DNA of 64,000 nt from Nitrospirae bacterium MYbinv3 (GTDB taxonomy: Bacteria > Nitrospirota > Thermodesulfovibrionia > Thermodesulfovibrionales > Magnetobacteriaceae): contig PEAB01000010.1 of the NCBI GenBank assembly GCA_002753395.1, forward strand, positions 1 to 64,000, in the 5' to 3' direction. Below the pieces are notes generated by a model. It did no database searches. It saw only the letters and a list, made by a program, of their open reading frames with translations, and had not been told where the DNA came from. Every line of letters starts with the position of its first letter. Within the stretch, counting starts at the first letter, position 1. Shown one piece after another: positions 1 through 64,000 of this stretch. The position numbers were made by a program, and so were the translations under genes.

Positions 1-111
1 CTCAGACATATTTTTAGGGAGAATGCTGCGTAGTTTTCTCTTGCTCTCAATCCATACAGTCACCCCTTTGCCAATTTAACCCCACAAAGATATATCTCCA
101 CTCTTCAATGA

Positions 112-362
112 GAATTACTGACAAAAGAAGCAGAAAATATAAGAAAATGTTTACTAAAGGAAATATGGGAATTTCAGGATGATCTAAAAGATTACTTCGA
201 GGATAATGATCCAAAAGACAAAAAACACTGTCTAAAAAAATAAAAAGACATTTAAAGCCTTCTTCAGCCTTTACTGCTTTTAAGTATTGGATCGTTAAGG
301 ACAATCCTAAGTTAAGCAGAGAATTTAAAAAAATAATCAAAGCTATTGGCGAAGCGGTCTAA
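112..362 (+). pseudogene. Frameshifted remnant of a small hypothetical gene
   Basis: Two adjacent plus-strand frames read like one protein broken by a one-base slip. The first frame (from 112, stop TAA 241-243) gives a charged stretch ending DPKDKKHCLKK. The second frame (240-362) gives IKRHLKPSSAFTAFKYWIV and ends IKAIGEAV. The break falls in a run of seven A residues, a usual place for an indel. No start codon is visible in the first frame, which is closed upstream by a stop at 109. I do not recognise the family. The 97-residue minus-strand ORF over the same bases looks like a shadow, because it is leucine/isoleucine-rich low-complexity sequence. A sequencing indel in the A-run is the alternative to a true pseudogene. 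Confidence 0.4.
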
Positions 363-380
363 TACGATGTCGTATTTTAC

Positions 381-440
381 GGGGTCAAGGGGACTGGTCC
401 CCTTGTGAGGGGGGTTAAGGGGGAGCGACGCTCCCCCTTC
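381..440 (+). repeat. Dispersed palindromic repeat family 1, copy 1
   Basis: GC-rich copy beginning GGGGTCAAGGGGACTGG and ending in a GGGGGAGCG / CGCTCCCCC inverted repeat. It fills the gap between the remnant gene and the end of hyfC. The same core occurs at least eleven more times in this window. Confidence 0.85.
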
Positions 441-469
441 TCTTCCTTTCCTTCCCTTCTCCTCCCCAT

Positions 470-1414
470 TCATTCCAATATATAAAACGACAGCATTCCG
501 AGCGTTGCAAGGAGAAAGCCGCTGCCTAGGAACTCTGTTAAACGGAAGAGGCGCATCTTAGCCAACCCAACCTCGATTAGGATCAGGCCGATCCCTACTA
601 CACATAGTTTTAATATCATAAGGACGAATGTTGCCGCTATTGCACCTGCACCGGTAACGTGCGCTATGCCCCAGGGGAAGAACAACGACGTTGCAAGTGT
701 GGCAAAGAGGAACAGCTTCATCATCCCGGCCCACTCTATAAGCGCCAGGTGACGGCCCGAATACTCCAGGATCATGGCCTCGTGTATCATGGTAAGCTCC
801 AGATGGGTAGAGGGGTTGTCTACCGGTATCCGTCCGGTCTCAGCTAACGCTACTAGAACGAAGGCCAAAAATGCAAAGACGATAGATGGTCTGAGCAGAA
901 AGTGCGTATCGGCCACTAATCGTACCATCTGCGCCAGAGAGGTAGACTTGGTTGCCAGTGAAACTGTAAAGATAGACATGAGCATGGCTGGTTCAGCCAG
1001 TGAGGCTATGGTCATCTCACGGCTAGCCCCCATGCCGCCAAAGGCCGTACCGATATCCATCGCCGCAAGTGCAGTAAAAAACCGCGCTATGGCAAAAAAG
1101 GCCACAAGGACAATGACATCGGCTGTGGCAGCTAATGGAAGGTCTGCACTCAGCATCGGGATAATCCCCCCCGACAGTACCGCCACACCAAAGACGAGGT
1201 AAGGCGTGAGACGAAATATCCAAGAGGCGTTTTCTGCTATCACCACGTCCTTTGAAAACAGCTTTAAGATCTCCCTGTAGGGCTGCAACAGCCCAGGGGA
1301 AGTTCGTCCCTGACTCCAACACTTTAGCGTCCTGACCCACCCCACAAACACAGGAGCACCCAAAAGCAGCACCATAAGCTGTAATCCTTCTACAATAAAT
1401 GGATACACATTCAT
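470..1414 (-). CDS. hyfC: Hydrogenase-4 component C-like membrane subunit (complex I NuoH-like)
   Basis: Membrane subunit of a Hyf/Ehr-type complex, homologous to NuoH of complex I and HycD/HyfC of formate hydrogenlyase. In this family the subunit anchors the soluble hydrogenase-like arm and helps form the ion path. I moved the start from 1552 to the ATG at 1414 (MNVYPFIVEGLQ). That gives 314 residues, the usual length, and an ATGA overlap with the upstream hyfB stop. The longer ORF adds about 46 poorly hydrophobic residues. About eight hydrophobic segments are visible, and an acidic loop with ETGRIPVDNPSTHLELTMIHE matches the conserved NuoH-family quinone/FeS-facing loop. It is the last gene of fcl-hyfB-hyfC. 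The partner genes hyfEFGI are at 42-48 kb on the other strand. Confidence 0.88.
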   Translation of the reverse strand: MNVYPFIVEGLQLMVLLLGAPVFVGWVRTLKCWSQGRTSPGLLQPYREILKLFSKDVVIAENASWIFRLTPYLVFGVAVLSGGIIPMLSADLPLAATADVIVLVAFFAIARFFTALAAMDIGTAFGGMGASREMTIASLAEPAMLMSIFTVSLATKSTSLAQMVRLVADTHFLLRPSIVFAFLAFVLVALAETGRIPVDNPSTHLELTMIHEAMILEYSGRHLALIEWAGMMKLFLFATLATSLFFPWGIAHVTGAGAIAATFVLMILKLCVVGIGLILIEVGLAKMRLFRLTEFLGSGFLLATLGMLSFYILE

Positions 1415-3456
1415 CGCAAAAACACCAGGAGCGCTAATATGGTGATGAAGGAATAGATAAGATAAACCTGTATGCGTCCAGCCTGAAGCATCCCGACTCG
1501 CCTTGCTAAATAGAAGCACACGTCGACCACCGGCTTGTATAGCCACACCCAAAAGAGGTCTCTTATGCGAAGATAGTAGTGATACCTCTCTGGAAAGGCG
1601 CTGTGCCCTGATTGTGAGGAAAGCCGGACTGTCTCCTTAATGCTGAATAGGAAGCCAAAGATCCTGCGTATAGGCATCGAAAAGGAGGTTGCGTTATACT
1701 GCATGGTGTTTGTTAGTCTTTCAAATCCACAGTCCCATATTGGAACCCTTTTTATCTTGCTTTGACGAACGTGTAATAGTGCATATGTGACAATTACGAT
1801 GAAAAAAACGCCTATAAATACAACAGGGCCTGAATAAGACGCTCGTTCAGGCTGTAGGGGGATGAGCCAGAGCCAGTCAAACACCTTATGGGAGGTCTCG
1901 GTGGTGGCGTGTGTAAGCTCGTGCGTTACGGAGTTGAGCCAGCCAATGGTGAAGGTAGGCAGCACCCCTAATACAAGACACGTAAGGGCGCTAAGTATCA
2001 TACCGATTCGCATCGGCCAGTTTGCCTCATGTATGTGGTCAATACTCTGACCGCGGTAGTGTCCCAGGAACGTAACGCCAAAGGCCTTTACAAAACATGC
2101 GGAAGCTAAGGCGCTGGTAAGGGCCAGCAGAGCGGCTCCCAACGGGATCAAGAGCTTCAAGAGCGTGTTGGGTAACGATGGCGAAAGCAGAAATGCCTGA
2201 AACGTCAGCCACTCCGACACAAAGCCATTTAGCGGCGGCAGCGCCGATATTGATGCACAGCCCACCAAAAACGCAGAAGCCGTCCAGGGCATCCTGTGGA
2301 TGAGACCGCCCATAGCATCCATGTTTCGCTGCCCCATGGCGTGCACTACTGCCCCCGCGCTCATAAAGAGGAGTCCCTTGAAGGCGGCATGGTTAAGCGT
2401 GTGATAAAGACCGGCCATCAGGGCAATGCAGGCCAACGCTGGCATCTGATACGACGTAAATATCATAGCAAGCCCTATGCCTATTAGTATGATACCGATG
2501 TTTTCTACCGATGAGTAGGCAAGCAGCCTCTTTAAGTCCACTTGCATCAGTGCATACAGGACGCCCATCACGGCAGATACAAGACCAAGTGTCAAGACGA
2601 CGGCGCCCCACCACCACGGGAATCTGCCGATAAGGTCAAAGGTCACGCGCAATATCCCGTATATGGCTGTTTTGAGCATCACGCCGCTCATCAGTGCCGA
2701 CACGTTTGATGGCGCTACGGGGTGTGCCTCGGGCAGCCAGACGTGTAGGGGAATCACACCTGCCTTTGCTGCAAACCCTAAGAACGCTAAGAAAAAGGCC
2801 ACTGTCGCCCCGGTTTGAGACAGTTGTGCGCTGCGCATAGCGTCAAACGTGTATATACCAAAGCCTTCAAAACCAACAGCGCTTCCGGCCATAATCCCAA
2901 AAGACAGGAGAATGGAGATCGCCCCCACGTGGGCAACTATCATGTAGAGTAAGGCCGCCTTCCTGTTTTGTGCGTGCTGGTCTTCAAACATCACAAGGAA
3001 GTAAGAGGCTGCTGCCATTATCTCCCATGCAAAGAGGAAAAACACGGCATCATCGGCCATTACCACAAGGGACATCCCTGAAAGGAATAGACAATAGAAG
3101 ATAACAAGGCTTGTTACAGACCTCTGCCCCACGTATCCTTTGACGTATCCAATAGAGTACAGCGAAACAAAAAAAGACAGCAGTCCTATCGTCGTAAGAA
3201 AAAAACCTGCCAATGGGTCAAGTCTCATGTGAAAGTTAAGTCCTGGTAGACCCAACATCAGGATGACCGTGTTGGTCAGGGCGCTGTTGACTGTCCAACC
3301 CCCTGCAACTACCATAAGGATCGAGGCAATTACAGCTAGGCCAAAGGAGACGTTTATGAGAGGTTTCTGATAACGGCCTAAAACCGCCGCAAGCAACGCT
3401 GTAAATAAGAGTAGTATTACGGAGGTATAGGCTGCGTCAATTGGCGCAAGGGTCAT
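1411..3456 (-). CDS. hyfB: Hydrogenase-4 component B-like proton-translocating subunit (NuoL/MrpD family)
   Basis: Large polytopic membrane protein of the NADH:quinone oxidoreductase/Mrp antiporter family, about 681 residues, as usual for HyfB. Family signatures include FAWEIMAAASYFLVMFE and the lysine-bearing segment LPEAHPVAPSNVSALMSGVMLKTAIYG. Members carry the conserved Lys and Glu residues of the proton channel. The ORF track starts at 3465, but the ATG at 3456 (MTLAPIDAAY) forms a TAATG junction with the fcl stop, suggesting translational coupling, so I use it. The 3' end overlaps hyfC by ATGA. A C-terminal extension after about residue 560 is normal for HyfB. The role is inferred as ion translocation in a complex with HyfC, E, F, G and I. 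Confidence 0.9.
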   Translation of the reverse strand: MTLAPIDAAYTSVILLLFTALLAAVLGRYQKPLINVSFGLAVIASILMVVAGGWTVNSALTNTVILMLGLPGLNFHMRLDPLAGFFLTTIGLLSFFVSLYSIGYVKGYVGQRSVTSLVIFYCLFLSGMSLVVMADDAVFFLFAWEIMAAASYFLVMFEDQHAQNRKAALLYMIVAHVGAISILLSFGIMAGSAVGFEGFGIYTFDAMRSAQLSQTGATVAFFLAFLGFAAKAGVIPLHVWLPEAHPVAPSNVSALMSGVMLKTAIYGILRVTFDLIGRFPWWWGAVVLTLGLVSAVMGVLYALMQVDLKRLLAYSSVENIGIILIGIGLAMIFTSYQMPALACIALMAGLYHTLNHAAFKGLLFMSAGAVVHAMGQRNMDAMGGLIHRMPWTASAFLVGCASISALPPLNGFVSEWLTFQAFLLSPSLPNTLLKLLIPLGAALLALTSALASACFVKAFGVTFLGHYRGQSIDHIHEANWPMRIGMILSALTCLVLGVLPTFTIGWLNSVTHELTHATTETSHKVFDWLWLIPLQPERASYSGPVVFIGVFFIVIVTYALLHVRQSKIKRVPIWDCGFERLTNTMQYNATSFSMPIRRIFGFLFSIKETVRLSSQSGHSAFPERYHYYLRIRDLFWVWLYKPVVDVCFYLARRVGMLQAGRIQVYLIYSFITILALLVFLR

Positions 3457-4391
3457 TAGCCACAATATTTTCTGAGGTAAAAGTCATAAATCTTCTTTAG
3501 CCCTTCATCGAGTGATATTGCGTGGTGCCAACCCAGGCTGTTTAGTTTGCTTACGTCAAGCAGTCTCTTTGGCATTCCGTCGGGTATGGTATGGTCATAG
3601 GTGATGACGCCTCTATAACCAACGGTTTCTTTAATCTTCTGAGCCAGTTCAGCTATTGATATATCCTTACCCGTGCCTATATTTAGGAAGGGGCTTTCGT
3701 TGTAGTTTTGCATTATCCAAAATATGGCATCGGCCAAGTCATCGACGTATATGAACTCCCTCTGTGCAGAGCCTGACCCCCATAATTTTATCTCAGGGAG
3801 GTTGTTTACCTTAGCCTCGTGCATCTTTCTGATCAGCGCTGAGATAACGTGAGAGGAGTCCGGGTCAAAGTTATCGTTTTCACCGTAAGTGTTGGTGGGC
3901 ATACAGGAGATAAAGGTCTGGTGGTACTGCTCGTATATTTTTTCGCAGAGTTTTATGCCGGCTATCTTGGCTATAGCGTAGCCCTCGTTTGTGGGTTCGA
4001 GTTTGCCTTCCATGAGGTATTCTTCCTTGATTGGTTGAAGGGGTAAACGCGGATAGATGCAAGCACTACCTAAAAAGAGCAGTTTTTTTACACCGCTAAG
4101 GTGTGCCTGCCATATTACGTTATTTTGTATCTGCAGGTTTTCATACGTAAAATCTGCTGAGTAGGTCATGTTATGCTTGATGCCGCCTACCTTTGCGGCG
4201 CTCAGGATGACGTACTCCGGTCTTTCAGCCATAAAGAAATCTGCTACCTTTTGTTGATTAAGGAGATCCAGCTCACCTCTGGTCTTTAATATTAGGTTGT
4301 TGTAGCCTTCCCGTCTGTACCTGCGCACTGTCGCTGAGCCAACCAGTCCGGTATGGCCGGCTATATATATTTTTGAGTCTTTATTAATCAT
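3456..4391 (-). CDS. fcl: GDP-L-fucose synthase (GDP-4-keto-6-deoxymannose epimerase/reductase)
   Basis: Short-chain dehydrogenase of the extended NAD(P)-sugar epimerase type, 311 residues. It makes GDP-L-fucose from GDP-4-keto-6-deoxymannose for surface polysaccharides. The Rossmann motif GHTGLVGS is at residues 12-19. The catalytic Ser lies in LGSACIYP near residue 107, and the Tyr/Lys pair is YAIAK near 137. The family segments SAAKVGGI and NIGTGKDISI are also present. It is the first gene after a consensus promoter at 4508-4536 and is translationally coupled (TAATG) to hyfB. That is an odd pairing of a nucleotide-sugar enzyme with an energy-converting complex. The reading start MINKDSK is preceded by AGGGAGAA. 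Confidence 0.92.
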   Translation of the reverse strand: MINKDSKIYIAGHTGLVGSATVRRYRREGYNNLILKTRGELDLLNQQKVADFFMAERPEYVILSAAKVGGIKHNMTYSADFTYENLQIQNNVIWQAHLSGVKKLLFLGSACIYPRLPLQPIKEEYLMEGKLEPTNEGYAIAKIAGIKLCEKIYEQYHQTFISCMPTNTYGENDNFDPDSSHVISALIRKMHEAKVNNLPEIKLWGSGSAQREFIYVDDLADAIFWIMQNYNESPFLNIGTGKDISIAELAQKIKETVGYRGVITYDHTIPDGMPKRLLDVSKLNSLGWHHAISLDEGLKKIYDFYLRKYCG

Positions 4392-4507
4392 TATAACTTA
4401 ACTTCTCCCTTTATGATACCATGCACATCGTAGAGTTTTCCCGATATAAAGCCGTCTAACGCCTTAAAACATGCTCCGCTATTTCAGCTTTGTATGTTCT
4501 CTTCACT

Positions 4508-4536
4508 ATTATATTTACAATACGCGTTTATGTCAA
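4508..4536 (-). promoter_or_regulatory. Consensus sigma70 promoter for fcl-hyfB-hyfC
   Basis: On the minus strand TTGACA (4536-4531) and TATAAT (4513-4508) are separated by exactly 17 bp. Both hexamers match the consensus perfectly. Transcription would start near 4501, leaving a 5' untranslated region of about 110 nt before fcl. Confidence 0.8.
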
Positions 4537-4576
4537 GTGAGCGTCGCAAGGCAATCGCTTTTGACCAGAAAGAAAA

Positions 4577-4636
4577 AAAGGGGCGGCTCCGCCCCCCTTC
4601 AGAACCCCCCGCAAGGGGGCCAGCCCCCTTGACCCC
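4577..4636 (-). repeat. Dispersed palindromic repeat family 1, copy 2
   Basis: GGGGCGGCTCCGCCCC palindrome followed by the reversed core (GCCAGCCCCCTTGACCCC). It is a diverged copy in the opposite orientation to copy 1, located just upstream of the fcl promoter. Confidence 0.75.
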
Positions 4637-4695
4637 TTCCTGCGCGTACTTGGGTTTACAACGAAGGCAGACTGTTTACAACACATAAAATTTTC

Positions 4696-4774
4696 GGTAG
4701 TCCTGCAGAGGTAGTAATATTCAATTCCCCTCCCTTGATGGGAGGGGTTAGGGGTAATGCTGTTGACTTAAGCA
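4696..4774 (+). repeat. Dispersed repeat (family 3), copy a
   Basis: The stretch with CTGCAGAGGT, CCTCCCTTGATGGGAGGGG, GGTAATGCT and ending near TTAAGC recurs, with mismatches, at 55993-56070. It contains a short palindrome around CCCTTGATGGG. Confidence 0.7.
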
Positions 4775-4785
4775 TTATTGATGTA

Positions 4786-4938
4786 ATTGCCTATGTAGTT
4801 TACTCCGGCAGGCTAAAATAGTACACTAAATAGGTAGTAAGCTTATCCAAAATCCAAACTTACTTGGTCGATAGTGTGGCAAGAGCATATGTCTATTGCT
4901 CTGATTTTTATTTGGCCGGAGCTAACTCAATAGGCAAT
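4786..4938. other. 153-bp structured element with 24-bp terminal inverted repeats and internal stems
   Basis: The left arm 4786-4809 (ATTGCCTAT...TCCGGC) pairs with the right arm 4915-4938 (GCCGGA...ATAGGCAAT) at 19 of 24 positions. Inside are ACACTA (4823-4828) with TAGTGT (4872-4877), enclosing AGTAAG (4836-4841) with CTTACT (4859-4864). A separate AGAGCA/TGCTCT hairpin lies at 4882-4902. Together these fold on paper as a three-way junction. On the plus strand the closing stem is followed by TTTTTC, as in an intrinsic terminator. It may be a small RNA gene or a MITE-like element; the sequence alone does not decide. Confidence 0.5.
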
Positions 4939-4939
4939 T

Positions 4940-5129
4940 TTTCTAATACGATAGCCCTGGTGAGCATCGACAGGGGTGCATAAGGATTTCATGGGCTTAT
5001 GTAAATAGAGGGGAGACTATAACAACTGACGCAGGGGTTCGTACCCCTTCCAGATTATAACAATAATAAGTTAACACTTGAAACTGAAACGTTACGTTGA
5101 CAGGCGGGGTATCTCCGGTTATATTACGG
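4940..5129 (+). promoter_or_regulatory. CRISPR leader
   Basis: AT-rich stretch between the structured element and the first repeat. The repeat orientation (3' end GATGAAAC) and the promoter at 5097-5125 both place the leader on this side. It also holds a fragment of family 2 (GGTGCATAAGGATTTCATGGG) and a family 1 hairpin fragment (CAGGGGTTCGTACCCCTTC, about 5032-5050). Confidence 0.65.
5097..5125 (+). promoter_or_regulatory. Promoter for the CRISPR array
   Basis: TTGACA (5097-5102) and TATATT (5120-5125) are spaced by 17 bp. The predicted start, near 5132, falls inside the first repeat. This supports rightward transcription of the array. Confidence 0.75.
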
Positions 5130-6719
5130 GTTTATATCCCACATAGTTCAGATGAAACTAAGCTGTTTTAGTCTATAAAACTAAAAAGTTCCACGGTTTA
5201 TATCCCACATAGTTCAGATGAAACGTCTATTTGAAGGGAATTTTTGGTCTACATGGCAAAGTTTATATCCCACATAGTTCAGATGAAACTCATACAACTT
5301 AAAATTGTTAATCAAGTCTTTTATTCTGTTTATATCCCACATAGTTCAGATGAAACTTGTAAATCCTTTAATCAGTGTAATCTTGGTTAAACTGTTTATA
5401 TCCCACATAGTTCAGATGAAACGAAGACGTTGAAACACAAGAAGAAGAAGAAATAGACAGTTTATATCCCACATAGTTCAGATGAAACGTCAACGTTTAT
5501 TGTGTCATTATACCTTGCTAGTTCGTTTATATCCCACATAGTTCAGATGAAACAATTTCTTATGCACCCGGCACCACGCCTTGAGTTTAGTTTATATCCC
5601 ACATAGTTCAGATGAAACATAAGCTATCCAGCAGATGCCGAAAGCATGTCTTTGTTTATATCCCACATAGTTCAGATGAAACGTCTATTTGAAGGGAATT
5701 TTTGGTCTACATGGCAAAGTTTATATCCCACATAGTTCAGATGAAACCACTCAAACCACTTGGCTGCTTAAACACACGAACATGTTTATATCCCACATAG
5801 TTCAGATGAAACGAAGACGTTGAAACACAAGAAGAAGAAGAAATAGACAGTTTATATCCCACATAGTTCAGATGAAACATAAGCTATCCAGCAGATGCCG
5901 AAAGCATGTCTTTGTTTATATCCCACATAGTTCAGATGAAACGCTGGCGGATGTCACCGTAGACCTTCTGCCATGTCGTTTATATCCCACATAGTTCAGA
6001 TGAAACCAAGACTTATGAAACTCAATGTTTGTAGACGCAGCGTGTTTATATCCCACATAGTTCAGATGAAACTAAACATGCAAATGACAGATACAACACA
6101 GGAGGCAAGTTTATATCCCACATAGTTCAGATGAAACTGGGTATTTTTAACAGATGTACATGCAGAGCTTAAGTTTATATCCCACATAGTTCAGATGAAA
6201 CCGTTAATTTAAAAGACTTTGCCAAATCAATTTCAGAGTTTATATCCCACATAGTTCAGATGAAACCCAAGACGGCTTAGACTTACAACCAAACATGGAT
6301 ATGGTTTATATCCCACATAGTTCAGATGAAACCTGTCGCCATTTTTGCACCGCATCGAGCAAAATCAGTTTATATCCCACATAGTTCAGATGAAACCATC
6401 CATGACTGCAAACGTCAGTGTACAGTTCACAGGTTTATATCCCACATAGTTCAGATGAAACGACGCCTTTCCAAGCCATTTCATCACCATTCCAACCGTT
6501 TATATCCCACATAGTTCAGATGAAACACGATAACAACACACGTAGACATCCCAAACATCTGGTTTATATCCCACATAGTTCAGATGAAACGGTATCCATT
6601 GTTTTTTGTATGGATTCTCGTGTTAAGTTTATATCCCACATAGTTCAGATGAAACTATAGCGCTGTCCCCCCTTCAAAGTCAATAATTACGTTTATATCC
6701 CACATAGTTCAGATGAAAC
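5130..6719 (+). CRISPR. Type I-B CRISPR array, 25 repeats and 24 spacers
   Basis: Twenty-five copies of a 29-bp repeat (GTTTATATCCC...GATGAAAC) start at 5130, 5196, 5261, 5328, 5394, 5460, 5525, 5590, 5654, 5719, 5784, 5850, 5914, 5978, 6044, 6109, 6173, 6238, 6304, 6368, 6433, 6498, 6562, 6627 and 6691. All look identical by eye. Spacers are 35-38 nt. The 3' end of the repeat would give the 8-nt crRNA handle GATGAAAC after Cas6 cleavage. Spacers 2, 5 and 8 recur exactly as spacers 9, 11 and 12. The array converges on the cas operon, whose last gene ends at 6934. The absence of repeat decay at the distal end suggests an intact array. Confidence 0.98.
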
Positions 6720-6933
6720 CCACCTCATGTTATCAAAGATCAAAAAAACTCTCGTTATATAATGCCATATTATACGCTCTACCTTTCCTAAAATGCTCGA
6801 ACTCTTGTAACTTTTTGCAGTAAACCTGTGGTCGTGTTTTTGGTGTTCTGTTAATTCACAGATATTGTCTATTATTATCAATGTCTTATAAGACTTTATC
6901 CACGATTTAGGTTTACTGCACATAGCAATCTGC
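6720..6933. other. Spacer region between CRISPR array and cas2 with an 11-bp inverted repeat
   Basis: This gap is where the rightward array and the leftward cas operon converge. GCAGTAAACCT at 6817-6827 is the exact reverse complement of AGGTTTACTGC at 6909-6919, 81 bp away. No U-run terminator is obvious. The 76-residue minus-strand ORF here reads into the last CRISPR repeat and is not supported. Confidence 0.5.
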
Positions 6934-7200
6934 CTACAGAATGTTACCAGTCATTTCTTTCTCTACTCCAAGCACCGTCTTTGACAGATTACGCCTGTTT
7001 TCAATTACGTAGAAGTATACGCTGTCTACCTCTACAACAATCACCTTCCCAAGGTCTTGTTTGCACTTCTCCAACTTACCGACGCTTAACTCACCCTCAA
7101 ACACCGAATTCTGCACCCAGTGTAGATATCTCTTGAGCGCCTTGCGCACCTTGTTTACACGCTCCTCACCAATGTCATAAGTCACCACGTAATAAGACAT
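6934..7200 (-). CDS. cas2: CRISPR-associated endoribonuclease/integration subunit Cas2
   Basis: Small ferredoxin-fold protein that forms the spacer-integration complex with Cas1. The first strand, YYVVTYDIG, carries the conserved Asp, and the length is typical (88 residues). The ORF track adds three residues (MVV), but the ATG at 7200 overlaps the cas1 stop as TGATG and gives the canonical MSYYVVTYDI start. It is the last gene of the operon, about 215 bp from the distal end of the array. Confidence 0.95.
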   Translation of the reverse strand: MSYYVVTYDIGEERVNKVRKALKRYLHWVQNSVFEGELSVGKLEKCKQDLGKVIVVEVDSVYFYVIENRRNLSKTVLGVEKEMTGNIL

Positions 7201-8180
7201 CACCACCACGCCTTAAGGGGGACGTACTCCTCATCCCCCAACAGATGTTTTATGAGCTTGTAACACTCTAACCGTATCAACGTGGAATACGAAACCTTGC
7301 GTTTGAGCTTTCGGTGCTGAACGGTGGTTTTGAGCTTCTCGTCAAGCTCCTTCAGATACTTCTTGCGACCCGCCTCGGTTAGGTAACAATAATCGACATC
7401 CTCCTCGAAGTCTTCCTCCGTAAGCATCCTGTTGTTAACAAGCTTGAACATAACCGAATCGGCGATCAAAGGCTTGAATATCTCAGCCACATCCAGACTC
7501 AAGGAATAACGCCTCTCGCTTGGCTCGTGCAGATAACTGATAGTTGGATTAAGCTGTGTGTGGTAGATGCTTGTCAACACGTGGGCGTACATGAGGGAGT
7601 TTCCAAAGGAGATCAAGGCGTTAATGGGATTTGTAGGCGGCTGCTTCTGTCGCTTGTCAAACGAAAAACCATCGGCCAGCACAACGTTGAAGGCCTGATA
7701 GTAGGCGTTGCGTGCACGTCCCTCACATCCCATAAGCTCGGCAATGGAGCGCACTGACGTAATGCTCTTCATTTCCCGGTTGATGACATCCTGATGCTCC
7801 TCGGTACCCTTATGACGGCGCAGATTTCGCTGAAGGTGAAAGAGACTCCCCTGAACAAAGCAGACGGCTAGGGTCAACCGCTGCTCAGGGTTAAGGTAGT
7901 GCTGAACCTGACGGACAGTAAGCTCACCCGAACCGTTTCTATGGGGCGGCATAAAACTCCCCGTGTAGAAACCATAGTAGTTGTAGAAGTGTATGGTCGT
8001 GTTGTGTTTGGAAAGGAAGTTTACGAGCTTAGAGTTGAGGTCAATCTCGCCAAAGAGGTGGAGAGTGTCTATGTCCTCAACGGGGATGGCCTTCCTTTCT
8101 CCTTTGTCGTTTTCAACGACGACGGTGTTTTCCATCCGCCTTATCCTGCCGTTTGAAAATATGTAGTACGGTCTATCCAT
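7200..8180 (-). CDS. cas1: CRISPR-associated integrase Cas1 (type I-B)
   Basis: Metal-dependent integrase that inserts new spacers at the leader end. It is 326 residues long, typical for I-B. The metal ligands are visible: Glu153 in GCEGRARNAYY, His218 in YLHEPSERRYSL, and Glu233 in LDVAEIFKPLIAD. The N-terminal beta domain begins MDRPYYIFSNGRI. It overlaps cas2 downstream (TGATG) and lies 17 bp after cas4. Confidence 0.97.
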   Translation of the reverse strand: MDRPYYIFSNGRIRRMENTVVVENDKGERKAIPVEDIDTLHLFGEIDLNSKLVNFLSKHNTTIHFYNYYGFYTGSFMPPHRNGSGELTVRQVQHYLNPEQRLTLAVCFVQGSLFHLQRNLRRHKGTEEHQDVINREMKSITSVRSIAELMGCEGRARNAYYQAFNVVLADGFSFDKRQKQPPTNPINALISFGNSLMYAHVLTSIYHTQLNPTISYLHEPSERRYSLSLDVAEIFKPLIADSVMFKLVNNRMLTEEDFEEDVDYCYLTEAGRKKYLKELDEKLKTTVQHRKLKRKVSYSTLIRLECYKLIKHLLGDEEYVPLKAWW

Positions 8181-8197
8181 TGTCTCTAATCCTTATA

Positions 8198-8722
8198 TTA
8201 GGCCCAGCACAACTCGTAATAAGCACATTTGGGGCATATGCCTTTGTGAACAGGTTTGGGCGGGTTTGGCATCTCGGTTATAGCCTTGATTTTATCAAGG
8301 TCTTCAACTATGCGCAGTTCGTCTTGTTCAGTGAGGGTGACTTCCTCGGTCTTGCGGAGCTTCGGATAACTGATGAGGCCGGTTTTCTGAATACCGTGCT
8401 GTTTGAGGACGAAGAGGTAGTAGAGTATCTGTGCCCTATCGGCATCGGCAATGGAGCGGGAGAGCTTGATCTCACGGATGGTATCATGTCCCACAACGTC
8501 AATCTTAATGAGATTGTCGATCAATATCTCGCGCGACCTCTCGCGTGGATAGACCGATTGCTCAAGGAGCTTGCCAAGCAGGACGCTGTCCGACTCCGCC
8601 TCCATTGTGATGTGCCGGTCAAACAGCCAGAGCTTGCGCTGGCAAACATACAGGTAGTTGATCTTTACGCCCGTTACCCGAAACGTCTGCGGTGAGGACT
8701 CTATTGATTGTGAATCTGGCAT
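8198..8722 (-). CDS. cas4: CRISPR-associated exonuclease Cas4
   Basis: RecB-type nuclease that trims prespacers and helps select the PAM side during adaptation. It is 174 residues long. An FeS cluster is predicted from Cys27 (LYVCQRK) with the C-terminal trio Cys163, Cys166 and Cys172 (ICPKCAYYELC). The nuclease core IKIDVVGHDTIREIKLS supplies the Asp and the ExK pair. It sits between cas3 (33 bp upstream) and cas1, the usual I-B adaptation block cas4-cas1-cas2. Confidence 0.95.
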   Translation of the reverse strand: MPDSQSIESSPQTFRVTGVKINYLYVCQRKLWLFDRHITMEAESDSVLLGKLLEQSVYPRERSREILIDNLIKIDVVGHDTIREIKLSRSIADADRAQILYYLFVLKQHGIQKTGLISYPKLRKTEEVTLTEQDELRIVEDLDKIKAITEMPNPPKPVHKGICPKCAYYELCWA

Positions 8723-8755
8723 AAATTTATCAATAAGAATTTAACATAAATAGCG

Positions 8756-10942
8756 TTAGTCAATAAACACCCCTGCACCCATAGTTTCGTTAAGTTCGAT
8801 CCCCTTTTCAAAGGAATAAGCAACATCTTTTATGATATAGATAGCGTTTCTCTTGCAGTAAGGGGAATTAGCAACAGTCATAAGGCGTCCGCTATCGAAG
8901 AGTTGAACGGCAACTGTATATTGCCTTAACCCTGCCTTTGCATGGAGTTTGTCATGAAGCTGCGTGCCCTTTGCCTCAATTATGCCAAGCGCTTCGGTGA
9001 TCTCTTTTTCGTGTTTGTCATAAACCGGGCGGGGAATAACGCAGTAATTGAAGGCGATGTTTCTGAACATATCCTGCGCTTGAGGTTTAGATTCGGCTTT
9101 AAAGCCAAGTTCAAGCAGATCCTTGTAATTTTTATATTTGATATAGTAATTAGTTGACTCAATATCATGAAAAATATATTCTATTGCCTTTTGCTTATCA
9201 CATTCGGTCATAAACAAACCATCATAATGATCCCGCAAATAATCATACGTCCGTTTCATCAAGATATTATCGTAACCTCTGAATGGTTTTGCATAAAATA
9301 TGTGGATATTGGGTGGGTCTAGCTCATACTCCCGTTTTCTGTAACATCGTCCAAAGCGCTGAAACAAACTGTCTACAGGGGAAGATTCAGTAAAGAGTAC
9401 GTCAAAATCAAGATCAAGGCTGGCCTCAACCACTTGTGTGGCTATCCAGATTACAGGTAGATGCATAGGGTCGTTGATGGCCATGATGGCTGCTTCTTTG
9501 TACTTGCGATCCCTCTGTATAAAACGCGAATGTAGGAGAGAAGTTTCCCTGTGTTTGAGTGCCTCGTACATTTCCTGCGCTCGCTTGACTGTATTGCAAA
9601 CGATAAGAACCTTCTTTCCTGATTCGAGGTTGCCAATTATTATCTTTAAAGAACCCGGGCTGCAAATCTCATCGCTGTGTACTGCTATCTTATGGCGTCT
9701 GGCGTCAGAGAGTACGGAGGTAGGGATTTCAACGTTGTCAAGTGATTGCAGCTCCTTTTTAATAAAAGGCGGGAGCGTTGCCGTCATCAGGAGAAACTTA
9801 CCTCCCAGGCGATGTATCTCCTTTAGAAACACAACGATGGCCGCAATCGAATCGGGAGAAAAACTCTGTATCTCATCCACAACTATTTTTGAGTAAGAGG
9901 CTGTGAGATAGACAAGCTCAAAGCCGTTATACTTAAATGCAGCGGTAACGAGCTGGTCAGCGGTGGCAACAGTCAGGGGGGCACAGAGTTTTCTGGCGCT
10001 CTCTATACGCTCGGTGTAGGTCTCTGTGGTTTCGTCATCCTCAAGCAGATAAACAATGTCTCCGTGCAAGAGTGAGACGTTATCGCCAAAGACATCATTG
10101 AACCGTTTGTACATCTCATTTACTGCCATGCGTAGACCAAGAAGGTAAAACGCCTTGCCCCCGTTTATCCAATTCATAGAGTACTCGGTCTTACCTGATC
10201 CGGTGGCGGCAACAAGGATAACGTTCTTATTGGCCAAATCCTTGGCCTCTGCCTGAAACAGTTTCAGAGACCAGCCCTTACGCCTTAGCCAGCCTTCAAA
10301 GTCTGAAGAATAAATCCCTTGATATGGCCGCTCTGGATCAATGCCAGCAGATGCGGTGTAGTCGCACTTATGTAGTATACCCTTGAAGAATACTAAAAGC
10401 TCAAAATAATACTTATAGTACGCTTGTGTGTCTATGCTTTGCCGTAAGTCTTTTTCAATATCGTAGTTCGTATTTAATGGTGAGGTTATACCGAGCCTGT
10501 GTTTGTTTTTCTCCAAGTCGTGTTTAACAACTTCTTCTACAGCTTTCTTATTGAAGTTGTCTTTACGTGTGTGATGAAAAGCAACACAGTATTGGATCAA
10601 CTTATGAAACTTTATGTCTCCATAGTCAAAACTGTGAAAGTATCTCTTATCTTCCATTGTAATAAAGGCAATCGATAGCCATTCATGGGGGATATTCGGG
10701 GTGTCTTTCAGCTCGGGGATGAAATGTTTATTCTTAAGTCCAAGTTTCTTAAGAATCATATCCTGGAACTTGTGGTTTAGTTTGCCGAGGTCGTGGTAGT
10801 AGATGATCTTTTTAATGATGGCATCATACTTCTCCACCTTTTCTGGATCAAGGAATGGTTTAAGACTCTCATAGCAAATGAGCAGATTCTGATTGTGTGT
10901 TTCTATAGTCTCTGGTGGGTTTGATTTTGCGTAGACCGTCAT
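8756..10942 (-). CDS. cas3: CRISPR-associated helicase/nuclease Cas3
   Basis: Effector nuclease-helicase recruited by Cascade to degrade target DNA. It is 728 residues long. The N-terminal HD nuclease domain shows YYHDLGK at 48-54 and AFHHTRKD near 121. The superfamily 2 helicase has Walker A ATGSGKT at 246-252, a DEIQ box at about 356-359 in place of DEAD/DEAH, and MTAT at about 386. Motif VI is QRFGRCYRK near 535. Both domains look intact in one chain. The ATG at 10942 overlaps the cas5 stop as ATGA. Confidence 0.95.
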   Translation of the reverse strand: MTVYAKSNPPETIETHNQNLLICYESLKPFLDPEKVEKYDAIIKKIIYYHDLGKLNHKFQDMILKKLGLKNKHFIPELKDTPNIPHEWLSIAFITMEDKRYFHSFDYGDIKFHKLIQYCVAFHHTRKDNFNKKAVEEVVKHDLEKNKHRLGITSPLNTNYDIEKDLRQSIDTQAYYKYYFELLVFFKGILHKCDYTASAGIDPERPYQGIYSSDFEGWLRRKGWSLKLFQAEAKDLANKNVILVAATGSGKTEYSMNWINGGKAFYLLGLRMAVNEMYKRFNDVFGDNVSLLHGDIVYLLEDDETTETYTERIESARKLCAPLTVATADQLVTAAFKYNGFELVYLTASYSKIVVDEIQSFSPDSIAAIVVFLKEIHRLGGKFLLMTATLPPFIKKELQSLDNVEIPTSVLSDARRHKIAVHSDEICSPGSLKIIIGNLESGKKVLIVCNTVKRAQEMYEALKHRETSLLHSRFIQRDRKYKEAAIMAINDPMHLPVIWIATQVVEASLDLDFDVLFTESSPVDSLFQRFGRCYRKREYELDPPNIHIFYAKPFRGYDNILMKRTYDYLRDHYDGLFMTECDKQKAIEYIFHDIESTNYYIKYKNYKDLLELGFKAESKPQAQDMFRNIAFNYCVIPRPVYDKHEKEITEALGIIEAKGTQLHDKLHAKAGLRQYTVAVQLFDSGRLMTVANSPYCKRNAIYIIKDVAYSFEKGIELNETMGAGVFID

Positions 10943-11658
10943 TTCTTCACCGAGAAGAGGTTTACGATGCAGCCATCGGTGTCCTTTGTGATGTTGGAGA
11001 ACCCTATTGTCTTATCCTTAGTTATATAAACAGCGTCGACATAGGTAAAGATCCGTTTATCCTCAAAGGATTTAACAGTTTCATAGTAGAATGGCAGACG
11101 ATAATAAGTTCCAACCAATTGACTCCCTTTAGCGAGTTCTGGCGATAGGTAGATATCGTAGGGAAGGGTGAGTTCGTCTACTTCATGTTTTGAGGTATCT
11201 ACGAGTTTTGTATCGTCGAAGTCAACGCGAGCGATGTCCTCGTTTCTGCCGAGGACAACGGTCTTTTGCCTCACAGCATCATAGAGTTTGCTTGTCAGGT
11301 CTTCATCGTCGAATGCGATATGCAGGAGAAGCTCCATATCAACTATCTCGTCAACGAACATAACACCCGTGATTATTTGCTTTCGAGCATTACCAACATA
11401 TATTATAGGGTTGTCCTTTCTTTCCTTTCGAAAAATGTCGAATTTATACACCTTCTGCATGTTTGTGACAACAGAGTCATACCTGCCTTGGATAGATATA
11501 CTGATATTATGATATTGCTGTAGATCAAGCAGTGCGTGTGCCATGCCTTTAACCATTGATGGTGTGGGGAGCGGGTACGTCTGAACGTACCCAAAACTCA
11601 TTTCTCTACGGTAATTGACCAGGTTCTGATACAGCTTTATCTTTAGCGCCTTCATCAT
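10939..11658 (-). CDS. cas5: Cascade subunit Cas5 (type I-B)
   Basis: RAMP protein that holds the 5' handle of the crRNA in Cascade. It is 239 residues long. The N-terminal segment ALKIKLYQNLVNYR followed by YPLPTPSMVKGMAH matches the Cas5 family, which often begins with an aromatic/Arg-rich strand and a TPS-type loop. Two ATG codons lie in tandem directly after the cas7 stop (TAG ATG ATG), so the start is 11658 or 11655. Position between cas7 and cas3 fits I-B order. Confidence 0.9.
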   Translation of the reverse strand: MMKALKIKLYQNLVNYRREMSFGYVQTYPLPTPSMVKGMAHALLDLQQYHNISISIQGRYDSVVTNMQKVYKFDIFRKERKDNPIIYVGNARKQIITGVMFVDEIVDMELLLHIAFDDEDLTSKLYDAVRQKTVVLGRNEDIARVDFDDTKLVDTSKHEVDELTLPYDIYLSPELAKGSQLVGTYYRLPFYYETVKSFEDKRIFTYVDAVYITKDKTIGFSNITKDTDGCIVNLFSVKK

Positions 11659-12612
11659 CTACCCTGAGCTACCGTTGTAGTAACCGGCAACTGACTTTTT
11701 TAACTCGATAAAGAAACCTTCTATGTCGAATTTTTTCCCCACATCTAAAGAAGCAACGTTGGATAAAACATCTTCTATGGTACCAAGCATGGTTTGTTTT
11801 TCGACAGTGTTTTCGTTAATAGTGGAAATCTTGAGCACGCTATTTATAACATTTGCGTCTATCTCAACTTTATCTCTCAGAAAGGACAGCTTTATCCTGT
11901 TGTAGAAGAACGGGTTACCAACGTCGTAGAGTCCGCCAATTACAAACACCGGAGCCAGGTTTTCCCGCTTCCCTCTGATGTCCCTGTAGAGGAGCTTTAT
12001 GACATTAAGCAGGTTACAGACCCTTTCTTTCTTTTCTTCATTTTTTAGGCTGATCTTATAATTATCGTCGCTGCCAATGTCATCCAGGTTGAAGGTCACC
12101 GAATAGCAGTAAAATGAACGGTGTATCTCAGCCTGAAAGATATCATTGTCGAGTTTTTTTCTATCTGCAAGACCTTTGTTGGTACCAAAATCTGATTCAT
12201 TTCTATATTCTTCCAGACTTATAGCATCTGTAAGACGTACTACTGCCTTTCTGATCTTACTCGTTTTATCTTCCGCTTCACTCTCTACATTTTCCGCTTC
12301 ATTCTTCTTTTTCTTCTTCTCTTTTGTCTTCATGTAACCGAAAAAATCAATCTCAGGAAACTTATCAATTTTCGCTGACTTAACAAATTGTATAACACCA
12401 CCTTGTTTGTCAACTTCGGTAAGCGGATAAACATATATCTCGTTAAGCATGCGCACAATATCGTAACGTAGCGCTTGCCTGCTGATATATGAATAGTTTT
12501 TACCATCAGTGGTAAGTCTTTTCAATGCGAGTATGTTACCAACACCCTGTCCATAGTTTAGACTAGCGGCCTTGAAGATCACAGCCATATGCAGATGTTT
12601 AGAACTTGCCAT
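11659..12612 (-). CDS. cas7: Cascade backbone subunit Cas7 (Cst2/DevR type)
   Basis: RAMP protein that polymerises along the crRNA. It is 317 residues long. The N-terminal pattern HMAVIFKAASLNYGQG...YISRQALRYDIVRML is that of the Cst2/DevR Cas7 group found with I-B systems of the Tneap kind. A lysine-rich low-complexity insert (EKKKKKNEAENVESEAEDK, about residues 97-115) lies in a likely surface loop and is unusual. The gene abuts cas5 with no gap and lies 5 bp after cas8. Confidence 0.9.
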   Translation of the reverse strand: MASSKHLHMAVIFKAASLNYGQGVGNILALKRLTTDGKNYSYISRQALRYDIVRMLNEIYVYPLTEVDKQGGVIQFVKSAKIDKFPEIDFFGYMKTKEKKKKKNEAENVESEAEDKTSKIRKAVVRLTDAISLEEYRNESDFGTNKGLADRKKLDNDIFQAEIHRSFYCYSVTFNLDDIGSDDNYKISLKNEEKKERVCNLLNVIKLLYRDIRGKRENLAPVFVIGGLYDVGNPFFYNRIKLSFLRDKVEIDANVINSVLKISTINENTVEKQTMLGTIEDVLSNVASLDVGKKFDIEGFFIELKKSVAGYYNGSSG

Positions 12613-12617
12613 GTTGT

Positions 12618-14234
12618 TTACCCTCCCTGTGTATCGTTATCTTCTTTGTTTGATTTGTATTTAGATGAAAGAAGTCCGTTAAGAAACGAATACCCAAATT
12701 GCATGAAATAATCGTCATTAAGCATCTCGTCTTGTCTAAATTTTAGTGATAGATCATTAGACATCATTGTTCGCATGTATCTATCAAGAAACTTCTCACG
12801 ATCAGCAATCTTAAGATCGTTAAGGAACCCATAGGCAATGCCATTGATCTGATTTTCCTTATCCTCCTCATAAAGCTTATTGCGTAAATCTACTCCATTA
12901 TAAAACGCTTTATTTACTATAGCTTGGCTTTTATCCATTTCCTGCCCCCTTATTGTTTTTATATAAGTGATTACGTAGTTTGTAACTTTGCGTAGGTCAT
13001 ACTTGCCATATCCACGGAGATAATAATAATAATACTTACTAAGTGATAAGTAATTGAGTTGATTATTTATGGTGAGTGCTAAGAGCTCTTCATCTATTTT
13101 TATGTCGGAAGTAGCTTTCTTTATTTTATAATGACCTGTGGGTATTCCATTCGGTTCGAATTGTTTATATAGAAAGTCTGCGACTTTAACGCTAATATTA
13201 TAATTATAAATGTTGTAACATCTTACTTGTCGAACATCAAAATCTTTATTATGTAGTACTTCGATAAAGTTTATGTTTTGACTTACCTTTTCAAACTGTT
13301 TAGCCTTCATAAGTTGAACCATTTTTTTTATCATGTAGCGAAATAACTTGCTTGCATCTTTGGAAATATCAATATGAGTACTAAACATATCGTTAGAGTC
13401 GTATAGTGTTTGCATGTCAGTATTTTGGTTTATAAAGTAGAAATAGTAATCACCGTCATAACGCTTTGAAACATTGGTCATAGCCGCAAAAGCACTATTG
13501 TATATCAGAGCACAAAGAGGACAGATATTTAATTTGCTTTCATTGAAATTCCATACCCAATTTGAGTTCTTTTTGTTAAAGCCTACAATGTTTGAGACAG
13601 CATTGCTTAATCCATATTTTGAACTGGCTCTTTTTACTTGGCATGATGGGCATAAATCGGAATTCTTAATCTTTTTTGAAGAAGCCGATCTTCTTTTGAT
13701 ATCTTGAATATAAGTATTAGATTTATCATGCGCACAAATCCCTTTAAGTCTTTCTGAGATGAACGATCGTATAAATTCTTTGCCCTGCTGTGTTTCGTTA
13801 AGTTTTTGATAGACTGCAATTTCTGTAGAGACCGCTATTTTATCTTTTGTGTTGCTAAGATATTTGATATAATCTTCGTGTGTTTCTATGTCATCTTGAA
13901 AATAACCAAGCACTGTTAGGAAATTTGTATAAGGCATTTTTTCAAACTCAAGCAGCTTTTCACGTATTTGAGTTTTATCCATATTGTTATTAACGTTCGT
14001 CAAAGCCTTATTTAAACGCTGGCTGTACGCTTGGATACTGAAGAACTTCAGAAAGGCGTGTTTGACAAACTTATCGTCAAATGCCTCAAATACCTCGTCA
14101 TCGAATTCCACGTAGTTCTCACCGACATTCAGATGCTGCACCTCATCAAGCCCTTTGCCGTCTGCAACAATGGTGAGAAAGCCGACAATACCGGCATTGA
14201 AATACCAATCACGCATGTAAACCTTATGCCTCAT
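12618..14234 (-). CDS. cas8b: Cascade large subunit Cas8 (Cst1-like, type I-B)
   Basis: 538-residue large subunit expected to read the PAM. It begins MRHKVYMRDWYFNAGIVGFL, the conserved W-NAGIVGF start of the Cst1-type Cas8 group. A predicted zinc finger is formed by Cys195, Cys198, Cys238 and Cys241 (LCPSC and ICPLC). Base composition is AT-richer than in cas1-cas4, as is common for Cas8. The ATG at 14234 overlaps the cas6 stop as ATGA. Assignment to Cst1 rests on the N-terminus, the zinc finger and gene order. Confidence 0.88.
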   Translation of the reverse strand: MRHKVYMRDWYFNAGIVGFLTIVADGKGLDEVQHLNVGENYVEFDDEVFEAFDDKFVKHAFLKFFSIQAYSQRLNKALTNVNNNMDKTQIREKLLEFEKMPYTNFLTVLGYFQDDIETHEDYIKYLSNTKDKIAVSTEIAVYQKLNETQQGKEFIRSFISERLKGICAHDKSNTYIQDIKRRSASSKKIKNSDLCPSCQVKRASSKYGLSNAVSNIVGFNKKNSNWVWNFNESKLNICPLCALIYNSAFAAMTNVSKRYDGDYYFYFINQNTDMQTLYDSNDMFSTHIDISKDASKLFRYMIKKMVQLMKAKQFEKVSQNINFIEVLHNKDFDVRQVRCYNIYNYNISVKVADFLYKQFEPNGIPTGHYKIKKATSDIKIDEELLALTINNQLNYLSLSKYYYYYLRGYGKYDLRKVTNYVITYIKTIRGQEMDKSQAIVNKAFYNGVDLRNKLYEEDKENQINGIAYGFLNDLKIADREKFLDRYMRTMMSNDLSLKFRQDEMLNDDYFMQFGYSFLNGLLSSKYKSNKEDNDTQGG

Positions 14235-15094
14235 CTCTCCACCTCCACCATCCCAAAGCCCTGACCGGTGCGCAGTCCTACGCCGGCCTGATAGAGCAAC
14301 AACAGATCGCGCTCATCCCCGCTTACCTCAAACGTCCCCTCAAACACCGTCAGATACATCAAAGGCACTTCCTTCTTCTTATGCACAAACCTCTCTACGG
14401 CATCCTTTATAGCGTGCTTGACCACCTTCTTTCGTACCGCAAGCGGCCTAAACACCAGCGGTCGATACAAACCAACCCCACGCGACTCCCCATCCCCTCG
14501 CAGCTCTCGAAACAAACGGCCGTGAATAGCGTTGAATTCATCGTTAAATACCCGCAACGCTTCGCCATCTTTCCCTACCCCATTCTCATCTATAGGCAAC
14601 AGGCGCTTACCGTCCTTGCCCTCGATGGACACCGGTGAATGAGCCTTGAACACAACACAGTCCCCGGTTATCTTCCTCTCGCTCAACATGTATACCCTGT
14701 GAACCTCAAGCGATATCCCGCTGCCCACCTCAAATGACCTTTTCTCAAGAAGCCCGTTGTACAAACTGGCAATAAACTGGTAATCACACGAACTCACATA
14801 CAAGGATACATACTCACCCGGATCAAAATAAAACACCGTATCCTCGACCTCTACATCCCCCGCCACACAAAACCTCTCCTTGACCACCCGACTCCTGCGT
14901 GGCAAACCCACACTAAACGTAAACGGCTTGACCACCTTTGTATGCCTCTCACCATCTCCCCCACCACTATGGGGATAAAACTCCTCCTTAAGCAGCCGAT
15001 CCGAGGCATTCAACGCCTGTATAATCAAACTCATAAAGAGATGACGATAAACAATTGGTAACTTCTCAGTCTTACAATTAACCCGTATCCTCAT
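14231..15094 (-). CDS. cas6: CRISPR pre-crRNA endoribonuclease Cas6
   Basis: Cuts the primary array transcript inside each repeat, leaving the 8-nt handle. It is 287 residues long. The C-terminal glycine-rich loop GVGLRTGQGFGMVEV is the family hallmark. The N-terminal strand MRIRVNCKTEKLPIVYRH begins the first RRM-like fold, and a His in that region (YRHLF) may serve in catalysis. It is the first gene of the operon. The start codon is preceded by GAGGTGTAAGG. Confidence 0.92.
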   Translation of the reverse strand: MRIRVNCKTEKLPIVYRHLFMSLIIQALNASDRLLKEEFYPHSGGGDGERHTKVVKPFTFSVGLPRRSRVVKERFCVAGDVEVEDTVFYFDPGEYVSLYVSSCDYQFIASLYNGLLEKRSFEVGSGISLEVHRVYMLSERKITGDCVVFKAHSPVSIEGKDGKRLLPIDENGVGKDGEALRVFNDEFNAIHGRLFRELRGDGESRGVGLYRPLVFRPLAVRKKVVKHAIKDAVERFVHKKKEVPLMYLTVFEGTFEVSGDERDLLLLYQAGVGLRTGQGFGMVEVER

Positions 15095-15462
15095 CGCCCC
15101 TTACACCTCAAAGTTATTTTTATCTTCTACTATCTGTATGAACCACGGTAGCACAACGATTGAATACATTTCAAGAAAAATCTTCTTCACATAATGTGAA
15201 GTAAACTTCACAGATTTGGAAATAAATTAATGATATCAAGAACTTGTTGTGCAAAAAACAATCTATGTATATTTTGACAATGTCAGATTTAAGTAAACGT
15301 AGGGATTGTCTGAACTAGGATTACACAGATTAAAGGATTTAAAGGAAAAAACAGAAGGCCTTTTTTAAATCCTGACAATCCCTTAATCCGTTAAATCGTG
15401 GTTCAGACATCTCTATTGCAGAGATTTGAAATACGACATTGTTAAGATATGCACCTATATAA
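15095..15462. promoter_or_regulatory. Region upstream of cas6 with a candidate operator and an imperfect inverted repeat
   Basis: This 460-bp gap must hold the cas operon promoter. A 17-bp palindrome CTTCAC-ATAAT-GTGAAG lies at 15185-15201, with a further half-site ACTTCAC at 15205-15211. It lies about 90 bp upstream of the cas6 start and looks like an operator. No strong -35/-10 pair was found by eye. Farther out, 15308-15408 is an imperfect inverted repeat with ends GTCTGAAC/GTTCAGAC, followed by family 1 repeat copy 3. Confidence 0.5.
15308..15408. repeat. 101-bp imperfect inverted repeat, MITE-like
   Basis: The left arm GTCTGAACTAGGATTACAC... is matched by the reverse complement of ...TTAAATCGTGGTTCAGAC. 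Most of the element pairs around the centre AAAACAGAAGG. It has no coding content. Confidence 0.65.
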
Positions 15463-15552
15463 CACCTTAAGCAACCACGCCTGACATTTACGGGGTCAAG
15501 GGGACTGGTCCCCTTGTGGGTGGGTCTGAGGGAGGGCAAAGCCCTCCCTTCT
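15463..15552 (+). repeat. Dispersed palindromic repeat family 1, copy 3
   Basis: Contains the core GGGGTCAAGGGGACTGG and the tail GGAGGGCAAAGCCCTCCC. The 5' flank TTAAGCAACC...ATTTAC is shared with copy 11 at 56 kb. It ends just before the stop codon of the downstream membrane-protein gene. Confidence 0.85.
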
Positions 15553-15556
15553 ATTT

Positions 15557-17089
15557 TCACCTTCTTTCCGCCATCGTTTTTGATGCCCACGCAAGGCATA
15601 ATTCTACGTTGTTGGGGGTTTCCTGGGTTGCCTTGATGTAACGCAAAAAGGCCTCCTCATCCTTCTTCTTATTCAGCAGAAAGAGGGTGAGCATCCCGTA
15701 AGTCTTCCTATCGCCGAATTTGACCCAAAGGGGCATAGCCTTGTAGAAATACTGCTCGGCCTCATCATACCGGCCAACCACTACAAGGGCACTCCACATG
15801 TTGGAGATTATAAGCAGGCTGTCGGGTTTGTGCCTCAGACCTATCGAAAAATGATCAATGGCCTCTAACGCCCGGCCAGTCTTTAAGAGTACCACGCCAT
15901 AGTTGTCGTGGGCCACGTAGTTGTTCCTGGTCACATCAAGGGCGTGTCTGAATATGGTCTCAGAGTTTTGCCAGAATTGCACCTGCCTGAAGGTCAAAAC
16001 GGCAAAAACAAGTGCAATCAAAAAAAAGTAGTTACGCCACTTTAGAGGCCCTAACGTATACGCAATAACTATAAACAACCCTACCGCCGGAATATAGACA
16101 TACCTATCCGCTATTGGCGCCGAACCAACCTGGATGATCTGAAGCACCGGTATGAGACTGCCAAGAAACCAAAGCCACCCGACCAAAAGATAAGGACTGA
16201 CCTTCCTCATACGTACAAACAATGCCGTCAGAGCAACGATTAAAACCAGCGCCAGTCCTGCCTGCCAGAGCGGATTCCCATCTGAGGGGGGATATATCAC
16301 GGCCAGCTTAACGGGCAAGAACAGCTTCTGCATATAGGCTGCATATGAGATAACAGCGCCAAAGATGCGCTCCTTCAGTGGACTTACAGAAAGAGGAACG
16401 AGCGCCTCCTCCTTATGCTGCGCCAGTATCGTCATAACGCTCGACAGGATGCTCAGGAGAAAGAGGGGGAGTTTCTCCAACACACGCGGCCTGCGCCCCA
16501 ACGGCCAATAGTCCAACAGCAATAGCACAAACGGCAGGGTGACGAGCATCGGCTTTGACATAAGCCCCAGGGCCAGACTCGACATGACCGCCAGATAGCG
16601 CCATAGAGTAGGACGTGCGGCATAACGGATGTAGCAGAGCATCGTCAACATCCCAAAAAAGGTTGAAAGCACGCTCTTGCGCTCTGACGCCCAGGCAACC
16701 GATTCCACGTTCAATGGGTGAAGGGCAAAAAGGGCTGCCACAAAGACGCTCGGCCAAGGCATCTTCGTCGCACGATTCAGAAAGACGAACAAAAGGACTG
16801 TGTTAGCCAGATGCAGGAGTAGGTTTACGAGGTGTATTGCCTGCGGTCTCAGGCCAAACAAAGTGATGTCAGCCAGATACGACATCCACGTCAAGGGATG
16901 CCAATTACCAAAATAAAACGTCTTAAACGACCAGATAACGTTATTAATCGTTAGTCCGCTCTGAATAAAAGGGTTTTCGGTTAGATACTTCTCGTCGTCG
17001 AAATTTATAAAATCGTTGTACTGCAAGGGCCAGTAGGCTATTAGGGTCAATAAAACCAGTATGCCTAAGATATTAAGTGGTTTCGTCAT
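15557..17089 (-). CDS. GT-C-like membrane protein with C-terminal TPR repeats (paralog 1)
   Basis: 510-residue polytopic protein resembling PMT/GT-C glycosyltransferase-like proteins that carry TPR tails. One hydrophobic segment is followed by an outer loop with FINFDDEKYLTENP; an acidic pair at this place is typical of GT-C enzymes. Next come the family signatures GNWHPLTWMSYL, HLVNLLLHLANT and FALHPLNVESVAWASERKSVLS, and about ten membrane spans. The tail after about residue 395 has two or three TPR-like helices. It overlaps paralog 2 by ATGA. The sugar donor and acceptor cannot be told. It is the shortest of the three paralogs, having fewer TPRs. Confidence 0.75.
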   Translation of the reverse strand: MTKPLNILGILVLLTLIAYWPLQYNDFINFDDEKYLTENPFIQSGLTINNVIWSFKTFYFGNWHPLTWMSYLADITLFGLRPQAIHLVNLLLHLANTVLLFVFLNRATKMPWPSVFVAALFALHPLNVESVAWASERKSVLSTFFGMLTMLCYIRYAARPTLWRYLAVMSSLALGLMSKPMLVTLPFVLLLLDYWPLGRRPRVLEKLPLFLLSILSSVMTILAQHKEEALVPLSVSPLKERIFGAVISYAAYMQKLFLPVKLAVIYPPSDGNPLWQAGLALVLIVALTALFVRMRKVSPYLLVGWLWFLGSLIPVLQIIQVGSAPIADRYVYIPAVGLFIVIAYTLGPLKWRNYFFLIALVFAVLTFRQVQFWQNSETIFRHALDVTRNNYVAHDNYGVVLLKTGRALEAIDHFSIGLRHKPDSLLIISNMWSALVVVGRYDEAEQYFYKAMPLWVKFGDRKTYGMLTLFLLNKKKDEEAFLRYIKATQETPNNVELCLAWASKTMAERR

Positions 17090-18909
17090 TCCTTAGAGTT
17101 GGATATGCTGTGTATGACGTTTTTGATAGTCTCTGAGGAGGGGTTCAGACTTAGTGCCTGCCTAAAGCACACGAGGGCCTCGTCGTATTTACCCAACTTC
17201 TTAAGAGCAAGCCCTTTGTTGTAATGCAGCTGCCAGTTGTCAGGATTGACCTTGATACTGCGGGAGAAATAGGGCAGCGCCTCTTCGTATCTGCCCAATG
17301 CACTTAGGGCTTGACTAGCGTATTGAAGCGCCTCAACATCAGTGGGCTGGCTATCCAGGGCTTTTTGGGCATACTTTAAAGCCTCATCATAGAGCATTTG
17401 CTTCATAAAAGATTGGGAGAGCATTTTATAGAAGTAAGGATTGCCCCCTTTTGTCATAAACGAGGTTGCCTTTAAAAAATACCTTGACGCCTCCTCATAC
17501 CTGCCCTGAGAAAGGAGAACACCCCACATGTTGTAGTTCAACAGCGGATAGTCTGGCATGATCTTTAGGCCCTCAGAGAACTGGTCAATGGCCTCCTGTA
17601 CCCTTCCTGTATTTAGCAGGTACGTGCCATAGTTATTATAGGCCACGTAATTATTCTTCGTTACCTCAAGGGCATGTTTAAACAACGTTCCCGAATCCCT
17701 CCAGTACTGCACCTGCCTGAAAGTTAATACCGATAGCGACAGGATAATCATGGTGCTGACAACGACAAGACTGCTGCGAAAAAGGCGTGATGCCTTAGAG
17801 GCCGCCTCAGCCACAGACCACGTTATTAAGATAAAGATACCGAGTGTGGGCGCATATGCGTATCGGTCAGCCATCGGGGCAATGCTGACCTGAATTATCT
17901 GGATCATCGGCAGCATGGTTATAAGGTACCACAACCAACCAACCAGGATGCTTGGCCTCTTGTGTCTTTGCATAAAAGCAAAGACGGTCATACCGGCTAT
18001 CGACAACACCCTAAGCCATTGCAACCACGACATGTTGATCTCTACATAGGGATAAAAGACCGCTAAATCTGACGGCCAAAGCGTCTTTTCTATGTAGTTG
18101 GCATATGACAGCACTGCACTTAGGATACGGAATTTCAGTGGTGTTACCGATAGTGGAAATATAGACTCTGCCCTCTTCTGTGCAGCAATGACCATAATTG
18201 AACTTAAGACAGATAGGACAAGAAGCGGTACCTTCTCAAAGGACAGGCGCAAAAGCTGCCCCCGCCATTCTTTTACGGATGTTCCCTCCCCGAGGCGGTT
18301 CAATGGCCAGTAGTCCATCAACAGCAGTACAACGGGCAGTGTCACAAGCAGTGGTTTGGACAACAATCCAAGGGCAAGAGAGAGCATGACTGTCAGGTAG
18401 CGGCGGATGGAGGGACGCGCCACGTAGTAGCAATAAGCGAGCATGGTTAGAAACCAAAACAGCATGGACAACACACTCTTACGCTCCGCCGCCCAGGCCA
18501 CCGACTCAACATTTAACGGGTGTATGGCAAACAGGGCGCTGACCATGCCAGCCGCTTTTGGACTTTTGGTCATGTAGGTGAGCAGATAAAACAACAATAC
18601 TGTGCTTAGCACATGCAGGAGGAGGTTTGTCATGTGTACGCCGCGAGGGTTCACCCCGTCATAGAGTTCAGTGTCAATCATGTAGGAAATCCAGGTCAAC
18701 GGGATCCAGTTGGAGTGATAAAAGGCCACAAATGCCCACTTGATGCCATCCATTGTCAGACCGTTTTTGACGTAGACGTTTTCCGTGAGGTATTTTTCGT
18801 CGTCATAGCTTACAAGGTCGTTATCCCGTAAAGGCCAGTAAGCGCACATGATAACGGTTATAAGACAGAGGACTAAGGATAGAATAAGGTAACGGTTGTA
18901 GTTTTTCAT
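17086..18909 (-). CDS. GT-C-like membrane protein with C-terminal TPR repeats (paralog 2)
   Basis: About 607 residues. It has the same architecture as its neighbours: first outer loop LVSYDDEKYLTENVYV, then NWIPLTWISYM, FAIHPLNVESVAWAAERKSVLS, and further membrane spans to about residue 385. The tail has about five TPR units (for example YNNYGTYLLNTGRVQEAIDQF and YNKGLALKKLGKYDEALVCF). The start is the ATG at 18909 (MKNYNRY) or an upstream GTG at 18921. It is 18 bp or less from paralog 3 and overlaps paralog 1, so the three form one operon. The likely role is cell-envelope glycan transfer (inference). Confidence 0.75.
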   Translation of the reverse strand: MKNYNRYLILSLVLCLITVIMCAYWPLRDNDLVSYDDEKYLTENVYVKNGLTMDGIKWAFVAFYHSNWIPLTWISYMIDTELYDGVNPRGVHMTNLLLHVLSTVLLFYLLTYMTKSPKAAGMVSALFAIHPLNVESVAWAAERKSVLSMLFWFLTMLAYCYYVARPSIRRYLTVMLSLALGLLSKPLLVTLPVVLLLMDYWPLNRLGEGTSVKEWRGQLLRLSFEKVPLLVLSVLSSIMVIAAQKRAESIFPLSVTPLKFRILSAVLSYANYIEKTLWPSDLAVFYPYVEINMSWLQWLRVLSIAGMTVFAFMQRHKRPSILVGWLWYLITMLPMIQIIQVSIAPMADRYAYAPTLGIFILITWSVAEAASKASRLFRSSLVVVSTMIILSLSVLTFRQVQYWRDSGTLFKHALEVTKNNYVAYNNYGTYLLNTGRVQEAIDQFSEGLKIMPDYPLLNYNMWGVLLSQGRYEEASRYFLKATSFMTKGGNPYFYKMLSQSFMKQMLYDEALKYAQKALDSQPTDVEALQYASQALSALGRYEEALPYFSRSIKVNPDNWQLHYNKGLALKKLGKYDEALVCFRQALSLNPSSETIKNVIHSISNSKE

Positions 18910-18927
18910 AGCGGTTAACACTGTTTG

Positions 18928-20706
18928 TTATTTGTTAAGGCGCTCCGCCTCGGCCAGATGAAACTGTGCCTCTTGCATCCTGCCAGCCTTCTTCAGGGCA
19001 TAACTGAGGTTTTTATGGAGAGAGGCGTTCTGTGGTGCAAGAGACACGGCCTTGATAAAGACGCTTATTGCCTCTTCCGTCCTGTTGAGACCCATAAGGG
19101 TGATGCCAAGGCTGTTTAGAACCTCTGTATCTTCAGGATGGATCTCTAAGGACTTGTTTAGATGAAAGATGGCGCCATCGTAGTTTTTTCTTCTCATATA
19201 TATCAATCCGAACCGTTTGTGTAACAGGGCCTCGCCGTCAAAGAACATAAGCGGCTCAGACCTTACATAATGCACAATGGCCTCCTCAAACTTACCCTGC
19301 CTGGTGAGAGCCTCTCCAATGCTCATATGCAGCTCTGCGCTGTCGGGTTTTAACTCTAACCCCTTGGCAAAGTACCCGACGGCCTCATCTAACCTGCCGT
19401 CGTCTATAAGGGCATTGCCGTAGTTGTTATAGGCCTGGTAGTTCTTGTCTACGGCGTCAATGGCGTGCCTAAAGAGGGTCAGGGAGTTTTTCCAGTGGCC
19501 TACCTGTATCCACGTAAGTGTTGCATAAAAGGCGATTATCACGGAGGCTGCCGCAATTAGGATATGCCTCTTGAATCTGTATTTTTGTAAGAGATCAGAA
19601 CAACCCCATGCCATGATGATATAGATGCCAATAAGGGGTATATACGTGTACCTGTCAGCGATGGCCTCGCGTCCTGTCTGCACCAGCTTGATAACCGGTA
19701 CGAGGGTGCCGACATACCACAGCCAGCCAACCAATATATATGGTCTTTTTCGGGCTAAAAGCAGGGCGCAAACGCTGACTGTCAGAAGAAGAACAAATGC
19801 GGCGACAGGCTTCCATAGGGGCATATTGTAGGGGTATGGATAATAGATGGCCAGGTTAAGCGGATTGAGCATCATGTATAGATAGTGCACGTAGTTAACC
19901 GTGGCCGTAAACACCCTGTTTGCAAGCGGCAGCACACTTAGTGGCTGCACAACAGCAGCCTCTTTCTGCACTACATAGGTTATAGTGCTGGATATCCCTG
20001 AGAGGACAAAAAGGGGTATCTTTTCAGCAGTCGTCAAAAGGCTTAGGCGTTTTAACGGCCAAAAGTCCAACAGTATCAACACAAACGGTAAGGTCACTGC
20101 CATTGGTTTGGCCATAAGCGCCAAGGCAAACAACAACAGGACGAGCAGATACTTTTTTATTCTGGAGGTCTTTGTCGGGTGGGGTTGTCCATCCATTATC
20201 TTCGGATATCTTGCATAGTTGTAGTATGCAAGCATGGTTAGCAGCCAAAACAGCGTACACAGGACATTTTTGCGCTCTGAGACCCAGGCTACCGATTCCA
20301 CGGTCAATGGGTGGATAGCAAAGAGCGCTGCAACAAAGGCACTCTGCCACAGCCCCCCCCCACCTGTTATCAGGTACAGGACGTAAAACACCAGAACAGC
20401 GTTAATCATATGTATGACGAGGTTAGTGAGGTGGTGGCCTCCGGGGTTGAGCCTATAGATAGAGACGTCGAGCATGTGAGACAGCCACGTCAGCGGGTGC
20501 CAGTTAAAAAAGAACGTAGACTTAAATGCCCACAGCACGCCCTTTACACTCAGGCCTGTGTTTACCATTGGGTTGTCTGTAACGTACTGAGGGTCATCAC
20601 AGTTGATAAAGCCATTCCCCCCCACGCGGTGATAAACAACAAGGGTCAAAAATAGAAGAACGAGTACTATTGACTTTATATATTCTTTTTCCTTAAGCAT
20701 ATACAT
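18928..20706 (-). CDS. GT-C-like membrane protein with C-terminal TPR repeats (paralog 3)
   Basis: 592 residues and the first gene of the three-paralog operon. Conserved blocks are FINCDDPQYVTDNP, NWHPLTWLSHMLD and FAIHPLTVESVAWVSERKNVLC, followed by multiple membrane spans. About five TPR units begin near residue 420 (YNNYGNALIDDGRLDEAVGYF, then LNSLGITLMGLNRTEEAISVF). The start is MYMLKEKEY at 20706 or the second ATG at 20700, which is better spaced from CAGGG. The conserved DD and HPL/ESVAW blocks indicate that the three genes arose by tandem duplication and then diverged. Confidence 0.75.
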   Translation of the reverse strand: MYMLKEKEYIKSIVLVLLFLTLVVYHRVGGNGFINCDDPQYVTDNPMVNTGLSVKGVLWAFKSTFFFNWHPLTWLSHMLDVSIYRLNPGGHHLTNLVIHMINAVLVFYVLYLITGGGGLWQSAFVAALFAIHPLTVESVAWVSERKNVLCTLFWLLTMLAYYNYARYPKIMDGQPHPTKTSRIKKYLLVLLLFALALMAKPMAVTLPFVLILLDFWPLKRLSLLTTAEKIPLFVLSGISSTITYVVQKEAAVVQPLSVLPLANRVFTATVNYVHYLYMMLNPLNLAIYYPYPYNMPLWKPVAAFVLLLTVSVCALLLARKRPYILVGWLWYVGTLVPVIKLVQTGREAIADRYTYIPLIGIYIIMAWGCSDLLQKYRFKRHILIAAASVIIAFYATLTWIQVGHWKNSLTLFRHAIDAVDKNYQAYNNYGNALIDDGRLDEAVGYFAKGLELKPDSAELHMSIGEALTRQGKFEEAIVHYVRSEPLMFFDGEALLHKRFGLIYMRRKNYDGAIFHLNKSLEIHPEDTEVLNSLGITLMGLNRTEEAISVFIKAVSLAPQNASLHKNLSYALKKAGRMQEAQFHLAEAERLNK

Positions 20707-20779
20707 TAACCCTGTATTTTTTTAACATTCTACAGTCTGTTTATCCAAATCCTTTATAGCGCATTTCGATTATTGGTAT

Positions 20780-20890
20780 AGAAGGGGAGACACTGTCTCC
20801 CCTCAGACCCCTCTGCAAGGGGACCAGTCCCCTTGACCCCATTATATCGCATGTTTATACACAATGTTTCAATCGTATACTGAGCTATTA
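20780..20890 (-). repeat. Dispersed palindromic repeat family 1, copy 4
   Basis: GGGGAGACACTGTCTCCCC palindrome, then the reversed core ending CCCCTTGACCCC, then the flank ATTATATC...CAATGTTTCAATCG...ACTGAGCTATT. The flank is shared with copies 8 and 9. It runs into the 3' end of the methyltransferase gene that ends at 20869. Confidence 0.85.
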
Positions 20891-21789
20891 CAAAATTCTA
20901 TTCTTTGATTTGCTAATTTCACATAAGAAGGTTCAATATCATATCCAATGTAATGTCTATCATCTTTCAGTGCAGCAATACAAGCAGTGCCGCTGCCACA
21001 GAATGGGTCTAAAACAACATCGTTCTTGAAAGTATACAGTTGAATCAATCTGTGTGGTAATTCTTCAGGAAATGGAGCAGGGTGTCCAATGCTTCGTGCA
21101 GAGACGGCTGGGAATGTCCAGACACTTTTTGTCCACTCAAGAAATTCTTCTTTAGCGATTGTATTTTCCTTATTTCCTCTTTTCCTTGAAAACGACTCTT
21201 TAGAAAATATTAAAATATATTCGTGAATGTCTCTTAATACAGGGTTGCCAGCAGACAACCAACTACCCCAGGCAGTTGAAGGGCTTGCGCTTGATGCTTT
21301 ATTCCAGATTATTTCACCCCTCATAAGAAAACCAATATCAGCCATATCTTCAATAATATAACTGTGCAGAGGTATATATGGTTTTCTTCCGAGATTTGCA
21401 ACATTAATACATGCCCTGCCACCTGTTACCAGTTTGTTATATGTTTCCTTGAAAACTTTTTTTAATAATGCTCTGTACTCTTCAAGAGACAGATCTTCAT
21501 CATATTCCTTTTTCACATTATACGGCGGTGAAGTAACCATCAAATGAACACTGTAATCAGGGATTTCATCCATCATCTCGCTGGACTTGCAGTATATTTT
21601 GTCCAGTTTATCTAATAGTATCGGATTTTCAATAAATCTAACGTGCTCAGGAACTTTTTTATCCCCATACAACTTACTGTCGTAAAATTCTGAAGAATCA
21701 TGGTTTACCCTGCCTGGTGTCCCAAAGGAACTCGTTTTAGTGCCATTACGATTATGTTTTTTGAAAATAGTTCTGCTTTGATCACTCAT
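20869..21789 (-). CDS. DNA methyltransferase, beta-type order (restriction-modification)
   Basis: 306-residue amino-methyltransferase, N4-cytosine or N6-adenine. The catalytic motif TSPPYNVKKEYDED lies near residue 90, and the AdoMet site VVLDPFCGSGTACIAAL lies near 265. This IV-before-I order is that of the beta class. SPPY is commoner in N4-cytosine enzymes but not decisive. It is the last gene of a three-gene R-M cluster. The ATG at 21789 (MSDQSRT) overlaps the stop of a 21-codon leader ORF; a start six bases upstream is also possible. The last five codons and stop (SSVYD) lie inside family 1 repeat copy 4, so the C-terminus is probably not ancestral. Confidence 0.88.
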   Translation of the reverse strand: MSDQSRTIFKKHNRNGTKTSSFGTPGRVNHDSSEFYDSKLYGDKKVPEHVRFIENPILLDKLDKIYCKSSEMMDEIPDYSVHLMVTSPPYNVKKEYDEDLSLEEYRALLKKVFKETYNKLVTGGRACINVANLGRKPYIPLHSYIIEDMADIGFLMRGEIIWNKASSASPSTAWGSWLSAGNPVLRDIHEYILIFSKESFSRKRGNKENTIAKEEFLEWTKSVWTFPAVSARSIGHPAPFPEELPHRLIQLYTFKNDVVLDPFCGSGTACIAALKDDRHYIGYDIEPSYVKLANQRIEFCNSSVYD

Positions 21790-21851
21790 CGGCATATGTC
21801 TACATAGGCCATATCGTTAAGTCTGGTAAATCCTGCCGGTTTATATTTCAT
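21786..21851 (-). CDS. 21-codon leader ORF upstream of the methyltransferase
   Basis: ATG at 21851 opens MKYKPAGFTRLNDMAYVDICR and stops with a TGA that overlaps the methyltransferase ATG (ATGA). AAGGAG lies about ten bases upstream. The arrangement suggests translational coupling or a regulatory leader peptide. No homolog is recognised, and it may simply be chance. Confidence 0.3.
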   Translation of the reverse strand: MKYKPAGFTRLNDMAYVDICR

Positions 21852-21937
21852 CTCATTATCACTCCTTACATACTACCATAATTATATTATATGATTGTAT
21901 CACATAAATTATGATTATGCTTTGTCAGGTTCCACGG

Positions 21938-22831
21938 TCAAACGAAAGACCCTCTTTCGATTGCTTTATCAGGGTCATACCAGATTGACTTAACAAAATA
22001 CTGTAATTCAGATACGAATTTCCAAATTACTTCTGGATCAATTGGATTGTATTGGTGTTGTCTTTTTACTTCTTCATATTTTGTACGTTTTCCAAATGGT
22101 AATCTCTTTGCATGGCGAAGAAGAAAAACATTATCAATAGATGTAAGACGACAGTCTTCTGGTTCCATATCAAGAAACTCAACAAGCAAATAATATCTCG
22201 ACATTGGGCACCCCTGTTTTAATCTAGCGGCAGTTCCTGCTGCCTCTTGAAACATCGTTTTATCAAGGTTAATTTTACATTCAGCGGCAAATACCGCTAG
22301 TGTAACCATTCCACTTTTAGTATTATGTGTAGCAAAAGCAGGCTCCGATGAAAACTTGTAATAAATGGATTTACCAAGTGTGAAGTCAGTATCTTTTTCC
22401 TTAATTTCAACTCGTGGTTTTTCACCAAGATCATGAATGCTTGTTGGAGTAAATGCGAGAGACATAAATGCACGTTGAGGACCAATACACAACTCATAAT
22501 TTGGCAATCCATCAAGAACTTGTGGATTAATAAGGTGTATTAAAAACTCCTCTATTACTGAGTTATCAAGTTTTAATTGTCCCTTCTGACGTATTAAAAA
22601 CTGTGAACCTGAACGAAAAATTAACTCGACCTCAAGCTGATCTTTGTATTGATTGAGTAACTTCGTAAGTTGAATAATTCTTTCTTTCCCTGTACATGAA
22701 ATCTTGTCAATTTCAGATACCCAAAAATAATACATTTTCAAAGCTTCGCTAATTATATCCCTGTCTTTAGCATTACATTTAGGGTTATTTAAGGCAGCTA
22801 ATAGTTTATCTTTATGAGGTGTTTGTATCAC
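21938..22831 (-). CDS. Probable type II restriction endonuclease, Bpu10I-like
   Basis: 297-residue protein between two DNA methyltransferases. A PD-(D/E)xK-like core is visible as VTLAVFAAECKINLDKTMFQEA, with the ECK triplet near residue 172. The block after it (AAGTAARLKQGCPMSRYYLLVEFLD) resembles what I recall of the Bpu10I family; this was not checked by search. Bpu10I cuts an asymmetric site with two different R subunits and is protected by two methyltransferases. Here there are two M genes but only one R gene. It overlaps the upstream methyltransferase (ATGA). The upstream Asp of the active site was not assigned. Confidence 0.65.
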   Translation of the reverse strand: MIQTPHKDKLLAALNNPKCNAKDRDIISEALKMYYFWVSEIDKISCTGKERIIQLTKLLNQYKDQLEVELIFRSGSQFLIRQKGQLKLDNSVIEEFLIHLINPQVLDGLPNYELCIGPQRAFMSLAFTPTSIHDLGEKPRVEIKEKDTDFTLGKSIYYKFSSEPAFATHNTKSGMVTLAVFAAECKINLDKTMFQEAAGTAARLKQGCPMSRYYLLVEFLDMEPEDCRLTSIDNVFLLRHAKRLPFGKRTKYEEVKRQHQYNPIDPEVIWKFVSELQYFVKSIWYDPDKAIERGSFV

Positions 22832-24036
22832 AGTATAATTTCATTCTTGTCAAATATAGGTGATGGTTGGATACTATCAATTTGAATCAAAGCATCCTTA
22901 ATATCATTAGCGACATCCCCCTGCGCGTTGTGTAATGCTGTTAGTAAATGTTGTTGGGCAATATGTTTAGCATTTCCTTGTTGTGGAGGAACTCCACAAA
23001 CTTGCAATATCAAAATATCTTCTATGATATTCATACCAAAACGATTTTTAAAAACTCTTTCAGGTATTGCTAATGTTTTATATATATTCATTGATTCAAT
23101 AAGTTGTAGCAAGATAGATGAATTTAAAAAAGGAATACTCCTGACTCTTGACTCACGTCCAACCACAATTACTAAAATTCCATCTTTTCTTAAAGAACGT
23201 GCAAAACTATTTAATGCTATTTCCATGTCTAAAGCATATTGAACAACCGTTCTAAATCGATTGCTCCTGTTTCTACGGTTTGATCCAATTTCACTATCCT
23301 TAACCTTAAGAAGATTAAAACCTAATACCTCCATGATAGCTCTATAATTCTGATGATAGTTGAATACATTAATATACGGAGGACTTGTAATTATTAGATC
23401 CACTAATTTAGGAAGGTATAAATGACTTATACGAGCATCACAAAGATTAACAAATATTGGTTTTTTTGCAAATGGAAGGTTGATTAACTTTGTTTTAACA
23501 ATCTCTAAAGAGCGAAATATTGCTATTCCAAGAGTATCCAGTACTTTTCCTTCTGCATGGAATAGACATGCTAATGCAATAATTTTCTCATTTTTATCAT
23601 CTATTTTTAAAAGAAGATCGTAAGCAAAATGAATCAGGTTTCTATAACTACTTTGGAAGGATGCCTGTGTCTCAAATAAAGGTATGTCGTGATAAGCACC
23701 GATTAAGGATATAATACGCCTTTGCAGTGTAGCGCAAAGACTTTTTCTCTCGTATACCGGTAAAGCAGCTAAAGAAATAAATCTTGCCATAGTATATGCT
23801 GCTGGATTAATCTCAAAGCCGATTGAGGCAATATCGTGACGAGTTGATTCAAGCAACACGGTTCCACTACCACAAAAGGGATCAAATACTGTCTCAGTAG
23901 TTTTAGCAAAATTTCTAATTATATACTCAATAAATTCAGGTGTAAATTGTCCACGCCAACTGAAAATATTATATCTACTTTTATTCTTAACATTAAGTTT
24001 GTCCTTTTCAAAATTTATTGTAGGAAACGACTCCAT
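22828..24036 (-). CDS. DNA methyltransferase, motif I first (restriction-modification)
   Basis: 402-residue methyltransferase with the AdoMet motif FDPFCGSGTVLLES near residue 51 and the catalytic motif LIITSPPYINVFNY near residue 216. This is the reverse order to the other M gene, so the two are not simple duplicates. The N-terminal SWRGQFTPEFIEYII is typical of SPPY methylases of the TRM11/M.-type group. It is the first gene of the R-M operon. Two different methylases with one nuclease fit a non-palindromic recognition site, each methylase modifying one strand (inference from known type IIS/IIT systems). Confidence 0.88.
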   Translation of the reverse strand: MESFPTINFEKDKLNVKNKSRYNIFSWRGQFTPEFIEYIIRNFAKTTETVFDPFCGSGTVLLESTRHDIASIGFEINPAAYTMARFISLAALPVYERKSLCATLQRRIISLIGAYHDIPLFETQASFQSSYRNLIHFAYDLLLKIDDKNEKIIALACLFHAEGKVLDTLGIAIFRSLEIVKTKLINLPFAKKPIFVNLCDARISHLYLPKLVDLIITSPPYINVFNYHQNYRAIMEVLGFNLLKVKDSEIGSNRRNRSNRFRTVVQYALDMEIALNSFARSLRKDGILVIVVGRESRVRSIPFLNSSILLQLIESMNIYKTLAIPERVFKNRFGMNIIEDILILQVCGVPPQQGNAKHIAQQHLLTALHNAQGDVANDIKDALIQIDSIQPSPIFDKNEIIL

Positions 24037-24113
24037 TTATTTCTTCCTTACTAAATCAAAACCGGTTGACTTAAGATTAAGAAACCATTATAAATCTCTT
24101 TGTCTTTCAATTG

Positions 24114-25445
24114 TTAGGTTCTTACCGTTTTTTTCTTTAACTTCTGGGCATACATGAGACCGTCTGCTTTGGCTATAAGCTCGTCCAGTTCCATAGGACT
24201 GTTGGAGTCGTAGTTGATAACCCCCATGCTGATAGACAGGTTATAAGGGACATTGTTTTTTTCGTTAAAGTAGCTGATATTCTCCTCTAATCGTGCACGT
24301 ATGATGCTTTCGTCATTTATATCCATATCTGAGGCAAGGACGATGAACTCATCCCCTCCCGTACGACCTATGATGTCTGAGTCTCTGAAGGTCTCCTTCA
24401 GTATATGCGAGACAGCCACGAGCGCCCTGTCGCCTTCCTTATGGCCGTATTTATCGTTTACTGCCTTCATAGAATCCATGTCTAAAAAGAAGAGGAGCAT
24501 GGGGCGCTCGTAGCGTTTGGCAAGCCGGATCTGCTGCGCTGCAAGGGTATAGAATCCCCTTCTGTTATACAGATTTGTCAGCTCGTCCATTATTGATTGC
24601 GTGTGGAGCTTTTCTTTTAGGTCAACGATCTCTGTTATATCAGTGTATATACATATGAAGCTCAAAAGTTCACCCGGTTCGCCCTTGGGGGTAGTTTTCT
24701 GGTCAGATCTTGAGTTGTGCCGCCCCCTGACGTTAAGGCTGAGGGTTTTGATGCTGCCATCTTTGGCCTTTACACGTAACTGTTCGTTTCTGATATCCCC
24801 AAGGATTAGTCTCTTCATAAAGTCCTCAAAGGCCCCCTCGGCACACACTGGTAGTATCGTCTCCCAGCTTTTTGATCTTAGGAACTCTTCCTTTTCATAG
24901 CCGATTAACGTTGTGAGGTAGTCGTTTACGAAGATTGGGGTGCCCTCTGCCGTGAACTCAACGACTATTGCAGGCAATAGCGTTACGAGTTCACGGTATT
25001 TAGACTCGGAGCGTTTAAGTGCCTCCTCAGCTAAAAAGCGCAGGTGGTAGGCCTCATTAAGGGTAACGGCGTTGACGATGGTGCGTCTTATCAGCTCGGG
25101 CGATAAGCGGTTCTTGTTTAGGTAGTCACGGGCGCCCTTTTTCATGGCTGAGACGGCCAGCTCCTCATCCCCTAGCCCGGTTAGAAGGATCATGCTGCTG
25201 GTGATACCACTGGCCTTGACGTAATCTATAAGCTCCAACCCGCTGCGTGGGCCCAATCTATAGTCTATTAGCATTACGTCGTACTTTTGCGCATTTAATG
25301 CCTCTATTGCAGCCTCATACCCTCCAACACACTCCACCACGGTGGAGGTCTTGCCGGTCAGTCCTTCCAAGATATAATCTTTGATGAGAAGCCTGTCTTC
25401 CTCGTCGTCGTCCACTACTAAGATATTAAACCCTTTCTTTGACAT
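24114..25445 (-). CDS. Response regulator with PAS and GGDEF domains (diguanylate cyclase)
   Basis: 443 residues. The receiver domain (1-120) has the phospho-acceptor Asp61 in VMLIDYRLG. A PAS domain follows at about 150-275. The GGDEF domain (about 285-440) has an intact active site, RTGGDEF. An RxxD inhibitory site (RDSD) lies five residues before GGDEF, so product feedback by c-di-GMP is expected. The predicted reaction is two GTP to c-di-GMP. It overlaps the upstream CheY-like gene by 20 bp. Confidence 0.93.
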   Translation of the reverse strand: MSKKGFNILVVDDDEEDRLLIKDYILEGLTGKTSTVVECVGGYEAAIEALNAQKYDVMLIDYRLGPRSGLELIDYVKASGITSSMILLTGLGDEELAVSAMKKGARDYLNKNRLSPELIRRTIVNAVTLNEAYHLRFLAEEALKRSESKYRELVTLLPAIVVEFTAEGTPIFVNDYLTTLIGYEKEEFLRSKSWETILPVCAEGAFEDFMKRLILGDIRNEQLRVKAKDGSIKTLSLNVRGRHNSRSDQKTTPKGEPGELLSFICIYTDITEIVDLKEKLHTQSIMDELTNLYNRRGFYTLAAQQIRLAKRYERPMLLFFLDMDSMKAVNDKYGHKEGDRALVAVSHILKETFRDSDIIGRTGGDEFIVLASDMDINDESIIRARLEENISYFNEKNNVPYNLSISMGVINYDSNSPMELDELIAKADGLMYAQKLKKKTVRT

Positions 25446-25863
25446 ACCTTCCCCTGGGTAGCTCTACTGTGTTAAGCCAGTAAACACCAATGATCTTTAC
25501 TGTATTGAGGAGTTTGGGAAAACTGTCCGGCTTTTTTATATAGGAGTTTGCGCCTGTAGTGTAGCAGAAGTCTATGTCCTCATCAGCCCCTGACGTTGTC
25601 ATAATGATGACCGGTATGCAGGAGAATGCCGGGTTGGACTTTAGCTGCCGTAAGACCTCTCGACCATCCATTGCAGGCATATTCAGATCCATGATAATGA
25701 GGTCGGGTCTTTGTTCCTTAGAGATATATCCTATTACCGCTTCTCCATCCTGTAGCCAGATAACATGGTGAGTGATGTTGGTCTCAGCGATAGCCTCTGA
25801 AAAGAGCAAAAAATCATCCTCGTCGTCTTCTACAAGAAGTATCGTGTATGGTTTGTCTTTCAT
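25426..25863 (-). CDS. Single-domain response regulator (Rcp1-like CheY family)
   Basis: 145 residues made of one receiver domain. The acidic pocket is VEDDEDD, the phospho-acceptor is Asp59 in LIIMDLNMP, and the switch residues are in MTTS and the Lys in YIKKPD. The extended loop after beta-2 and the ending KPDSFPKL resemble Rcp1 regulators that partner phytochrome-like kinases. No kinase is adjacent. It is co-transcribed with the GGDEF regulator. Confidence 0.92.
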   Translation of the reverse strand: MKDKPYTILLVEDDEDDFLLFSEAIAETNITHHVIWLQDGEAVIGYISKEQRPDLIIMDLNMPAMDGREVLRQLKSNPAFSCIPVIIMTTSGADEDIDFCYTTGANSYIKKPDSFPKLLNTVKIIGVYWLNTVELPRGRYVKERV

Positions 25864-26005
25864 TCAAATAACTCGGATTGCATATCCCCCTTACATATAT
25901 ATCCCAGCTTCTTGGGCTTGGGGTGAAGCAAACCTTTCTCCTTTCTGTTATATCGGGAGGGGAGAGCGTATCTCCCTTTTCTACTTATTATACGCTCTGT
26001 GTTTC

Positions 26006-27760
26006 CTACCCGTACAAGGCGTCTAGCACATCCTTGAACCGCTCGTGTACCGCCTTTCGCTTTAGTTTAAGAGAGGGCGTCAAAAAACCCTCCTCAACGC
26101 TGAGTGACCTGTCGTGGATGTAAAACCGTTTTATCGTTTCAAAGGAGGACAGACTTGCATTGACTACATCTATGCTATTCTGGACAAGGGCGGCAATCTC
26201 AGGACGCCTAACCAATAGTGCATAGTCCTGCTCCCCAATCCCTGCTGCCTTAGCGTATGCAAAAACAGCCGCCGTCTTTAACGTAATCAACGCAGTCAGA
26301 TACTTGCGCTCATCGCCGTAGAGTACGACGTGCTCTATGTACGGGTCGTCCCGCAACAACAACTCTATTGCCTGAGGGGCAATATTCTTACCGCCTGAGG
26401 TAACGATTATATCCTTCTTACGGCCCAGTATCTTTAGGAAACCGTCTACGGTCAAAACCCCAAGGTCTCCGGTCTTAAACCAGCCTTCTGGGTCAAAGGT
26501 CTCCTCCGTTGCAGCCTCGTCCTTATAGTACTGTCTGAATATATTTGGTCCCTTTGCTAATATCTCTCCGTCGGAGGCCAGCCTAAGCTGCACGTTGGGA
26601 AAGGGTTTGCCGACGGTGTCAAAGTCAAAGTCGTCCTTACGGTTCATGGTAAGCGTTGGTGAACACTCGGTTAGCCCATAGCCTTCAATAATCAATAGAC
26701 CCGCCTCATAGAAAAACTCCTTGACCTCTCTTTTTAACCCAGCCCCACCAGATAGACAGAACCTTAAACGCCCCCCTGTTAAGACGTGCAGGCGTTGGAG
26801 CTGCTCAGATCGTCTGTCGGAGTGGCCCTTGGAATCTAAATACAGTCTTTCCCAGTAAGCGGGTACGCTCATAAAGATCGTTGGCTTAGCAAGCGGCATG
26901 TGCCTTAAGACCGCCTGCGGTGTGGTAAGGTATGTTGCAAAACCGAGTGTGTTACCCAGCCCCACCTCGCCTAGGCCAAATATGTGCGACATAGGCAGCC
27001 ACAAAAGGTCTACCTTGAGTTCAGGGATCAGACAACCCAACACATCGATCCAGTCGCCGGCGTTTGTGTAGATGTTCTCTATCGTAAGCACCACGCCCTT
27101 TGGCTGTCCCGTAGTGCCGGAGGTATAGAGGATTGAGGATACATCATCCTTTGTTATCAACCTGCTCAGGTGACCAAAGGCCTCCGTCTCCTGCCTGCTT
27201 ATATCCTCACCGATGTCATAGACGTCGTTGATTGAGATCAGTTTTTGCGACACTTCAGCCGCTTTAAGGGGCTGCTTGGCAGTTTTATTGAATGCCTCAA
27301 GTTGTCTCAGCAGTTGCTCTTCATCCTCAAGCCCAAGCGCTACGATCTTTCTGAGCTTAGGCAGCTCTGTCCATATATTAAACACAACAGGCAAGAGGTC
27401 TATCTCGGTTATGAGCACCTCCGAGTCTGAATGATTTAGTATGTAGCTGGTCTGATTGGCCGTGTTTGATTGATATACGGGGACAAATACCCCGCGGCAG
27501 GCGTGTATGGCCATCACACAGAAGGGCCACTCTATCCTGTTTTTTGCAAAAATAGAGACCTTTCTGTTAGGGCCGATGCCAATACTACGCAGATACAGGG
27601 CTATCTCGGTTGAGAGCTTGAGAAACTCTCCCCACGTTATCCCTTGCCAGAGCGTATCAGAGGCCTCATACATAAACCTAACCCTATGAGGATACGCTGA
27701 CCCAGTTTCAAAAAGTATCTGTGCCTCTGTAACAAAGTCTTTCTCTTTTAACATTAGCAT
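26006..27760 (-). CDS. Long-chain acyl-CoA synthetase (AMP-forming)
   Basis: 584-residue ANL-superfamily enzyme that activates a fatty acid with ATP and CoA. The P-loop is SSILYTSGTTGQPKGVVLT near residue 210. The signature EGYGLTECSPTLT lies near residue 358, and the hinge GWFKTGDLG...GFLKILGRKKDIIVTSGGKNIAP near 430-460. The start is MLM at 27760 or the second ATG at 27754 (MLKEKDF). A TATAAT lies only about 3-8 bp upstream of the start on the minus strand. Confidence 0.92.
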   Translation of the reverse strand: MLMLKEKDFVTEAQILFETGSAYPHRVRFMYEASDTLWQGITWGEFLKLSTEIALYLRSIGIGPNRKVSIFAKNRIEWPFCVMAIHACRGVFVPVYQSNTANQTSYILNHSDSEVLITEIDLLPVVFNIWTELPKLRKIVALGLEDEEQLLRQLEAFNKTAKQPLKAAEVSQKLISINDVYDIGEDISRQETEAFGHLSRLITKDDVSSILYTSGTTGQPKGVVLTIENIYTNAGDWIDVLGCLIPELKVDLLWLPMSHIFGLGEVGLGNTLGFATYLTTPQAVLRHMPLAKPTIFMSVPAYWERLYLDSKGHSDRRSEQLQRLHVLTGGRLRFCLSGGAGLKREVKEFFYEAGLLIIEGYGLTECSPTLTMNRKDDFDFDTVGKPFPNVQLRLASDGEILAKGPNIFRQYYKDEAATEETFDPEGWFKTGDLGVLTVDGFLKILGRKKDIIVTSGGKNIAPQAIELLLRDDPYIEHVVLYGDERKYLTALITLKTAAVFAYAKAAGIGEQDYALLVRRPEIAALVQNSIDVVNASLSSFETIKRFYIHDRSLSVEEGFLTPSLKLKRKAVHERFKDVLDALYG

Positions 27761-28209
27761 CTATTATAATACAAAGACATAATAATAATAAATGTGAAGA
27801 AAAGGGGACAGGTCACAACTATCTCCTGCTGAACTACCAAAGTATCTTAGGAATATGGTAAGTATCTTTTTTATATTTCATGATAACTATGCTTTTACGC
27901 TTTCTGGATTCCTGTTTACACAGGAATGACATATTTGGAAAACGCTCGTTAAGTACCTGACCATAATTAATTATATACATGAAAGGGGGAAAGAAGGTAG
28001 GGCTTTGCCTACTGACGCAGGGGTTCGCAACCCCCTCCCTCAGACCCCACCCACAAGGGGACCAGTCCCCTTGACCCCATAATGATCAATCCTAATATAT
28101 TTATGTCCATGTACTTACTGTCATTCCCACGAAAGTGGGAGTCCATAGTCTTGAAACCATGAACATTTTTACCCTGCTTTTTAAAGAGGATAATATGGTA
28201 AAATAATGG
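27761..28209. other. 449-bp intergenic region made largely of dispersed repeats
   Basis: Contains TTTCTGGATTCCTG...CAGGAATGAC (about 27900-27930), family 1 copy 5 (27950-28118), and GTCATTCCCACGAAAGTGGGA (about 28120-28140), a short inverted repeat. No gene or RNA was recognised. Confidence 0.6.
27950..28118 (-). repeat. Dispersed palindromic repeat family 1, copy 5 (longest form)
   Basis: One flank, AAGTACCTGACCATAATTAA, is shared with copy 6. The core carries both the CGCAGGGGTTCGCAACCCC hairpin and CCAGTCCCCTTGACCCC. The other flank, CAATCCTAATATATTTATGT...GTACTTAC, is shared with copy 12 in reverse. Confidence 0.85.
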
Positions 28210-29277
28210 ATGAGATTTGTTGATGTAAAAAGTGACATAGCCTTTAAGAAGATATTTGGCAACGAAGGCAAGAAGGAGATACTTATATCTTTTTTAAATG
28301 CTGTGTTAGACCTCAATGGGGATAGAGAAATTGGGGACATATCGATACTTAATCCCTATCAGGCACCAAAAATAGAGGGGTTGAAGGAAACTGTATTAGA
28401 TATCAGGGCAATAGACAAGAGAGGTGTGACGTTTATAATAGAGATACAGGTTCAAAGGAAAAAGGGCTTTGAAAAGCGGGTGCTTTATTATACAAGCAAA
28501 GCATATGTTAATCAGTTGAGAATTGGGGATGACTATCCTAAACTAAATCAGGTGATCTATATAGGTATAGTAGATTTTGAGATATTTGAAGGCGATAATT
28601 ATTTAACAAGGCATTTAATATTGAATACTGCTACATTTAAGCAGGAGTTACCTGACTTTGAGTTTAATTTTATTGAGCTGTCCAAGTTTAAAAAGGGAGA
28701 GGATGAGGTAGAAAGCATAATAGAGAAGTGGGTACATTTCATAAAAAATGCATACTCGCTGGATATGGTACCTAAGTGTGCTGACTTCCTTGAGATAAAG
28801 GAGGCCTATGAGATAGCAAACGAAATTACCTGGACTGAGAAAGAATTTGAGGTCTATGAATATTGGCAAATAAGATTACAGGATGAGAGGGGTGCCGTAG
28901 AGTATGCGGTTGAAAAGGCGGTTGAAAAGGCGGTTGAAAAGGCGGTTCAAAAAACAGTTGAAAAAGAGGTTGCAAAGACGGAAAAGCTGATTGCAAAAGA
29001 GATTGAAAAAGCAGAAAAGCTGATTGAACATACGAGGATACAGTCATTAATCGAGGGAAAGAGCGAGGGGCTTATAGAGGGCGAACGTAAGGGGTTGATA
29101 AGAGGCAAAATCGAAGCGATAGAAGGTATCCTTGAGATCAAGTACGGTGATAAAGGGATTGAGCTTATGGATAGCGTTAGAAGTCTTGAAAGCGTAGAAA
29201 AATTAGATGAATTTAAAGAATTGTTAAAGAAGTCTGCTTCTGTAGATGATCTGTTGGTATACTTTAAGAGGACATAA
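28210..29277 (+). CDS. Rpn-family / PD-(D/E)xK nuclease-family transposase-like protein
   Basis: 355 residues. The N-terminus MRFVDVKSDIAFKKIFGNE and the catalytic pair Asp...IEIQVQ (LDIRAIDKRGVTFIIEIQVQ) match the PD-(D/E)xK nuclease family transposases. Characterised Rpn members promote DNA breakage and RecA-independent recombination. The middle has short tandem repeats AVEKAVEKAVEK, encoded by 12-bp direct repeats (GCGGTTGAAAAG) at 28908-28943, which form a charged helix. The C-terminal GKSEGLIEGERKGLIRGKIEAIEG is also typical of the family. It lies among dispersed repeats, consistent with a mobile or recombination role. Confidence 0.85.
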   Translation: MRFVDVKSDIAFKKIFGNEGKKEILISFLNAVLDLNGDREIGDISILNPYQAPKIEGLKETVLDIRAIDKRGVTFIIEIQVQRKKGFEKRVLYYTSKAYVNQLRIGDDYPKLNQVIYIGIVDFEIFEGDNYLTRHLILNTATFKQELPDFEFNFIELSKFKKGEDEVESIIEKWVHFIKNAYSLDMVPKCADFLEIKEAYEIANEITWTEKEFEVYEYWQIRLQDERGAVEYAVEKAVEKAVEKAVQKTVEKEVAKTEKLIAKEIEKAEKLIEHTRIQSLIEGKSEGLIEGERKGLIRGKIEAIEGILEIKYGDKGIELMDSVRSLESVEKLDEFKELLKKSASVDDLLVYFKRT

Positions 29278-29398
29278 ATTAAGCTGTTATGAGGTTTTTA
29301 GCTCCTGACGATATCTTTGTTGAAAATGAAGATATCTGATTTTATGAACTAATATGCGGCAATGATTAGTTAGTACATTTGAGGTACAGCGGAGAGCT

Positions 29399-32300
29399 AT
29401 GAATAAAAACCCACTTGTTTCACTTATAGTACGCACGAAGGACAGGCCGAAGATGCTTGTAAAGGCCTTAAAGAGTATTGTCGCTCAAACGTACAGACCT
29501 ATCGAGGTGGTGTTAGTCAATGACGGCGGTTGTGCGCTAAATACCAAGGATATTGAAAGTAACCTAGGCAACTGCCAGTGCCGTTACATCCCGTTAGAGG
29601 AAAATCACGGGCGTGCCCACGCCGGAAACGTAGGACTATCAAACGCTACTGGCAGCTATATCGGCTTCTTAGACGACGATGACGACCTTCTGCCTCAACA
29701 CCTGGACACCCTGGTTACTTTCTTGGAAATTAGCGATTTCAACATCGCCTACTCAGACTGCGAAATCGTAAACAAACAGTACGACATTGATAAGCAGGAC
29801 TTCATAGACGCCTACTCTTACGTGTTTTACTCTGAGGACTTCAACTATAAAACCCTGCTTTTAGAGAATTATATTCCGATACACTGCCTTCTCTTTAAAA
29901 AAAGTGCAATCATCGGCAACTCCTTTGACGAGGGTTTCGATCTGTTTGAGGACTGGGACCTGCTCATCAGGATTGCCACAACATACCCTTTCCACCACAT
30001 AAAAAAGACCACCGCACACTATAACAACTGGGACAGGTTCTCTCAGATAACCCACGCCAGCGAAAACGTTAAAAGCGACGCCTACTTTAAGGTGCTTAAA
30101 AAACACAGAGACAAGATAACCGAAGAGATTATCCATAATTATAGCCTCGTTGGCAACAAACGTAAGTGCAGCGCCGTTGAAGCTACTAAAATATCTGCTG
30201 AGAGATACGATCTTATGAGAAAGCTCTCAGATGAGATTTTAAAAAGCAGCGAACAGCAAAATAAAATTGTCGTACTTGAAGATATAAACCGGCAGTTAAA
30301 TGATAAAATCCATCAACTCGCAGTCCTGGATGCAAACAAGGAGGTCATAAGAACCTTAAGGTTTTTTCTGCAAACGCAAAAAGAACAAATTGAAAATGAA
30401 CTGCCCTTCTCCAAGATCATAATGGCGTACCTTGAGGCTATATTTGCATTTATAGAGAACATGGAGCATTTATCAGGCAAAGACTATCAACCAATAATCA
30501 ACGACTTTATAACTTTGATACATAGGATGTGCGAAATCGAGCGTTTTAATTTAAACGCCTCTGCAAGCGTCTTCTGGAAACTGGCTCAACGTTATTATGG
30601 GCTTAGAGACAGGTTTTTTCCAGAAGGTTCTAGACAAAAGGAGATCTACAATCTGCTTAAAAGGACAATCTCTCTGCTGAACACCTGGCAGTCCCTTAGC
30701 ACAATCACAAAGCCAATACCCCACAGTAAGACTCCTCAAACAGAGATACTACCACCTGAGCTAACCAAGGCTACTATAGACAACACGCCCACAGCTACAC
30801 CTGTTGATGTCCCCCCTAAGTGGCCTGCTAAATGGATAAACACCTCTGCGCTAGCCGAACTTCCGCCACTTGAGTTCTATGATACAGATGCCCCCATCAC
30901 CTCAATAATAATCCCCGTACATAATAACCTTCTTTTTACATTTAACTGCCTCAAATCCATATTAGAAAACACAACCCCTCACACATATGAAGTGATTGTG
31001 GTCAACAACGCCTCAACAGATCACACATCATCGCTATTAGAGGGTATTCTTAATATAAGGACTATCAGCAACGATTTCAACGCCGGATATGGGGCGGCAT
31101 GTAACCAGGGTGCAAAAGAGGCAAGAGGGAAATACCTGTTGTTTCTCAACAACGACACGATGGTCGCAGAAGGCTGGCTTGATGCGCTCTTAGAGGTGAT
31201 GAGCACCAACGGTAAGGCCGGAGCCGTTGGTTCAAGGCTGATCTATCCCGATGGCCGCCTTCAGGAGGCTGGCGGCATCATCTTTAGCGATGGCAGCGGT
31301 TGTAACTACGGCCGGGGTGAAAATGCAGACGAACCAGCATACAACTACCTCAAAGAGGTCGACTACTGCAGCGGTGCGTCCCTGTTGATCACCAGAGAGC
31401 TGTTTGAGACATTAAACGGGTTTGACCCGCAATATGATCCCGCTTACTACGAGGATGCAGACCTCTGCTTTTCTGTAAGAAAGGCCGGTTATAAGGTTAT
31501 CTATCAACCCAAATCGGTTGTCGTACATTTTGAGGGCACCACTGCCGGCACTGATACCTCTGAGGGGTTTAAGACCTTTCAGGAGGTAAACAGATCAAAG
31601 TTTGTCCATAAGTGGAAGCATGTCTTAGCCTCTCAACAGAGGGGCATAGATGAACTGTTTGTCGCAAGAGAGCGAATAACAGGTAAGATTATACTAATAG
31701 TCGATCTGAAAGTCCCCGCCTTTGATAAGGATGCCAGTTCGGTACGCATGTATCAGATCATAAAGATATTCCTGCGGTACGGCCACAAGGTTATATACCT
31801 GCCATTTGACGGCCAGGCCAGCCAGCCTTACACAGATGATTTGCAGCAAATGGGAGTCGAAATACTTCACGGTAAGATAAATGCCCACGATTTTCTCAAT
31901 AGATACGGCAGCTTCTTGGACGTCGTGATGCTATGCAGACCCATGTCAATACACTACATAGACCTGGTTAAGACCTACGCTATAAATGCCAGAGTCTTGT
32001 TTGATACCGTAGACCTTCACTTCGTCCGTGAACAGAGAAGGGCGGTATTGCAAAACAACACTGAAATGCTTCAAGATGCTGAACAGACTAAGACCATAGA
32101 GCTATCACTTTGTGAAAAGTCAGATGTCACCATCGTCGTAAGCGACGTTGAAAAGGCAATCCTCGCTAAAGAGCGCCCTCTATGCAACATAAAGGTGCTG
32201 CCGCTGATCTTTGAGCCTGTAAAGGTCACAAATCCATTTGGTAGAAGGAACTGCTTGATGTTTATAGGGGGATTCGATCATCACCCAAACGAGGATGGTA

Positions 32301-32761
32301 TTGTGTATTTCGTCAACGATGTAATGCCCCTGATACAACAGCGCATCCCCAATATCAAGCTCTACATAGTTGGCAACATGCCTCCTAAGAGCGTAACAGA
32401 CCTTAACAGTTATAACGTGATTGTAACCGGACACGTGGTGGACGTAACATCGTATTTTGTCAACTGCCGTGTATTTGTCTCCCCCCTGAGGTATGGAGCA
32501 GGCGTCAAGGGCAAGATAGCCCAGAGCATGAGCTACGGGCTTCCCGTTGTAACAACCTCCATAGGTGCAGAAGGGTTCGTCCTAGAAGATAGAAAAACTG
32601 CCCTAATCGCAGACAACCCTCAGCTTTTTGCAGACTGTACAGTAGAACTTTATTCAGATAAACGACTATGGAACAGACTATCAAGCAACAGCGTCAAATT
32701 CGTTGAAAATAACTTCTCCATAGACAAATCCACTGAAAGGATTTTGGACATCCTGGCTTAA
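29399..32761 (+). CDS. Three-module glycosyltransferase (GT2-GT2-GT4)
   Basis: 1120-residue cytoplasmic protein. Module 1 (about 5-230) is GT2: SLIVRTKDRPKMLVKAL and GFLDDDDDLLP. A helical, partly coiled linker follows (about 250-480). Module 2 (about 498-745) is GT2 of the rhamnosyltransferase-like kind: TSIIIPVHNN, FLNNDTMVAEGW, YYEDADLCFSVRKAGYK. Module 3 (about 764-1120) is GT4/GT1-like: VSPLRYGAGVKGKIAQSMSYGLPVVTT. Such fusions build surface polysaccharide or glycosylate flagellin or other proteins by adding several sugars. It stands alone, with repeats on both sides and CGGAG before the ATG. Confidence 0.88.
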   Translation: MNKNPLVSLIVRTKDRPKMLVKALKSIVAQTYRPIEVVLVNDGGCALNTKDIESNLGNCQCRYIPLEENHGRAHAGNVGLSNATGSYIGFLDDDDDLLPQHLDTLVTFLEISDFNIAYSDCEIVNKQYDIDKQDFIDAYSYVFYSEDFNYKTLLLENYIPIHCLLFKKSAIIGNSFDEGFDLFEDWDLLIRIATTYPFHHIKKTTAHYNNWDRFSQITHASENVKSDAYFKVLKKHRDKITEEIIHNYSLVGNKRKCSAVEATKISAERYDLMRKLSDEILKSSEQQNKIVVLEDINRQLNDKIHQLAVLDANKEVIRTLRFFLQTQKEQIENELPFSKIIMAYLEAIFAFIENMEHLSGKDYQPIINDFITLIHRMCEIERFNLNASASVFWKLAQRYYGLRDRFFPEGSRQKEIYNLLKRTISLLNTWQSLSTITKPIPHSKTPQTEILPPELTKATIDNTPTATPVDVPPKWPAKWINTSALAELPPLEFYDTDAPITSIIIPVHNNLLFTFNCLKSILENTTPHTYEVIVVNNASTDHTSSLLEGILNIRTISNDFNAGYGAACNQGAKEARGKYLLFLNNDTMVAEGWLDALLEVMSTNGKAGAVGSRLIYPDGRLQEAGGIIFSDGSGCNYGRGENADEPAYNYLKEVDYCSGASLLITRELFETLNGFDPQYDPAYYEDADLCFSVRKAGYKVIYQPKSVVVHFEGTTAGTDTSEGFKTFQEVNRSKFVHKWKHVLASQQRGIDELFVARERITGKIILIVDLKVPAFDKDASSVRMYQIIKIFLRYGHKVIYLPFDGQASQPYTDDLQQMGVEILHGKINAHDFLNRYGSFLDVVMLCRPMSIHYIDLVKTYAINARVLFDTVDLHFVREQRRAVLQNNTEMLQDAEQTKTIELSLCEKSDVTIVVSDVEKAILAKERPLCNIKVLPLIFEPVKVTNPFGRRNCLMFIGGFDHHPNEDGIVYFVNDVMPLIQQRIPNIKLYIVGNMPPKSVTDLNSYNVIVTGHVVDVTSYFVNCRVFVSPLRYGAGVKGKIAQSMSYGLPVVTTSIGAEGFVLEDRKTALIADNPQLFADCTVELYSDKRLWNRLSSNSVKFVENNFSIDKSTERILDILA

Positions 32762-32763
32762 TA

Positions 32764-32877
32764 AAGTACCTGTCCTTAATTAATTATATAAAAGAAAAGA
32801 GAAAGAAGTGAGGGCTTTGCCTCTGCCGCAGGGGTTCGCAACCCCCTCCCTATTTATCTTCACAGCCTTAAGTCAAC
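32764..32877. repeat. Dispersed palindromic repeat family 1, copy 6
   Basis: Has the flank AAGTACCTGTCCTTAATTAA (as copy 5), the hairpin CAGGGGTTCGCAACCCC, and the flank TTCACAGCCTTAAGTCAAC (related to copies 10 and 11). The GGGGTCAAGG core half is missing, so it is a partial or mosaic copy between the glycosyltransferase and copA. Confidence 0.75.
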
Positions 32878-32888
32878 AGCTTTACGTT

Positions 32889-35117
32889 TTACCGCAGCCT
32901 CATCGTTTTTAGCCGTAGGGAGTTGCTGACAACAGAGACGGAGCTAAAGGCCATCGCCAGGGACGCCAGCATGGGGTTGAGCAGCGGGCCGCCAAAGATA
33001 TAGAGCACACCCGCCGCAACGGGGATACCGATTACGTTGTAAAAGAAGGCCCAAAACAGATTCTGCTTGATAACCCTCATCGTAAGACGAGAGAGCTTTA
33101 TGGCGTCAACAACGCTTAAGAGGTTGCCCTTGATCAGCGTGATATCCGAGGACTCAATCGCCACATCAGTGCCCGTCCCAATAGCAATGCCTATATCGGC
33201 CTGTGCAAGGGCTGGCGCATCGTTAATCCCATCTCCCACCATAGCGACCAAGTTGTCATTGGACTTAAGCTGCCTTATGATATCGAGCTTTTGATGCGGC
33301 AACACCTCCGCAAAGAAGCGGGTGATTGAGACCTGCCTGGCTATGGCCTCAGCCGTCTTTTGATTGTCACCGGTGAGCATCACCACCTCTATACCTATCT
33401 CCTTAAGCCTCTCAACCGCAGCCGCCGACGTATCCTTTATCGTATCGGCGATGGCAAAGACAGCCGCCGCACAGCCGTCTACCGCCATGACCACAACGGT
33501 TTTGGCCTCCTGCGCAAGCCGCTCTATATCTGTCATCACGGTTGAACAATCAATGCCCTCTCTTACGAGAAGCTGCGTGTTTCCTATGACTATCAACTGA
33601 CCGGAGTCCTTCAAGCGCCCCTTCACACCACCTCCGGGAAGGGACAGGATGCCCTCCGTCTCAAGAAGATCAATGTTGTTGTCCTTTGCCATGTTGACAA
33701 TGGCAGCGCCAAGAGGGTGTTCTGAGTTCTTTTCAATAGAGGCTGCAAACCTAAGCGCCTGCTGTTGCTGTATATTACAACGGGGGGTTGTGACGATATC
33801 GGTAACCTTAGGCCTGCCTATCGTTATTGTGCCCGTCTTGTCCATGACGACCGTACGCAACTTATACGTCTTTTCGAGCGCCTCGGCATTTCTTATTAAT
33901 ATCCCGTGCTGTGCCCCCTTGCCGCTGCCAACCATAATAGCAGTGGGTGTTGCAAGCCCCAACGCACACGGACAGGCAATGATCAACACGGCTATGAAGT
34001 TCATCATCGCCATAGTAAATGACGGTCTTGGTCCAAGAAGGTACCACAAGAAAAAGGTCAGCACTGCTATAGATATAACAACGGGGACAAACACGGAGGC
34101 CACCTTGTCGGCAAACCTCTGTATGGGGGCCTTGGAGCCTTGCGCCTCCTCAATCAGCCTTATGATCCGCTCGATAGCGGAGTCGCTGCCTACCTTCAAT
34201 GCCCTCATCTTTAACACACTCAGACCGTTGACCGTACCCCCCATGAGCATGTCGCCTACGTTCTTATCAACCGGCAGGCTCTCCCCGGTCAACATGGATT
34301 CATCCACCGAGGACGCCCCCTCAACTACACAGCCATCAACCGCAATCCGCTCACCTGGGCGGATGACTACGATGTCCCCAACCTCGACATCTTCAACGGG
34401 GATATCTGTCTGTATGTCGCTGCGAATAACGCTGGCCGTCTTTGGCTGCATCCCTATAAGCCTCTTTATGGCCTCTGATGTGCGCCCCTTTGCCCTCAGC
34501 TCAAGCATCCTGCCAAGCAGGATCAGGGTGATAATCACTGCCGAGGTGTCAAAATACACGTGGGGGACGATCCCGCTTCCCTCAAGAATAGACGGGATAA
34601 ACGTTGCAACACAGCTATACGCGTAGGCCGAGGTGGTGCCAACCGCTATCAGCGTGTTCATGTTGGCAGAGAGGTGTCCCAGAGCAGAAAATGCCGCTCT
34701 GTAAAAACGCATCCCCAGCCACAACTGCACCGCAGTGGACAGGGAAAAAAGCACGTACCGGTCGGAGATAAACGCAAGCTCTGTCATAGACCCTGCCGCA
34801 ATGGGGACTGTCAATAGGGCGCTTATGATTAGATGAGTCTTGAGTTTGTTAAACTCTCTCTCTCTTTCGATCTTCTCTCTGTCGGTGCGGGATTGTGTGA
34901 TAAGCTCTACCTCGTAGCCGCTGTCAACGATAGCCTTCTTGATGCCCTCAAAATCCAGAAGCGCCGGCACATAGTCAATGGAGGCCCTCTCAGTGGCAAG
35001 GTTCACCGACACAGAGGTGACCCCATTGAGGGATTTCAGCGCCCTCTCTGCGGCTCCGACACAGGCAGCACAACTCATACCCTTTATGCGTACCTTAATA
35101 GAGGCTGTTTCGTTCAT
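32889..35117 (-). CDS. copA: Copper-exporting P1B-type ATPase
   Basis: 742 residues. One N-terminal HMA domain carries the metal site [10 protein letters not shown] (about 14-23). The membrane motif [13 protein letters not shown] and the phosphorylation site DKTGTIT identify a Cu+ exporter of the CopA type. The hinge [20 protein letters not shown] and the C-terminal membrane segment with NxxR-type residues are also present. The start [13 protein letters not shown] is at 35117. Family 1 repeat copy 7 abuts the start codon, so the Shine-Dalgarno region of copA lies inside the repeat palindrome. No CopZ or CueR gene is adjacent. Confidence 0.95.
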
Positions 35118-35150
35118 AGGGAACCAGTCCCCTTGACCCCATTATATATA
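35118..35150. repeat. Dispersed palindromic repeat family 1, copy 7, touching the copA start
   Basis: Reads AGGGAACCAGTCCCCTTGAC and on to ATTATATATAG. On the copA strand this is GGGGTCAAGGGGACTGG immediately before TTCCCT-ATG. It is the only plausible ribosome-binding region for copA. Confidence 0.8.
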
Positions 35151-35307
35151 GTTGTGCCCATAAATGCCTTAGGTCCCAGGCATAATATTTTTGCTTGCAT
35201 ATTTACCATTCGTTCGTATAACATTATCATTAGTGTAACACAGATGAGTATACAATACCATAAACGAAAGGGTTTTGGGTGCAGAGAGCATCTAATAAAT
35301 GATGTAT

Positions 35308-35316
35308 AAAAGGAGG
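35308..35316 (+). promoter_or_regulatory. Strong ribosome binding site for ferredoxin
   Basis: AAAAGGAGG lies about 12 bases upstream of the ferredoxin ATG at 35329, near-full complementarity to the 16S 3' end. Confidence 0.6.
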
Positions 35317-35328
35317 AATTAATTTTCT

Positions 35329-35517
35329 ATGAGTATGCCAGAAGTTGATCAAGACCTATGTACCGGCTGTGAGACCTGTGTCTCGCTGAGTCCTGATGTT
35401 TTTGAGATGCAGGGAGATAAGGCGTTTGCCTATGGTGCAGACAAAGCCGATTCCCTAAAGGATCAGATACAGGAAGCCATCGACACCTGCCCTGTTGAAG
35501 CTATTGCCTGGAAGTAG
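35329..35517 (+). CDS. Single-cluster [4Fe-4S] ferredoxin
   Basis: 62-residue acidic ferredoxin. The ligands are visible as LCTGCETC (Cys12, Cys15, Cys18) and a distal Cys54 in DTCPVEAI. The second CxxCxxC set of bacterial 2[4Fe-4S] ferredoxins is absent, so it is the monocluster type (Desulfovibrio/Thermotoga-like). It is a low-potential electron carrier with no obvious redox partner next to it. A GGGCTGC/GCAGCCC hairpin at 35531-35551 follows the stop without a T-run. Confidence 0.92.
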   Translation: MSMPEVDQDLCTGCETCVSLSPDVFEMQGDKAFAYGADKADSLKDQIQEAIDTCPVEAIAWK

Positions 35518-35530
35518 GTAATCCGGTTGG

Positions 35531-35551
35531 GGGCTGCATCTGAGGCAGCCC
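35531..35551 (+). terminator. Hairpin after the ferredoxin gene, possible terminator
   Basis: GGGCTGC-ATCTGAG-GCAGCCC forms a 7-bp perfect stem 14 bp after the ferredoxin stop. No T-tract follows, so intrinsic termination would be weak. Confidence 0.4.
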
Positions 35552-35675
35552 TCTCAACTACCGTATATAGTTCGGTAGAGTTTCAGGTGTGAGATCGAAT
35601 AGGTTTTATGGCGCCAAAGTAAACCAATATGGCGTGTTATCTATAAGTTAGGCTGCATTACTTGACGTAACATTT

Positions 35676-35960
35676 ATGAAAGAGCAAGAACTTGAAGAGA
35701 AGATAATATCCATACTTAAGCAGAATGATGCTACTATGATTGGTATCTTTGGTTCTTATGCCAGAGGTCAGGATACACCCAATAGTGATATTGATATACT
35801 TGTTAGTTTCAGCGGCATTAAAAGTCTCCTTGAACTTGTAAGAATAGAGAGGGAGTTATCTGAGGGCATTAATAAAAAGGTTGACCTGCTTACTGAGCAT
35901 TCCATCAGCCCATACCTTATAGGCAAAATAAAAAAGGAGCTTAAAGTAATATACCAGTGA
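35676..35960 (+). CDS. mntA: MntA-type nucleotidyltransferase antitoxin
   Basis: 94-residue minimal nucleotidyltransferase (MNT). The active-site motif GSYARG at residues 26-31 and the metal pair SDIDI (Asp38, Asp40) are intact. In characterised HepT/MntA pairs MntA adds AMP to a tyrosine of the HEPN toxin and so silences it. The stop overlaps the GTG start of the downstream HEPN gene (GTGA), the usual order and coupling for this module. Confidence 0.92.
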   Translation: MKEQELEEKIISILKQNDATMIGIFGSYARGQDTPNSDIDILVSFSGIKSLLELVRIERELSEGINKKVDLLTEHSISPYLIGKIKKELKVIYQ

Positions 35961-36304
35961 GTAAGGATAACGGGGTATACCTTCGTCATATCCTTGATGC
36001 AATTACTCAAATTAAGGCATATGTTAGGGGCATAGATTATGAGACTTTTAAGTTTAATCGTATGGTACAAGACGCAGTAATACGTCAATTTGAAATAGTT
36101 GGTGAGGCATCAAAAAATATTACATTAGAGTTTAAAATTAGCTACCCAGACATTGCATGGAAAGACCTTGTAGGAATGCGGAACAAACTCATCCACCACT
36201 ATTTTGGAGTTGATATAGATGTTATATGGAAATCCGTAAAACAGGACATACCGTTTTTGGAATCTAAAATTAAGGAGATACTTAGCAGTTATGAGCATAT
36301 ATAA
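35957..36304 (+). CDS. hepT: HEPN RNase toxin HepT (DUF86)
   Basis: 115 residues, GTG start. The RNase motif with the AMPylation site, RNKLIHHYFG, contains Arg75, His80 and Tyr82 and fits the RX4HXY pattern of active HepT toxins. The protein is a helical bundle. The toxin cleaves tRNA or mRNA unless the tyrosine is AMPylated by MntA. The 3' end overlaps the start of the MBL-fold gene by 14 bp. Confidence 0.92.
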   Translation: MSKDNGVYLRHILDAITQIKAYVRGIDYETFKFNRMVQDAVIRQFEIVGEASKNITLEFKISYPDIAWKDLVGMRNKLIHHYFGVDIDVIWKSVKQDIPFLESKIKEILSSYEHI

Positions 36305-37034
36305 GATACACCCGATAGTTATGGGGTCAAAGGTGTTTGACAAGACTATGATGACATACCAGTACGGATATGGTCAGACCTACTCTATACCAATCTATAG
36401 CTGGTATATAGAGGGCAGCGGGGTAAAGATACTGGTGGATACCGGAGAGATGAGTCCCTCGCGATCTGCAGCGGCAGAGAAGGCCATCGGGGGTAAGATA
36501 TACACATTTGAAGAGGGATTGGCCAGATGGGATATAGGCCCTGAGGATATAGACATCGTAATCCATACGCACCTGCACAATGACCACTGTGAAAACGACG
36601 AAAAATGTCTAAACGCTCAGATCTATGTCCATGAGGCGGAGATAGAGCGGATACACAACCCTCACCCCCTGGACTTTCGCTACATGGAGGACTACATACT
36701 AGAGGTGGAAAAGCAGGGACAATTGAAAACGATATCCGGCGATAAAGAGATCGTCAAAGACATCGTTGCCATACACACGCCGGCACACACTGAGGGCGGT
36801 ATGAGTATCCAGATACAGACCAGCAGCGGCAAAGCGATTATCACGGGATTTTGCTGCATAATGGAGAACTTCAATCCCCCGCCGGCCATCAGAGGCATGG
36901 ACATGGAGGTAATCCCCCCAGGTACACACGTCAACGTCTATGAGGCCTACGACATAATGATAAGGGTCAAGGAGATGGCAGACGTCTTAATTCCCTTTCA
37001 CGAGCCAAGTTTCGCCTCAGTTGATACCATATAA
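36291..37034 (+). CDS. MBL-fold hydrolase related to N-acyl homoserine lactonases
   Basis: 247 residues. The zinc motif HTHLHNDH (HxHxDH) lies near residue 91, and a further His is in IHTPAHTEGGMS. Overall order matches the AHL-lactonase-like MBL proteins. By eye alignment, the bridging Asp of the lactonases (as in TIDASYTKENF) is replaced by Gly in ITGFCCIMENF, so one metal ligand may be missing or supplied by Cys. The C-terminal His (IPFHEPSF) is present. The substrate is unknown. It overlaps hepT by 14 bp, but shared function is unlikely. Confidence 0.75.
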   Translation: MSIYKIHPIVMGSKVFDKTMMTYQYGYGQTYSIPIYSWYIEGSGVKILVDTGEMSPSRSAAAEKAIGGKIYTFEEGLARWDIGPEDIDIVIHTHLHNDHCENDEKCLNAQIYVHEAEIERIHNPHPLDFRYMEDYILEVEKQGQLKTISGDKEIVKDIVAIHTPAHTEGGMSIQIQTSSGKAIITGFCCIMENFNPPPAIRGMDMEVIPPGTHVNVYEAYDIMIRVKEMADVLIPFHEPSFASVDTI

Positions 37035-37096
37035 AGGCTCCTCCTCACTTGACGAGAGGGAGCAAGAGCGGGGACTAGTTTAAGACGGCCGATTCA

Positions 37097-37660
37097 GTGA
37101 CACAGAGGATTAAGATAATCGGCGGTAGTTTAAAGGGCAAGAAGCTGCCCTTCTCGATCCCCGACAAAAGGCTGCGTCCAACAAGCGCAAAGGTGCGCGA
37201 GGCGCTCTTTGATATCCTCAGAGAGAGGATCATGGGTGCGGCCTTTTTAGACCTGTATGCTGGCAGCGGCGCAGTCGGTTTTGAGGCCCTTAGCAGGGGC
37301 GCTGCAAAGGTCTACTTCGTTGATAATAGCCACACAGCCATAAGCGCCATAAAGGCCATCCCCCTGTTTTCAGGAAATAAGAGCAACAGGGCGATCGTCT
37401 CTACCGCCGCCGAGTCGCTAAAGAGGTTTGCAAAAAACGGTGAGACATTTGATGTAGTCTACGTAGATCCGCCATACCACTCAGATGAGATCGAGTTAGT
37501 GCTGCCACTGTTAGGCATAGACTCCGTACTGAAAGAAGATGCAGTGGTTGTTGTTGAGCATTTTTTAAAAACGGCTATGCCTGAGACTTCAGGAGCACTT
37601 ACGCTTAAGCGGCCATACAGATACGGCGACACGGTACTGAGCCTGTACACGTTCAAATAG
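37097..37660 (+). CDS. rsmD: 16S rRNA (guanine966-N2)-methyltransferase RsmD
   Basis: 187 residues, GTG start at 37097. Family blocks are IIGGSLKGKKLPF, RPTSAKVREALFDIL, the AdoMet site FLDLYAGSGAVGFEALSRGA, and the catalytic motif VVYVDPPYHSDE. It methylates G966 of 16S rRNA in the 30S subunit. It commonly sits beside coaD; here the next gene is a sensor kinase instead. Confidence 0.93.
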   Translation: MTQRIKIIGGSLKGKKLPFSIPDKRLRPTSAKVREALFDILRERIMGAAFLDLYAGSGAVGFEALSRGAAKVYFVDNSHTAISAIKAIPLFSGNKSNRAIVSTAAESLKRFAKNGETFDVVYVDPPYHSDEIELVLPLLGIDSVLKEDAVVVVEHFLKTAMPETSGALTLKRPYRYGDTVLSLYTFK

Positions 37661-37743
37661 AAGGGGAGATACAGCACCCGTTCATACATTTTTTATTGTG
37701 ATAGTGTACAATATAATTATAAAACAAAAGCTTTGCTAAACCA

Positions 37744-39159
37744 ATGACTGATAGTGTGCAGGATAAGAGTACCATAGTCGTAGTTGAAGACAGCATTACG
37801 CAGCGTGAGGCGCTTCGCCGGTTCCTCGGTAGTGGGGGGTATTGCGTAGTAACGGCTAAAAATGGAGTGGAAGGGTTAGATGCGATTCGGAGACTGAGAC
37901 CTGACCTTGTCATAAGCGATGTTGCTATGCCTTTGATGAATGGTTACGACATGTGCCGTGAGATCAAGGGCAGCGATGAATTAAGAGAAATACCGGTTAT
38001 TTTGCTTACTCAATTTTCAGCTACAGAGGACATTATAAATGGTCTTGACTGTGGAGCAGACAACTTTATCGTTAAACCTTACGATGAAAAGCATCTTTTA
38101 ACGCGCATAAAGTTTCTTCTTGCTTCAACAGAGATCCGTAAAAATGACCTTGTTGACATCGGCATAGATCTGCACTTAGGCGGAAAGAGTTATATCCTCA
38201 CCTCAAGCCGCAGACAGATATTGAACCTTCTGATATCCACTTATGAGAGTGCGGTGCATCAAAATCAGGTACTTATGAAGACCCAGATCGAGCTAAGTGA
38301 TAAGACCTTTCAGCTTGAGGAATTAAATAAGAGGCTTGAGGAGAGGGTTAATGAGGAGATAAGAAAGCGGATAGAGCATGAGTACATGCTTTTACAGCAG
38401 TCCAAGTTAGCAGCAATGGGGGAGATGATGGGAATGATTACCCACCAATGGCGACAACCCCTAAACAGCCTCGGTTTAATCCTGCAAGATATACAAGATG
38501 CATCGGCTTTTGGTGAATTGGACAAACAATATGTCGATAGCTCCATTACCAACGCTATGGAACAAATAGTGTTTATGACAAAGACAATAGATGATTTCAG
38601 AGAGTTTTACAGACCAAGCAAGGTTAAAAAGAGTTTTGACGTACCTTGTGCATTGAAAGAGGTGCTTTCAATAACACAGTTTCAGCTTAAAAATCAGAAC
38701 ATAAGTTATAGAGTTCAATGTACATGCGCTAAAGAGACCGTCATATATGAAAACACCTTGGAAATACCCAATTGCGGTGACGGTTCGATGAGTGTCTACG
38801 GTTATCCAAACGAACTCAAGCATGTGCTTATGAATATTCTGCATAATGCAAGAGACGTGATCATCAATAATAAGAAGAAGGACAGCGCATCCGGCCTCGT
38901 CTATGACGGCTTAATATCAATACTCCTTTTCTTAGAAGATAATAACGTAATTATCAAGATAAGCGACAATGGCGGAGGCATCGACGAGGCAAACATGGAT
39001 AAGATCTTTGAGCCATACTACACCACAAAGGATTCATCAGGAACCGGCCTCGGTCTGTACCTCTCAAAGTTGATAGTGGTCAATAACATGAATGGCAAGG
39101 TATACGCTGAAAATAATGAAAATGGCGCCACCTTCACAATAGAGTTAAAATGTGTGTAA
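37744..39159 (+). CDS. Receiver-histidine kinase hybrid
   Basis: 471 residues. An N-terminal receiver domain (about 8-130) has Asp59 (LVISDVAMP). A coiled-coil linker at about 175-225 (QIELSDKTFQLEELNKRLEE) leads to a HisKA domain with His234 in MITHQWRQPLNSL. The HATPase has N (LMNILHNARDVI), G1 (ISDNGGGID) and G2 (GTGLGLYLSK) boxes. There is no membrane segment, so it is cytoplasmic and controlled by phosphorylation of its own receiver. The HQWRQPL H-box is typical of this REC-HK group. Confidence 0.92.
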   Translation: MTDSVQDKSTIVVVEDSITQREALRRFLGSGGYCVVTAKNGVEGLDAIRRLRPDLVISDVAMPLMNGYDMCREIKGSDELREIPVILLTQFSATEDIINGLDCGADNFIVKPYDEKHLLTRIKFLLASTEIRKNDLVDIGIDLHLGGKSYILTSSRRQILNLLISTYESAVHQNQVLMKTQIELSDKTFQLEELNKRLEERVNEEIRKRIEHEYMLLQQSKLAAMGEMMGMITHQWRQPLNSLGLILQDIQDASAFGELDKQYVDSSITNAMEQIVFMTKTIDDFREFYRPSKVKKSFDVPCALKEVLSITQFQLKNQNISYRVQCTCAKETVIYENTLEIPNCGDGSMSVYGYPNELKHVLMNILHNARDVIINNKKKDSASGLVYDGLISILLFLEDNNVIIKISDNGGGIDEANMDKIFEPYYTTKDSSGTGLGLYLSKLIVVNNMNGKVYAENNENGATFTIELKCV

Positions 39160-39191
39160 TGTAAAAAATAGTAAGATAGTTATATCTATAG

Positions 39192-39330
39192 TTTTGCACT
39201 TTCTGGATTCCTGCTCAGGTCAGGGGCAGGAATAGAGGGGCTAAATGCGCCATTTCCTGTCATTCTCTCGTAAGCGGGAATCTATTTTCAAGAGCTGCAT
39301 AAAATGCTGGTTTATAAAAAAAGTGCAAAA
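39192..39330. repeat. 139-bp element with 11-bp perfect terminal inverted repeats
   Basis: TTTTGCACTTT at 39192-39202 is the exact reverse complement of AAAGTGCAAAA at 39320-39330. Inside are CTGGATTCCTG and GTAAGCGGGAATCT, motifs shared with the repeats at 27.9, 28.1, 41.3 and 51.5 kb. No coding content is supported; the ORF at 39245 merely reads through it. It looks like a MITE. Confidence 0.65.
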
Positions 39331-39372
39331 GTATTGTTATATCATATCAAGAAAAGATAAGGAGGTAATGCT

Positions 39373-39705
39373 ATGGGTCAAAGGCGCGGGTCTTATAAAC
39401 CAAGACGGGTTGTTAAAAAGACCTTGGGGGATAGGTCAATTGAAGAGATAGTGCGGCAGTTAAAGGCAAACGGTCAGTCAGAATCCAACTACAGAGAGGA
39501 GTCGTTAAGTATTCACGGTCTTATCTGTGCTAAGTGCGGCAGGGAGTTCAGCAATAAGGACAGGAATCTGCTTACCGTACACCACAAGGATGGAAACCAC
39601 TACAACAACCCGCAAGATGGTTCTAATTGGGAAAACCTGTGTGTCTACTGTCACGAGGACGAGCACTCCAGGGGGATTCTGGCTGATTACCTGAGTAACC
39701 AATAA
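39373..39705 (+). CDS. HNH endonuclease, YajD-like
   Basis: 110 residues. The beta-beta-alpha-metal motif is spelled CAKCGREF...LLTVHHKDGNHYNNPQDGSNWENLCVYCHEDEH, with zinc-binding CxxC pairs and the catalytic HH. The N-terminus (MGQRRGSYKPRRVVKKTLGD) is basic. The family is widespread and mostly uncharacterised. It is preceded by AAGGAGG. Confidence 0.85.
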   Translation: MGQRRGSYKPRRVVKKTLGDRSIEEIVRQLKANGQSESNYREESLSIHGLICAKCGREFSNKDRNLLTVHHKDGNHYNNPQDGSNWENLCVYCHEDEHSRGILADYLSNQ

Positions 39706-39750
39706 ACCTGCAAGAACTTGAATACAAAAACGAACTAACAGCTTCAATGA

Positions 39751-41154
39751 ATGAGTAAAGTTGCAGTTGTTATTACGCTGAGTCTTTTCCTGATTAGCAG
39801 CACAATTGCTCAGGGCGGCAGTGCTAACGGGAAAACGATAGTGTTTACTCAACCCTCAAGCTCTCCTCCTTTTGCTTACTCGGATGAGGCTGGACAGCCC
39901 AGAGGTATAGTTATTGATTACTGGAATCTCTGGGCGCTAAGAAATAACATCAAGATACAGTTTGTATTAGAGGAGTTTCAAGACAGTCTGCAGAAGGTCA
40001 AAGACGGCAAGGCAGAGGTCATTGCAGGCATCCTGCAATCAGAGGAGAGAGAAAAGTACCTGGAATTTTCAGATGGTTTTATTGATCTTAAGATATGCCT
40101 ATACGTACCTCAGGGTATAGAGACTAAAAAGCTCCAAGACCTCAAATCCTTGAGCATCGCAATAATACGCGGCCACGCAGCTATAGATTACATAAAAAAC
40201 TCTTATCCTCATTTCAACATTGTACTGTTTAATAACTACGAGGAGATGTTTAAAAGCCTGAGTGATAACGAAACTGTCTTTGTAAGCGATTACTATACCG
40301 CTAAGCACTATATGACACAGAACGGATCGCTTGGTAAGTATAAGTTTGTTAAAACGCTGTTTAATGGGAGCCTGAGGGCAGCTGTAAGACGTGGTAATAC
40401 CGACATGCTGGCGCTCATCAACGACGGGATGCAAAAGATAGATCGAGGCGATATCGAGAAGATATATAACGCGTGGTTTGACCACAGCCCCAAATTTCCA
40501 GACTGGTTGAGCAAACTGGTGGTGGGGGCTGGGTTTTCTGCACTTATTCTAGGACTATTGAGCTATATCTTTGTCTTGAGGGTTCAACTAAAGCGAAAGA
40601 CCACAAGCCTTGAGGACGCCCTTGAGCGTATAAAGAAAAAGGACGAAACACTGGATCTCTTATCAAGGACAGACCCGTTAACAGGGCTTTCAAACCGCCT
40701 TGATATGTATGATAAGTTCAAATACCATCAGTCTATCTTTAAAAGATACGGCAGATGTTTCTCCATTGTTCTGTGCAGCATAGATGACCTCAAGGAGTTT
40801 AACGCCGCCTATGATATGGAGTGTGGCCTTAAGATGATAGTGGAGGCCGCAAATAGGTTAAGGGTCTCTCTCAGGCGTCAGGACTTTGTCGGCAGATGGT
40901 CTATGGAGGAGTTTATCCTCCTTCTGCCAGAGACAGACCTTGATGGCGGCTCAAAGATTGCGGAAAAACTCCGTAAGGAGATCCAGGGTCGCAAGTTCAT
41001 CTACAAAGGTAAGGAGATACCTGCAACCATGACCTTTGGCGTTAGCGTTTATGACGCCGGCATGCCCATAGACGATTGTATAAAACAGGCCGATGAATGT
41101 CTCTACATAGGCAAAAAAAGCGGATCTAACATGGTGGTCGCCTTCAAACCATAG
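39751..41154 (+). CDS. Periplasmic binding domain - membrane - degenerate GGDEF protein
   Basis: 467 residues. The signal peptide is followed by a family 3 solute-binding domain (about 28-245; TQPSSSPPFAYSDEAGQPRGI), one membrane span (about 255-275) and a coiled linker. The cytoplasmic GGDEF domain starts at about 300 (SRTDPLTGLSNR). The active-site loop reads SMEEF instead of GGDEF, so cyclase activity is probably lost. The RxxD inhibitory site (RRQD) five residues before it is kept. It is thus likely a c-di-GMP receptor or ligand-sensing scaffold (inference). Confidence 0.85.
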   Translation: MSKVAVVITLSLFLISSTIAQGGSANGKTIVFTQPSSSPPFAYSDEAGQPRGIVIDYWNLWALRNNIKIQFVLEEFQDSLQKVKDGKAEVIAGILQSEEREKYLEFSDGFIDLKICLYVPQGIETKKLQDLKSLSIAIIRGHAAIDYIKNSYPHFNIVLFNNYEEMFKSLSDNETVFVSDYYTAKHYMTQNGSLGKYKFVKTLFNGSLRAAVRRGNTDMLALINDGMQKIDRGDIEKIYNAWFDHSPKFPDWLSKLVVGAGFSALILGLLSYIFVLRVQLKRKTTSLEDALERIKKKDETLDLLSRTDPLTGLSNRLDMYDKFKYHQSIFKRYGRCFSIVLCSIDDLKEFNAAYDMECGLKMIVEAANRLRVSLRRQDFVGRWSMEEFILLLPETDLDGGSKIAEKLRKEIQGRKFIYKGKEIPATMTFGVSVYDAGMPIDDCIKQADECLYIGKKSGSNMVVAFKP

Positions 41155-41590
41155 GGGGGAGAAAAAAGAAGGGGGTGCTTGTACAACTATTGTATTTAAT
41201 CGAATTGACATCCGCTTTAAACAGACCCAATAGACGTGCTTTTATGACATTAGGTTTGGGGAAATAGTGATGACAAACTTGAGAAGTTTTACTCACAAAA
41301 AACGTATTCTGTGAACAAAACTTGTGTGCATAAGAAAATCGTGGGAAATTATGTCATTCCTGCGAAAGCAGGAATCTATTAGCTTGTGGATTGCCCTGTC
41401 TTGCATGGCAATGACAAGACGCCCCATAAGTTTTATATGCACCCCAAAATTCAGTGAGAATTGCTGGCCGTGAAGTCTTACAATTGTGATGTTATTTCCT
41501 TTTGTGCTAAAATCCATCATGAGTGCATTCTCATTAACGGATGAGTTTAGAAAAAGACAAACATCCTTCAAGTTATGAATATAGATAAGT
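41155..41590. other. 436-bp intergenic region holding a family 2 repeat
   Basis: No gene was seen. The family 2 element occupies 41326-41444. The rest is AT-rich. An inversion breakpoint between hyfC and hyfE could lie here or in the following DUF4258/DUF2283 pair (inference). Confidence 0.5.
41326..41444 (+). repeat. Dispersed repeat family 2, copy a
   Basis: Runs from GTGCATAAGAAAATCGTGGG through GTCATTCCTGCGAAAGCAGG and TTGCCCTGTCTTGCATGGCA to TTATATGCACC. The ends are short inverted repeats (GTGCATA/TATGCAC). A second copy is at 51536-51680, and end fragments lie near 4974 and 48270. Confidence 0.8.
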
Positions 41591-41851
41591 ATGTTGAGAC
41601 TAATTAGATTATCGGTTCATGCTAGAGAGCAGCTAAGCTATAGAGGTGTGCTAGCGGATGAGGTTAATGAGACCATAAGAAGCTCAACATGGGAGACGGT
41701 TAACCGTGGAAAGCTGCAAGCAAGTAAGGACTTTATATTTGAAAAGGAATGGAATAAGAAATATTACAAGTATAAGCAGGTTAAAACGATATTTGTTGAA
41801 GAGGCAACAGAGATTGTTGTAATCACAGTATATACATATTATCTTAACTGA
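41591..41851 (+). CDS. DUF4258 protein, toxin-like
   Basis: 86 residues: VHAREQLSYRGVLADEVNETI and the C-terminal VVITVYTYYL match the small RelE/BrnT-like DUF4258 proteins, which typically neutralise or process RNA as toxins. It is followed 11 bp later by a DUF2283 gene, a recurrent pairing that behaves like a toxin-antitoxin or mobile module by context. Function is unproven. Confidence 0.75.
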   Translation: MLRLIRLSVHAREQLSYRGVLADEVNETIRSSTWETVNRGKLQASKDFIFEKEWNKKYYKYKQVKTIFVEEATEIVVITVYTYYLN

Positions 41852-41862
41852 GAGGCGGAGAA

Positions 41863-42078
41863 ATGAGAATAACGTATGATCCAGAAGTTGATGCCCTTTA
41901 TATACGTTTTATAGAGACTACAGTAACAACCAAACATGTGGCAGAAGGAGTTGCAATCGACTATGATCCGGAAGGAAGAATTGCAGGGATTGAAATCTTA
42001 GACGCCATAATGCGTGTTGGAGGTAAAGATGTTTTCAGAAAAATAACGTTAGAGGACCTTGCACTTCAGACTACCTAA
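41863..42078 (+). CDS. DUF2283 protein, probable partner/antitoxin
   Basis: 71 residues: MRITYDPEVDALYIRF and GVAIDYDPEGRIAGIEILDA are the DUF2283 signature. It ends one base before the hyfE ATG (TAA-A-ATG), so the pair has become fused to the front of the hyfEFGI operon and may influence its translation. Confidence 0.85.
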   Translation: MRITYDPEVDALYIRFIETTVTTKHVAEGVAIDYDPEGRIAGIEILDAIMRVGGKDVFRKITLEDLALQTT

Positions 42079-42079
42079 A

Positions 42080-42745
42080 ATGTACATAGACCTGGTGCAT
42101 CACATAAACAGTTTTTTGGCTGCCTTTATCCTGCTTTCCGCCTTTGGGATGCTGGTCCAGAGGAGGATGTCGGGGCTTATCTTCCTGTTTACGTGGCAGG
42201 GGTTGTTCCTGTCCGTAAACACAGCTCTGGTTGGATTTGTCGTCAATAGACACCACCTCTATATCTCCTCGGCCTTGACGCTGGTGTTGAAGGTGTTTCT
42301 CTTGCCGTATATACTGCATACCCTAGTTAAGCGCCTGAAGATCCACAAGGAGGTGGAGACCATCTTAAATGTCCCCACAACTATGCTAATGGGGATAGCC
42401 CTGGTCATATTCTCCTACCACCTGGTTTCGCCTATCAGGGAACTTTCGCCACTTGTTACACGTTCGATCCTGGCGGTTGCCTTTGCCTCTGTAATGTTGG
42501 GACTGCTGATGATGATCACAAGGAAAAATGCGGTCACTCAGATAATCGGCTTTCTCGCAATGGAGAACGGACTCTTCTTTGCGGCCACCAGTGCAACCTA
42601 CGGGATGCCACTGTTGATTGAGCTTGGCATAGCCCTGGACATCCTCATCGCTGCATTTATATTTGGCATATTTTTCTTTCACATACACTCAAACTTTGAT
42701 ACCTTAGACGTGGAACAGCTGGCAAGACTCAAGGAGGTAGACTAG
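42080..42745 (+). CDS. hyfE: Hydrogenase-4 component E-like membrane subunit
   Basis: 221 residues with about seven hydrophobic spans, the expected size of HyfE. This subunit combines NuoK-like and extra helices (IGFLAMENGLFFAAT resembles the NuoK Glu helix). I moved the start from 42059 (TTG) to the ATG at 42080, which gives MYIDLVHHINSFL. The end overlaps the AAGGAGG site for hyfF. It belongs with hyfF, G, I here and hyfB, C at the other end of the window. Confidence 0.88.
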   Translation: MYIDLVHHINSFLAAFILLSAFGMLVQRRMSGLIFLFTWQGLFLSVNTALVGFVVNRHHLYISSALTLVLKVFLLPYILHTLVKRLKIHKEVETILNVPTTMLMGIALVIFSYHLVSPIRELSPLVTRSILAVAFASVMLGLLMMITRKNAVTQIIGFLAMENGLFFAATSATYGMPLLIELGIALDILIAAFIFGIFFFHIHSNFDTLDVEQLARLKEVD

Positions 42746-42747
42746 CG

Positions 42748-44193
42748 GTGTCCATTGTCGTATTACTGTGTGTCCCTCTACTGGCTGCCATTGTACTGGC
42801 CTTTGTGAAGGAGGGTAAGGCAGCATCCGATTTAAACGTTGCAGGCTCTATTGCCACATTTTTTGCGGGTGTGTGGTTGGCGTGGGAGGTACATGAACAT
42901 GGCCCGATGCTTGTGGCCAAGAACCTTTTTTTTGCCGACGCCTTAAGTGTGTATCTAGCCCTTATAACCGCCTTTATTGATATGACGACAGCCATGTTTA
43001 GCCGCAGATACATGTCTTTTGAGCAGCAGCAGGGGCTCTTGTCTCAACGGCGAATGAGATACTACCACTCGATGTTTCAGTTGTTTGTATTTACCATGCT
43101 TGTGGCTCTCCTTACAAACAACGTCGGCATACTGTGGATTGCAATGGAGATGGCCACATTGTCAAGCGTCTTACTGGTATCGTTGTACCGCACACCGTCA
43201 TCGATAGAGGCGGCTTGGAAGTACTTTATCCTCTGTGGCGTGGGCATTGCACAGGCGCTCTTTGGGACGATACTGCTCTATCTGGCAGCCGAAAAGGTGC
43301 TTGGAGAGGGCGGGGACGCCCTTCTGTGGACAAACCTTAATCAGGTAAAAAGCTTGATGGAGCCAAACGTGTTGTCTCTGGCCTTTGTGTTTCTCATGGT
43401 TGGGTATGGCACAAAGATGGGTCTTGTCCCAGTGCACCACTGGCTGCCTGATGCCTACAGCGAGGGAGCCTTTCCAGCAGCCATCCTGTCAGGCCTTCTC
43501 CTAAACGTAGCGCTCTATGCCTTGGTCAGGTTCAAGGTGCTTGTAGATGGTTCATTGGGCACACACCATGCCGGCAATATTATGATGGGCTTTGGACTGC
43601 TTTCGCTTATGATATCAGCCTTTTCAATCTTGAGACAGAAGGATATAAAACGGATGTTTGCCTATTCCTCCATAGAGCACATGGGCATAGCGACGTTTGC
43701 CTTTGGCCTTGGCGGGGCTGTAGCCACATTTGGTGCCCTGCTACACATGTTCATGCACAGCCTGACAAAGGCGTCGTTGTTTTTTACCTGTGGCCATGCT
43801 ATACAGATGCACCAGACATCGGAGATGACTAGGATTAGGGGGCTTATCAGGGGTAATCCGCTTGTAGGCTGGGGGCTGATGTTTGGGGTCATGGCCATTG
43901 TAGGGATGCCTCCGTTTGGGATATTTACGAGTGAGTTCTTGATCCTGACAGAGACCGTGAAGGATGCGCCGTATCTGACCCCTTTTCTTCTTGTGGGCCT
44001 TGCTGTGGCCGCTGCAGCGCTCTTCAGAAGGGTTCAGTCGATGGTGATGGCAGATGCACCCTCTTATCAGAAATCGATAAACACAGCTTACGTGCCAATA
44101 GTCCTACACCTGGCGTTAATACTGGCTGTTGGAATCTACATGCCTGATATCCTCAACCAGTGGCTTAAAAACATAGTGGAATATATGAAGTAA
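42748..44193 (+). CDS. hyfF: Hydrogenase-4 component F-like proton-translocating subunit
   Basis: 481 residues, GTG start with AAGGAGG nine bases upstream. It belongs to the NuoL/M/N antiporter-like family. Signatures include GILWIAMEMATLSSVLLVSLYRTPSSIEAAWKYF, HHWLPDAYSEGAFPAAILSGLLLNVALY and DIKRMFAYSSIEHMG. About fourteen membrane segments are likely. It is expected to form one ion channel, with HyfB forming another. It is co-transcribed with hyfE. Confidence 0.92.
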   Translation: MSIVVLLCVPLLAAIVLAFVKEGKAASDLNVAGSIATFFAGVWLAWEVHEHGPMLVAKNLFFADALSVYLALITAFIDMTTAMFSRRYMSFEQQQGLLSQRRMRYYHSMFQLFVFTMLVALLTNNVGILWIAMEMATLSSVLLVSLYRTPSSIEAAWKYFILCGVGIAQALFGTILLYLAAEKVLGEGGDALLWTNLNQVKSLMEPNVLSLAFVFLMVGYGTKMGLVPVHHWLPDAYSEGAFPAAILSGLLLNVALYALVRFKVLVDGSLGTHHAGNIMMGFGLLSLMISAFSILRQKDIKRMFAYSSIEHMGIATFAFGLGGAVATFGALLHMFMHSLTKASLFFTCGHAIQMHQTSEMTRIRGLIRGNPLVGWGLMFGVMAIVGMPPFGIFTSEFLILTETVKDAPYLTPFLLVGLAVAAAALFRRVQSMVMADAPSYQKSINTAYVPIVLHLALILAVGIYMPDILNQWLKNIVEYMK

Positions 44194-44209
44194 GACAGGG
44201 ATTAAAAAT

Positions 44210-44314
44210 GGAGGGCTTTGCCCTCCCTCAGACCCACCCACAAGGGGACCAGTCCCCTTGACCCCATTATATCTAAAATTTATACCCAATGTTTCAATTG
44301 TATACTGAACTATT
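44210..44314 (-). repeat. Dispersed palindromic repeat family 1, copy 8
   Basis: GGAGGGCTTTGCCCTCCC palindrome, CCAGTCCCCTTGACCCC, then the flank ATTATATC...CAATGTTTCAAT...ACTGAACTATT shared with copies 4 and 9. It separates hyfF from the discoidin-like gene. Confidence 0.85.
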
Positions 44315-44336
44315 GCTAATTTTCGTTATAAATAAC

Positions 44337-44365
44337 TTGACAATGCCACATTTAAGGATTATACT
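44337..44365 (+). promoter_or_regulatory. Sigma70-type promoter for the discoidin-like gene
   Basis: TTGACA (44337-44342), a 17-bp spacer, and TATACT (44360-44365). Transcription would start near 44372, only about 3 bases before the TTG at 44375, so the message may be nearly leaderless. Confidence 0.6.
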
Positions 44366-44374
44366 AATAAAGTC

Positions 44375-45745
44375 TTGTTTAAAGGAAGAAAAAATGTAGT
44401 TATCGTACTAATAGTTATCGTTCTTATCTTGTCTCACGCCTCTATCAACGACGCAATGAAGAAATCATCGGATGAGTTTAGTCTTAAGGCCTCAAAAAGT
44501 ACGACGGAACATCCACCAGCTTATGTCTTCGATGGTGTAACAGATGGAGATGGTTTCTGGGAGCCTACCGGGGCTTACCCCTTCTGGATAGAAGTCATTT
44601 ATGGCAGCTCAAAGATCATAAAAAAGTATTCTCTATGCTCAGGGTCTGATGCAGAGGAGCGGATGCCTGTTTCATGGCAGCTACATGGTTCTGATGATGG
44701 CCTTACATGGGAAATTTTAGATATAAGGGCAAATGTAAAGTCGTGGAAAAAGAGACAGATACGGGACTATACCGTCTTAAAACCTAAAGCCTTTAAACAC
44801 TATCGTTTGCGTTTTACAGAAGGTGGTAATCCGACGGTCATGCGCATTTATGAGATTAATTTATATGATGATGATGGCACTAATAGTATGAAGGGTGGTT
44901 TTATGGAGCTGCCTGATGGCTCAATTGGATGGCCAAATGTAAGGATGACAAATAGAGTGGGTGGAGGTGGATTGTCCGATCTTAAAGGCGTAGGGAAACG
45001 TGCGCAGCCCGGTGGTACGATTGCTATACAGCCAAGAGGAGATTATATGCGTGGAGCAATAGATATGCTCCCTACGGCAGGGAAGTTACCCCAGGCCGAC
45101 GCCCTGGCTGAGGTCACCCTCCATAGGATTGTGCCGTCAAAAAGTGGATTTGAGATGGTTCGTTACGCTGCCCTTGCTACCGATACAGTTCCTTTTGGTA
45201 TTATTGTTGAGTCTGGCGGGGCAGGCAAGGCCAGACCTTTTGTATTTTGGACGTTAAGAGAGGAAACTGCGGACTTTTCTAAAATGCTATTTTCTGAGGC
45301 ATTCCGCATTACAGAAGACGGGTTAGTGCAAGTAGGTCGAAAACGTGGCAGCGGTACTGCTGACAAGATTCTCAAAGACGACCCCGCTTTGGTTGATAGT
45401 AAGCCGGTAGATGCGCTATTTCTTGAAAAACAAGACCCTGGCAAACAAGGGGTTTATAATTCAGACTATCTTAAGATCGTCGCTAAAAGCAGAGACTCTC
45501 GAAAGGTTCATCGCTATGAATGGCGATTGAACGTACAAATTAATGACAAGAACAACGATGCCGCCCTTGTAATCTCTTCAAGTAAGGACGGTTCTTCATA
45601 TAATGACAAACTAATAGTGCGACATGATGGCAATGTTGAATTATCAGACCCAGAAGCAGGCATTGTTATGTCCTCACCTGGTGGTAAACGATTTAAAATC
45701 ACTGTCGATGACGCAGGCAGGCAGAAAACCTCTCCTATAAAGTAG
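44375..45745 (+). CDS. Secreted discoidin (F5/8 type C)-like protein
   Basis: 456 residues. A TTG at 44375 is the only plausible start that keeps the signal peptide (FKGRKNVVIVLIVIVLILSHAS). Residues about 32-165 resemble a galactose-binding/discoidin fold: SKSTTEHPPAYVFDGVTDGD, WQLHGSDDGLTWEILD, and HYRLRFTEGGNPTVMRIYEINLYD. The rest (GSIGWPNVRMTNRVGGGG onward) is beta-rich and not recognised; it resembles phage tail-fibre or bacterial surface repeats. It lies between hyfF and hyfG with its own promoter, so it is probably an insertion rather than a complex subunit. Confidence 0.65.
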   Translation: MFKGRKNVVIVLIVIVLILSHASINDAMKKSSDEFSLKASKSTTEHPPAYVFDGVTDGDGFWEPTGAYPFWIEVIYGSSKIIKKYSLCSGSDAEERMPVSWQLHGSDDGLTWEILDIRANVKSWKKRQIRDYTVLKPKAFKHYRLRFTEGGNPTVMRIYEINLYDDDGTNSMKGGFMELPDGSIGWPNVRMTNRVGGGGLSDLKGVGKRAQPGGTIAIQPRGDYMRGAIDMLPTAGKLPQADALAEVTLHRIVPSKSGFEMVRYAALATDTVPFGIIVESGGAGKARPFVFWTLREETADFSKMLFSEAFRITEDGLVQVGRKRGSGTADKILKDDPALVDSKPVDALFLEKQDPGKQGVYNSDYLKIVAKSRDSRKVHRYEWRLNVQINDKNNDAALVISSSKDGSSYNDKLIVRHDGNVELSDPEAGIVMSSPGGKRFKITVDDAGRQKTSPIK

Positions 45746-45768
45746 CCAACTATAACAGAGGGCCAGAT

Positions 45769-47367
45769 ATGAACATCCTTAAAGACGCAATAACCTCAGC
45801 CTGCTATATATCAACGGGCCGCACCTGTATTGGGGCGGAGGTAAAATATGATACGAGTCAATACCCCGCAACGGTGCCATCTTGCATAGTTCCAAGGGCA
45901 GGCTTTGTTGCGGCGGCACGGGTGATGAATAGTGTTTATGCCTTTTTGGTTGCCCAATGGGCAGGCGATGAGACTCAGAGTCGTGATTGTTTTTCAGTAT
46001 ATGCCTGTTACAGGAAGGAGTCGGAGTACCTCATCATAAGAACCGACGTCCCTGCGACTGATCCTACCTTCCCAAGCCTCACATCCGAGTACGTCTGTGC
46101 CTATCGTTTCGAGCGGCAGATACACAGCCTTATGGGTATCACACCGGTTGGCCATCCGGACTTACGGCCGTGGATAAAGTTTGAAGACTGGCCGCAGGAT
46201 GCGTGGCCGCTGCGTAAGTCCTTTGACGCGTTGCAGACCATGCCCCGAGTCGATGGACAATACCAGTGGGTCAGGGCAGAGGGTGAGGGTGTTTACGAGA
46301 TACCCGTAGGTCCGGTACATGCCGGCATTATTGAGCCCGGGCACTTTCGATTTCAGGCTGTGGGTGAACACGTCATAAATCTTGAGGAGCGGCTGGGCTA
46401 CGTCCACAAGGGCATTGAAAAGAGGTTTGAGTCGCTTTCCTGGCATGACGGCGTGAGGCTTGCCGGCAGGGTCTCTGGCGATACTACCGTTGCGCACAGC
46501 CTTGCCTACTGCATGGCGCTTGAAGCCATGACACAGTGCGTCATACCTCAGAGGGCACACTGGCTGCGGGCGCTCTTTCTTGAACGTGAGCGGATAGCCA
46601 ATCACCTTGGCGACTTAGGTGCTATATGCAACGACGTGGCCTTTGCACTGATGCTGTTTCAGTTTTCAAGGCTAAAGGAGATGATTGTCCGCACTAATCT
46701 TAGGCTCTTTGGTCACAGGTTTATCATGGACAGGGTTATACCAGGCGGGGTGGCCGTTGATGTCGATTCCTCTGGTGTCAAGGACGTGCTGGTGGAGATG
46801 ACACAGTTAGAAGACGAGTTTGAGAGGCTCGTTGCTATCTATGATAGCAATCCCTCTTTAGAAGATAGAGTAAGGGACACAGGTATCCTTGCGCCTGAGA
46901 AGGCACGGGAGTTGGGCGTCGTTGGTATTGTTGCGCGGGCCAGCGGTTTGAATGTAGACTGCCGTATCCACTATCCCTTCCCTCCGTACGACCGTTTTGA
47001 GGTCAAGGTACCGGTTTTAGTCTCCGGCGACGTTCATGCGAGGGCGTGGGTCAGGGTCGAGGAGGTTAGGCAGTCCATAGTCTTAATCCGCAGGATACTC
47101 AACAGCCTGCCTGTGGGAGACATATCAACTGCTGTCGTGCAACCACAAGCGGGCAGGGCTGGATTTGCAGCCGTTGAGGGGTGGCGCGGGGAGATCATCT
47201 ACTGGCTTAGCAGCGACCCGCAGGGACAGGTAAATCGCTGTATGGTCAGGGACCCATCCAGTGTAAACTGGCTGGCTCTGGAGCAGGCTATCCCAGGCAA
47301 TATAGTGCCTGACTTTCCGCTCTGCAACAAGAGTTTTAATCAATCGTATTCAGGGCACGATTTATGA
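45769..47367 (+). CDS. hyfG: Hyf/Ehr large subunit (NuoC-NuoD fusion) without nickel-binding cysteines
   Basis: 532 residues. The N-terminal NuoC-like part (about 1-165) is followed by a NiFe-hydrogenase large-subunit/NuoD-like domain (VGPVHAGIIEPGHFRF, LEERLGYVHKGIEKRFE). Aligned by eye to E. coli HycE, the L1 motif RVCGICGFAHS is RVSGDTTVAHS here (46468-46500). The L2 motif DPCYSCTDR is NQSYSGHDL at the C-terminus. All four Cys ligands of the NiFe site are replaced, so H2 chemistry is not expected. This is the pattern of energy-converting hydrogenase-related complexes. It overlaps hyfI by ATGA. Confidence 0.88.
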   Translation: MNILKDAITSACYISTGRTCIGAEVKYDTSQYPATVPSCIVPRAGFVAAARVMNSVYAFLVAQWAGDETQSRDCFSVYACYRKESEYLIIRTDVPATDPTFPSLTSEYVCAYRFERQIHSLMGITPVGHPDLRPWIKFEDWPQDAWPLRKSFDALQTMPRVDGQYQWVRAEGEGVYEIPVGPVHAGIIEPGHFRFQAVGEHVINLEERLGYVHKGIEKRFESLSWHDGVRLAGRVSGDTTVAHSLAYCMALEAMTQCVIPQRAHWLRALFLERERIANHLGDLGAICNDVAFALMLFQFSRLKEMIVRTNLRLFGHRFIMDRVIPGGVAVDVDSSGVKDVLVEMTQLEDEFERLVAIYDSNPSLEDRVRDTGILAPEKARELGVVGIVARASGLNVDCRIHYPFPPYDRFEVKVPVLVSGDVHARAWVRVEEVRQSIVLIRRILNSLPVGDISTAVVQPQAGRAGFAAVEGWRGEIIYWLSSDPQGQVNRCMVRDPSSVNWLALEQAIPGNIVPDFPLCNKSFNQSYSGHDL

Positions 47368-47876
47368 TAAGTATACTAAATCAGATATTTCGCACAGGTA
47401 TAGTAACTGAGCCGCTTTCTCAGCTGCCTGATGCAACAGTCATCAAAGAAACAGTCAGCCAGTTAGAAGAGGGAATAAAGAAGCGTTTTAGGCAGAGTCT
47501 CACCATACGGCAGGTGGATGCCGGCTCGTGCAACGGCTGCGAGCTTGAGATCCATGCCATTAACAATCCTATTTATAATTGCGAAAGGTTTGGTATACAT
47601 TTTACCGCCTCACCGAGGTTCGCTGACATGCTCTTGGTTACCGGGCCGGTAACGAGAAACATGGAGACAGCCCTCATCAGGACGTACAACTCCACCCCCG
47701 CGCCAAAACTCGTGGTAGCTGTAGGTGATTGTGGCTGTAGCGGTGGAATCTTTGGAGAGAGCTATGCCTGCCTTGGAGGGATCGACAAGGTGATTCCCGT
47801 GAACGTCTACATCCCAGGCTGCCCTCCAACCCCCGATGTCTTATTAAACGGTATACTCCGCGCTATTGGAGGATAG
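47364..47876 (+). CDS. hyfI: Hyf/Ehr small FeS subunit (NuoB-like)
   Basis: 170 residues. The proximal [4Fe-4S] ligands are intact: AGSCNGCELE, VGDCGCSGGIF and IPGCPPTPDVLLNGIL. It is shorter than E. coli HyfI, but near NuoB size. It forms the junction between the large subunit and the membrane arm. Conserved FeS cysteines next to a large subunit with none of the NiFe ligands indicate that electron transfer is kept while the hydrogen site is lost. Confidence 0.92.
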   Translation: MISILNQIFRTGIVTEPLSQLPDATVIKETVSQLEEGIKKRFRQSLTIRQVDAGSCNGCELEIHAINNPIYNCERFGIHFTASPRFADMLLVTGPVTRNMETALIRTYNSTPAPKLVVAVGDCGCSGGIFGESYACLGGIDKVIPVNVYIPGCPPTPDVLLNGILRAIGG

Positions 47877-48342
47877 AATGGAGTGGGTTTTGCTTTTTGA
47901 ACGACAATGACTAAAATCATTTGTATCTTATTCGAGTTTTTATCGTGGTTTCCACGTAACCGGACATTTCTATTTTGCCCTGACACAGGTGATTTGGCCT
48001 CTTGACACATTGTAAAAAGAACTGTTAGTATCTTGTCGCATGATTGCAGTACCGATATTGCTGCATATCATTAGTTCTTTATACCTTAAGATAATAATAT
48101 GCTAATTAAATATGAATTTACATATAAAGGAGAAAACACCGTAAATATGTTAACGTCAGAGATAAGAAAATACGTAATAGTTCAGTATACGATTGAAGCA
48201 TTGTGTCTAAACATGATATTATGGGGTCAAGGGGACCAGTCCCCTTGACCCCATTAATTTTTATTGTCCCCCATGAAATTCTTATGCACCCAAAGATACA
48301 GTCCAAAAGATTTTTTTACATAGGTTCTGATATTATATAAAG
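47877..48342. other. 466-bp intergenic region with repeat remnants
   Basis: No gene was recognised. At about 47958-48003 the stretch ACCGGACATTTCTATTTTGC...CTGACACAGG resembles insertion-sequence ends I have seen in other genomes (unverified). Family 1 copy 9 lies at 48176-48256 and a family 2 end fragment at 48266-48292. Confidence 0.4.
48176..48256 (+). repeat. Dispersed palindromic repeat family 1, copy 9 (perfect 34-bp palindrome)
   Basis: The flank AATAGTTCAGTATACGATTG is the reverse of copies 4 and 8. The core 48221-48254 is ATGGGGTCAAGGGGAC, two central bases, then its exact reverse complement. This is the cleanest palindromic core in the window. Confidence 0.9.
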
Positions 48343-48768
48343 ATGATGCGAAACATTGACAATGATTTACTAAAGAAAGAGGTAGCCGTGCTCTGCGTTG
48401 AGGATGAGCTTATTATAATGGAAAGCCTCAGAATCGTTCTTAAACGTAGATTTGAACGGACTTACATGGCATTAAACGGGAAGATTGGCCTTGATTTGTT
48501 TAATGAGCATAAGGTTGATATTGTGATCACCGACATTATGATGCCCGTAATGGATGGTATAGAGATGGTAAAGAGGATCTTAGAATCAAAACCGTATACT
48601 CCTATCATCATACTGAGCGCCCTTAACGATGAGCCTTATCTGATAAAGGCAAAAGAGCTTGGCATCAAGTATTATATAACCAAGCCTTTTAGTGACGAGG
48701 ATTTCTTCTCGGTTATCTATGAGGCAGCAAGAGAGGTACTCGAAAATAGAGATAACCCTACCGTTTAA
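48343..48768 (+). CDS. Single-domain response regulator
   Basis: 141 residues. Receiver domain with Asp64 in IVITDIMMPVMDG, the acidic pair VEDE, and Lys in YYITKPFSDEDF. It has no output domain. The start is ATGATG at 48343/48346. The stop overlaps the convergent CoA-transferase gene by 11 bp. No kinase is adjacent. Confidence 0.92.
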   Translation: MMRNIDNDLLKKEVAVLCVEDELIIMESLRIVLKRRFERTYMALNGKIGLDLFNEHKVDIVITDIMMPVMDGIEMVKRILESKPYTPIIILSALNDEPYLIKAKELGIKYYITKPFSDEDFFSVIYEAAREVLENRDNPTV

Positions 48769-50659
48769 ATGCCATCTTAAGGGAATATAGACCATCCTCG
48801 TTGTGCATTTCTGTGTCGAAATCCATCTTCTCAAACAGCTTTATCATGGCTCTGTTATGGGCAAGCACCTCTGCCGTAAAACCAAGTAGGCCCTGCTGCT
48901 TGGCGATAAAGGTGAGATAGGAGACAAGCTCAAACCCAATGCCCTTGCCCTGATATTCATCCCTGATTACAAAGGCTGCATCAGCAGTGTGGGCATCGGG
49001 GTTGACCTCATACTGGCCCATACCAACAACAATCTCCTTTGCCTCTACAAAGGGGACTTCATTGACCACTGCTAATACTGTTACCTTAGTGATATAGTCT
49101 ATTGCCATATACTCTTGTAGTCTTTCATGCGGCATGTCCTTTCTTACCGATATAAACCTCTTATAAAGTGTTTCGTCTGAGAGGCTGTAAAAAAAGTCCT
49201 TTAACAGGGGTTCGTCGCTTATACGCACCGGACGGAGAAAGATCTCAAGACCCTTTTGTGTGGTCTTATATGTCTCCAGCTCCTTTTGATATCGAGTCGT
49301 CTCTGTATGGACGTAGACCTGGTCCTTATAGATGAGGTTGAGTTCCCTGGCCTGTTCAATAAGTTGTTTCCTGAATCTTGGATGGGCAATGGCAATTAAC
49401 TCCATAGAGCGTTGTCTTATGTTTTTACCATGCAGGTACGCTATCCCATATTCTGTAACAACGTAGTGCACGTCGCCTCGGTTGAGCGTGGTGCCTGCGC
49501 CCTCGCTCAGAAATGGGACGATCCTTGATATCTCCCCTGCCTCGGCTGTGGACTGGAGGGTCAGGATGGTTTTGCCGTTCTTAGCCATAACGGTACCGCG
49601 CATAAAGTCTGCCTGTCCCCCGATACCGCTGTAAAACGTCCTGCCTATGGACTCGGCTGAGGCCTGACCGGTGAGGTCTATCTGCAGGGCGCTGTTGATG
49701 GCTGTCATGTTGCTGTGCTGTGCGATGATGAACGGGTTGTTTGTGTAATCTATGGAACGGAACTCAACAGAGGGATTGTCGTTTATAAACGTATAGGTCG
49801 ACTCACTGCCCATGCAGAAAGAGGCCACAGTCTTGTAACGGTTGAGTGTCTTTTTTGAGTTGTCTATGACCCCGTTTTTTATTAACTGCACGATGCCGTC
49901 AGACAGCAGCTCCGTGTGTACGCCGAGGTGTTTTTTATCGGCGAGGTTGGCCAATATCGCATTAGGGATGCTTCCGTAGCCAACCTGTATGGTATCGCCA
50001 TCCTGGATAAGGCGCCTGACGTATCTGCCAATTGATTGGACGATATCATCCTCGGCCTCTGGATGATACTCAAGCAGAGGTTCATCGGCCTCTATGATGA
50101 AGTCTACGTCCTTGATGTGTATAAAGCCATCCCCGTGTACCCTGGGCATGTTGGCGTTGACCTGGGCGATAATAAGCCGGGCAGATTCCACTGCTGCCTT
50201 TACGATATCAACGCTTATGCCGAGGCTCAAAAAGCCGTGTCTGTCCACGGCAGAGGTCTGGATGAGAGCAACGTCAATGGGTACAAGGCGTTGGTAAAAG
50301 AGCTGTGGTGTTTGGGATAAGAAAACTGGCGTATAGTCAGCCAAGCCGGTGTTGACCGCTGTACGTGTGTTGTTGCCAATGAAGAATGAGTTATGTCGAA
50401 AGTTGGCCTTGAACTTCTCATCCGTGTAGGGGGCCACACCAAGGTTCCAGACCTGAAAGAACTCGGCGTCACTAAAGGCCTTCGGGTGGTTTTCTACGTA
50501 CTTGATAAGCGCCCTGACAAGGGATTGTGGTTCGCCGCAGCCGGTGCCTATGAATATCCTATCGCCCCTGTGGATGCGGCTAAAGATATGCTCCTCCGAG
50601 GCCTTCTTCTGAAGATAAAGCCCTTGCAGGTCATTGGGTTGGCTGGTGTATTCGTTCAT
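48758..50659 (-). CDS. Acetyl-CoA hydrolase/transferase with C-terminal GNAT domain
   Basis: 633 residues. The first about 450 residues are a class I CoA-transferase/acetyl-CoA hydrolase (FIGTGCGEPQSLVRAL, GIGGQADFMRGT, HYVVTEYGIAYLHGKN; the Glu of TEYG is the expected catalytic residue). Residues about 470-633 are a GNAT acyltransferase (IRDEYQGKGIGFELVSYL). Such fusions are known in delta- and other proteobacteria. Predicted roles are CoA transfer between acetate and acyl-CoA, with the GNAT part acting on a protein or small molecule. Its stop lies 11 bp inside the response regulator gene. Confidence 0.88.
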   Translation of the reverse strand: MNEYTSQPNDLQGLYLQKKASEEHIFSRIHRGDRIFIGTGCGEPQSLVRALIKYVENHPKAFSDAEFFQVWNLGVAPYTDEKFKANFRHNSFFIGNNTRTAVNTGLADYTPVFLSQTPQLFYQRLVPIDVALIQTSAVDRHGFLSLGISVDIVKAAVESARLIIAQVNANMPRVHGDGFIHIKDVDFIIEADEPLLEYHPEAEDDIVQSIGRYVRRLIQDGDTIQVGYGSIPNAILANLADKKHLGVHTELLSDGIVQLIKNGVIDNSKKTLNRYKTVASFCMGSESTYTFINDNPSVEFRSIDYTNNPFIIAQHSNMTAINSALQIDLTGQASAESIGRTFYSGIGGQADFMRGTVMAKNGKTILTLQSTAEAGEISRIVPFLSEGAGTTLNRGDVHYVVTEYGIAYLHGKNIRQRSMELIAIAHPRFRKQLIEQARELNLIYKDQVYVHTETTRYQKELETYKTTQKGLEIFLRPVRISDEPLLKDFFYSLSDETLYKRFISVRKDMPHERLQEYMAIDYITKVTVLAVVNEVPFVEAKEIVVGMGQYEVNPDAHTADAAFVIRDEYQGKGIGFELVSYLTFIAKQQGLLGFTAEVLAHNRAMIKLFEKMDFDTEMHNEDGLYSLKMAFKR

Positions 50660-50700
50660 TGAGTTTAGAAGAGTGCCCCCTCAGACCTAACGCTGCTGCC

Positions 50701-50833
50701 TTAAGGCTGTGAAAATAAATAAGGAGGACTTTGCCTACAGTCGCAGGGGGTTCGCAACCCCCTCCCTAGACCCTTCCACAAGGGGAGGGGTGAGGCACCC
50801 CGGTCACAAAGAAGCCCCCTTGACCCCATTATT
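50701..50833 (-). repeat. Dispersed palindromic repeat family 1, copy 10
   Basis: Flank CCTTAAGGCTGTGAAAATAA, hairpin CAGGGGGTTCGCAACCCCCT, then an inserted GAGGGGTGAGGCACCCCGG, then CCCCTTGACCCC. It is a mosaic copy with an extra palindrome in the middle. Confidence 0.8.
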
Positions 50834-50876
50834 TTATCATGTAATTTGAACAATCTTAATAAGGTGGTAGTGAATA

Positions 50877-51452
50877 TTAGTAGTTCTCGGCCATTATCTC
50901 GAAGTGGGATATGGGGTGAGCGCAAGCCGGGCAGGTATCAGGTGCAGATCTTCCCTCAACGACTAAACCGCAGTTACGGCACTTCCATTTAACAGCCTCT
51001 GGCCGGGCAAATACCTCATTCTTTTTTATGTTTTCCATGAGCTTGCGAAATCTCTTTTCGTGTTGAATCTCAACAAGACTTATTGCCCTGAAGGCGATGG
51101 CTGCCTCTTTAAAACCTTCTTCATCGGCAATCTTGGCAAAGCCTGGGTACAACGTTGTGTGCTCATGGTTTTCGCCAGCCGCCGCCTGACCAAGGTTCTC
51201 CAGGGTCTGTCCAATGATGCCGGCTGGATAGGCGGCGGTTATCTCGACATCTCCGCCCTCGAGAAACTTAAAGAACGTCTTAGCGTGTACCATTTCGTTT
51301 TCTGCTGTCTCAAGAAAAATGGCTGCTATCTGTTCATAGCCCTCTTTTTTTGCCGCCTTGGCAAAATACGCGTATCGGTTCCTCGCCTGCGACTCACCGG
51401 CAAAGGCTGCCAACAGGTTCTTCTCGGTTCTTGACCCTTTTAAACTACTCAC
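50877..51452 (-). CDS. rbr: Rubrerythrin
   Basis: 191 residues, GTG start with AAGGAGG seven bases upstream. The ferritin-like diiron domain has Glu ligands in AGESQARNRY, ETAENEMVHAKTF, AFRAISLVEIQHEKRF. The rubredoxin domain has CRNCG...CPAC at the C-terminus. It reduces hydrogen peroxide in anaerobes and microaerophiles. A TATAAT (51493-51488, minus strand) about 36 bp upstream may be its -10; no clear -35 was seen. Confidence 0.96.
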   Translation of the reverse strand: MSSLKGSRTEKNLLAAFAGESQARNRYAYFAKAAKKEGYEQIAAIFLETAENEMVHAKTFFKFLEGGDVEITAAYPAGIIGQTLENLGQAAAGENHEHTTLYPGFAKIADEEGFKEAAIAFRAISLVEIQHEKRFRKLMENIKKNEVFARPEAVKWKCRNCGLVVEGRSAPDTCPACAHPISHFEIMAENY

Positions 51453-51936
51453 GATTTACCTCCTTATGTTTTTTTGTTTATACATAGATTATACACAATG
51501 TTCTAGTCTTTTTGCTTATTATCTTATAACTGAGAGTGCATAAGGAAGTTGTGGGAAATTATGTCATTCCCATGTTCAAGCCAGGGGCAGGCTCTGCGAA
51601 AGCAGGAATCTATTAGCTTGTGTATTGCCCTGTCTTGCACGGCAATGACAAAACGACCCAAAAGTTTCTTATACATCCGTAATGGACATTGACGCAAGGA
51701 TAAGGGAACTGGAGTCTATAACACATAACAGATAGTTGACAAGATTGAGATATTATGATAACTTCGTAAGGGGTGGTTATCCATATGGAAAGGAAGGTGA
51801 TATGTCGAGTAATTTTAAGAAGGAAGCCCTTTTATCTTAGGAAGTGATGAGGAAGACGCTGTTTTTATCTTTGTCGTGTAGAGAAGGGATATTGTTGAAA
51901 GACACTTAACAACAACACTTTAAGGAGAATAAGTTA
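51453..51936. other. 484-bp intergenic region with rbr promoter and family 2 repeat
   Basis: Between divergent rbr and the BACON gene. The family 2 copy fills 51536-51680. A TTGACA at 51736 has no good -10 at 17 bp. Two very short ORFs (17 and 20 codons) at 51682 and 51785 are not supported. AAGGAG at about 51922 precedes the BACON-protein ATG. Confidence 0.5.
51536..51680 (+). repeat. Dispersed repeat family 2, copy b
   Basis: Matches the copy at 41.3 kb (GTGGGAAATTATGTCATTCC, GCGAAAGCAGGAATCTATTA, TTGCCCTGTCTTGCA) with an extra insert of about 26 bp (CATGTTCAAGCCAGGGGCAG...) in the hairpin loop. Confidence 0.8.
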
Positions 51937-54900
51937 ATGAGAAAAAGAAACGTATTGTTCCTCTTGTTACTCTCGTTCATGTTTGTGGCAGCCAGCGCAG
52001 CTTTTATGATAGCGCAGGCTGTTGCAGCGAACTGTACAATGTCGGAGGTTACACTCAATCCTATGGACAAGCAATTCTCGTCCGCAGCCGGCAGCGGGTC
52101 ATTCTCTGTGACAACGACCACGAGTTGCACATGGAACGCTACAACTGCTGATACCAGTTGGGTGACCATCACATCTGGTGTCTCAGGTACTGGTAATGGG
52201 ACGTTGAATTACAGTATAACGCAAAATACAGGCACTAGCGCACGTACTGGCATAATCAACGTTGCAGGCCAAGCCTTTACGGTTAAACAAGATGCCGCTG
52301 GCGGAACGAACTGTACGGTAACACTCAGTCCAGTGGATAAGCAATTCCCAGCCTCTGGCGGTACGGGCTCGTTCAGTGTAACAGCCAGCAGCTCCAGTTG
52401 CACATGGACTGCAAACACTGTTGATACGTGGGTGACCATCACCTCCGGCGCCTCAGGCACTGGCAACGGGACAGTGAATTACAGCGTTGCCCAAAACACT
52501 GGCACAAGCGCCCGCACTGGTATAATCAACGTTGCAGGCCAAGCCTTTACAGTTAAACAAGATGCCGCTGGCGGAACGAACTGTACCGTCTCACTCAACC
52601 CGCTAAACAAGCAATATCCAGCCTCCGGCGGTACTGGCTCTTTCAGTGTAACATCCAGCAGCTCCAGTTGCACATGGACTGCAAACACTGTTGATACGTG
52701 GGTGACCATCACCTCCGGCGCCTCAGGCACTGGCAACGGGACAGTGAATTACAGCGTTGCTCAAAACACTGGCTCTACTCCGCGCACTGGTATAATCAAC
52801 GTTTCAGGCCAGGCTTTTACGGTTAAACAGGACCCGGCTGGAACAGTCTGCACTGGTGTTGTACTCAATCCAATGAGTAAGAACTTCCCATCCTCTGGTG
52901 GCAGTGGCTCGTTTAGTATAACTGCTTCTACCAGTTGTACATGGAATGCAACAACAGCCGACAGTTGGGTAACCATAACCTCTGGTGCCTCAGGCACAGG
53001 TAACGGAACTGTAAACTACTCCGTTGCACAAAACACTAGCTCGAACGTACGCACAGGTATTATCAATGTGGCTGGCTTTGCCTTTATGATCCAACAGGAT
53101 CCTGCTGGTTCAAACTGTACGGGGATTGCAATCAGTCCAACAAGCAAGCAATTTGCTGCTTCTGGTGGCAGTGGCTCATTTAACGTAACGGCTCCTACTG
53201 GCTGTACGTGGAATGCCACAACGGCAGATACCTGGATAACCATCACCTCTGGATCCTCAGGCACTGGTAACGCAACCGTAAACTACACTGTTGCACAAAA
53301 CACAGGCACAAGCACACGCACAGGTATTATCAACATAGCGGGTGCGGTCTTTACGATTAAACAAGACCCTGACACGGCCAACTGTAGTGGTGTTGTGCTC
53401 AGTCCAACGCAAAAGAATTATCCATCATCTGGTGGCAGCGGTTCATTCAGTGTAACGGCTCCTACTGGCTGTACGTGGAATGCCACAACGGCTGACAGTT
53501 GGTTGACCATAACCTCTGGCGCTTCAGGCAGTGGAAATGGAACCGTAAACTTCACCGTTTCTCAAAACACAGGCACTTCCCCTCGCACAGGGATAATCAA
53601 CCTGGCTGGTAAGAGCTTTACCGTTATTCAGGATCCTGTCTCATCAAACTGTAGCGGTGTTGCACTCAATCCTATGAATAAGAATTATCCATCATCTGGC
53701 GGTACCGGTTCATTTAGTGTAACGGCTCCTACTAGTTGTACGTGGAATGCCACAACCGCAGACAGTTGGGTAACCATCACATCAGGTGCTTCAGGCAGCG
53801 GTAATGGTACCGTAAACTTCAGTGTGGCTCAAAACACTGGTACAAGTGTACGTACGGGGATAATTAACGTTGCAGGCCAGGCATTTACCATTGTGCAGGA
53901 TTCTACCTCAACTAACTGCACTGGGATTACAATCAGCCCGACCAGTAAGAACTTTGCAGCGGCAGGAGGAAGCGGCAGCGCTAGCGTAACGGCAGCAACC
54001 GGTTGTACGTGGAGTGCCGCAAGCAGCGCCAATTGGATAATCATAACCTCCGGCAGCGCAGGAACCGGTAACGGTACGGTGAGCTACAATGTAGAGCAAA
54101 ACATTGGTACCAACCCAAGGACCGGTAAGATGACCATAGGAGGTCAGACCTTAACGATTACTCAGGATGCTGCTACATCATGTACCATACTAATGTCCCC
54201 AACAACCAAACAGTTCCTATCATATGGTGGCAGCGAGGTTGTAAACGTATCGGCTGCCAGCGAATGTAGCTGGACGGCAGCCAGTAATGACAGTTGGATA
54301 ACAATTACATCCCCAACTTCTGGTACTGGCAATGGGGCCGTATCCTATAGCGTGTCATCAAACACGGGGGCTGCACGCACCGGTACAATGACCATAGGTG
54401 GATTGACTTTTACGGTCACTCAGACGGGTACGGACTGCACCAGTGGTATGTCGATAAACCCAACGAGTAAGAATTTCATCTCATCTGGAGGTAGCGACAC
54501 CGTCAATGTGACAACCCCCAACACTGGTTGTTCGTGGACGGCTATCAGCAATGACAGTTGGATAAATATAACAGCAGGCAGCTCTGCTACCGGCAACGCA
54601 ACCGTATCATATACCGTATCGTCAAACACAACTTCAAGCAAACGCACTGGTACAATGACCATTGCAGGGCAGACATTTACAGTAACCCAAGATGCTCCTC
54701 AATCAGGTCAAATGGAGCTTACGGTTACGATTGTAAATGGTAAACCCCCAGTGACCGAAGGTACAGGCAATATGAGGGCATCCGAGATGGAAGGCCCAGG
54801 TGCTGGCACTGTGACTGTATCGAATGGGAAGTTTACCTGGAGTCATGATGGTAAAATCGGTACGGCGTCTTTTACCAAGGATGCTGAGCTTGTTCTTACA

Positions 54901-55932
54901 GCGATAGAGGGTTTAGGTTTGACGGTTAAGGCCTGGACTGGCTGTGATTCAATTATAGGCAGCGTAAATTGTATGGTCAAGATGGCAGAAAACAAGAAGA
55001 TAACCATAGAATTTTCTGCCCCTAAGACAGTCCAATACGACTTTGACGGTGATGGCAATAGTGATGTGGTGTGGAGAAATGCCACAAATGGAGATGTCTA
55101 CATATGGATGATGGACGGGACAACCATAAAGGGCGGCGACTATGTGGTTAGAAACACCGGTCTGGACTGGGACATAAAGGCAGTAGGCGACTTTAACGGC
55201 GATGGCAGGGCTGACATCCTCTGGCAAAACAATACAACTGGCGACGTCTACATATTCCTTATGAACGGTACGCAGATATCAACCGGTGGTTTTGCTGTAA
55301 GAGGTCTGCCAAAGGAGTGGACAGTCAACGCACTTGGTGATTTTGATGGCGATGGCAAGACCGACATAATGTGGAGAAACACCGTAAATGGTGACATCTA
55401 CATCTGGTTAATGGACGGGACAATGATTGTTGGCGGCGGTTTTGTGATCAGATCCATTGGCCTAGACTGGGAAGTCAAGATCGTTAGTGACCTAAATGGC
55501 GACAAGATGAGCGACATAATCTGGCAGAACAAGACAAGCGGTGATGTCTTTGTTTGGCTAATGAACGGTCTAACGGTATTAAGTCAGGGCTATGCTGCCA
55601 AGGGTGTCCCAAGCAATTGGCAGATACTGACTATCAGCGACTTTGATGGCGATGGCAAGGCTGACATACTGTGGCAAGATACGACCGTTGGAGATTATGT
55701 CGTCTGGTTAATGGATGGGACAACGGTACGCGGCGGAGGATATGTCTCCCGTGGAGTACCGTCAAACTGGCAGGTAATGAAGGCAGGAGATTACAACGGT
55801 AATGGCAAGGCCGACATCATCTGGAGGGACAACAATACCGGAGACGTGTACCTATATCTCATGGATGGCGCAACGACTATAGGCGGTGGTTTTGTCGCAA
55901 GCGGTGTTCCCAGCAACTGGCAGACAAGATAA
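51937..55932 (+). CDS. Large secreted BACON-repeat protein with FG-GAP/VCBS-like C-terminus
   Basis: 1331 residues. A signal peptide (MRKRNVLFLLLLSFMFVAAS) is followed by ten BACON-like beta repeats of about 90 residues (each NCT...KQFxSSGGSGSFSVT...TWVTITSGASGTGNGTVNYSVAQNTG...RTGIINVAG...FTVKQD; about 28-920). A unique region follows (about 925-1030). Six FG-GAP-like repeats close the protein (DFDGDGKTDIMWRNTVNGDIYIWLMDG; calcium-binding DxDxDG). BACON domains are usually carbohydrate- or mucin-binding, and FG-GAP repeats form propellers. It is probably exported to the cell surface or medium; no anchor is visible. Repeats 2 and 3 share more than 100 identical bases, so they duplicated recently. 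It ends 28 bp before a strong terminator. Confidence 0.9.
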   Translation: MRKRNVLFLLLLSFMFVAASAAFMIAQAVAANCTMSEVTLNPMDKQFSSAAGSGSFSVTTTTSCTWNATTADTSWVTITSGVSGTGNGTLNYSITQNTGTSARTGIINVAGQAFTVKQDAAGGTNCTVTLSPVDKQFPASGGTGSFSVTASSSSCTWTANTVDTWVTITSGASGTGNGTVNYSVAQNTGTSARTGIINVAGQAFTVKQDAAGGTNCTVSLNPLNKQYPASGGTGSFSVTSSSSSCTWTANTVDTWVTITSGASGTGNGTVNYSVAQNTGSTPRTGIINVSGQAFTVKQDPAGTVCTGVVLNPMSKNFPSSGGSGSFSITASTSCTWNATTADSWVTITSGASGTGNGTVNYSVAQNTSSNVRTGIINVAGFAFMIQQDPAGSNCTGIAISPTSKQFAASGGSGSFNVTAPTGCTWNATTADTWITITSGSSGTGNATVNYTVAQNTGTSTRTGIINIAGAVFTIKQDPDTANCSGVVLSPTQKNYPSSGGSGSFSVTAPTGCTWNATTADSWLTITSGASGSGNGTVNFTVSQNTGTSPRTGIINLAGKSFTVIQDPVSSNCSGVALNPMNKNYPSSGGTGSFSVTAPTSCTWNATTADSWVTITSGASGSGNGTVNFSVAQNTGTSVRTGIINVAGQAFTIVQDSTSTNCTGITISPTSKNFAAAGGSGSASVTAATGCTWSAASSANWIIITSGSAGTGNGTVSYNVEQNIGTNPRTGKMTIGGQTLTITQDAATSCTILMSPTTKQFLSYGGSEVVNVSAASECSWTAASNDSWITITSPTSGTGNGAVSYSVSSNTGAARTGTMTIGGLTFTVTQTGTDCTSGMSINPTSKNFISSGGSDTVNVTTPNTGCSWTAISNDSWINITAGSSATGNATVSYTVSSNTTSSKRTGTMTIAGQTFTVTQDAPQSGQMELTVTIVNGKPPVTEGTGNMRASEMEGPGAGTVTVSNGKFTWSHDGKIGTASFTKDAELVLTAIEGLGLTVKAWTGCDSIIGSVNCMVKMAENKKITIEFSAPKTVQYDFDGDGNSDVVWRNATNGDVYIWMMDGTTIKGGDYVVRNTGLDWDIKAVGDFNGDGRADILWQNNTTGDVYIFLMNGTQISTGGFAVRGLPKEWTVNALGDFDGDGKTDIMWRNTVNGDIYIWLMDGTMIVGGGFVIRSIGLDWEVKIVSDLNGDKMSDIIWQNKTSGDVFVWLMNGLTVLSQGYAAKGVPSNWQILTISDFDGDGKADILWQDTTVGDYVVWLMDGTTVRGGGYVSRGVPSNWQVMKAGDYNGNGKADIIWRDNNTGDVYLYLMDGATTIGGGFVASGVPSNWQTR

Positions 55933-55960
55933 ACACTAAAACCAAAAACCTAAGATAACA

Positions 55961-55992
55961 AAAAAGGGGCTGCTAAAACAGCCCCTTTTTTT
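55961..55992 (+). terminator. Rho-independent terminator after the BACON gene
   Basis: AAAAAGGGGCTG-CTAAAA-CAGCCCCTTTTTTT: a GC-rich stem flanked by an A-run and a run of seven T. The symmetric A/T tracts mean it could also end transcripts coming from the right. Confidence 0.92.
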
Positions 55993-56070
55993 GGGTAGCT
56001 CTGCAGAGGTTGTGATATTAACCCTCCTCCCTTGATGAGAGGGGTTAGTGGTAATGCTATTGATTTAAGC
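55993..56070 (+). repeat. Dispersed repeat (family 3), copy b
   Basis: CTGCAGAGGTTGTGATATTA, CTCCCTTGATGAGAGGGG, GGTAATGCTATTG: same block as 4696-4774, with mismatches. It runs directly into family 1 copy 11. Confidence 0.7.
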
Positions 56071-56203
56071 AACCGCGACTGGTATTTACGGGGTCAAGGG
56101 GACGAGTTCCCTTGTGAGAGGGTCTAGGGAGGGGGTTGCGAACCCCTGCGACTGTAGGCAAAGCCCTCCCTACTTTTTTCTTCTACGCAGTCTTAAGTCA
56201 ACC
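56064..56203 (+). repeat. Dispersed palindromic repeat family 1, copy 11
   Basis: Flank TTAAGCAACC...ATTTAC (as copy 3), core GGGGTCAAGGGGACGAG, hairpin GGGGGTTGCGAACCCC, GGGCTTTGCC region reversed, and tail GTCTTAAGTCAACC (as copy 6). It is a near-complete mosaic copy. Confidence 0.85.
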
Positions 56204-56213
56204 TACTTCGGAG

Positions 56214-57497
56214 TTACTCCTTCTTGTTCAAGACGTTAAGCACGCGCTTTTCTATCCACATCTTGTCCCACCACGCGACGGGGCTTACGTACTGCCCATG
56301 CAAGAGCATAGCAAAGTGCACGTGGTCGCCGCCGGCAAACCCAGTCATACCGCTGTGTCCTACAATAGAGGCCCTCTCCACATTTTGACCAACCGTAACA
56401 TCTATAGTGGACAGGTGAGCGTAGAAACTCATCAATCCAAGACCGTGGTCAATTATTATGACGTTGCCATATATGCCAAGGTCCCCAGTAAACAGGATCA
56501 CACCGCTGTTAGCCGCCTCTACAGGGATGTTGCTTAGGGAGGCTAGGTCAAAACCCAGATGCCTGCTGTTGCTGACTATCTTGCCCTCATACTCGTAACT
56601 CCTTAAATCACCGAAATGGGCAAAGACCTTGCTGTTTTTCATCTGCACAAACGGCCCGCTCCACAACATCTTGTTAGCGCTGGTCTTTGTGAGTCCTTTT
56701 ATCTTTTCCTCTGCCTCTGCCCTCCATTTCTCATTCACGGTCTTGAAGGCATCTAAGGGGGGCATATCAGTTGTCTTTAAAAGGGGATAGACATGCCTCT
56801 TCACAAAGTCTTCCGTTATCTTCAGGGTGTCCTTCCTGTATACAGTCCTTTTTAATATCGTCTTGACCGGAGTTGATGCCTTGTTTCCTGCCAAATCTAC
56901 CGCCTCTGCAAAGATAGGGGTGTTAAGGGGCAGATCTAGCCCTATGGGATAGATAACAAAAAAACGCTGCTTGTCCTCAGATATTTCGTTTGTAGCCGGA
57001 TATGTGTTGTCTGCCTCCTTTATATAGACGCTCTTTGCATCCTTGGCCTTTATAAGCGCAGCGGCTGAAGACCCCTGATCTGTAATATAGGAGCAGTCGA
57101 TTAAGGATATCTCTGGCGGGATTGTGTCTATTGTAGTAGAGACAATCTCTTGAGTCTTTGCAAACCGCCCTGCAACAGCCTTTACTGTTATCTCGGCCTT
57201 GCCGTCCTCAATAGAGAGTTTTCGTGGTTCAATAGTCAACGTCAGGTCAACGAGTTTTTTGTTTGGCATGTCTTTCAATAGCGAGGTTTCCTTGGCGTTT
57301 TGGCTCATAGAGACCTCTACGTACTTTATGGCGGCGTTACTGGAGAGCTTTAATTGAACCATCTTCTTAGCGGGAATCTGCTCAAGCTCTTTTAGGTCCT
57401 CTATAACAGGTGCTTTTGACCTAAATATAAACAGCAGCAACCCCACAAGACAAAGGGTGCCACCTGCAATTGCTATTATTATAGTCTGCTTTTTCAT
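56214..57497 (-). CDS. Membrane-anchored M23 (LytM) peptidase-family protein
   Basis: 427 residues. An N-terminal signal anchor (IIIAIAGGTLCLVGLLLFIF) precedes a long beta-rich region (about 40-250). The C-terminal M23 domain (about 290-415) has zinc ligands HLGFD, and HVH in GDHVHFAM with an upstream HLS. The catalytic set looks complete. It trims peptidoglycan cross-bridges, or activates other hydrolases. It starts one base after the ntrX stop, so it is co-transcribed with the ntrYX pair, and may be under the same envelope-stress or nitrogen control (inference). Confidence 0.88.
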   Translation of the reverse strand: MKKQTIIIAIAGGTLCLVGLLLFIFRSKAPVIEDLKELEQIPAKKMVQLKLSSNAAIKYVEVSMSQNAKETSLLKDMPNKKLVDLTLTIEPRKLSIEDGKAEITVKAVAGRFAKTQEIVSTTIDTIPPEISLIDCSYITDQGSSAAALIKAKDAKSVYIKEADNTYPATNEISEDKQRFFVIYPIGLDLPLNTPIFAEAVDLAGNKASTPVKTILKRTVYRKDTLKITEDFVKRHVYPLLKTTDMPPLDAFKTVNEKWRAEAEEKIKGLTKTSANKMLWSGPFVQMKNSKVFAHFGDLRSYEYEGKIVSNSRHLGFDLASLSNIPVEAANSGVILFTGDLGIYGNVIIIDHGLGLMSFYAHLSTIDVTVGQNVERASIVGHSGMTGFAGGDHVHFAMLLHGQYVSPVAWWDKMWIEKRVLNVLNKKE

Positions 57498-58841
57498 CTA
57501 TGGTATGGATATCCCGTAACTCTTTATCTTTCTATGTAGGTTACTTCTTTCAATCTGCAGGGCCTCGGCCGTCTTAGAGACGTTCCATTTATGTTTTATC
57601 AGTTGCTTGATTATATAATCCTTTTCAAAGCTATCCCGTGCCTCTCTGAGGGTCTCAAAGGCAAAGTAGTCAACGGAGGTATTCTTATAAATGGAGACCT
57701 CGCTGCTCGTAATGACCTTGGCTTGAACCATTATGAACAAACGTTCAAGCGTGTTCTTTAACTCCCTGACGTTGCCTGGCCAGTCGTAGTTGTTAAGTAT
57801 CTTTTGAGCATCCTTGTCGATGGTCTTAACAGGTTTACCGTACTCGGTTGCAAAGAGGTTCATGAAGTAGTCTATCAATATTGGCAGGTCTTCTTTTCTC
57901 TCCCGCAGGGGGGGGACAATAATGGGGATGACGTTGAGTCTGAAAAAAAGATCCTCTCTGAACTTGCCCTCTTTAACCTCTTTGGGCAGGTCCTTGTTCG
58001 TAGCGGCTATAATCCTAACGTCCACCTTTATATTCTTACTGCCGCCAACCCGCTGAAACTCTTGGGTCTCTATGACTCTCAGCACCTTTGCCTGCGTGGT
58101 CAGGGACATATCACCTATTTCGTCTAAAAACAGCGTACCCTCGTGGGAAAGCTCAAATTTGCCCTTCTTTTTCTCAAACGCCCCTGTAAAAGACCCCTTT
58201 TCATGTCCAAACAGCTCGCTTTCAATAAGCTCAGTCGGTATTGCCACACAGTTGACCTCTACAAAAGGCTTGTTAGCCCTGTCGCTCTGCAGGTGCAGGT
58301 TTCTAGCCACAAGCTCCTTGCCCGATCCGCTCTCGCCCATGATCAGCACCCTGGCGTTGCTCTTACCTGCAATTTCGACCTGATTTATTAGCTCAGCCAT
58401 GCCCTCGGACTCACCGATCATCATGTAGCGTTTTATGGTTTCCTTCCTGAGAGACTCGTTTTGTAACTGTAGTTCCTTTCGCTCTATGGCCCTCTTTACC
58501 GTTAGCAGCACTCGCTCCAGAGACAGAGGTTTTTCAAGGAAATCGTATGCCCCCATCTTGGTTGACTTCACGGCCTGATCTATCTTGCCGTGTCCAGAGA
58601 TTATTATCACCGGTATGTACTGGTTGATCTTTTTGATCTCCTCAAGGGTATCTATCCCGTCCATGCCAGGCAGCCACAGGTCGAGAAATATGACATCGGG
58701 TGTGTGCTTGTTCACAAACTCCACGGCCTCCTCACCGGAGGAGGCTACGACAACGCTAAAGCCCTCATCCTCGAATATCTCACCGAGGGTCTCCCTGATG
58801 CTTTGCTCGTCGTCTACTATCAGTATGGTATTGTCGCTCAT
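57498..58841 (-). CDS. ntrX: Sigma54-dependent response regulator, NtrX-like
   Basis: 447 residues. The receiver domain has Asp54 (VIFLDLWLPG). The AAA+ domain has Walker A GESGSGKE, the sigma54-contact loop as GSFTGAFEKK, and Walker B GTLFLDEIGD. The C-terminal Fis-type HTH is NVSKTAEALQIERSNLHRKIK. It activates sigma54 promoters after phosphorylation by the adjacent kinase. NtrX and NtrY are named by homology and order; the target genes are unknown here. It lies 35 bp from the kinase. Confidence 0.92.
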   Translation of the reverse strand: MSDNTILIVDDEQSIRETLGEIFEDEGFSVVVASSGEEAVEFVNKHTPDVIFLDLWLPGMDGIDTLEEIKKINQYIPVIIISGHGKIDQAVKSTKMGAYDFLEKPLSLERVLLTVKRAIERKELQLQNESLRKETIKRYMMIGESEGMAELINQVEIAGKSNARVLIMGESGSGKELVARNLHLQSDRANKPFVEVNCVAIPTELIESELFGHEKGSFTGAFEKKKGKFELSHEGTLFLDEIGDMSLTTQAKVLRVIETQEFQRVGGSKNIKVDVRIIAATNKDLPKEVKEGKFREDLFFRLNVIPIIVPPLRERKEDLPILIDYFMNLFATEYGKPVKTIDKDAQKILNNYDWPGNVRELKNTLERLFIMVQAKVITSSEVSIYKNTSVDYFAFETLREARDSFEKDYIIKQLIKHKWNVSKTAEALQIERSNLHRKIKSYGISIP

Positions 58842-58876
58842 CTTTATTACAACCCTTTAACCCTACGGGCCTTTAA

Positions 58877-60907
58877 TCAGTAACAGGGCAGCTCTATCTT
58901 AAATATGGAGCCTTTGGGTACGTTATCGCTAACCTTGATACTTCCCTTGTGCTCCATGACGATCCGCTGTGCTATGGCAAGCCCTAACCCTGTGCCGTTC
59001 TTCCTTCTTGAAAAGTATGGCTGAAACAGCTTGTCCTTGTCCTCTTCATCTATGCCTTTGCCATTATCGCTTATTTCAATGAGGATGTACGAATGACTCT
59101 CATCCTCTTTTACGATTATACCTATTTTACCATTTTCTTCAATTGCTTGGATTGCATTGTCAAAAATATTTATCAGCACCCGTTTGAACTGCTCAGGGTC
59201 AAGCATGATCTCTTTGACGTCTGTTTCGTAATAGAGTTGTATCTCTAACGTTTCATACTCCCGGTAGAGGTCTATGACCTCGTTTATTAGTGAGTTTAGA
59301 TCTGATGAGGTCAACTCTATGTCGGGCATCCTGCCGTAGCGTGAGAACTCGTTGACCAGTCGTTGAAGGCCATCGACCTCTTTTACGATGGTGCTGGTAG
59401 CCTTTTCTATAATCCGGTCGAAGTTGACGTCTTTGTTCTTCCACCGTTTGAGGAGCCTCTCGGCTGAGAGTTTGATGGGAGTGAGGGGGTTTTTGATCTC
59501 ATGAGTGAGGCGTTTTGCAACGTCCTGCCAGGCAAGCGCCTTTTCTGCCTGTATAAGCTCCGTAAGGTCGTCAAAGACCACTAAGGTGCCTAGGGAGTTC
59601 TTTGCCTCGTCCTTCAGTTGGATGATGAAGATCCTTAGCACCATGTTCTTGCCGCTTATGGAGAGCTTCATCTGCTCTTTAACGCTGTGGAAGTTGTGCA
59701 GGTTTATACCCTTTATGAATGAGTGAAATTCGTCTGAGTGTATGTTTTTGACCAGCTCTGTGTATAGTCTGTTGACCACCTCATCGGTCTTGACATCTAA
59801 GATGTTGGCTGCCGCTCCGTTTATGGTTATTACCCTGCTCTGGTCATCTAGGAAGATGACGCCTGAGTTTATATTGTTGATGATACTCTCCATGCACAAC
59901 CTTCTTCTGTCAGACTCTAGGTAGGCGTTATGCAAAGACAGTTCGGTGTTTCTTATCTTTTCAATCATGCTGTTAAAGGACAGTATGAGTCTGCCAATCT
60001 CGCCATCCCCGCTGGGGTCGACGATGGTATCGAAGTTGCCCTGTGAGATTATGGTTGTTGCACGTACAAGATTCTGTATTGGCTCTGTAATCCCCCGTGA
60101 GATCCTCATTGCTATCCAGAGGGCGATGGATACGACTAATAGTGTGATAAAGCCTAAGATTATCAGTAAGTTTGCCTTAAGCGGCATTTTATATGCCTTG
60201 AGTGTCCCATAGTTTTTATATGCAGATTGTATGTCCTCCACCTTGTTGGTTATCTCAACAGGAAGTGTTGTGCTCAGGAGCAAGACCTCCTTGACAATCC
60301 CGTCTCTTTTTACAGGCACAGCCGCTCGTATTATGTCTACGCTGCCGCTGCTTATAACCACTGTGCTGTTAATCCCTCTGAAGGCATTTCGTATCACCTC
60401 GGAGTTATCCTCTGACTCGTTTTTAACTACTTCTATGTGGTATCTACCGGATGGTCTTGCACCTTCGCTTATGGCTATGGCGTCGATGAGGGTGTTGTCT
60501 CTGACCATATCGTAAAAGCTAGTGGCAAGGGTGAAGGCATCGCTTACGGGTTTATTTATAAATGGTGTAAACCACTTATCTATGTAGTTGGTGACCAACC
60601 CGCTGGCAATAATAAAGAGCATAGCAGAGGGTAAGAGCGTTATGCCTACAAAGATTATGACCAGCTTGGTCTTAAAGCGATAGCCAGTGCGCCGCTTCTT
60701 TCTCTCTACGTAGAGCTTAATGAGGCTGTTAAACAAAATGATGGTAAGCGTAAAGAGTGCCAAAAGCGTCAGGATAAATAGCACGACGATTATAATCTTA
60801 GGTGTAACGCCCCTTTCAAACTTCAATACCGAGGCGTCAAACATACGAATGCCTATCAGCGCCATGACAAGCGCTAAGAGCGCTGCCCATAACCGGTAAT
60901 GTCTCAA
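58877..60907 (-). CDS. ntrY: Membrane histidine kinase, NtrY-like
   Basis: 676 residues. About four N-terminal membrane spans (to about 115) and a periplasmic/sensor part (about 115-245) precede a further span. A HAMP domain (about 265-320) and a PAS domain (about 335-430) follow. The HisKA H-box is RLTHEIKNPLTPIKLSAERL near 470, then a HATPase with N box (VLINIFDNAIQAIE) and G boxes (ISDNGKGID, GTGLGLAIAQ). It phosphorylates the NtrX-like regulator encoded just downstream. Confidence 0.92.
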   Translation of the reverse strand: MRHYRLWAALLALVMALIGIRMFDASVLKFERGVTPKIIIVVLFILTLLALFTLTIILFNSLIKLYVERKKRRTGYRFKTKLVIIFVGITLLPSAMLFIIASGLVTNYIDKWFTPFINKPVSDAFTLATSFYDMVRDNTLIDAIAISEGARPSGRYHIEVVKNESEDNSEVIRNAFRGINSTVVISSGSVDIIRAAVPVKRDGIVKEVLLLSTTLPVEITNKVEDIQSAYKNYGTLKAYKMPLKANLLIILGFITLLVVSIALWIAMRISRGITEPIQNLVRATTIISQGNFDTIVDPSGDGEIGRLILSFNSMIEKIRNTELSLHNAYLESDRRRLCMESIINNINSGVIFLDDQSRVITINGAAANILDVKTDEVVNRLYTELVKNIHSDEFHSFIKGINLHNFHSVKEQMKLSISGKNMVLRIFIIQLKDEAKNSLGTLVVFDDLTELIQAEKALAWQDVAKRLTHEIKNPLTPIKLSAERLLKRWKNKDVNFDRIIEKATSTIVKEVDGLQRLVNEFSRYGRMPDIELTSSDLNSLINEVIDLYREYETLEIQLYYETDVKEIMLDPEQFKRVLINIFDNAIQAIEENGKIGIIVKEDESHSYILIEISDNGKGIDEEDKDKLFQPYFSRRKNGTGLGLAIAQRIVMEHKGSIKVSDNVPKGSIFKIELPCY

Positions 60908-60920
60908 CTTTCTATTATCC

Positions 60921-61478
60921 TCATCTGAGCTTTATCTTGAATTCTTCTGTGTCCTTTTTTATTTTAAAGTCCTTGTCGTCAACAAAAAACAGGACGTAAG
61001 AGTAAAACTGCGGCGGTTTTTGCTTGATCGATTCAATGGTAATCCTTATAAAGTAGATGCCGTCCTCTTGCAGTTCGCTCAAGGATATCTGGATGTCCCT
61101 GATGCGCAAGGCCCATCGCAGCATGGAGTCAAACGAAGAGAACCGCTTTTCTAAGATAGTGGTTTCATCAACCGAGACGACCTTGAATTCGCCCTTAACG
61201 ATGTTAGCGTTAAGGGTTCTTGTGAGCTTCTTGCCTCGTATGAATTCGTCTGGCCAGACGTGCCATTTCCTGAACAGGTCTACGTAAAAGACAAGCTCCT
61301 TTTGGAGCCCCTCGCGTATACTGGTTATCTGTTCTTCAGTAAGAGTGAGGGTAAGGCTAACACGTGCAGAGCTGCCGTTAAATACGACCTCCGGGCCAAT
61401 TATCTCCTCAGAAGAAGCAGTTTTAGCAGCTATAATAACCGTTAAAAGTATTAGAAATGTGACGACTCTTTGCATCAA
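60921..61478 (-). CDS. DUF4390 protein with signal peptide
   Basis: 185 residues. The N-terminal signal peptide (MMQRVVTFLILLTVIIAAKTAS) is followed by a DUF4390 domain with FNGSSARVSLTLTLTEEQ and EGLQKELVFYVDLFRKW. The gene sits 13 bp before ntrY, as in many genomes, suggesting that it serves the envelope signal sensed by NtrY (inference). Function is unknown. Confidence 0.85.
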   Translation of the reverse strand: MMQRVVTFLILLTVIIAAKTASSEEIIGPEVVFNGSSARVSLTLTLTEEQITSIREGLQKELVFYVDLFRKWHVWPDEFIRGKKLTRTLNANIVKGEFKVVSVDETTILEKRFSSFDSMLRWALRIRDIQISLSELQEDGIYFIRITIESIKQKPPQFYSYVLFFVDDKDFKIKKDTEEFKIKLR

Positions 61479-61613
61479 TACACTGGTTTAAATATCCTAA
61501 TGGTTCAGTATACCATAAACACTCCAACAATGAGTATAGGATGCTGGCCTGATGTATACGATATCCTGAAAAGCGCCATGTAGTGATATCGGTAAGAGAT
61601 CTAAACGAATGGC

Positions 61614-61736
61614 TAACATGTAAGTACATGGACATAAACATATTTATGAATTAGGATTGAGTATTAAGGGGTCAAGGGGACTGGTCCCCTTGTGGGTGGG
61701 TCTGAGGGAGGGCAAAGCCCTCACTTTTTCCCTTCT
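61614..61736 (+). repeat. Dispersed palindromic repeat family 1, copy 12
   Basis: Flank AACATGTAAGTACATGGACA (as copy 5, reversed), ATTAGGATTGA, core GGGGTCAAGGGGACTGG and tail GGGAGGGCAAAGCCCTC. Confidence 0.85.
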
Positions 61737-61749
61737 ATTCCTAAACCCA

Positions 61750-62214
61750 CTATTCGGGGCGGAAACTATAATCTATTAATTGGTCAAAGGTATAGGGACA
61801 GGTCTCAGGCACTTCCTTGGCGCTAATTCTTGTTTCAACTTCAAATATTCGTTTAGCTTCTATAAATTCTTTAGCTATAACGGTTTCTATATTATATTTT
61901 AAGCTTGGATTGTCCTCAAGTAGACGTTTAATCTCTCTTCTTTGATTACCTATTGTTGTACTCCAACTTCCACGACGCCGCTTTGGTTGGTACTGCCATT
62001 TTAGCAGGTGCATTATTAACACTGCTAATCGGCTCGCTAACTCTCTTTTGCTGCTCCTGCCCATGTCCTCCAGTTCTTCTGCTATATTTACTATGTCTAT
62101 CTCTGTGAATCTGCCTTGCCTCAACAGGTCGGCATTATGGAACGCCCATTGATAAAAATCAACTTCATAGAGATCACGAGCTGTAAGCACGTCGTTATGT
62201 GTTAAGGTATCCAT
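61750..62214 (-). CDS. DUF29 protein
   Basis: 154 residues: LYEVDFYQWAFHNADLLRQGRF, DIVNIAEELEDMGRSSKRELASRLAVLIMHLLKWQYQP and WSTTIGNQRREI define DUF29, a helical family common in cyanobacteria and environmental bacteria, often near mobile DNA. Function is unknown. Confidence 0.9.
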   Translation of the reverse strand: MDTLTHNDVLTARDLYEVDFYQWAFHNADLLRQGRFTEIDIVNIAEELEDMGRSSKRELASRLAVLIMHLLKWQYQPKRRRGSWSTTIGNQRREIKRLLEDNPSLKYNIETVIAKEFIEAKRIFEVETRISAKEVPETCPYTFDQLIDYSFRPE

Positions 62215-62283
62215 AGCTATTAATCTTATACTAACATTATCCCTGAGATACTTGTCAAGGGACAGTGCAGGACAGTTTCAGGG

Positions 62284-63387
62284 CTAATCGCTGTTAAATA
62301 CGATCATGTTGTCTCTGTGTATGACCTCGTCGGAGTACTTATAACCCAGGATAGACTCTATTTGTATGGTCTTAAGGCCGATTATTCCCTGCAGCTCCTT
62401 GTGGGAGTAATTAACAAGACCCTTGGCCACTCGCCTGCCCTCTGGGCTTATGCAGTAGAGGGCATCGCCTCTGTCAAAGCAGCCCTCTATAGAGGTAATG
62501 CCTGATGGCAGAAGGCTCTTACCCCTTAAGAGCAGTGCCTTAACCGCTCCGGCGTCTATATACAGAGCGCCCTTTGAACGTATACCCGTGGCTATCCAGC
62601 CCTTGTATGCCGCGCACTTTTTCGCAACGGGGGTAAACTCCGTACCCACGTCCTCACCATTTAGCAGCATCCTCATAAGACCGCACATCCTGCCGTTAAT
62701 GATGTTTACGACGATCCCGCGCTGTGCAGCCATCTTTGCGGCTATGAGCTTAGAGTACATGCCACCCGTCCCAGATATAGAACCAGCGCCTTTTGCCAGT
62801 GCCTCTAACTCAGGGGTTATCTCTCCGACTTTTGGTATGAGTTTAGCCTCATTGTTTATTCTGGGGTCATCGGAGTAAAGGCCGTCCACGTCCGATAGGA
62901 TTATAAGCCGCTCGGCGTCCAACAACGACGCCACCAGCGCAGCAAGGCGATCATTGTCGCCAAACTTCAACTCGTCTATAGAAACGGTATCGTTTTCGTT
63001 TATGATAGGGATAACTCCTAAGTCAAGGAGCGTGACAAGCGTATTTTTGGCGTTTATGTATCTCTTCCGTTCTGAAAACGCATCCCGTGTCAGGAGTACC
63101 TGTGCTACCTTTTTATTATATGCGCTAAATGCCCGCTCATAAGCCCACACTAGAGAGCTCTGTCCAACGGCTGCGGCCGCCTGCTTGAGGTTGATATCCT
63201 GTATGCGGCCCCTCAGGTTTAACTTGCACCTGCCGGCAGCCACCGCCCCGGAAGATACCACAACGGTGTGATATCCCGTATCATGCAGCGTGGATATATC
63301 CGACGCTAAATCCCTTATATGCTGCTCTTTGAGACCGCATTCGTCAGTGATAATGCTGCTTCCAATCTTTATTACTAGTATGTTCAT
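62284..63387 (-). CDS. proB: Glutamate 5-kinase with PUA domain
   Basis: 367 residues. The amino-acid kinase domain (about 1-255) has VIKIGSSIIT, VVSSGAVAAGR, INENDTVSIDELKFGDNDRLAALVA and GTGGMYSKLIAAK. The C-terminal PUA domain (about 275-350) includes GALYIDAGAVKALLLRGKSLLPSGI. It makes gamma-glutamyl phosphate, the first step of proline synthesis. proA is not in the window. Confidence 0.95.
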   Translation of the reverse strand: MNILVIKIGSSIITDECGLKEQHIRDLASDISTLHDTGYHTVVVSSGAVAAGRCKLNLRGRIQDINLKQAAAAVGQSSLVWAYERAFSAYNKKVAQVLLTRDAFSERKRYINAKNTLVTLLDLGVIPIINENDTVSIDELKFGDNDRLAALVASLLDAERLIILSDVDGLYSDDPRINNEAKLIPKVGEITPELEALAKGAGSISGTGGMYSKLIAAKMAAQRGIVVNIINGRMCGLMRMLLNGEDVGTEFTPVAKKCAAYKGWIATGIRSKGALYIDAGAVKALLLRGKSLLPSGITSIEGCFDRGDALYCISPEGRRVAKGLVNYSHKELQGIIGLKTIQIESILGYKYSDEVIHRDNMIVFNSD

Positions 63388-63415
63388 GTCGTTGTGTTAA
63401 GCAGACTTGTGACGT

Positions 63416-64000
63416 CTACTTCTTCCCCTTTGTTATATTTTGTCTTAGCTGGTCGAGATTCTTTTGCGCATCAGGATGGGCAGGATTTAATCTCAGGGCT
63501 GTCTGATACTCTCTTATTGCCTCCTCTGTGCGGCCCATTACAGAGTATATCACTCCAAGGTTATTATGTGTGTTAGCGTGATCGATATTAAGACTTAGGG
63601 TTTTTTGGTATTCCTTAAGCGCCTCCTCGATCCGACCCTGCTTATGATAGACAACTCCAAGGTTGTAATATGCCTCCGTAAAGGAAGGCTTAAGCTTTAT
63701 AGCTGTCTGATACTCCATGACGGCATCTTGAAAACGTCCCTGATCATGATAGAGGTCGCCAATGTTCTTGTGGGCATCGGCAAAGTCTGGGTTTATCTTT
63801 AACGCTGTCTGATATAGCCTTATGGCATCATCCAAACGCCCCTGTTTTTCATATACGTTTCCAAGATTGATGTAGGCGTCAGTGTAATCCGATTTTAGCT
63901 TTATGGCAATCTCGTACTGCTTGATGGCCTCATCAACGCGCCCCTGATCATAGTAATCGGCTCCGAGGTTGTTGTGCGGACGAACCTTGTTCGGACTCTT
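63416..64000 (-). CDS. TPR protein, 5' end outside the window
   Basis: The ORF track begins at a TTG (63835), but the frame stays open to 64000 (KSPNKVRPHNNLGADYYDQGRVDEAI...). At least 194 residues are therefore present and the gene begins beyond the edge. Five to six 34-residue TPR units are visible (for example AHKNIGDLYHDQGRFQDAVMEYQTAIKL). The entry segment SPNKVRPHNNLG is the kind that follows the last membrane span in GT-C/TPR proteins, so this may be a fourth member of the family at 15.5-20.7 kb (inference). Confidence 0.85.
   Translation of the reverse strand, partial: KSPNKVRPHNNLGADYYDQGRVDEAIKQYEIAIKLKSDYTDAYINLGNVYEKQGRLDDAIRLYQTALKINPDFADAHKNIGDLYHDQGRFQDAVMEYQTAIKLKPSFTEAYYNLGVVYHKQGRIEEALKEYQKTLSLNIDHANTHNNLGVIYSVMGRTEEAIREYQTALRLNPAHPDAQKNLDQLRQNITKGKK

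Follow-up and report, generated by a model that had tools for sequence, protein, structure and literature searches.

Ehr (energy-converting/Ech hydrogenase-related) complexes have been known as a class since about 2004 and were reportedly first named in the Geobacter group, for GSU0739-0745. The closest solved fold is that of E. coli formate hydrogenlyase/hydrogenase-4 (7z0s), which has four NiFe Cys, a 32-aa C-terminal extension, HycB/HycF-type ferredoxin subunits and Hyp genes. Complex I (NuoB/NuoCD) has the same fold without NiFe ligands. The Ehr complex of G. sulfurreducens (GSU0739-0745; EhrA-1, EhrC, EhrL, EhrS) consists of large and small subunits with NuoL-like and HyfE-like membrane subunits (PMC7894505). 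In Nitrospira Ehr (comammox and nitrite oxidisers) the CxxC motifs are missing, and the function of Ehr is undescribed in the literature (PMC10284858, PMC12342949). Pyrococcus MBS (Mbx), a member of the complex I superfamily with an antiporter arm, has retained two of the four NiFe Cys, and three Cys hold its proximal cluster (PMC7684303).

Genes for six subunits of a related complex were found in the window, which is the whole stretch of 64,000 nucleotides analysed here, together with one interposed gene.

470..1414, minus strand: hyfC, NuoH/HycD-like membrane anchor with the E-channel charged residues kept (PF00146)
1411..3465, minus strand: hyfB, antiporter-like subunit with GluTM5, LysTM7, LysTM8 and GluTM12 kept (NF005086, 807 bits, cut-off 667)
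42080..42745, plus strand: hyfE, NuoK/HyfE-like membrane subunit with ATG at 42080 (NF008556, 102.5 bits, below the cut-off of 136; conserved in relatives)
42748..44193, plus strand: hyfF, antiporter-like subunit with GluTM5, LysTM7 and GluTM12 kept (NF005045, 708.5 bits, cut-off 543)
44375..45745, plus strand: interposed gene between hyfF and hyfG, F5/8 type C (discoidin-like) domain protein (PF00754)
45769..47367, plus strand: hyfG / ehrL, large subunit of 532 aa (open reading frame; Pfam PF00329/PF00346; HycE as best PDB match; tree)
46468..46500, plus strand: RVSGDTTVAHS, residues 234-244 of HyfG, at the N-terminal CxxC position (alignment to HycE)
47338..47364, plus strand: NQSYSGHDL, residues 524-532 of HyfG, at the C-terminal CxxC position; the protein ends at this motif
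47364..47876, plus strand: hyfI / ehrS, small subunit with one [4Fe-4S] cluster (PF01058; HycG, 7z0s_G, as best PDB match)

These genes almost certainly encode a bona fide Ehr complex of the lineage that includes Geobacter Ehr, since the NiFe ligands and HypD are missing, the antiporter-like and NuoH-like subunits are intact, and HyfG groups with Geobacter in a clade with 100/100 support; the match to the Ehr class proposed in the first-pass annotation was borne out on the same grounds. The Geobacter sequences of this clade (the GSU genes themselves were not in the comparison) carry RVSGDST and NQSYSG, and their operon is clustered, whereas that of the window genome is split. A related lineage with RVSGDT and SYAG, presumably that of Nitrospira, forms a separate clade (100/98) and has SYAGNDL in place of the SYSGHDL of the window lineage. 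Subunit order and part of the second shell are shared with the E. coli complexes, but four NiFe Cys, a C-terminal extension, a HycB/HycF-type subunit and HypD were not found for the window complex. It differs from MBS in having none of the four NiFe Cys and a four-Cys cluster, and from complex I in lacking the quinone ligands and an N module while keeping a loop Glu and a hydrogenase-type His.

HyfG is composed of a 30-kDa and a 49-kDa domain (PF00329/PF00346), and its top PDB sequence match was E. coli HycE (7z0s_E, 219.6 bits). In the alignment of the two proteins, RVSGDTT corresponds to RVCGICG and SFNQSYSG to SLDPCYSC, with no gap in these segments, which confirmed that both motifs align residue by residue; the replacement of the four Cys by S, T, S and G, as first annotated, proved exact (C241 to S236, C244 to T239, C531 to S526 and C534 to G529, HycE to HyfG). 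No Cys of HyfG lies at a NiFe ligand position in the alignment to HycE, and no substitute Cys pair that could fill the site was found there. The best conserved Cys, C519 (90/90 family members), has Ile as its HycE counterpart. NiFe ligation by two CxxC motifs, as in hydrogenases, is absent from the predicted HyfG protein. With the AlphaFold monomer model as query, HycE was ranked first by Foldseek (TM 0.82); confidence of the model is low at the site segments 162-215 and 518-532, and the pocket is not resolved in it. Around the lost ligands, E189 (loop Glu, HycE E193), R473 (canopy Arg, HycE R478) and H243 are as in hydrogenases and differ from the Nuo residues, and two further second-shell positions are changed (canopy D529 of HycE to N524, S283 to N278); the roles of the HycE residues were taken from PMC9474812. 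The positions of the complex I quinone ligands are occupied by I188 (Nuo His) and G237 (Nuo Tyr), both invariant in the clade.

In NiFe hydrogenases the C-terminal extension is the part cut off by a maturation protease. Past the last motif, this extension was 0 aa in every Cys-less Ehr protein versus 22-32 aa in the full-length CxxC relatives of the alignment (E. coli HycE and HyfG, and one group in family f9 of the same order). PF00374, HypD and a CxxC large subunit were not found in the 96.6%-complete window genome, whereas control genomes were positive; the search for maturation genes was for HypD alone. Three PF00346 proteins are encoded in this genome, namely NuoD, HyfG and a second Cys-poor homologue. 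Among the 29 relatives carrying the EhrA lineage, some of them with incomplete genomes, HypD was absent from 10. In a tree built without the motif columns and rooted with Nuo as the outgroup, all 50 Cys-less Ehr rows formed one clade (100/99) with the CxxC rows outside, and the HyfG clade consisted of 22 rows (100/100) including Geobacter and Desulfuromonadaceae. HyfG was thus placed outside the H2-active sequences, which were sampled by E. coli Hyc/Hyf, one family f9 group and MbhL only; MbhL and one Ehr row (L146) have long branches, and their exact placement is unsure. The CxxC pair, the maturation extension and HypD that mark a group 4 [NiFe] hydrogenase are, judged from the sequences, all lacking.

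The relatives of HyfG (n = 90, 58-84% identity) belong to Nitrospirota, Geobacter, Desulfuromonadaceae, other 'Deltaproteobacteria' and Nitrospinota bins. With few exceptions they share the substituted motifs, R-x-S-G-D-[TS]-T and NKSFNQSYSG[HN]D, and each of S236, G237, D238, S526 and G529 is common to at least 98% of the family members. Comparison of the window genome with three sister genomes gave dN/dS values of 0.04-0.14 for hyfB, C, E, F, G and I, against 0.035-0.054 for the complex I gene nuoD, with dS between the window genome and the other genomes near saturation. The six hyf genes are under purifying selection, and the low dN/dS together with the Cys-less motifs shared by 90 relatives indicates that HyfG is maintained and not decaying.

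The small subunit HyfI is a 20-kDa domain protein (PF01058) whose gene overlaps hyfG by 4 bp (ATGA). As the first reading of the sequence had it, the [4Fe-4S] Cys are retained: C56, C59 and C123 were invariant (88/88), and C153 was present in 87/88, the remaining one being a gap. The C56-x-x-C59 spacing is of the MBH/HycG type and is not that of MBS or complex I (comparison with PMC7684303), and the CC pair of complex I NuoB is missing. Taken with the loss of the quinone ligands from HyfG, the MBH-like spacing means that the sequence speaks for neither an MBS-like nor a quinone-like chemistry.

The membrane subunits HyfB, C, E and F are intact, as had been annotated. The genes hyfB and hyfC are not neighbours of the others, being located at 470-3465 on the minus strand, and the splitting and rearrangement of the operon had gone unnoticed in the first-pass annotation. 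In HyfB and HyfF, the Glu and Lys of the pump are retained, as in E. coli HyfB/HyfF. In HyfC the E-channel charged residues are as in HyfC/HycD in 66/66 family members, and H204, H211 and R221 are Ehr-typical.

The usual gene order, hyfBCEFGI, is contiguous in about 60 genomes. Adjacent pairs were kept in 63/63 (BC), 65/67 (CE), 68/70 (EF), 77/79 (FG) and 73/78 (GI) relatives, and several of the exceptions are genomes of the genus to which the window belongs. In the window, hyfBC (470-3465, minus strand, with a 4-bp overlap of the two genes) is separated by 38.6 kb from hyfEFGI (42080-47876, plus strand), and the sister species have three to four hyf loci. In sister genome G001, hyfB and hyfC are on one contig with small genes in between, hyfG lies 12 kb from hyfEF and on the other strand, a third contig carries hyfI, and two transposase genes follow hyfF. 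In G002, hyfBC, hyfEF-F5/8-hyfG and hyfI are carried by three different contigs; this genome also has a canonical operon, 66% identical to the scattered set, and the two sets may have arisen by duplication or by transfer. In G003 (56% complete), hyfG is on a different contig from hyfI. The F5/8-domain gene (dN/dS 0.116) occupies the same position in G002, and nothing was found that ties its product to the Ehr complex.

A single inversion of about 470..42058 would restore the gene order and is the simplest account of the split in the window. Misassembly is an unlikely source of the displacement of hyfBC: hyfB is also away from hyfE in G001, a GDP-sugar epimerase-type gene adjoins hyfB in both this genome and the window genome, and hyfI is on other contigs in G002 and G003. 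A lateral origin of the genus copy, considered in view of the two sets in G002, was unsupported (AU p = 0.72 for one clade with the other copies of the family). The presumed breakpoint of the inversion is occupied by a DUF4258 and DUF2283 gene pair (41591-42079), possibly toxin-antitoxin, which immediately precedes hyfE. A REP-like palindrome, AAGGGGACYRGTCCCCTT, was present in seven exact copies in the 64-kb window (0 expected) and in 10 copies with up to 2 mismatches.

387-404, 15498-15515, 20817-20834, 28055-28072, 44242-44259, 48229-48246 and 61674-61691 of the window: exact copies of AAGGGGACYRGTCCCCTT

Copies stand just 3' of hyfC (387), hyfF (44242) and hyfI (48229); the repeats are common across the window and are therefore not claimed as breakpoints. 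In hyfB of G002 (L156 3625-5427, contig C5), an insert of about 200 bp contains a AAGGGGACYRGTCCCCTT variant at 4183 and leaves the frame open.

HTH_17 + PTS_EIIA_2 is a domain type linked to ion homeostasis, and a regulator of this type is encoded just upstream of hyfB in 20 related loci (for example L050 3831-4715, L128 2667-3338 and L101 3432-4184). The regulator was absent from the window genome, G001 and G003 and was found in G002 only beside the canonical operon. One Nitrospirota bin (L080 304-12045) has a partial EhrB-type operon (hyfE-F-G-I) head to tail with a complete EhrA-type operon. Between the two hyf loci of the window, CRISPR-Cas-like genes (Cas1-, Cas4- and Cas3-like, then effector and Cas6-like open reading frames) were recognised by eye from the translations at 7200-15094.

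With regard to electron input, it is true, as first noted, that the window contains no NuoEFG-type module. Complex I of the ordinary kind is encoded elsewhere in the window genome, on contig C72 (NuoE, F and G) and contig C86 (NuoK-L-M-N). A four-cysteine ferredoxin motif was not found in the open reading frames of the window, no NuoI/HyfH-type wire is encoded near the window genes, and the search for a [4Fe-4S] ferredoxin-type subunit near the genes in 80 related loci gave only 10 scattered, apparently unrelated matches. It seems that in the window complex HyfI itself receives the electrons, either from a soluble donor or from a subunit encoded elsewhere. A second, divergent Ehr-like complex of the window genome (34% identity) is also scattered, with hyfC-E-F-G on contig C95 at about 3700-8294 (L122) and a small-subunit relative, fused to a ferredoxin-type domain, on contig C81 (L159, 6079-6816). 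In its HyfF, GluTM5 is replaced by Ala and LysTM7 by Gln, and the pump of this second complex may be inactive. A lone antiporter homologue on contig C72 (L124, 4447-6378) is without LysTM7, and its membership in the second complex is a guess.

On balance, the Ehr complex, as a member of the complex I superfamily, probably works as a redox-driven ion pump and acts on a substrate bound in the pocket that the NiFe site has left. Its soluble electron donor, which most likely resembles ferredoxin, would dock on HyfI itself, as the neighbourhood encodes no NuoI/HyfH-type wire. The HyfI cluster would then exchange electrons with a small substrate in the pocket, where S236, D238, T239, T240, N524, S526 and S528 would be the polar residues and protons would be taken up via the retained loop glutamate E189. 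A conformational or charge change would pass from there through the HyfC E-channel to the antiporter-like HyfF and HyfB. In this scheme, the direction of electron flow, the donor, the substrate and the coupling are the parts that we infer, and the scarcity of ferredoxin-type subunits near the 80 loci is odd for such a pump; a search of the literature brought up no assay of redox-coupled ion translocation by an Ehr complex like this one. The same superfamily, the shared pocket and the intact pump arm would also suit a quinone reductase like complex I, in which the pocket is the quinone site and a ferredoxin-like donor reduces menaquinone; this is doubtful, because the equivalents of Nqo4 His38 and Tyr87 are the clade-invariant I188 and G237 where Nuo rows have H and Y, E189 and H243 are of hydrogenase type, and HyfI is without the complex I CC pair. 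If the soluble arm were only a sensor, the complex could be a non-redox or regulated cation/proton antiporter, as the intact antiporter-like subunits, the missing electron-input gene and the regulator upstream of hyfB in 20 relatives might suggest. Such an antiporter would need neither the invariant FeS Cys nor a hydrogenase second shell, and with the regulator missing from the window genome it is distinctly unlikely.

A separate formate dehydrogenase feeding the complex (FDH-Ehr) has been proposed for Margulisbacteria (PMC6349859), and the GSU0739-45 proteins were more abundant in formate-grown G. sulfurreducens (PMC7894505). On contig C117, the window genome itself encodes a homologue of FDH alpha whose gene has a TGA in frame, possibly for selenocysteine. 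As the surroundings of the hyf genes in the window showed no fdh gene, and formate dehydrogenase homologues are near universal with and without Ehr (57/61 relatives), which makes their co-occurrence with Ehr uninformative as a clue, we regard a formate-linked module as unlikely; it is a hypothesis about the donor and is compatible with a redox pump. Sulfane-sulfur reduction at the proximal [4Fe-4S] cluster deserves mention since, among the solved relatives, MBS alone combines partial loss of the NiFe site with a demonstrated activity, but its catalysis relies on an iron without a Cys ligand that results from a shortened motif (PMC7684303). HyfI has C-x-x-C and two further Cys with MBH spacing, and MBS itself keeps 2/4 NiFe Cys, so an MBS-like reductase is very improbable. 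That the genes are a decaying hydrogenase or a pseudogene set is hardly credible: the operon is broken in the genus and transposase genes lie beside hyfF in G001, but all reading frames are open, dN/dS is low and the Cys-less motifs are alike in the 90 relatives.

Beyond the redox-driven ion pump, we put forward tentatively, as possible though not the likelier outcome, that the EhrA lineage is a distinct energy-coupling machine, in which a metal-free pocket (RxSGD[TS]T/NQSYSG/E189/R473) would carry out a reaction unique among complex I relatives with a soluble donor docked without an FeS wire, and that in this genus assembly would be independent of operonic co-expression, with the six subunits supplied from two to four loci. 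The Ehr class was already known; to our knowledge, from partial coverage of the literature, what is new is a residue map for the whole family, the finding that the maturation peptide is missing throughout the Ehr lineages compared, and the breaking up of the operon within a single genus. Ehr is present in about half of Nitrospirales genomes (PMC12342949). These conserved, as yet unexplained complexes are also common in Geobacter and Thermodesulfovibrionales. Their function becomes testable by point mutations in a Geobacter laboratory strain through the residue map, which records the loss of four ligands, the retention of part of the second shell and a clade-specific invariant pocket, and the window genome is a clean natural case because Ehr is present while an NiFe hydrogenase and HypD were not detected. 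The broken operon, whose subunits stay conserved although their genes are scattered over separate loci in the sister species, is a natural experiment on which subunits need co-expression.
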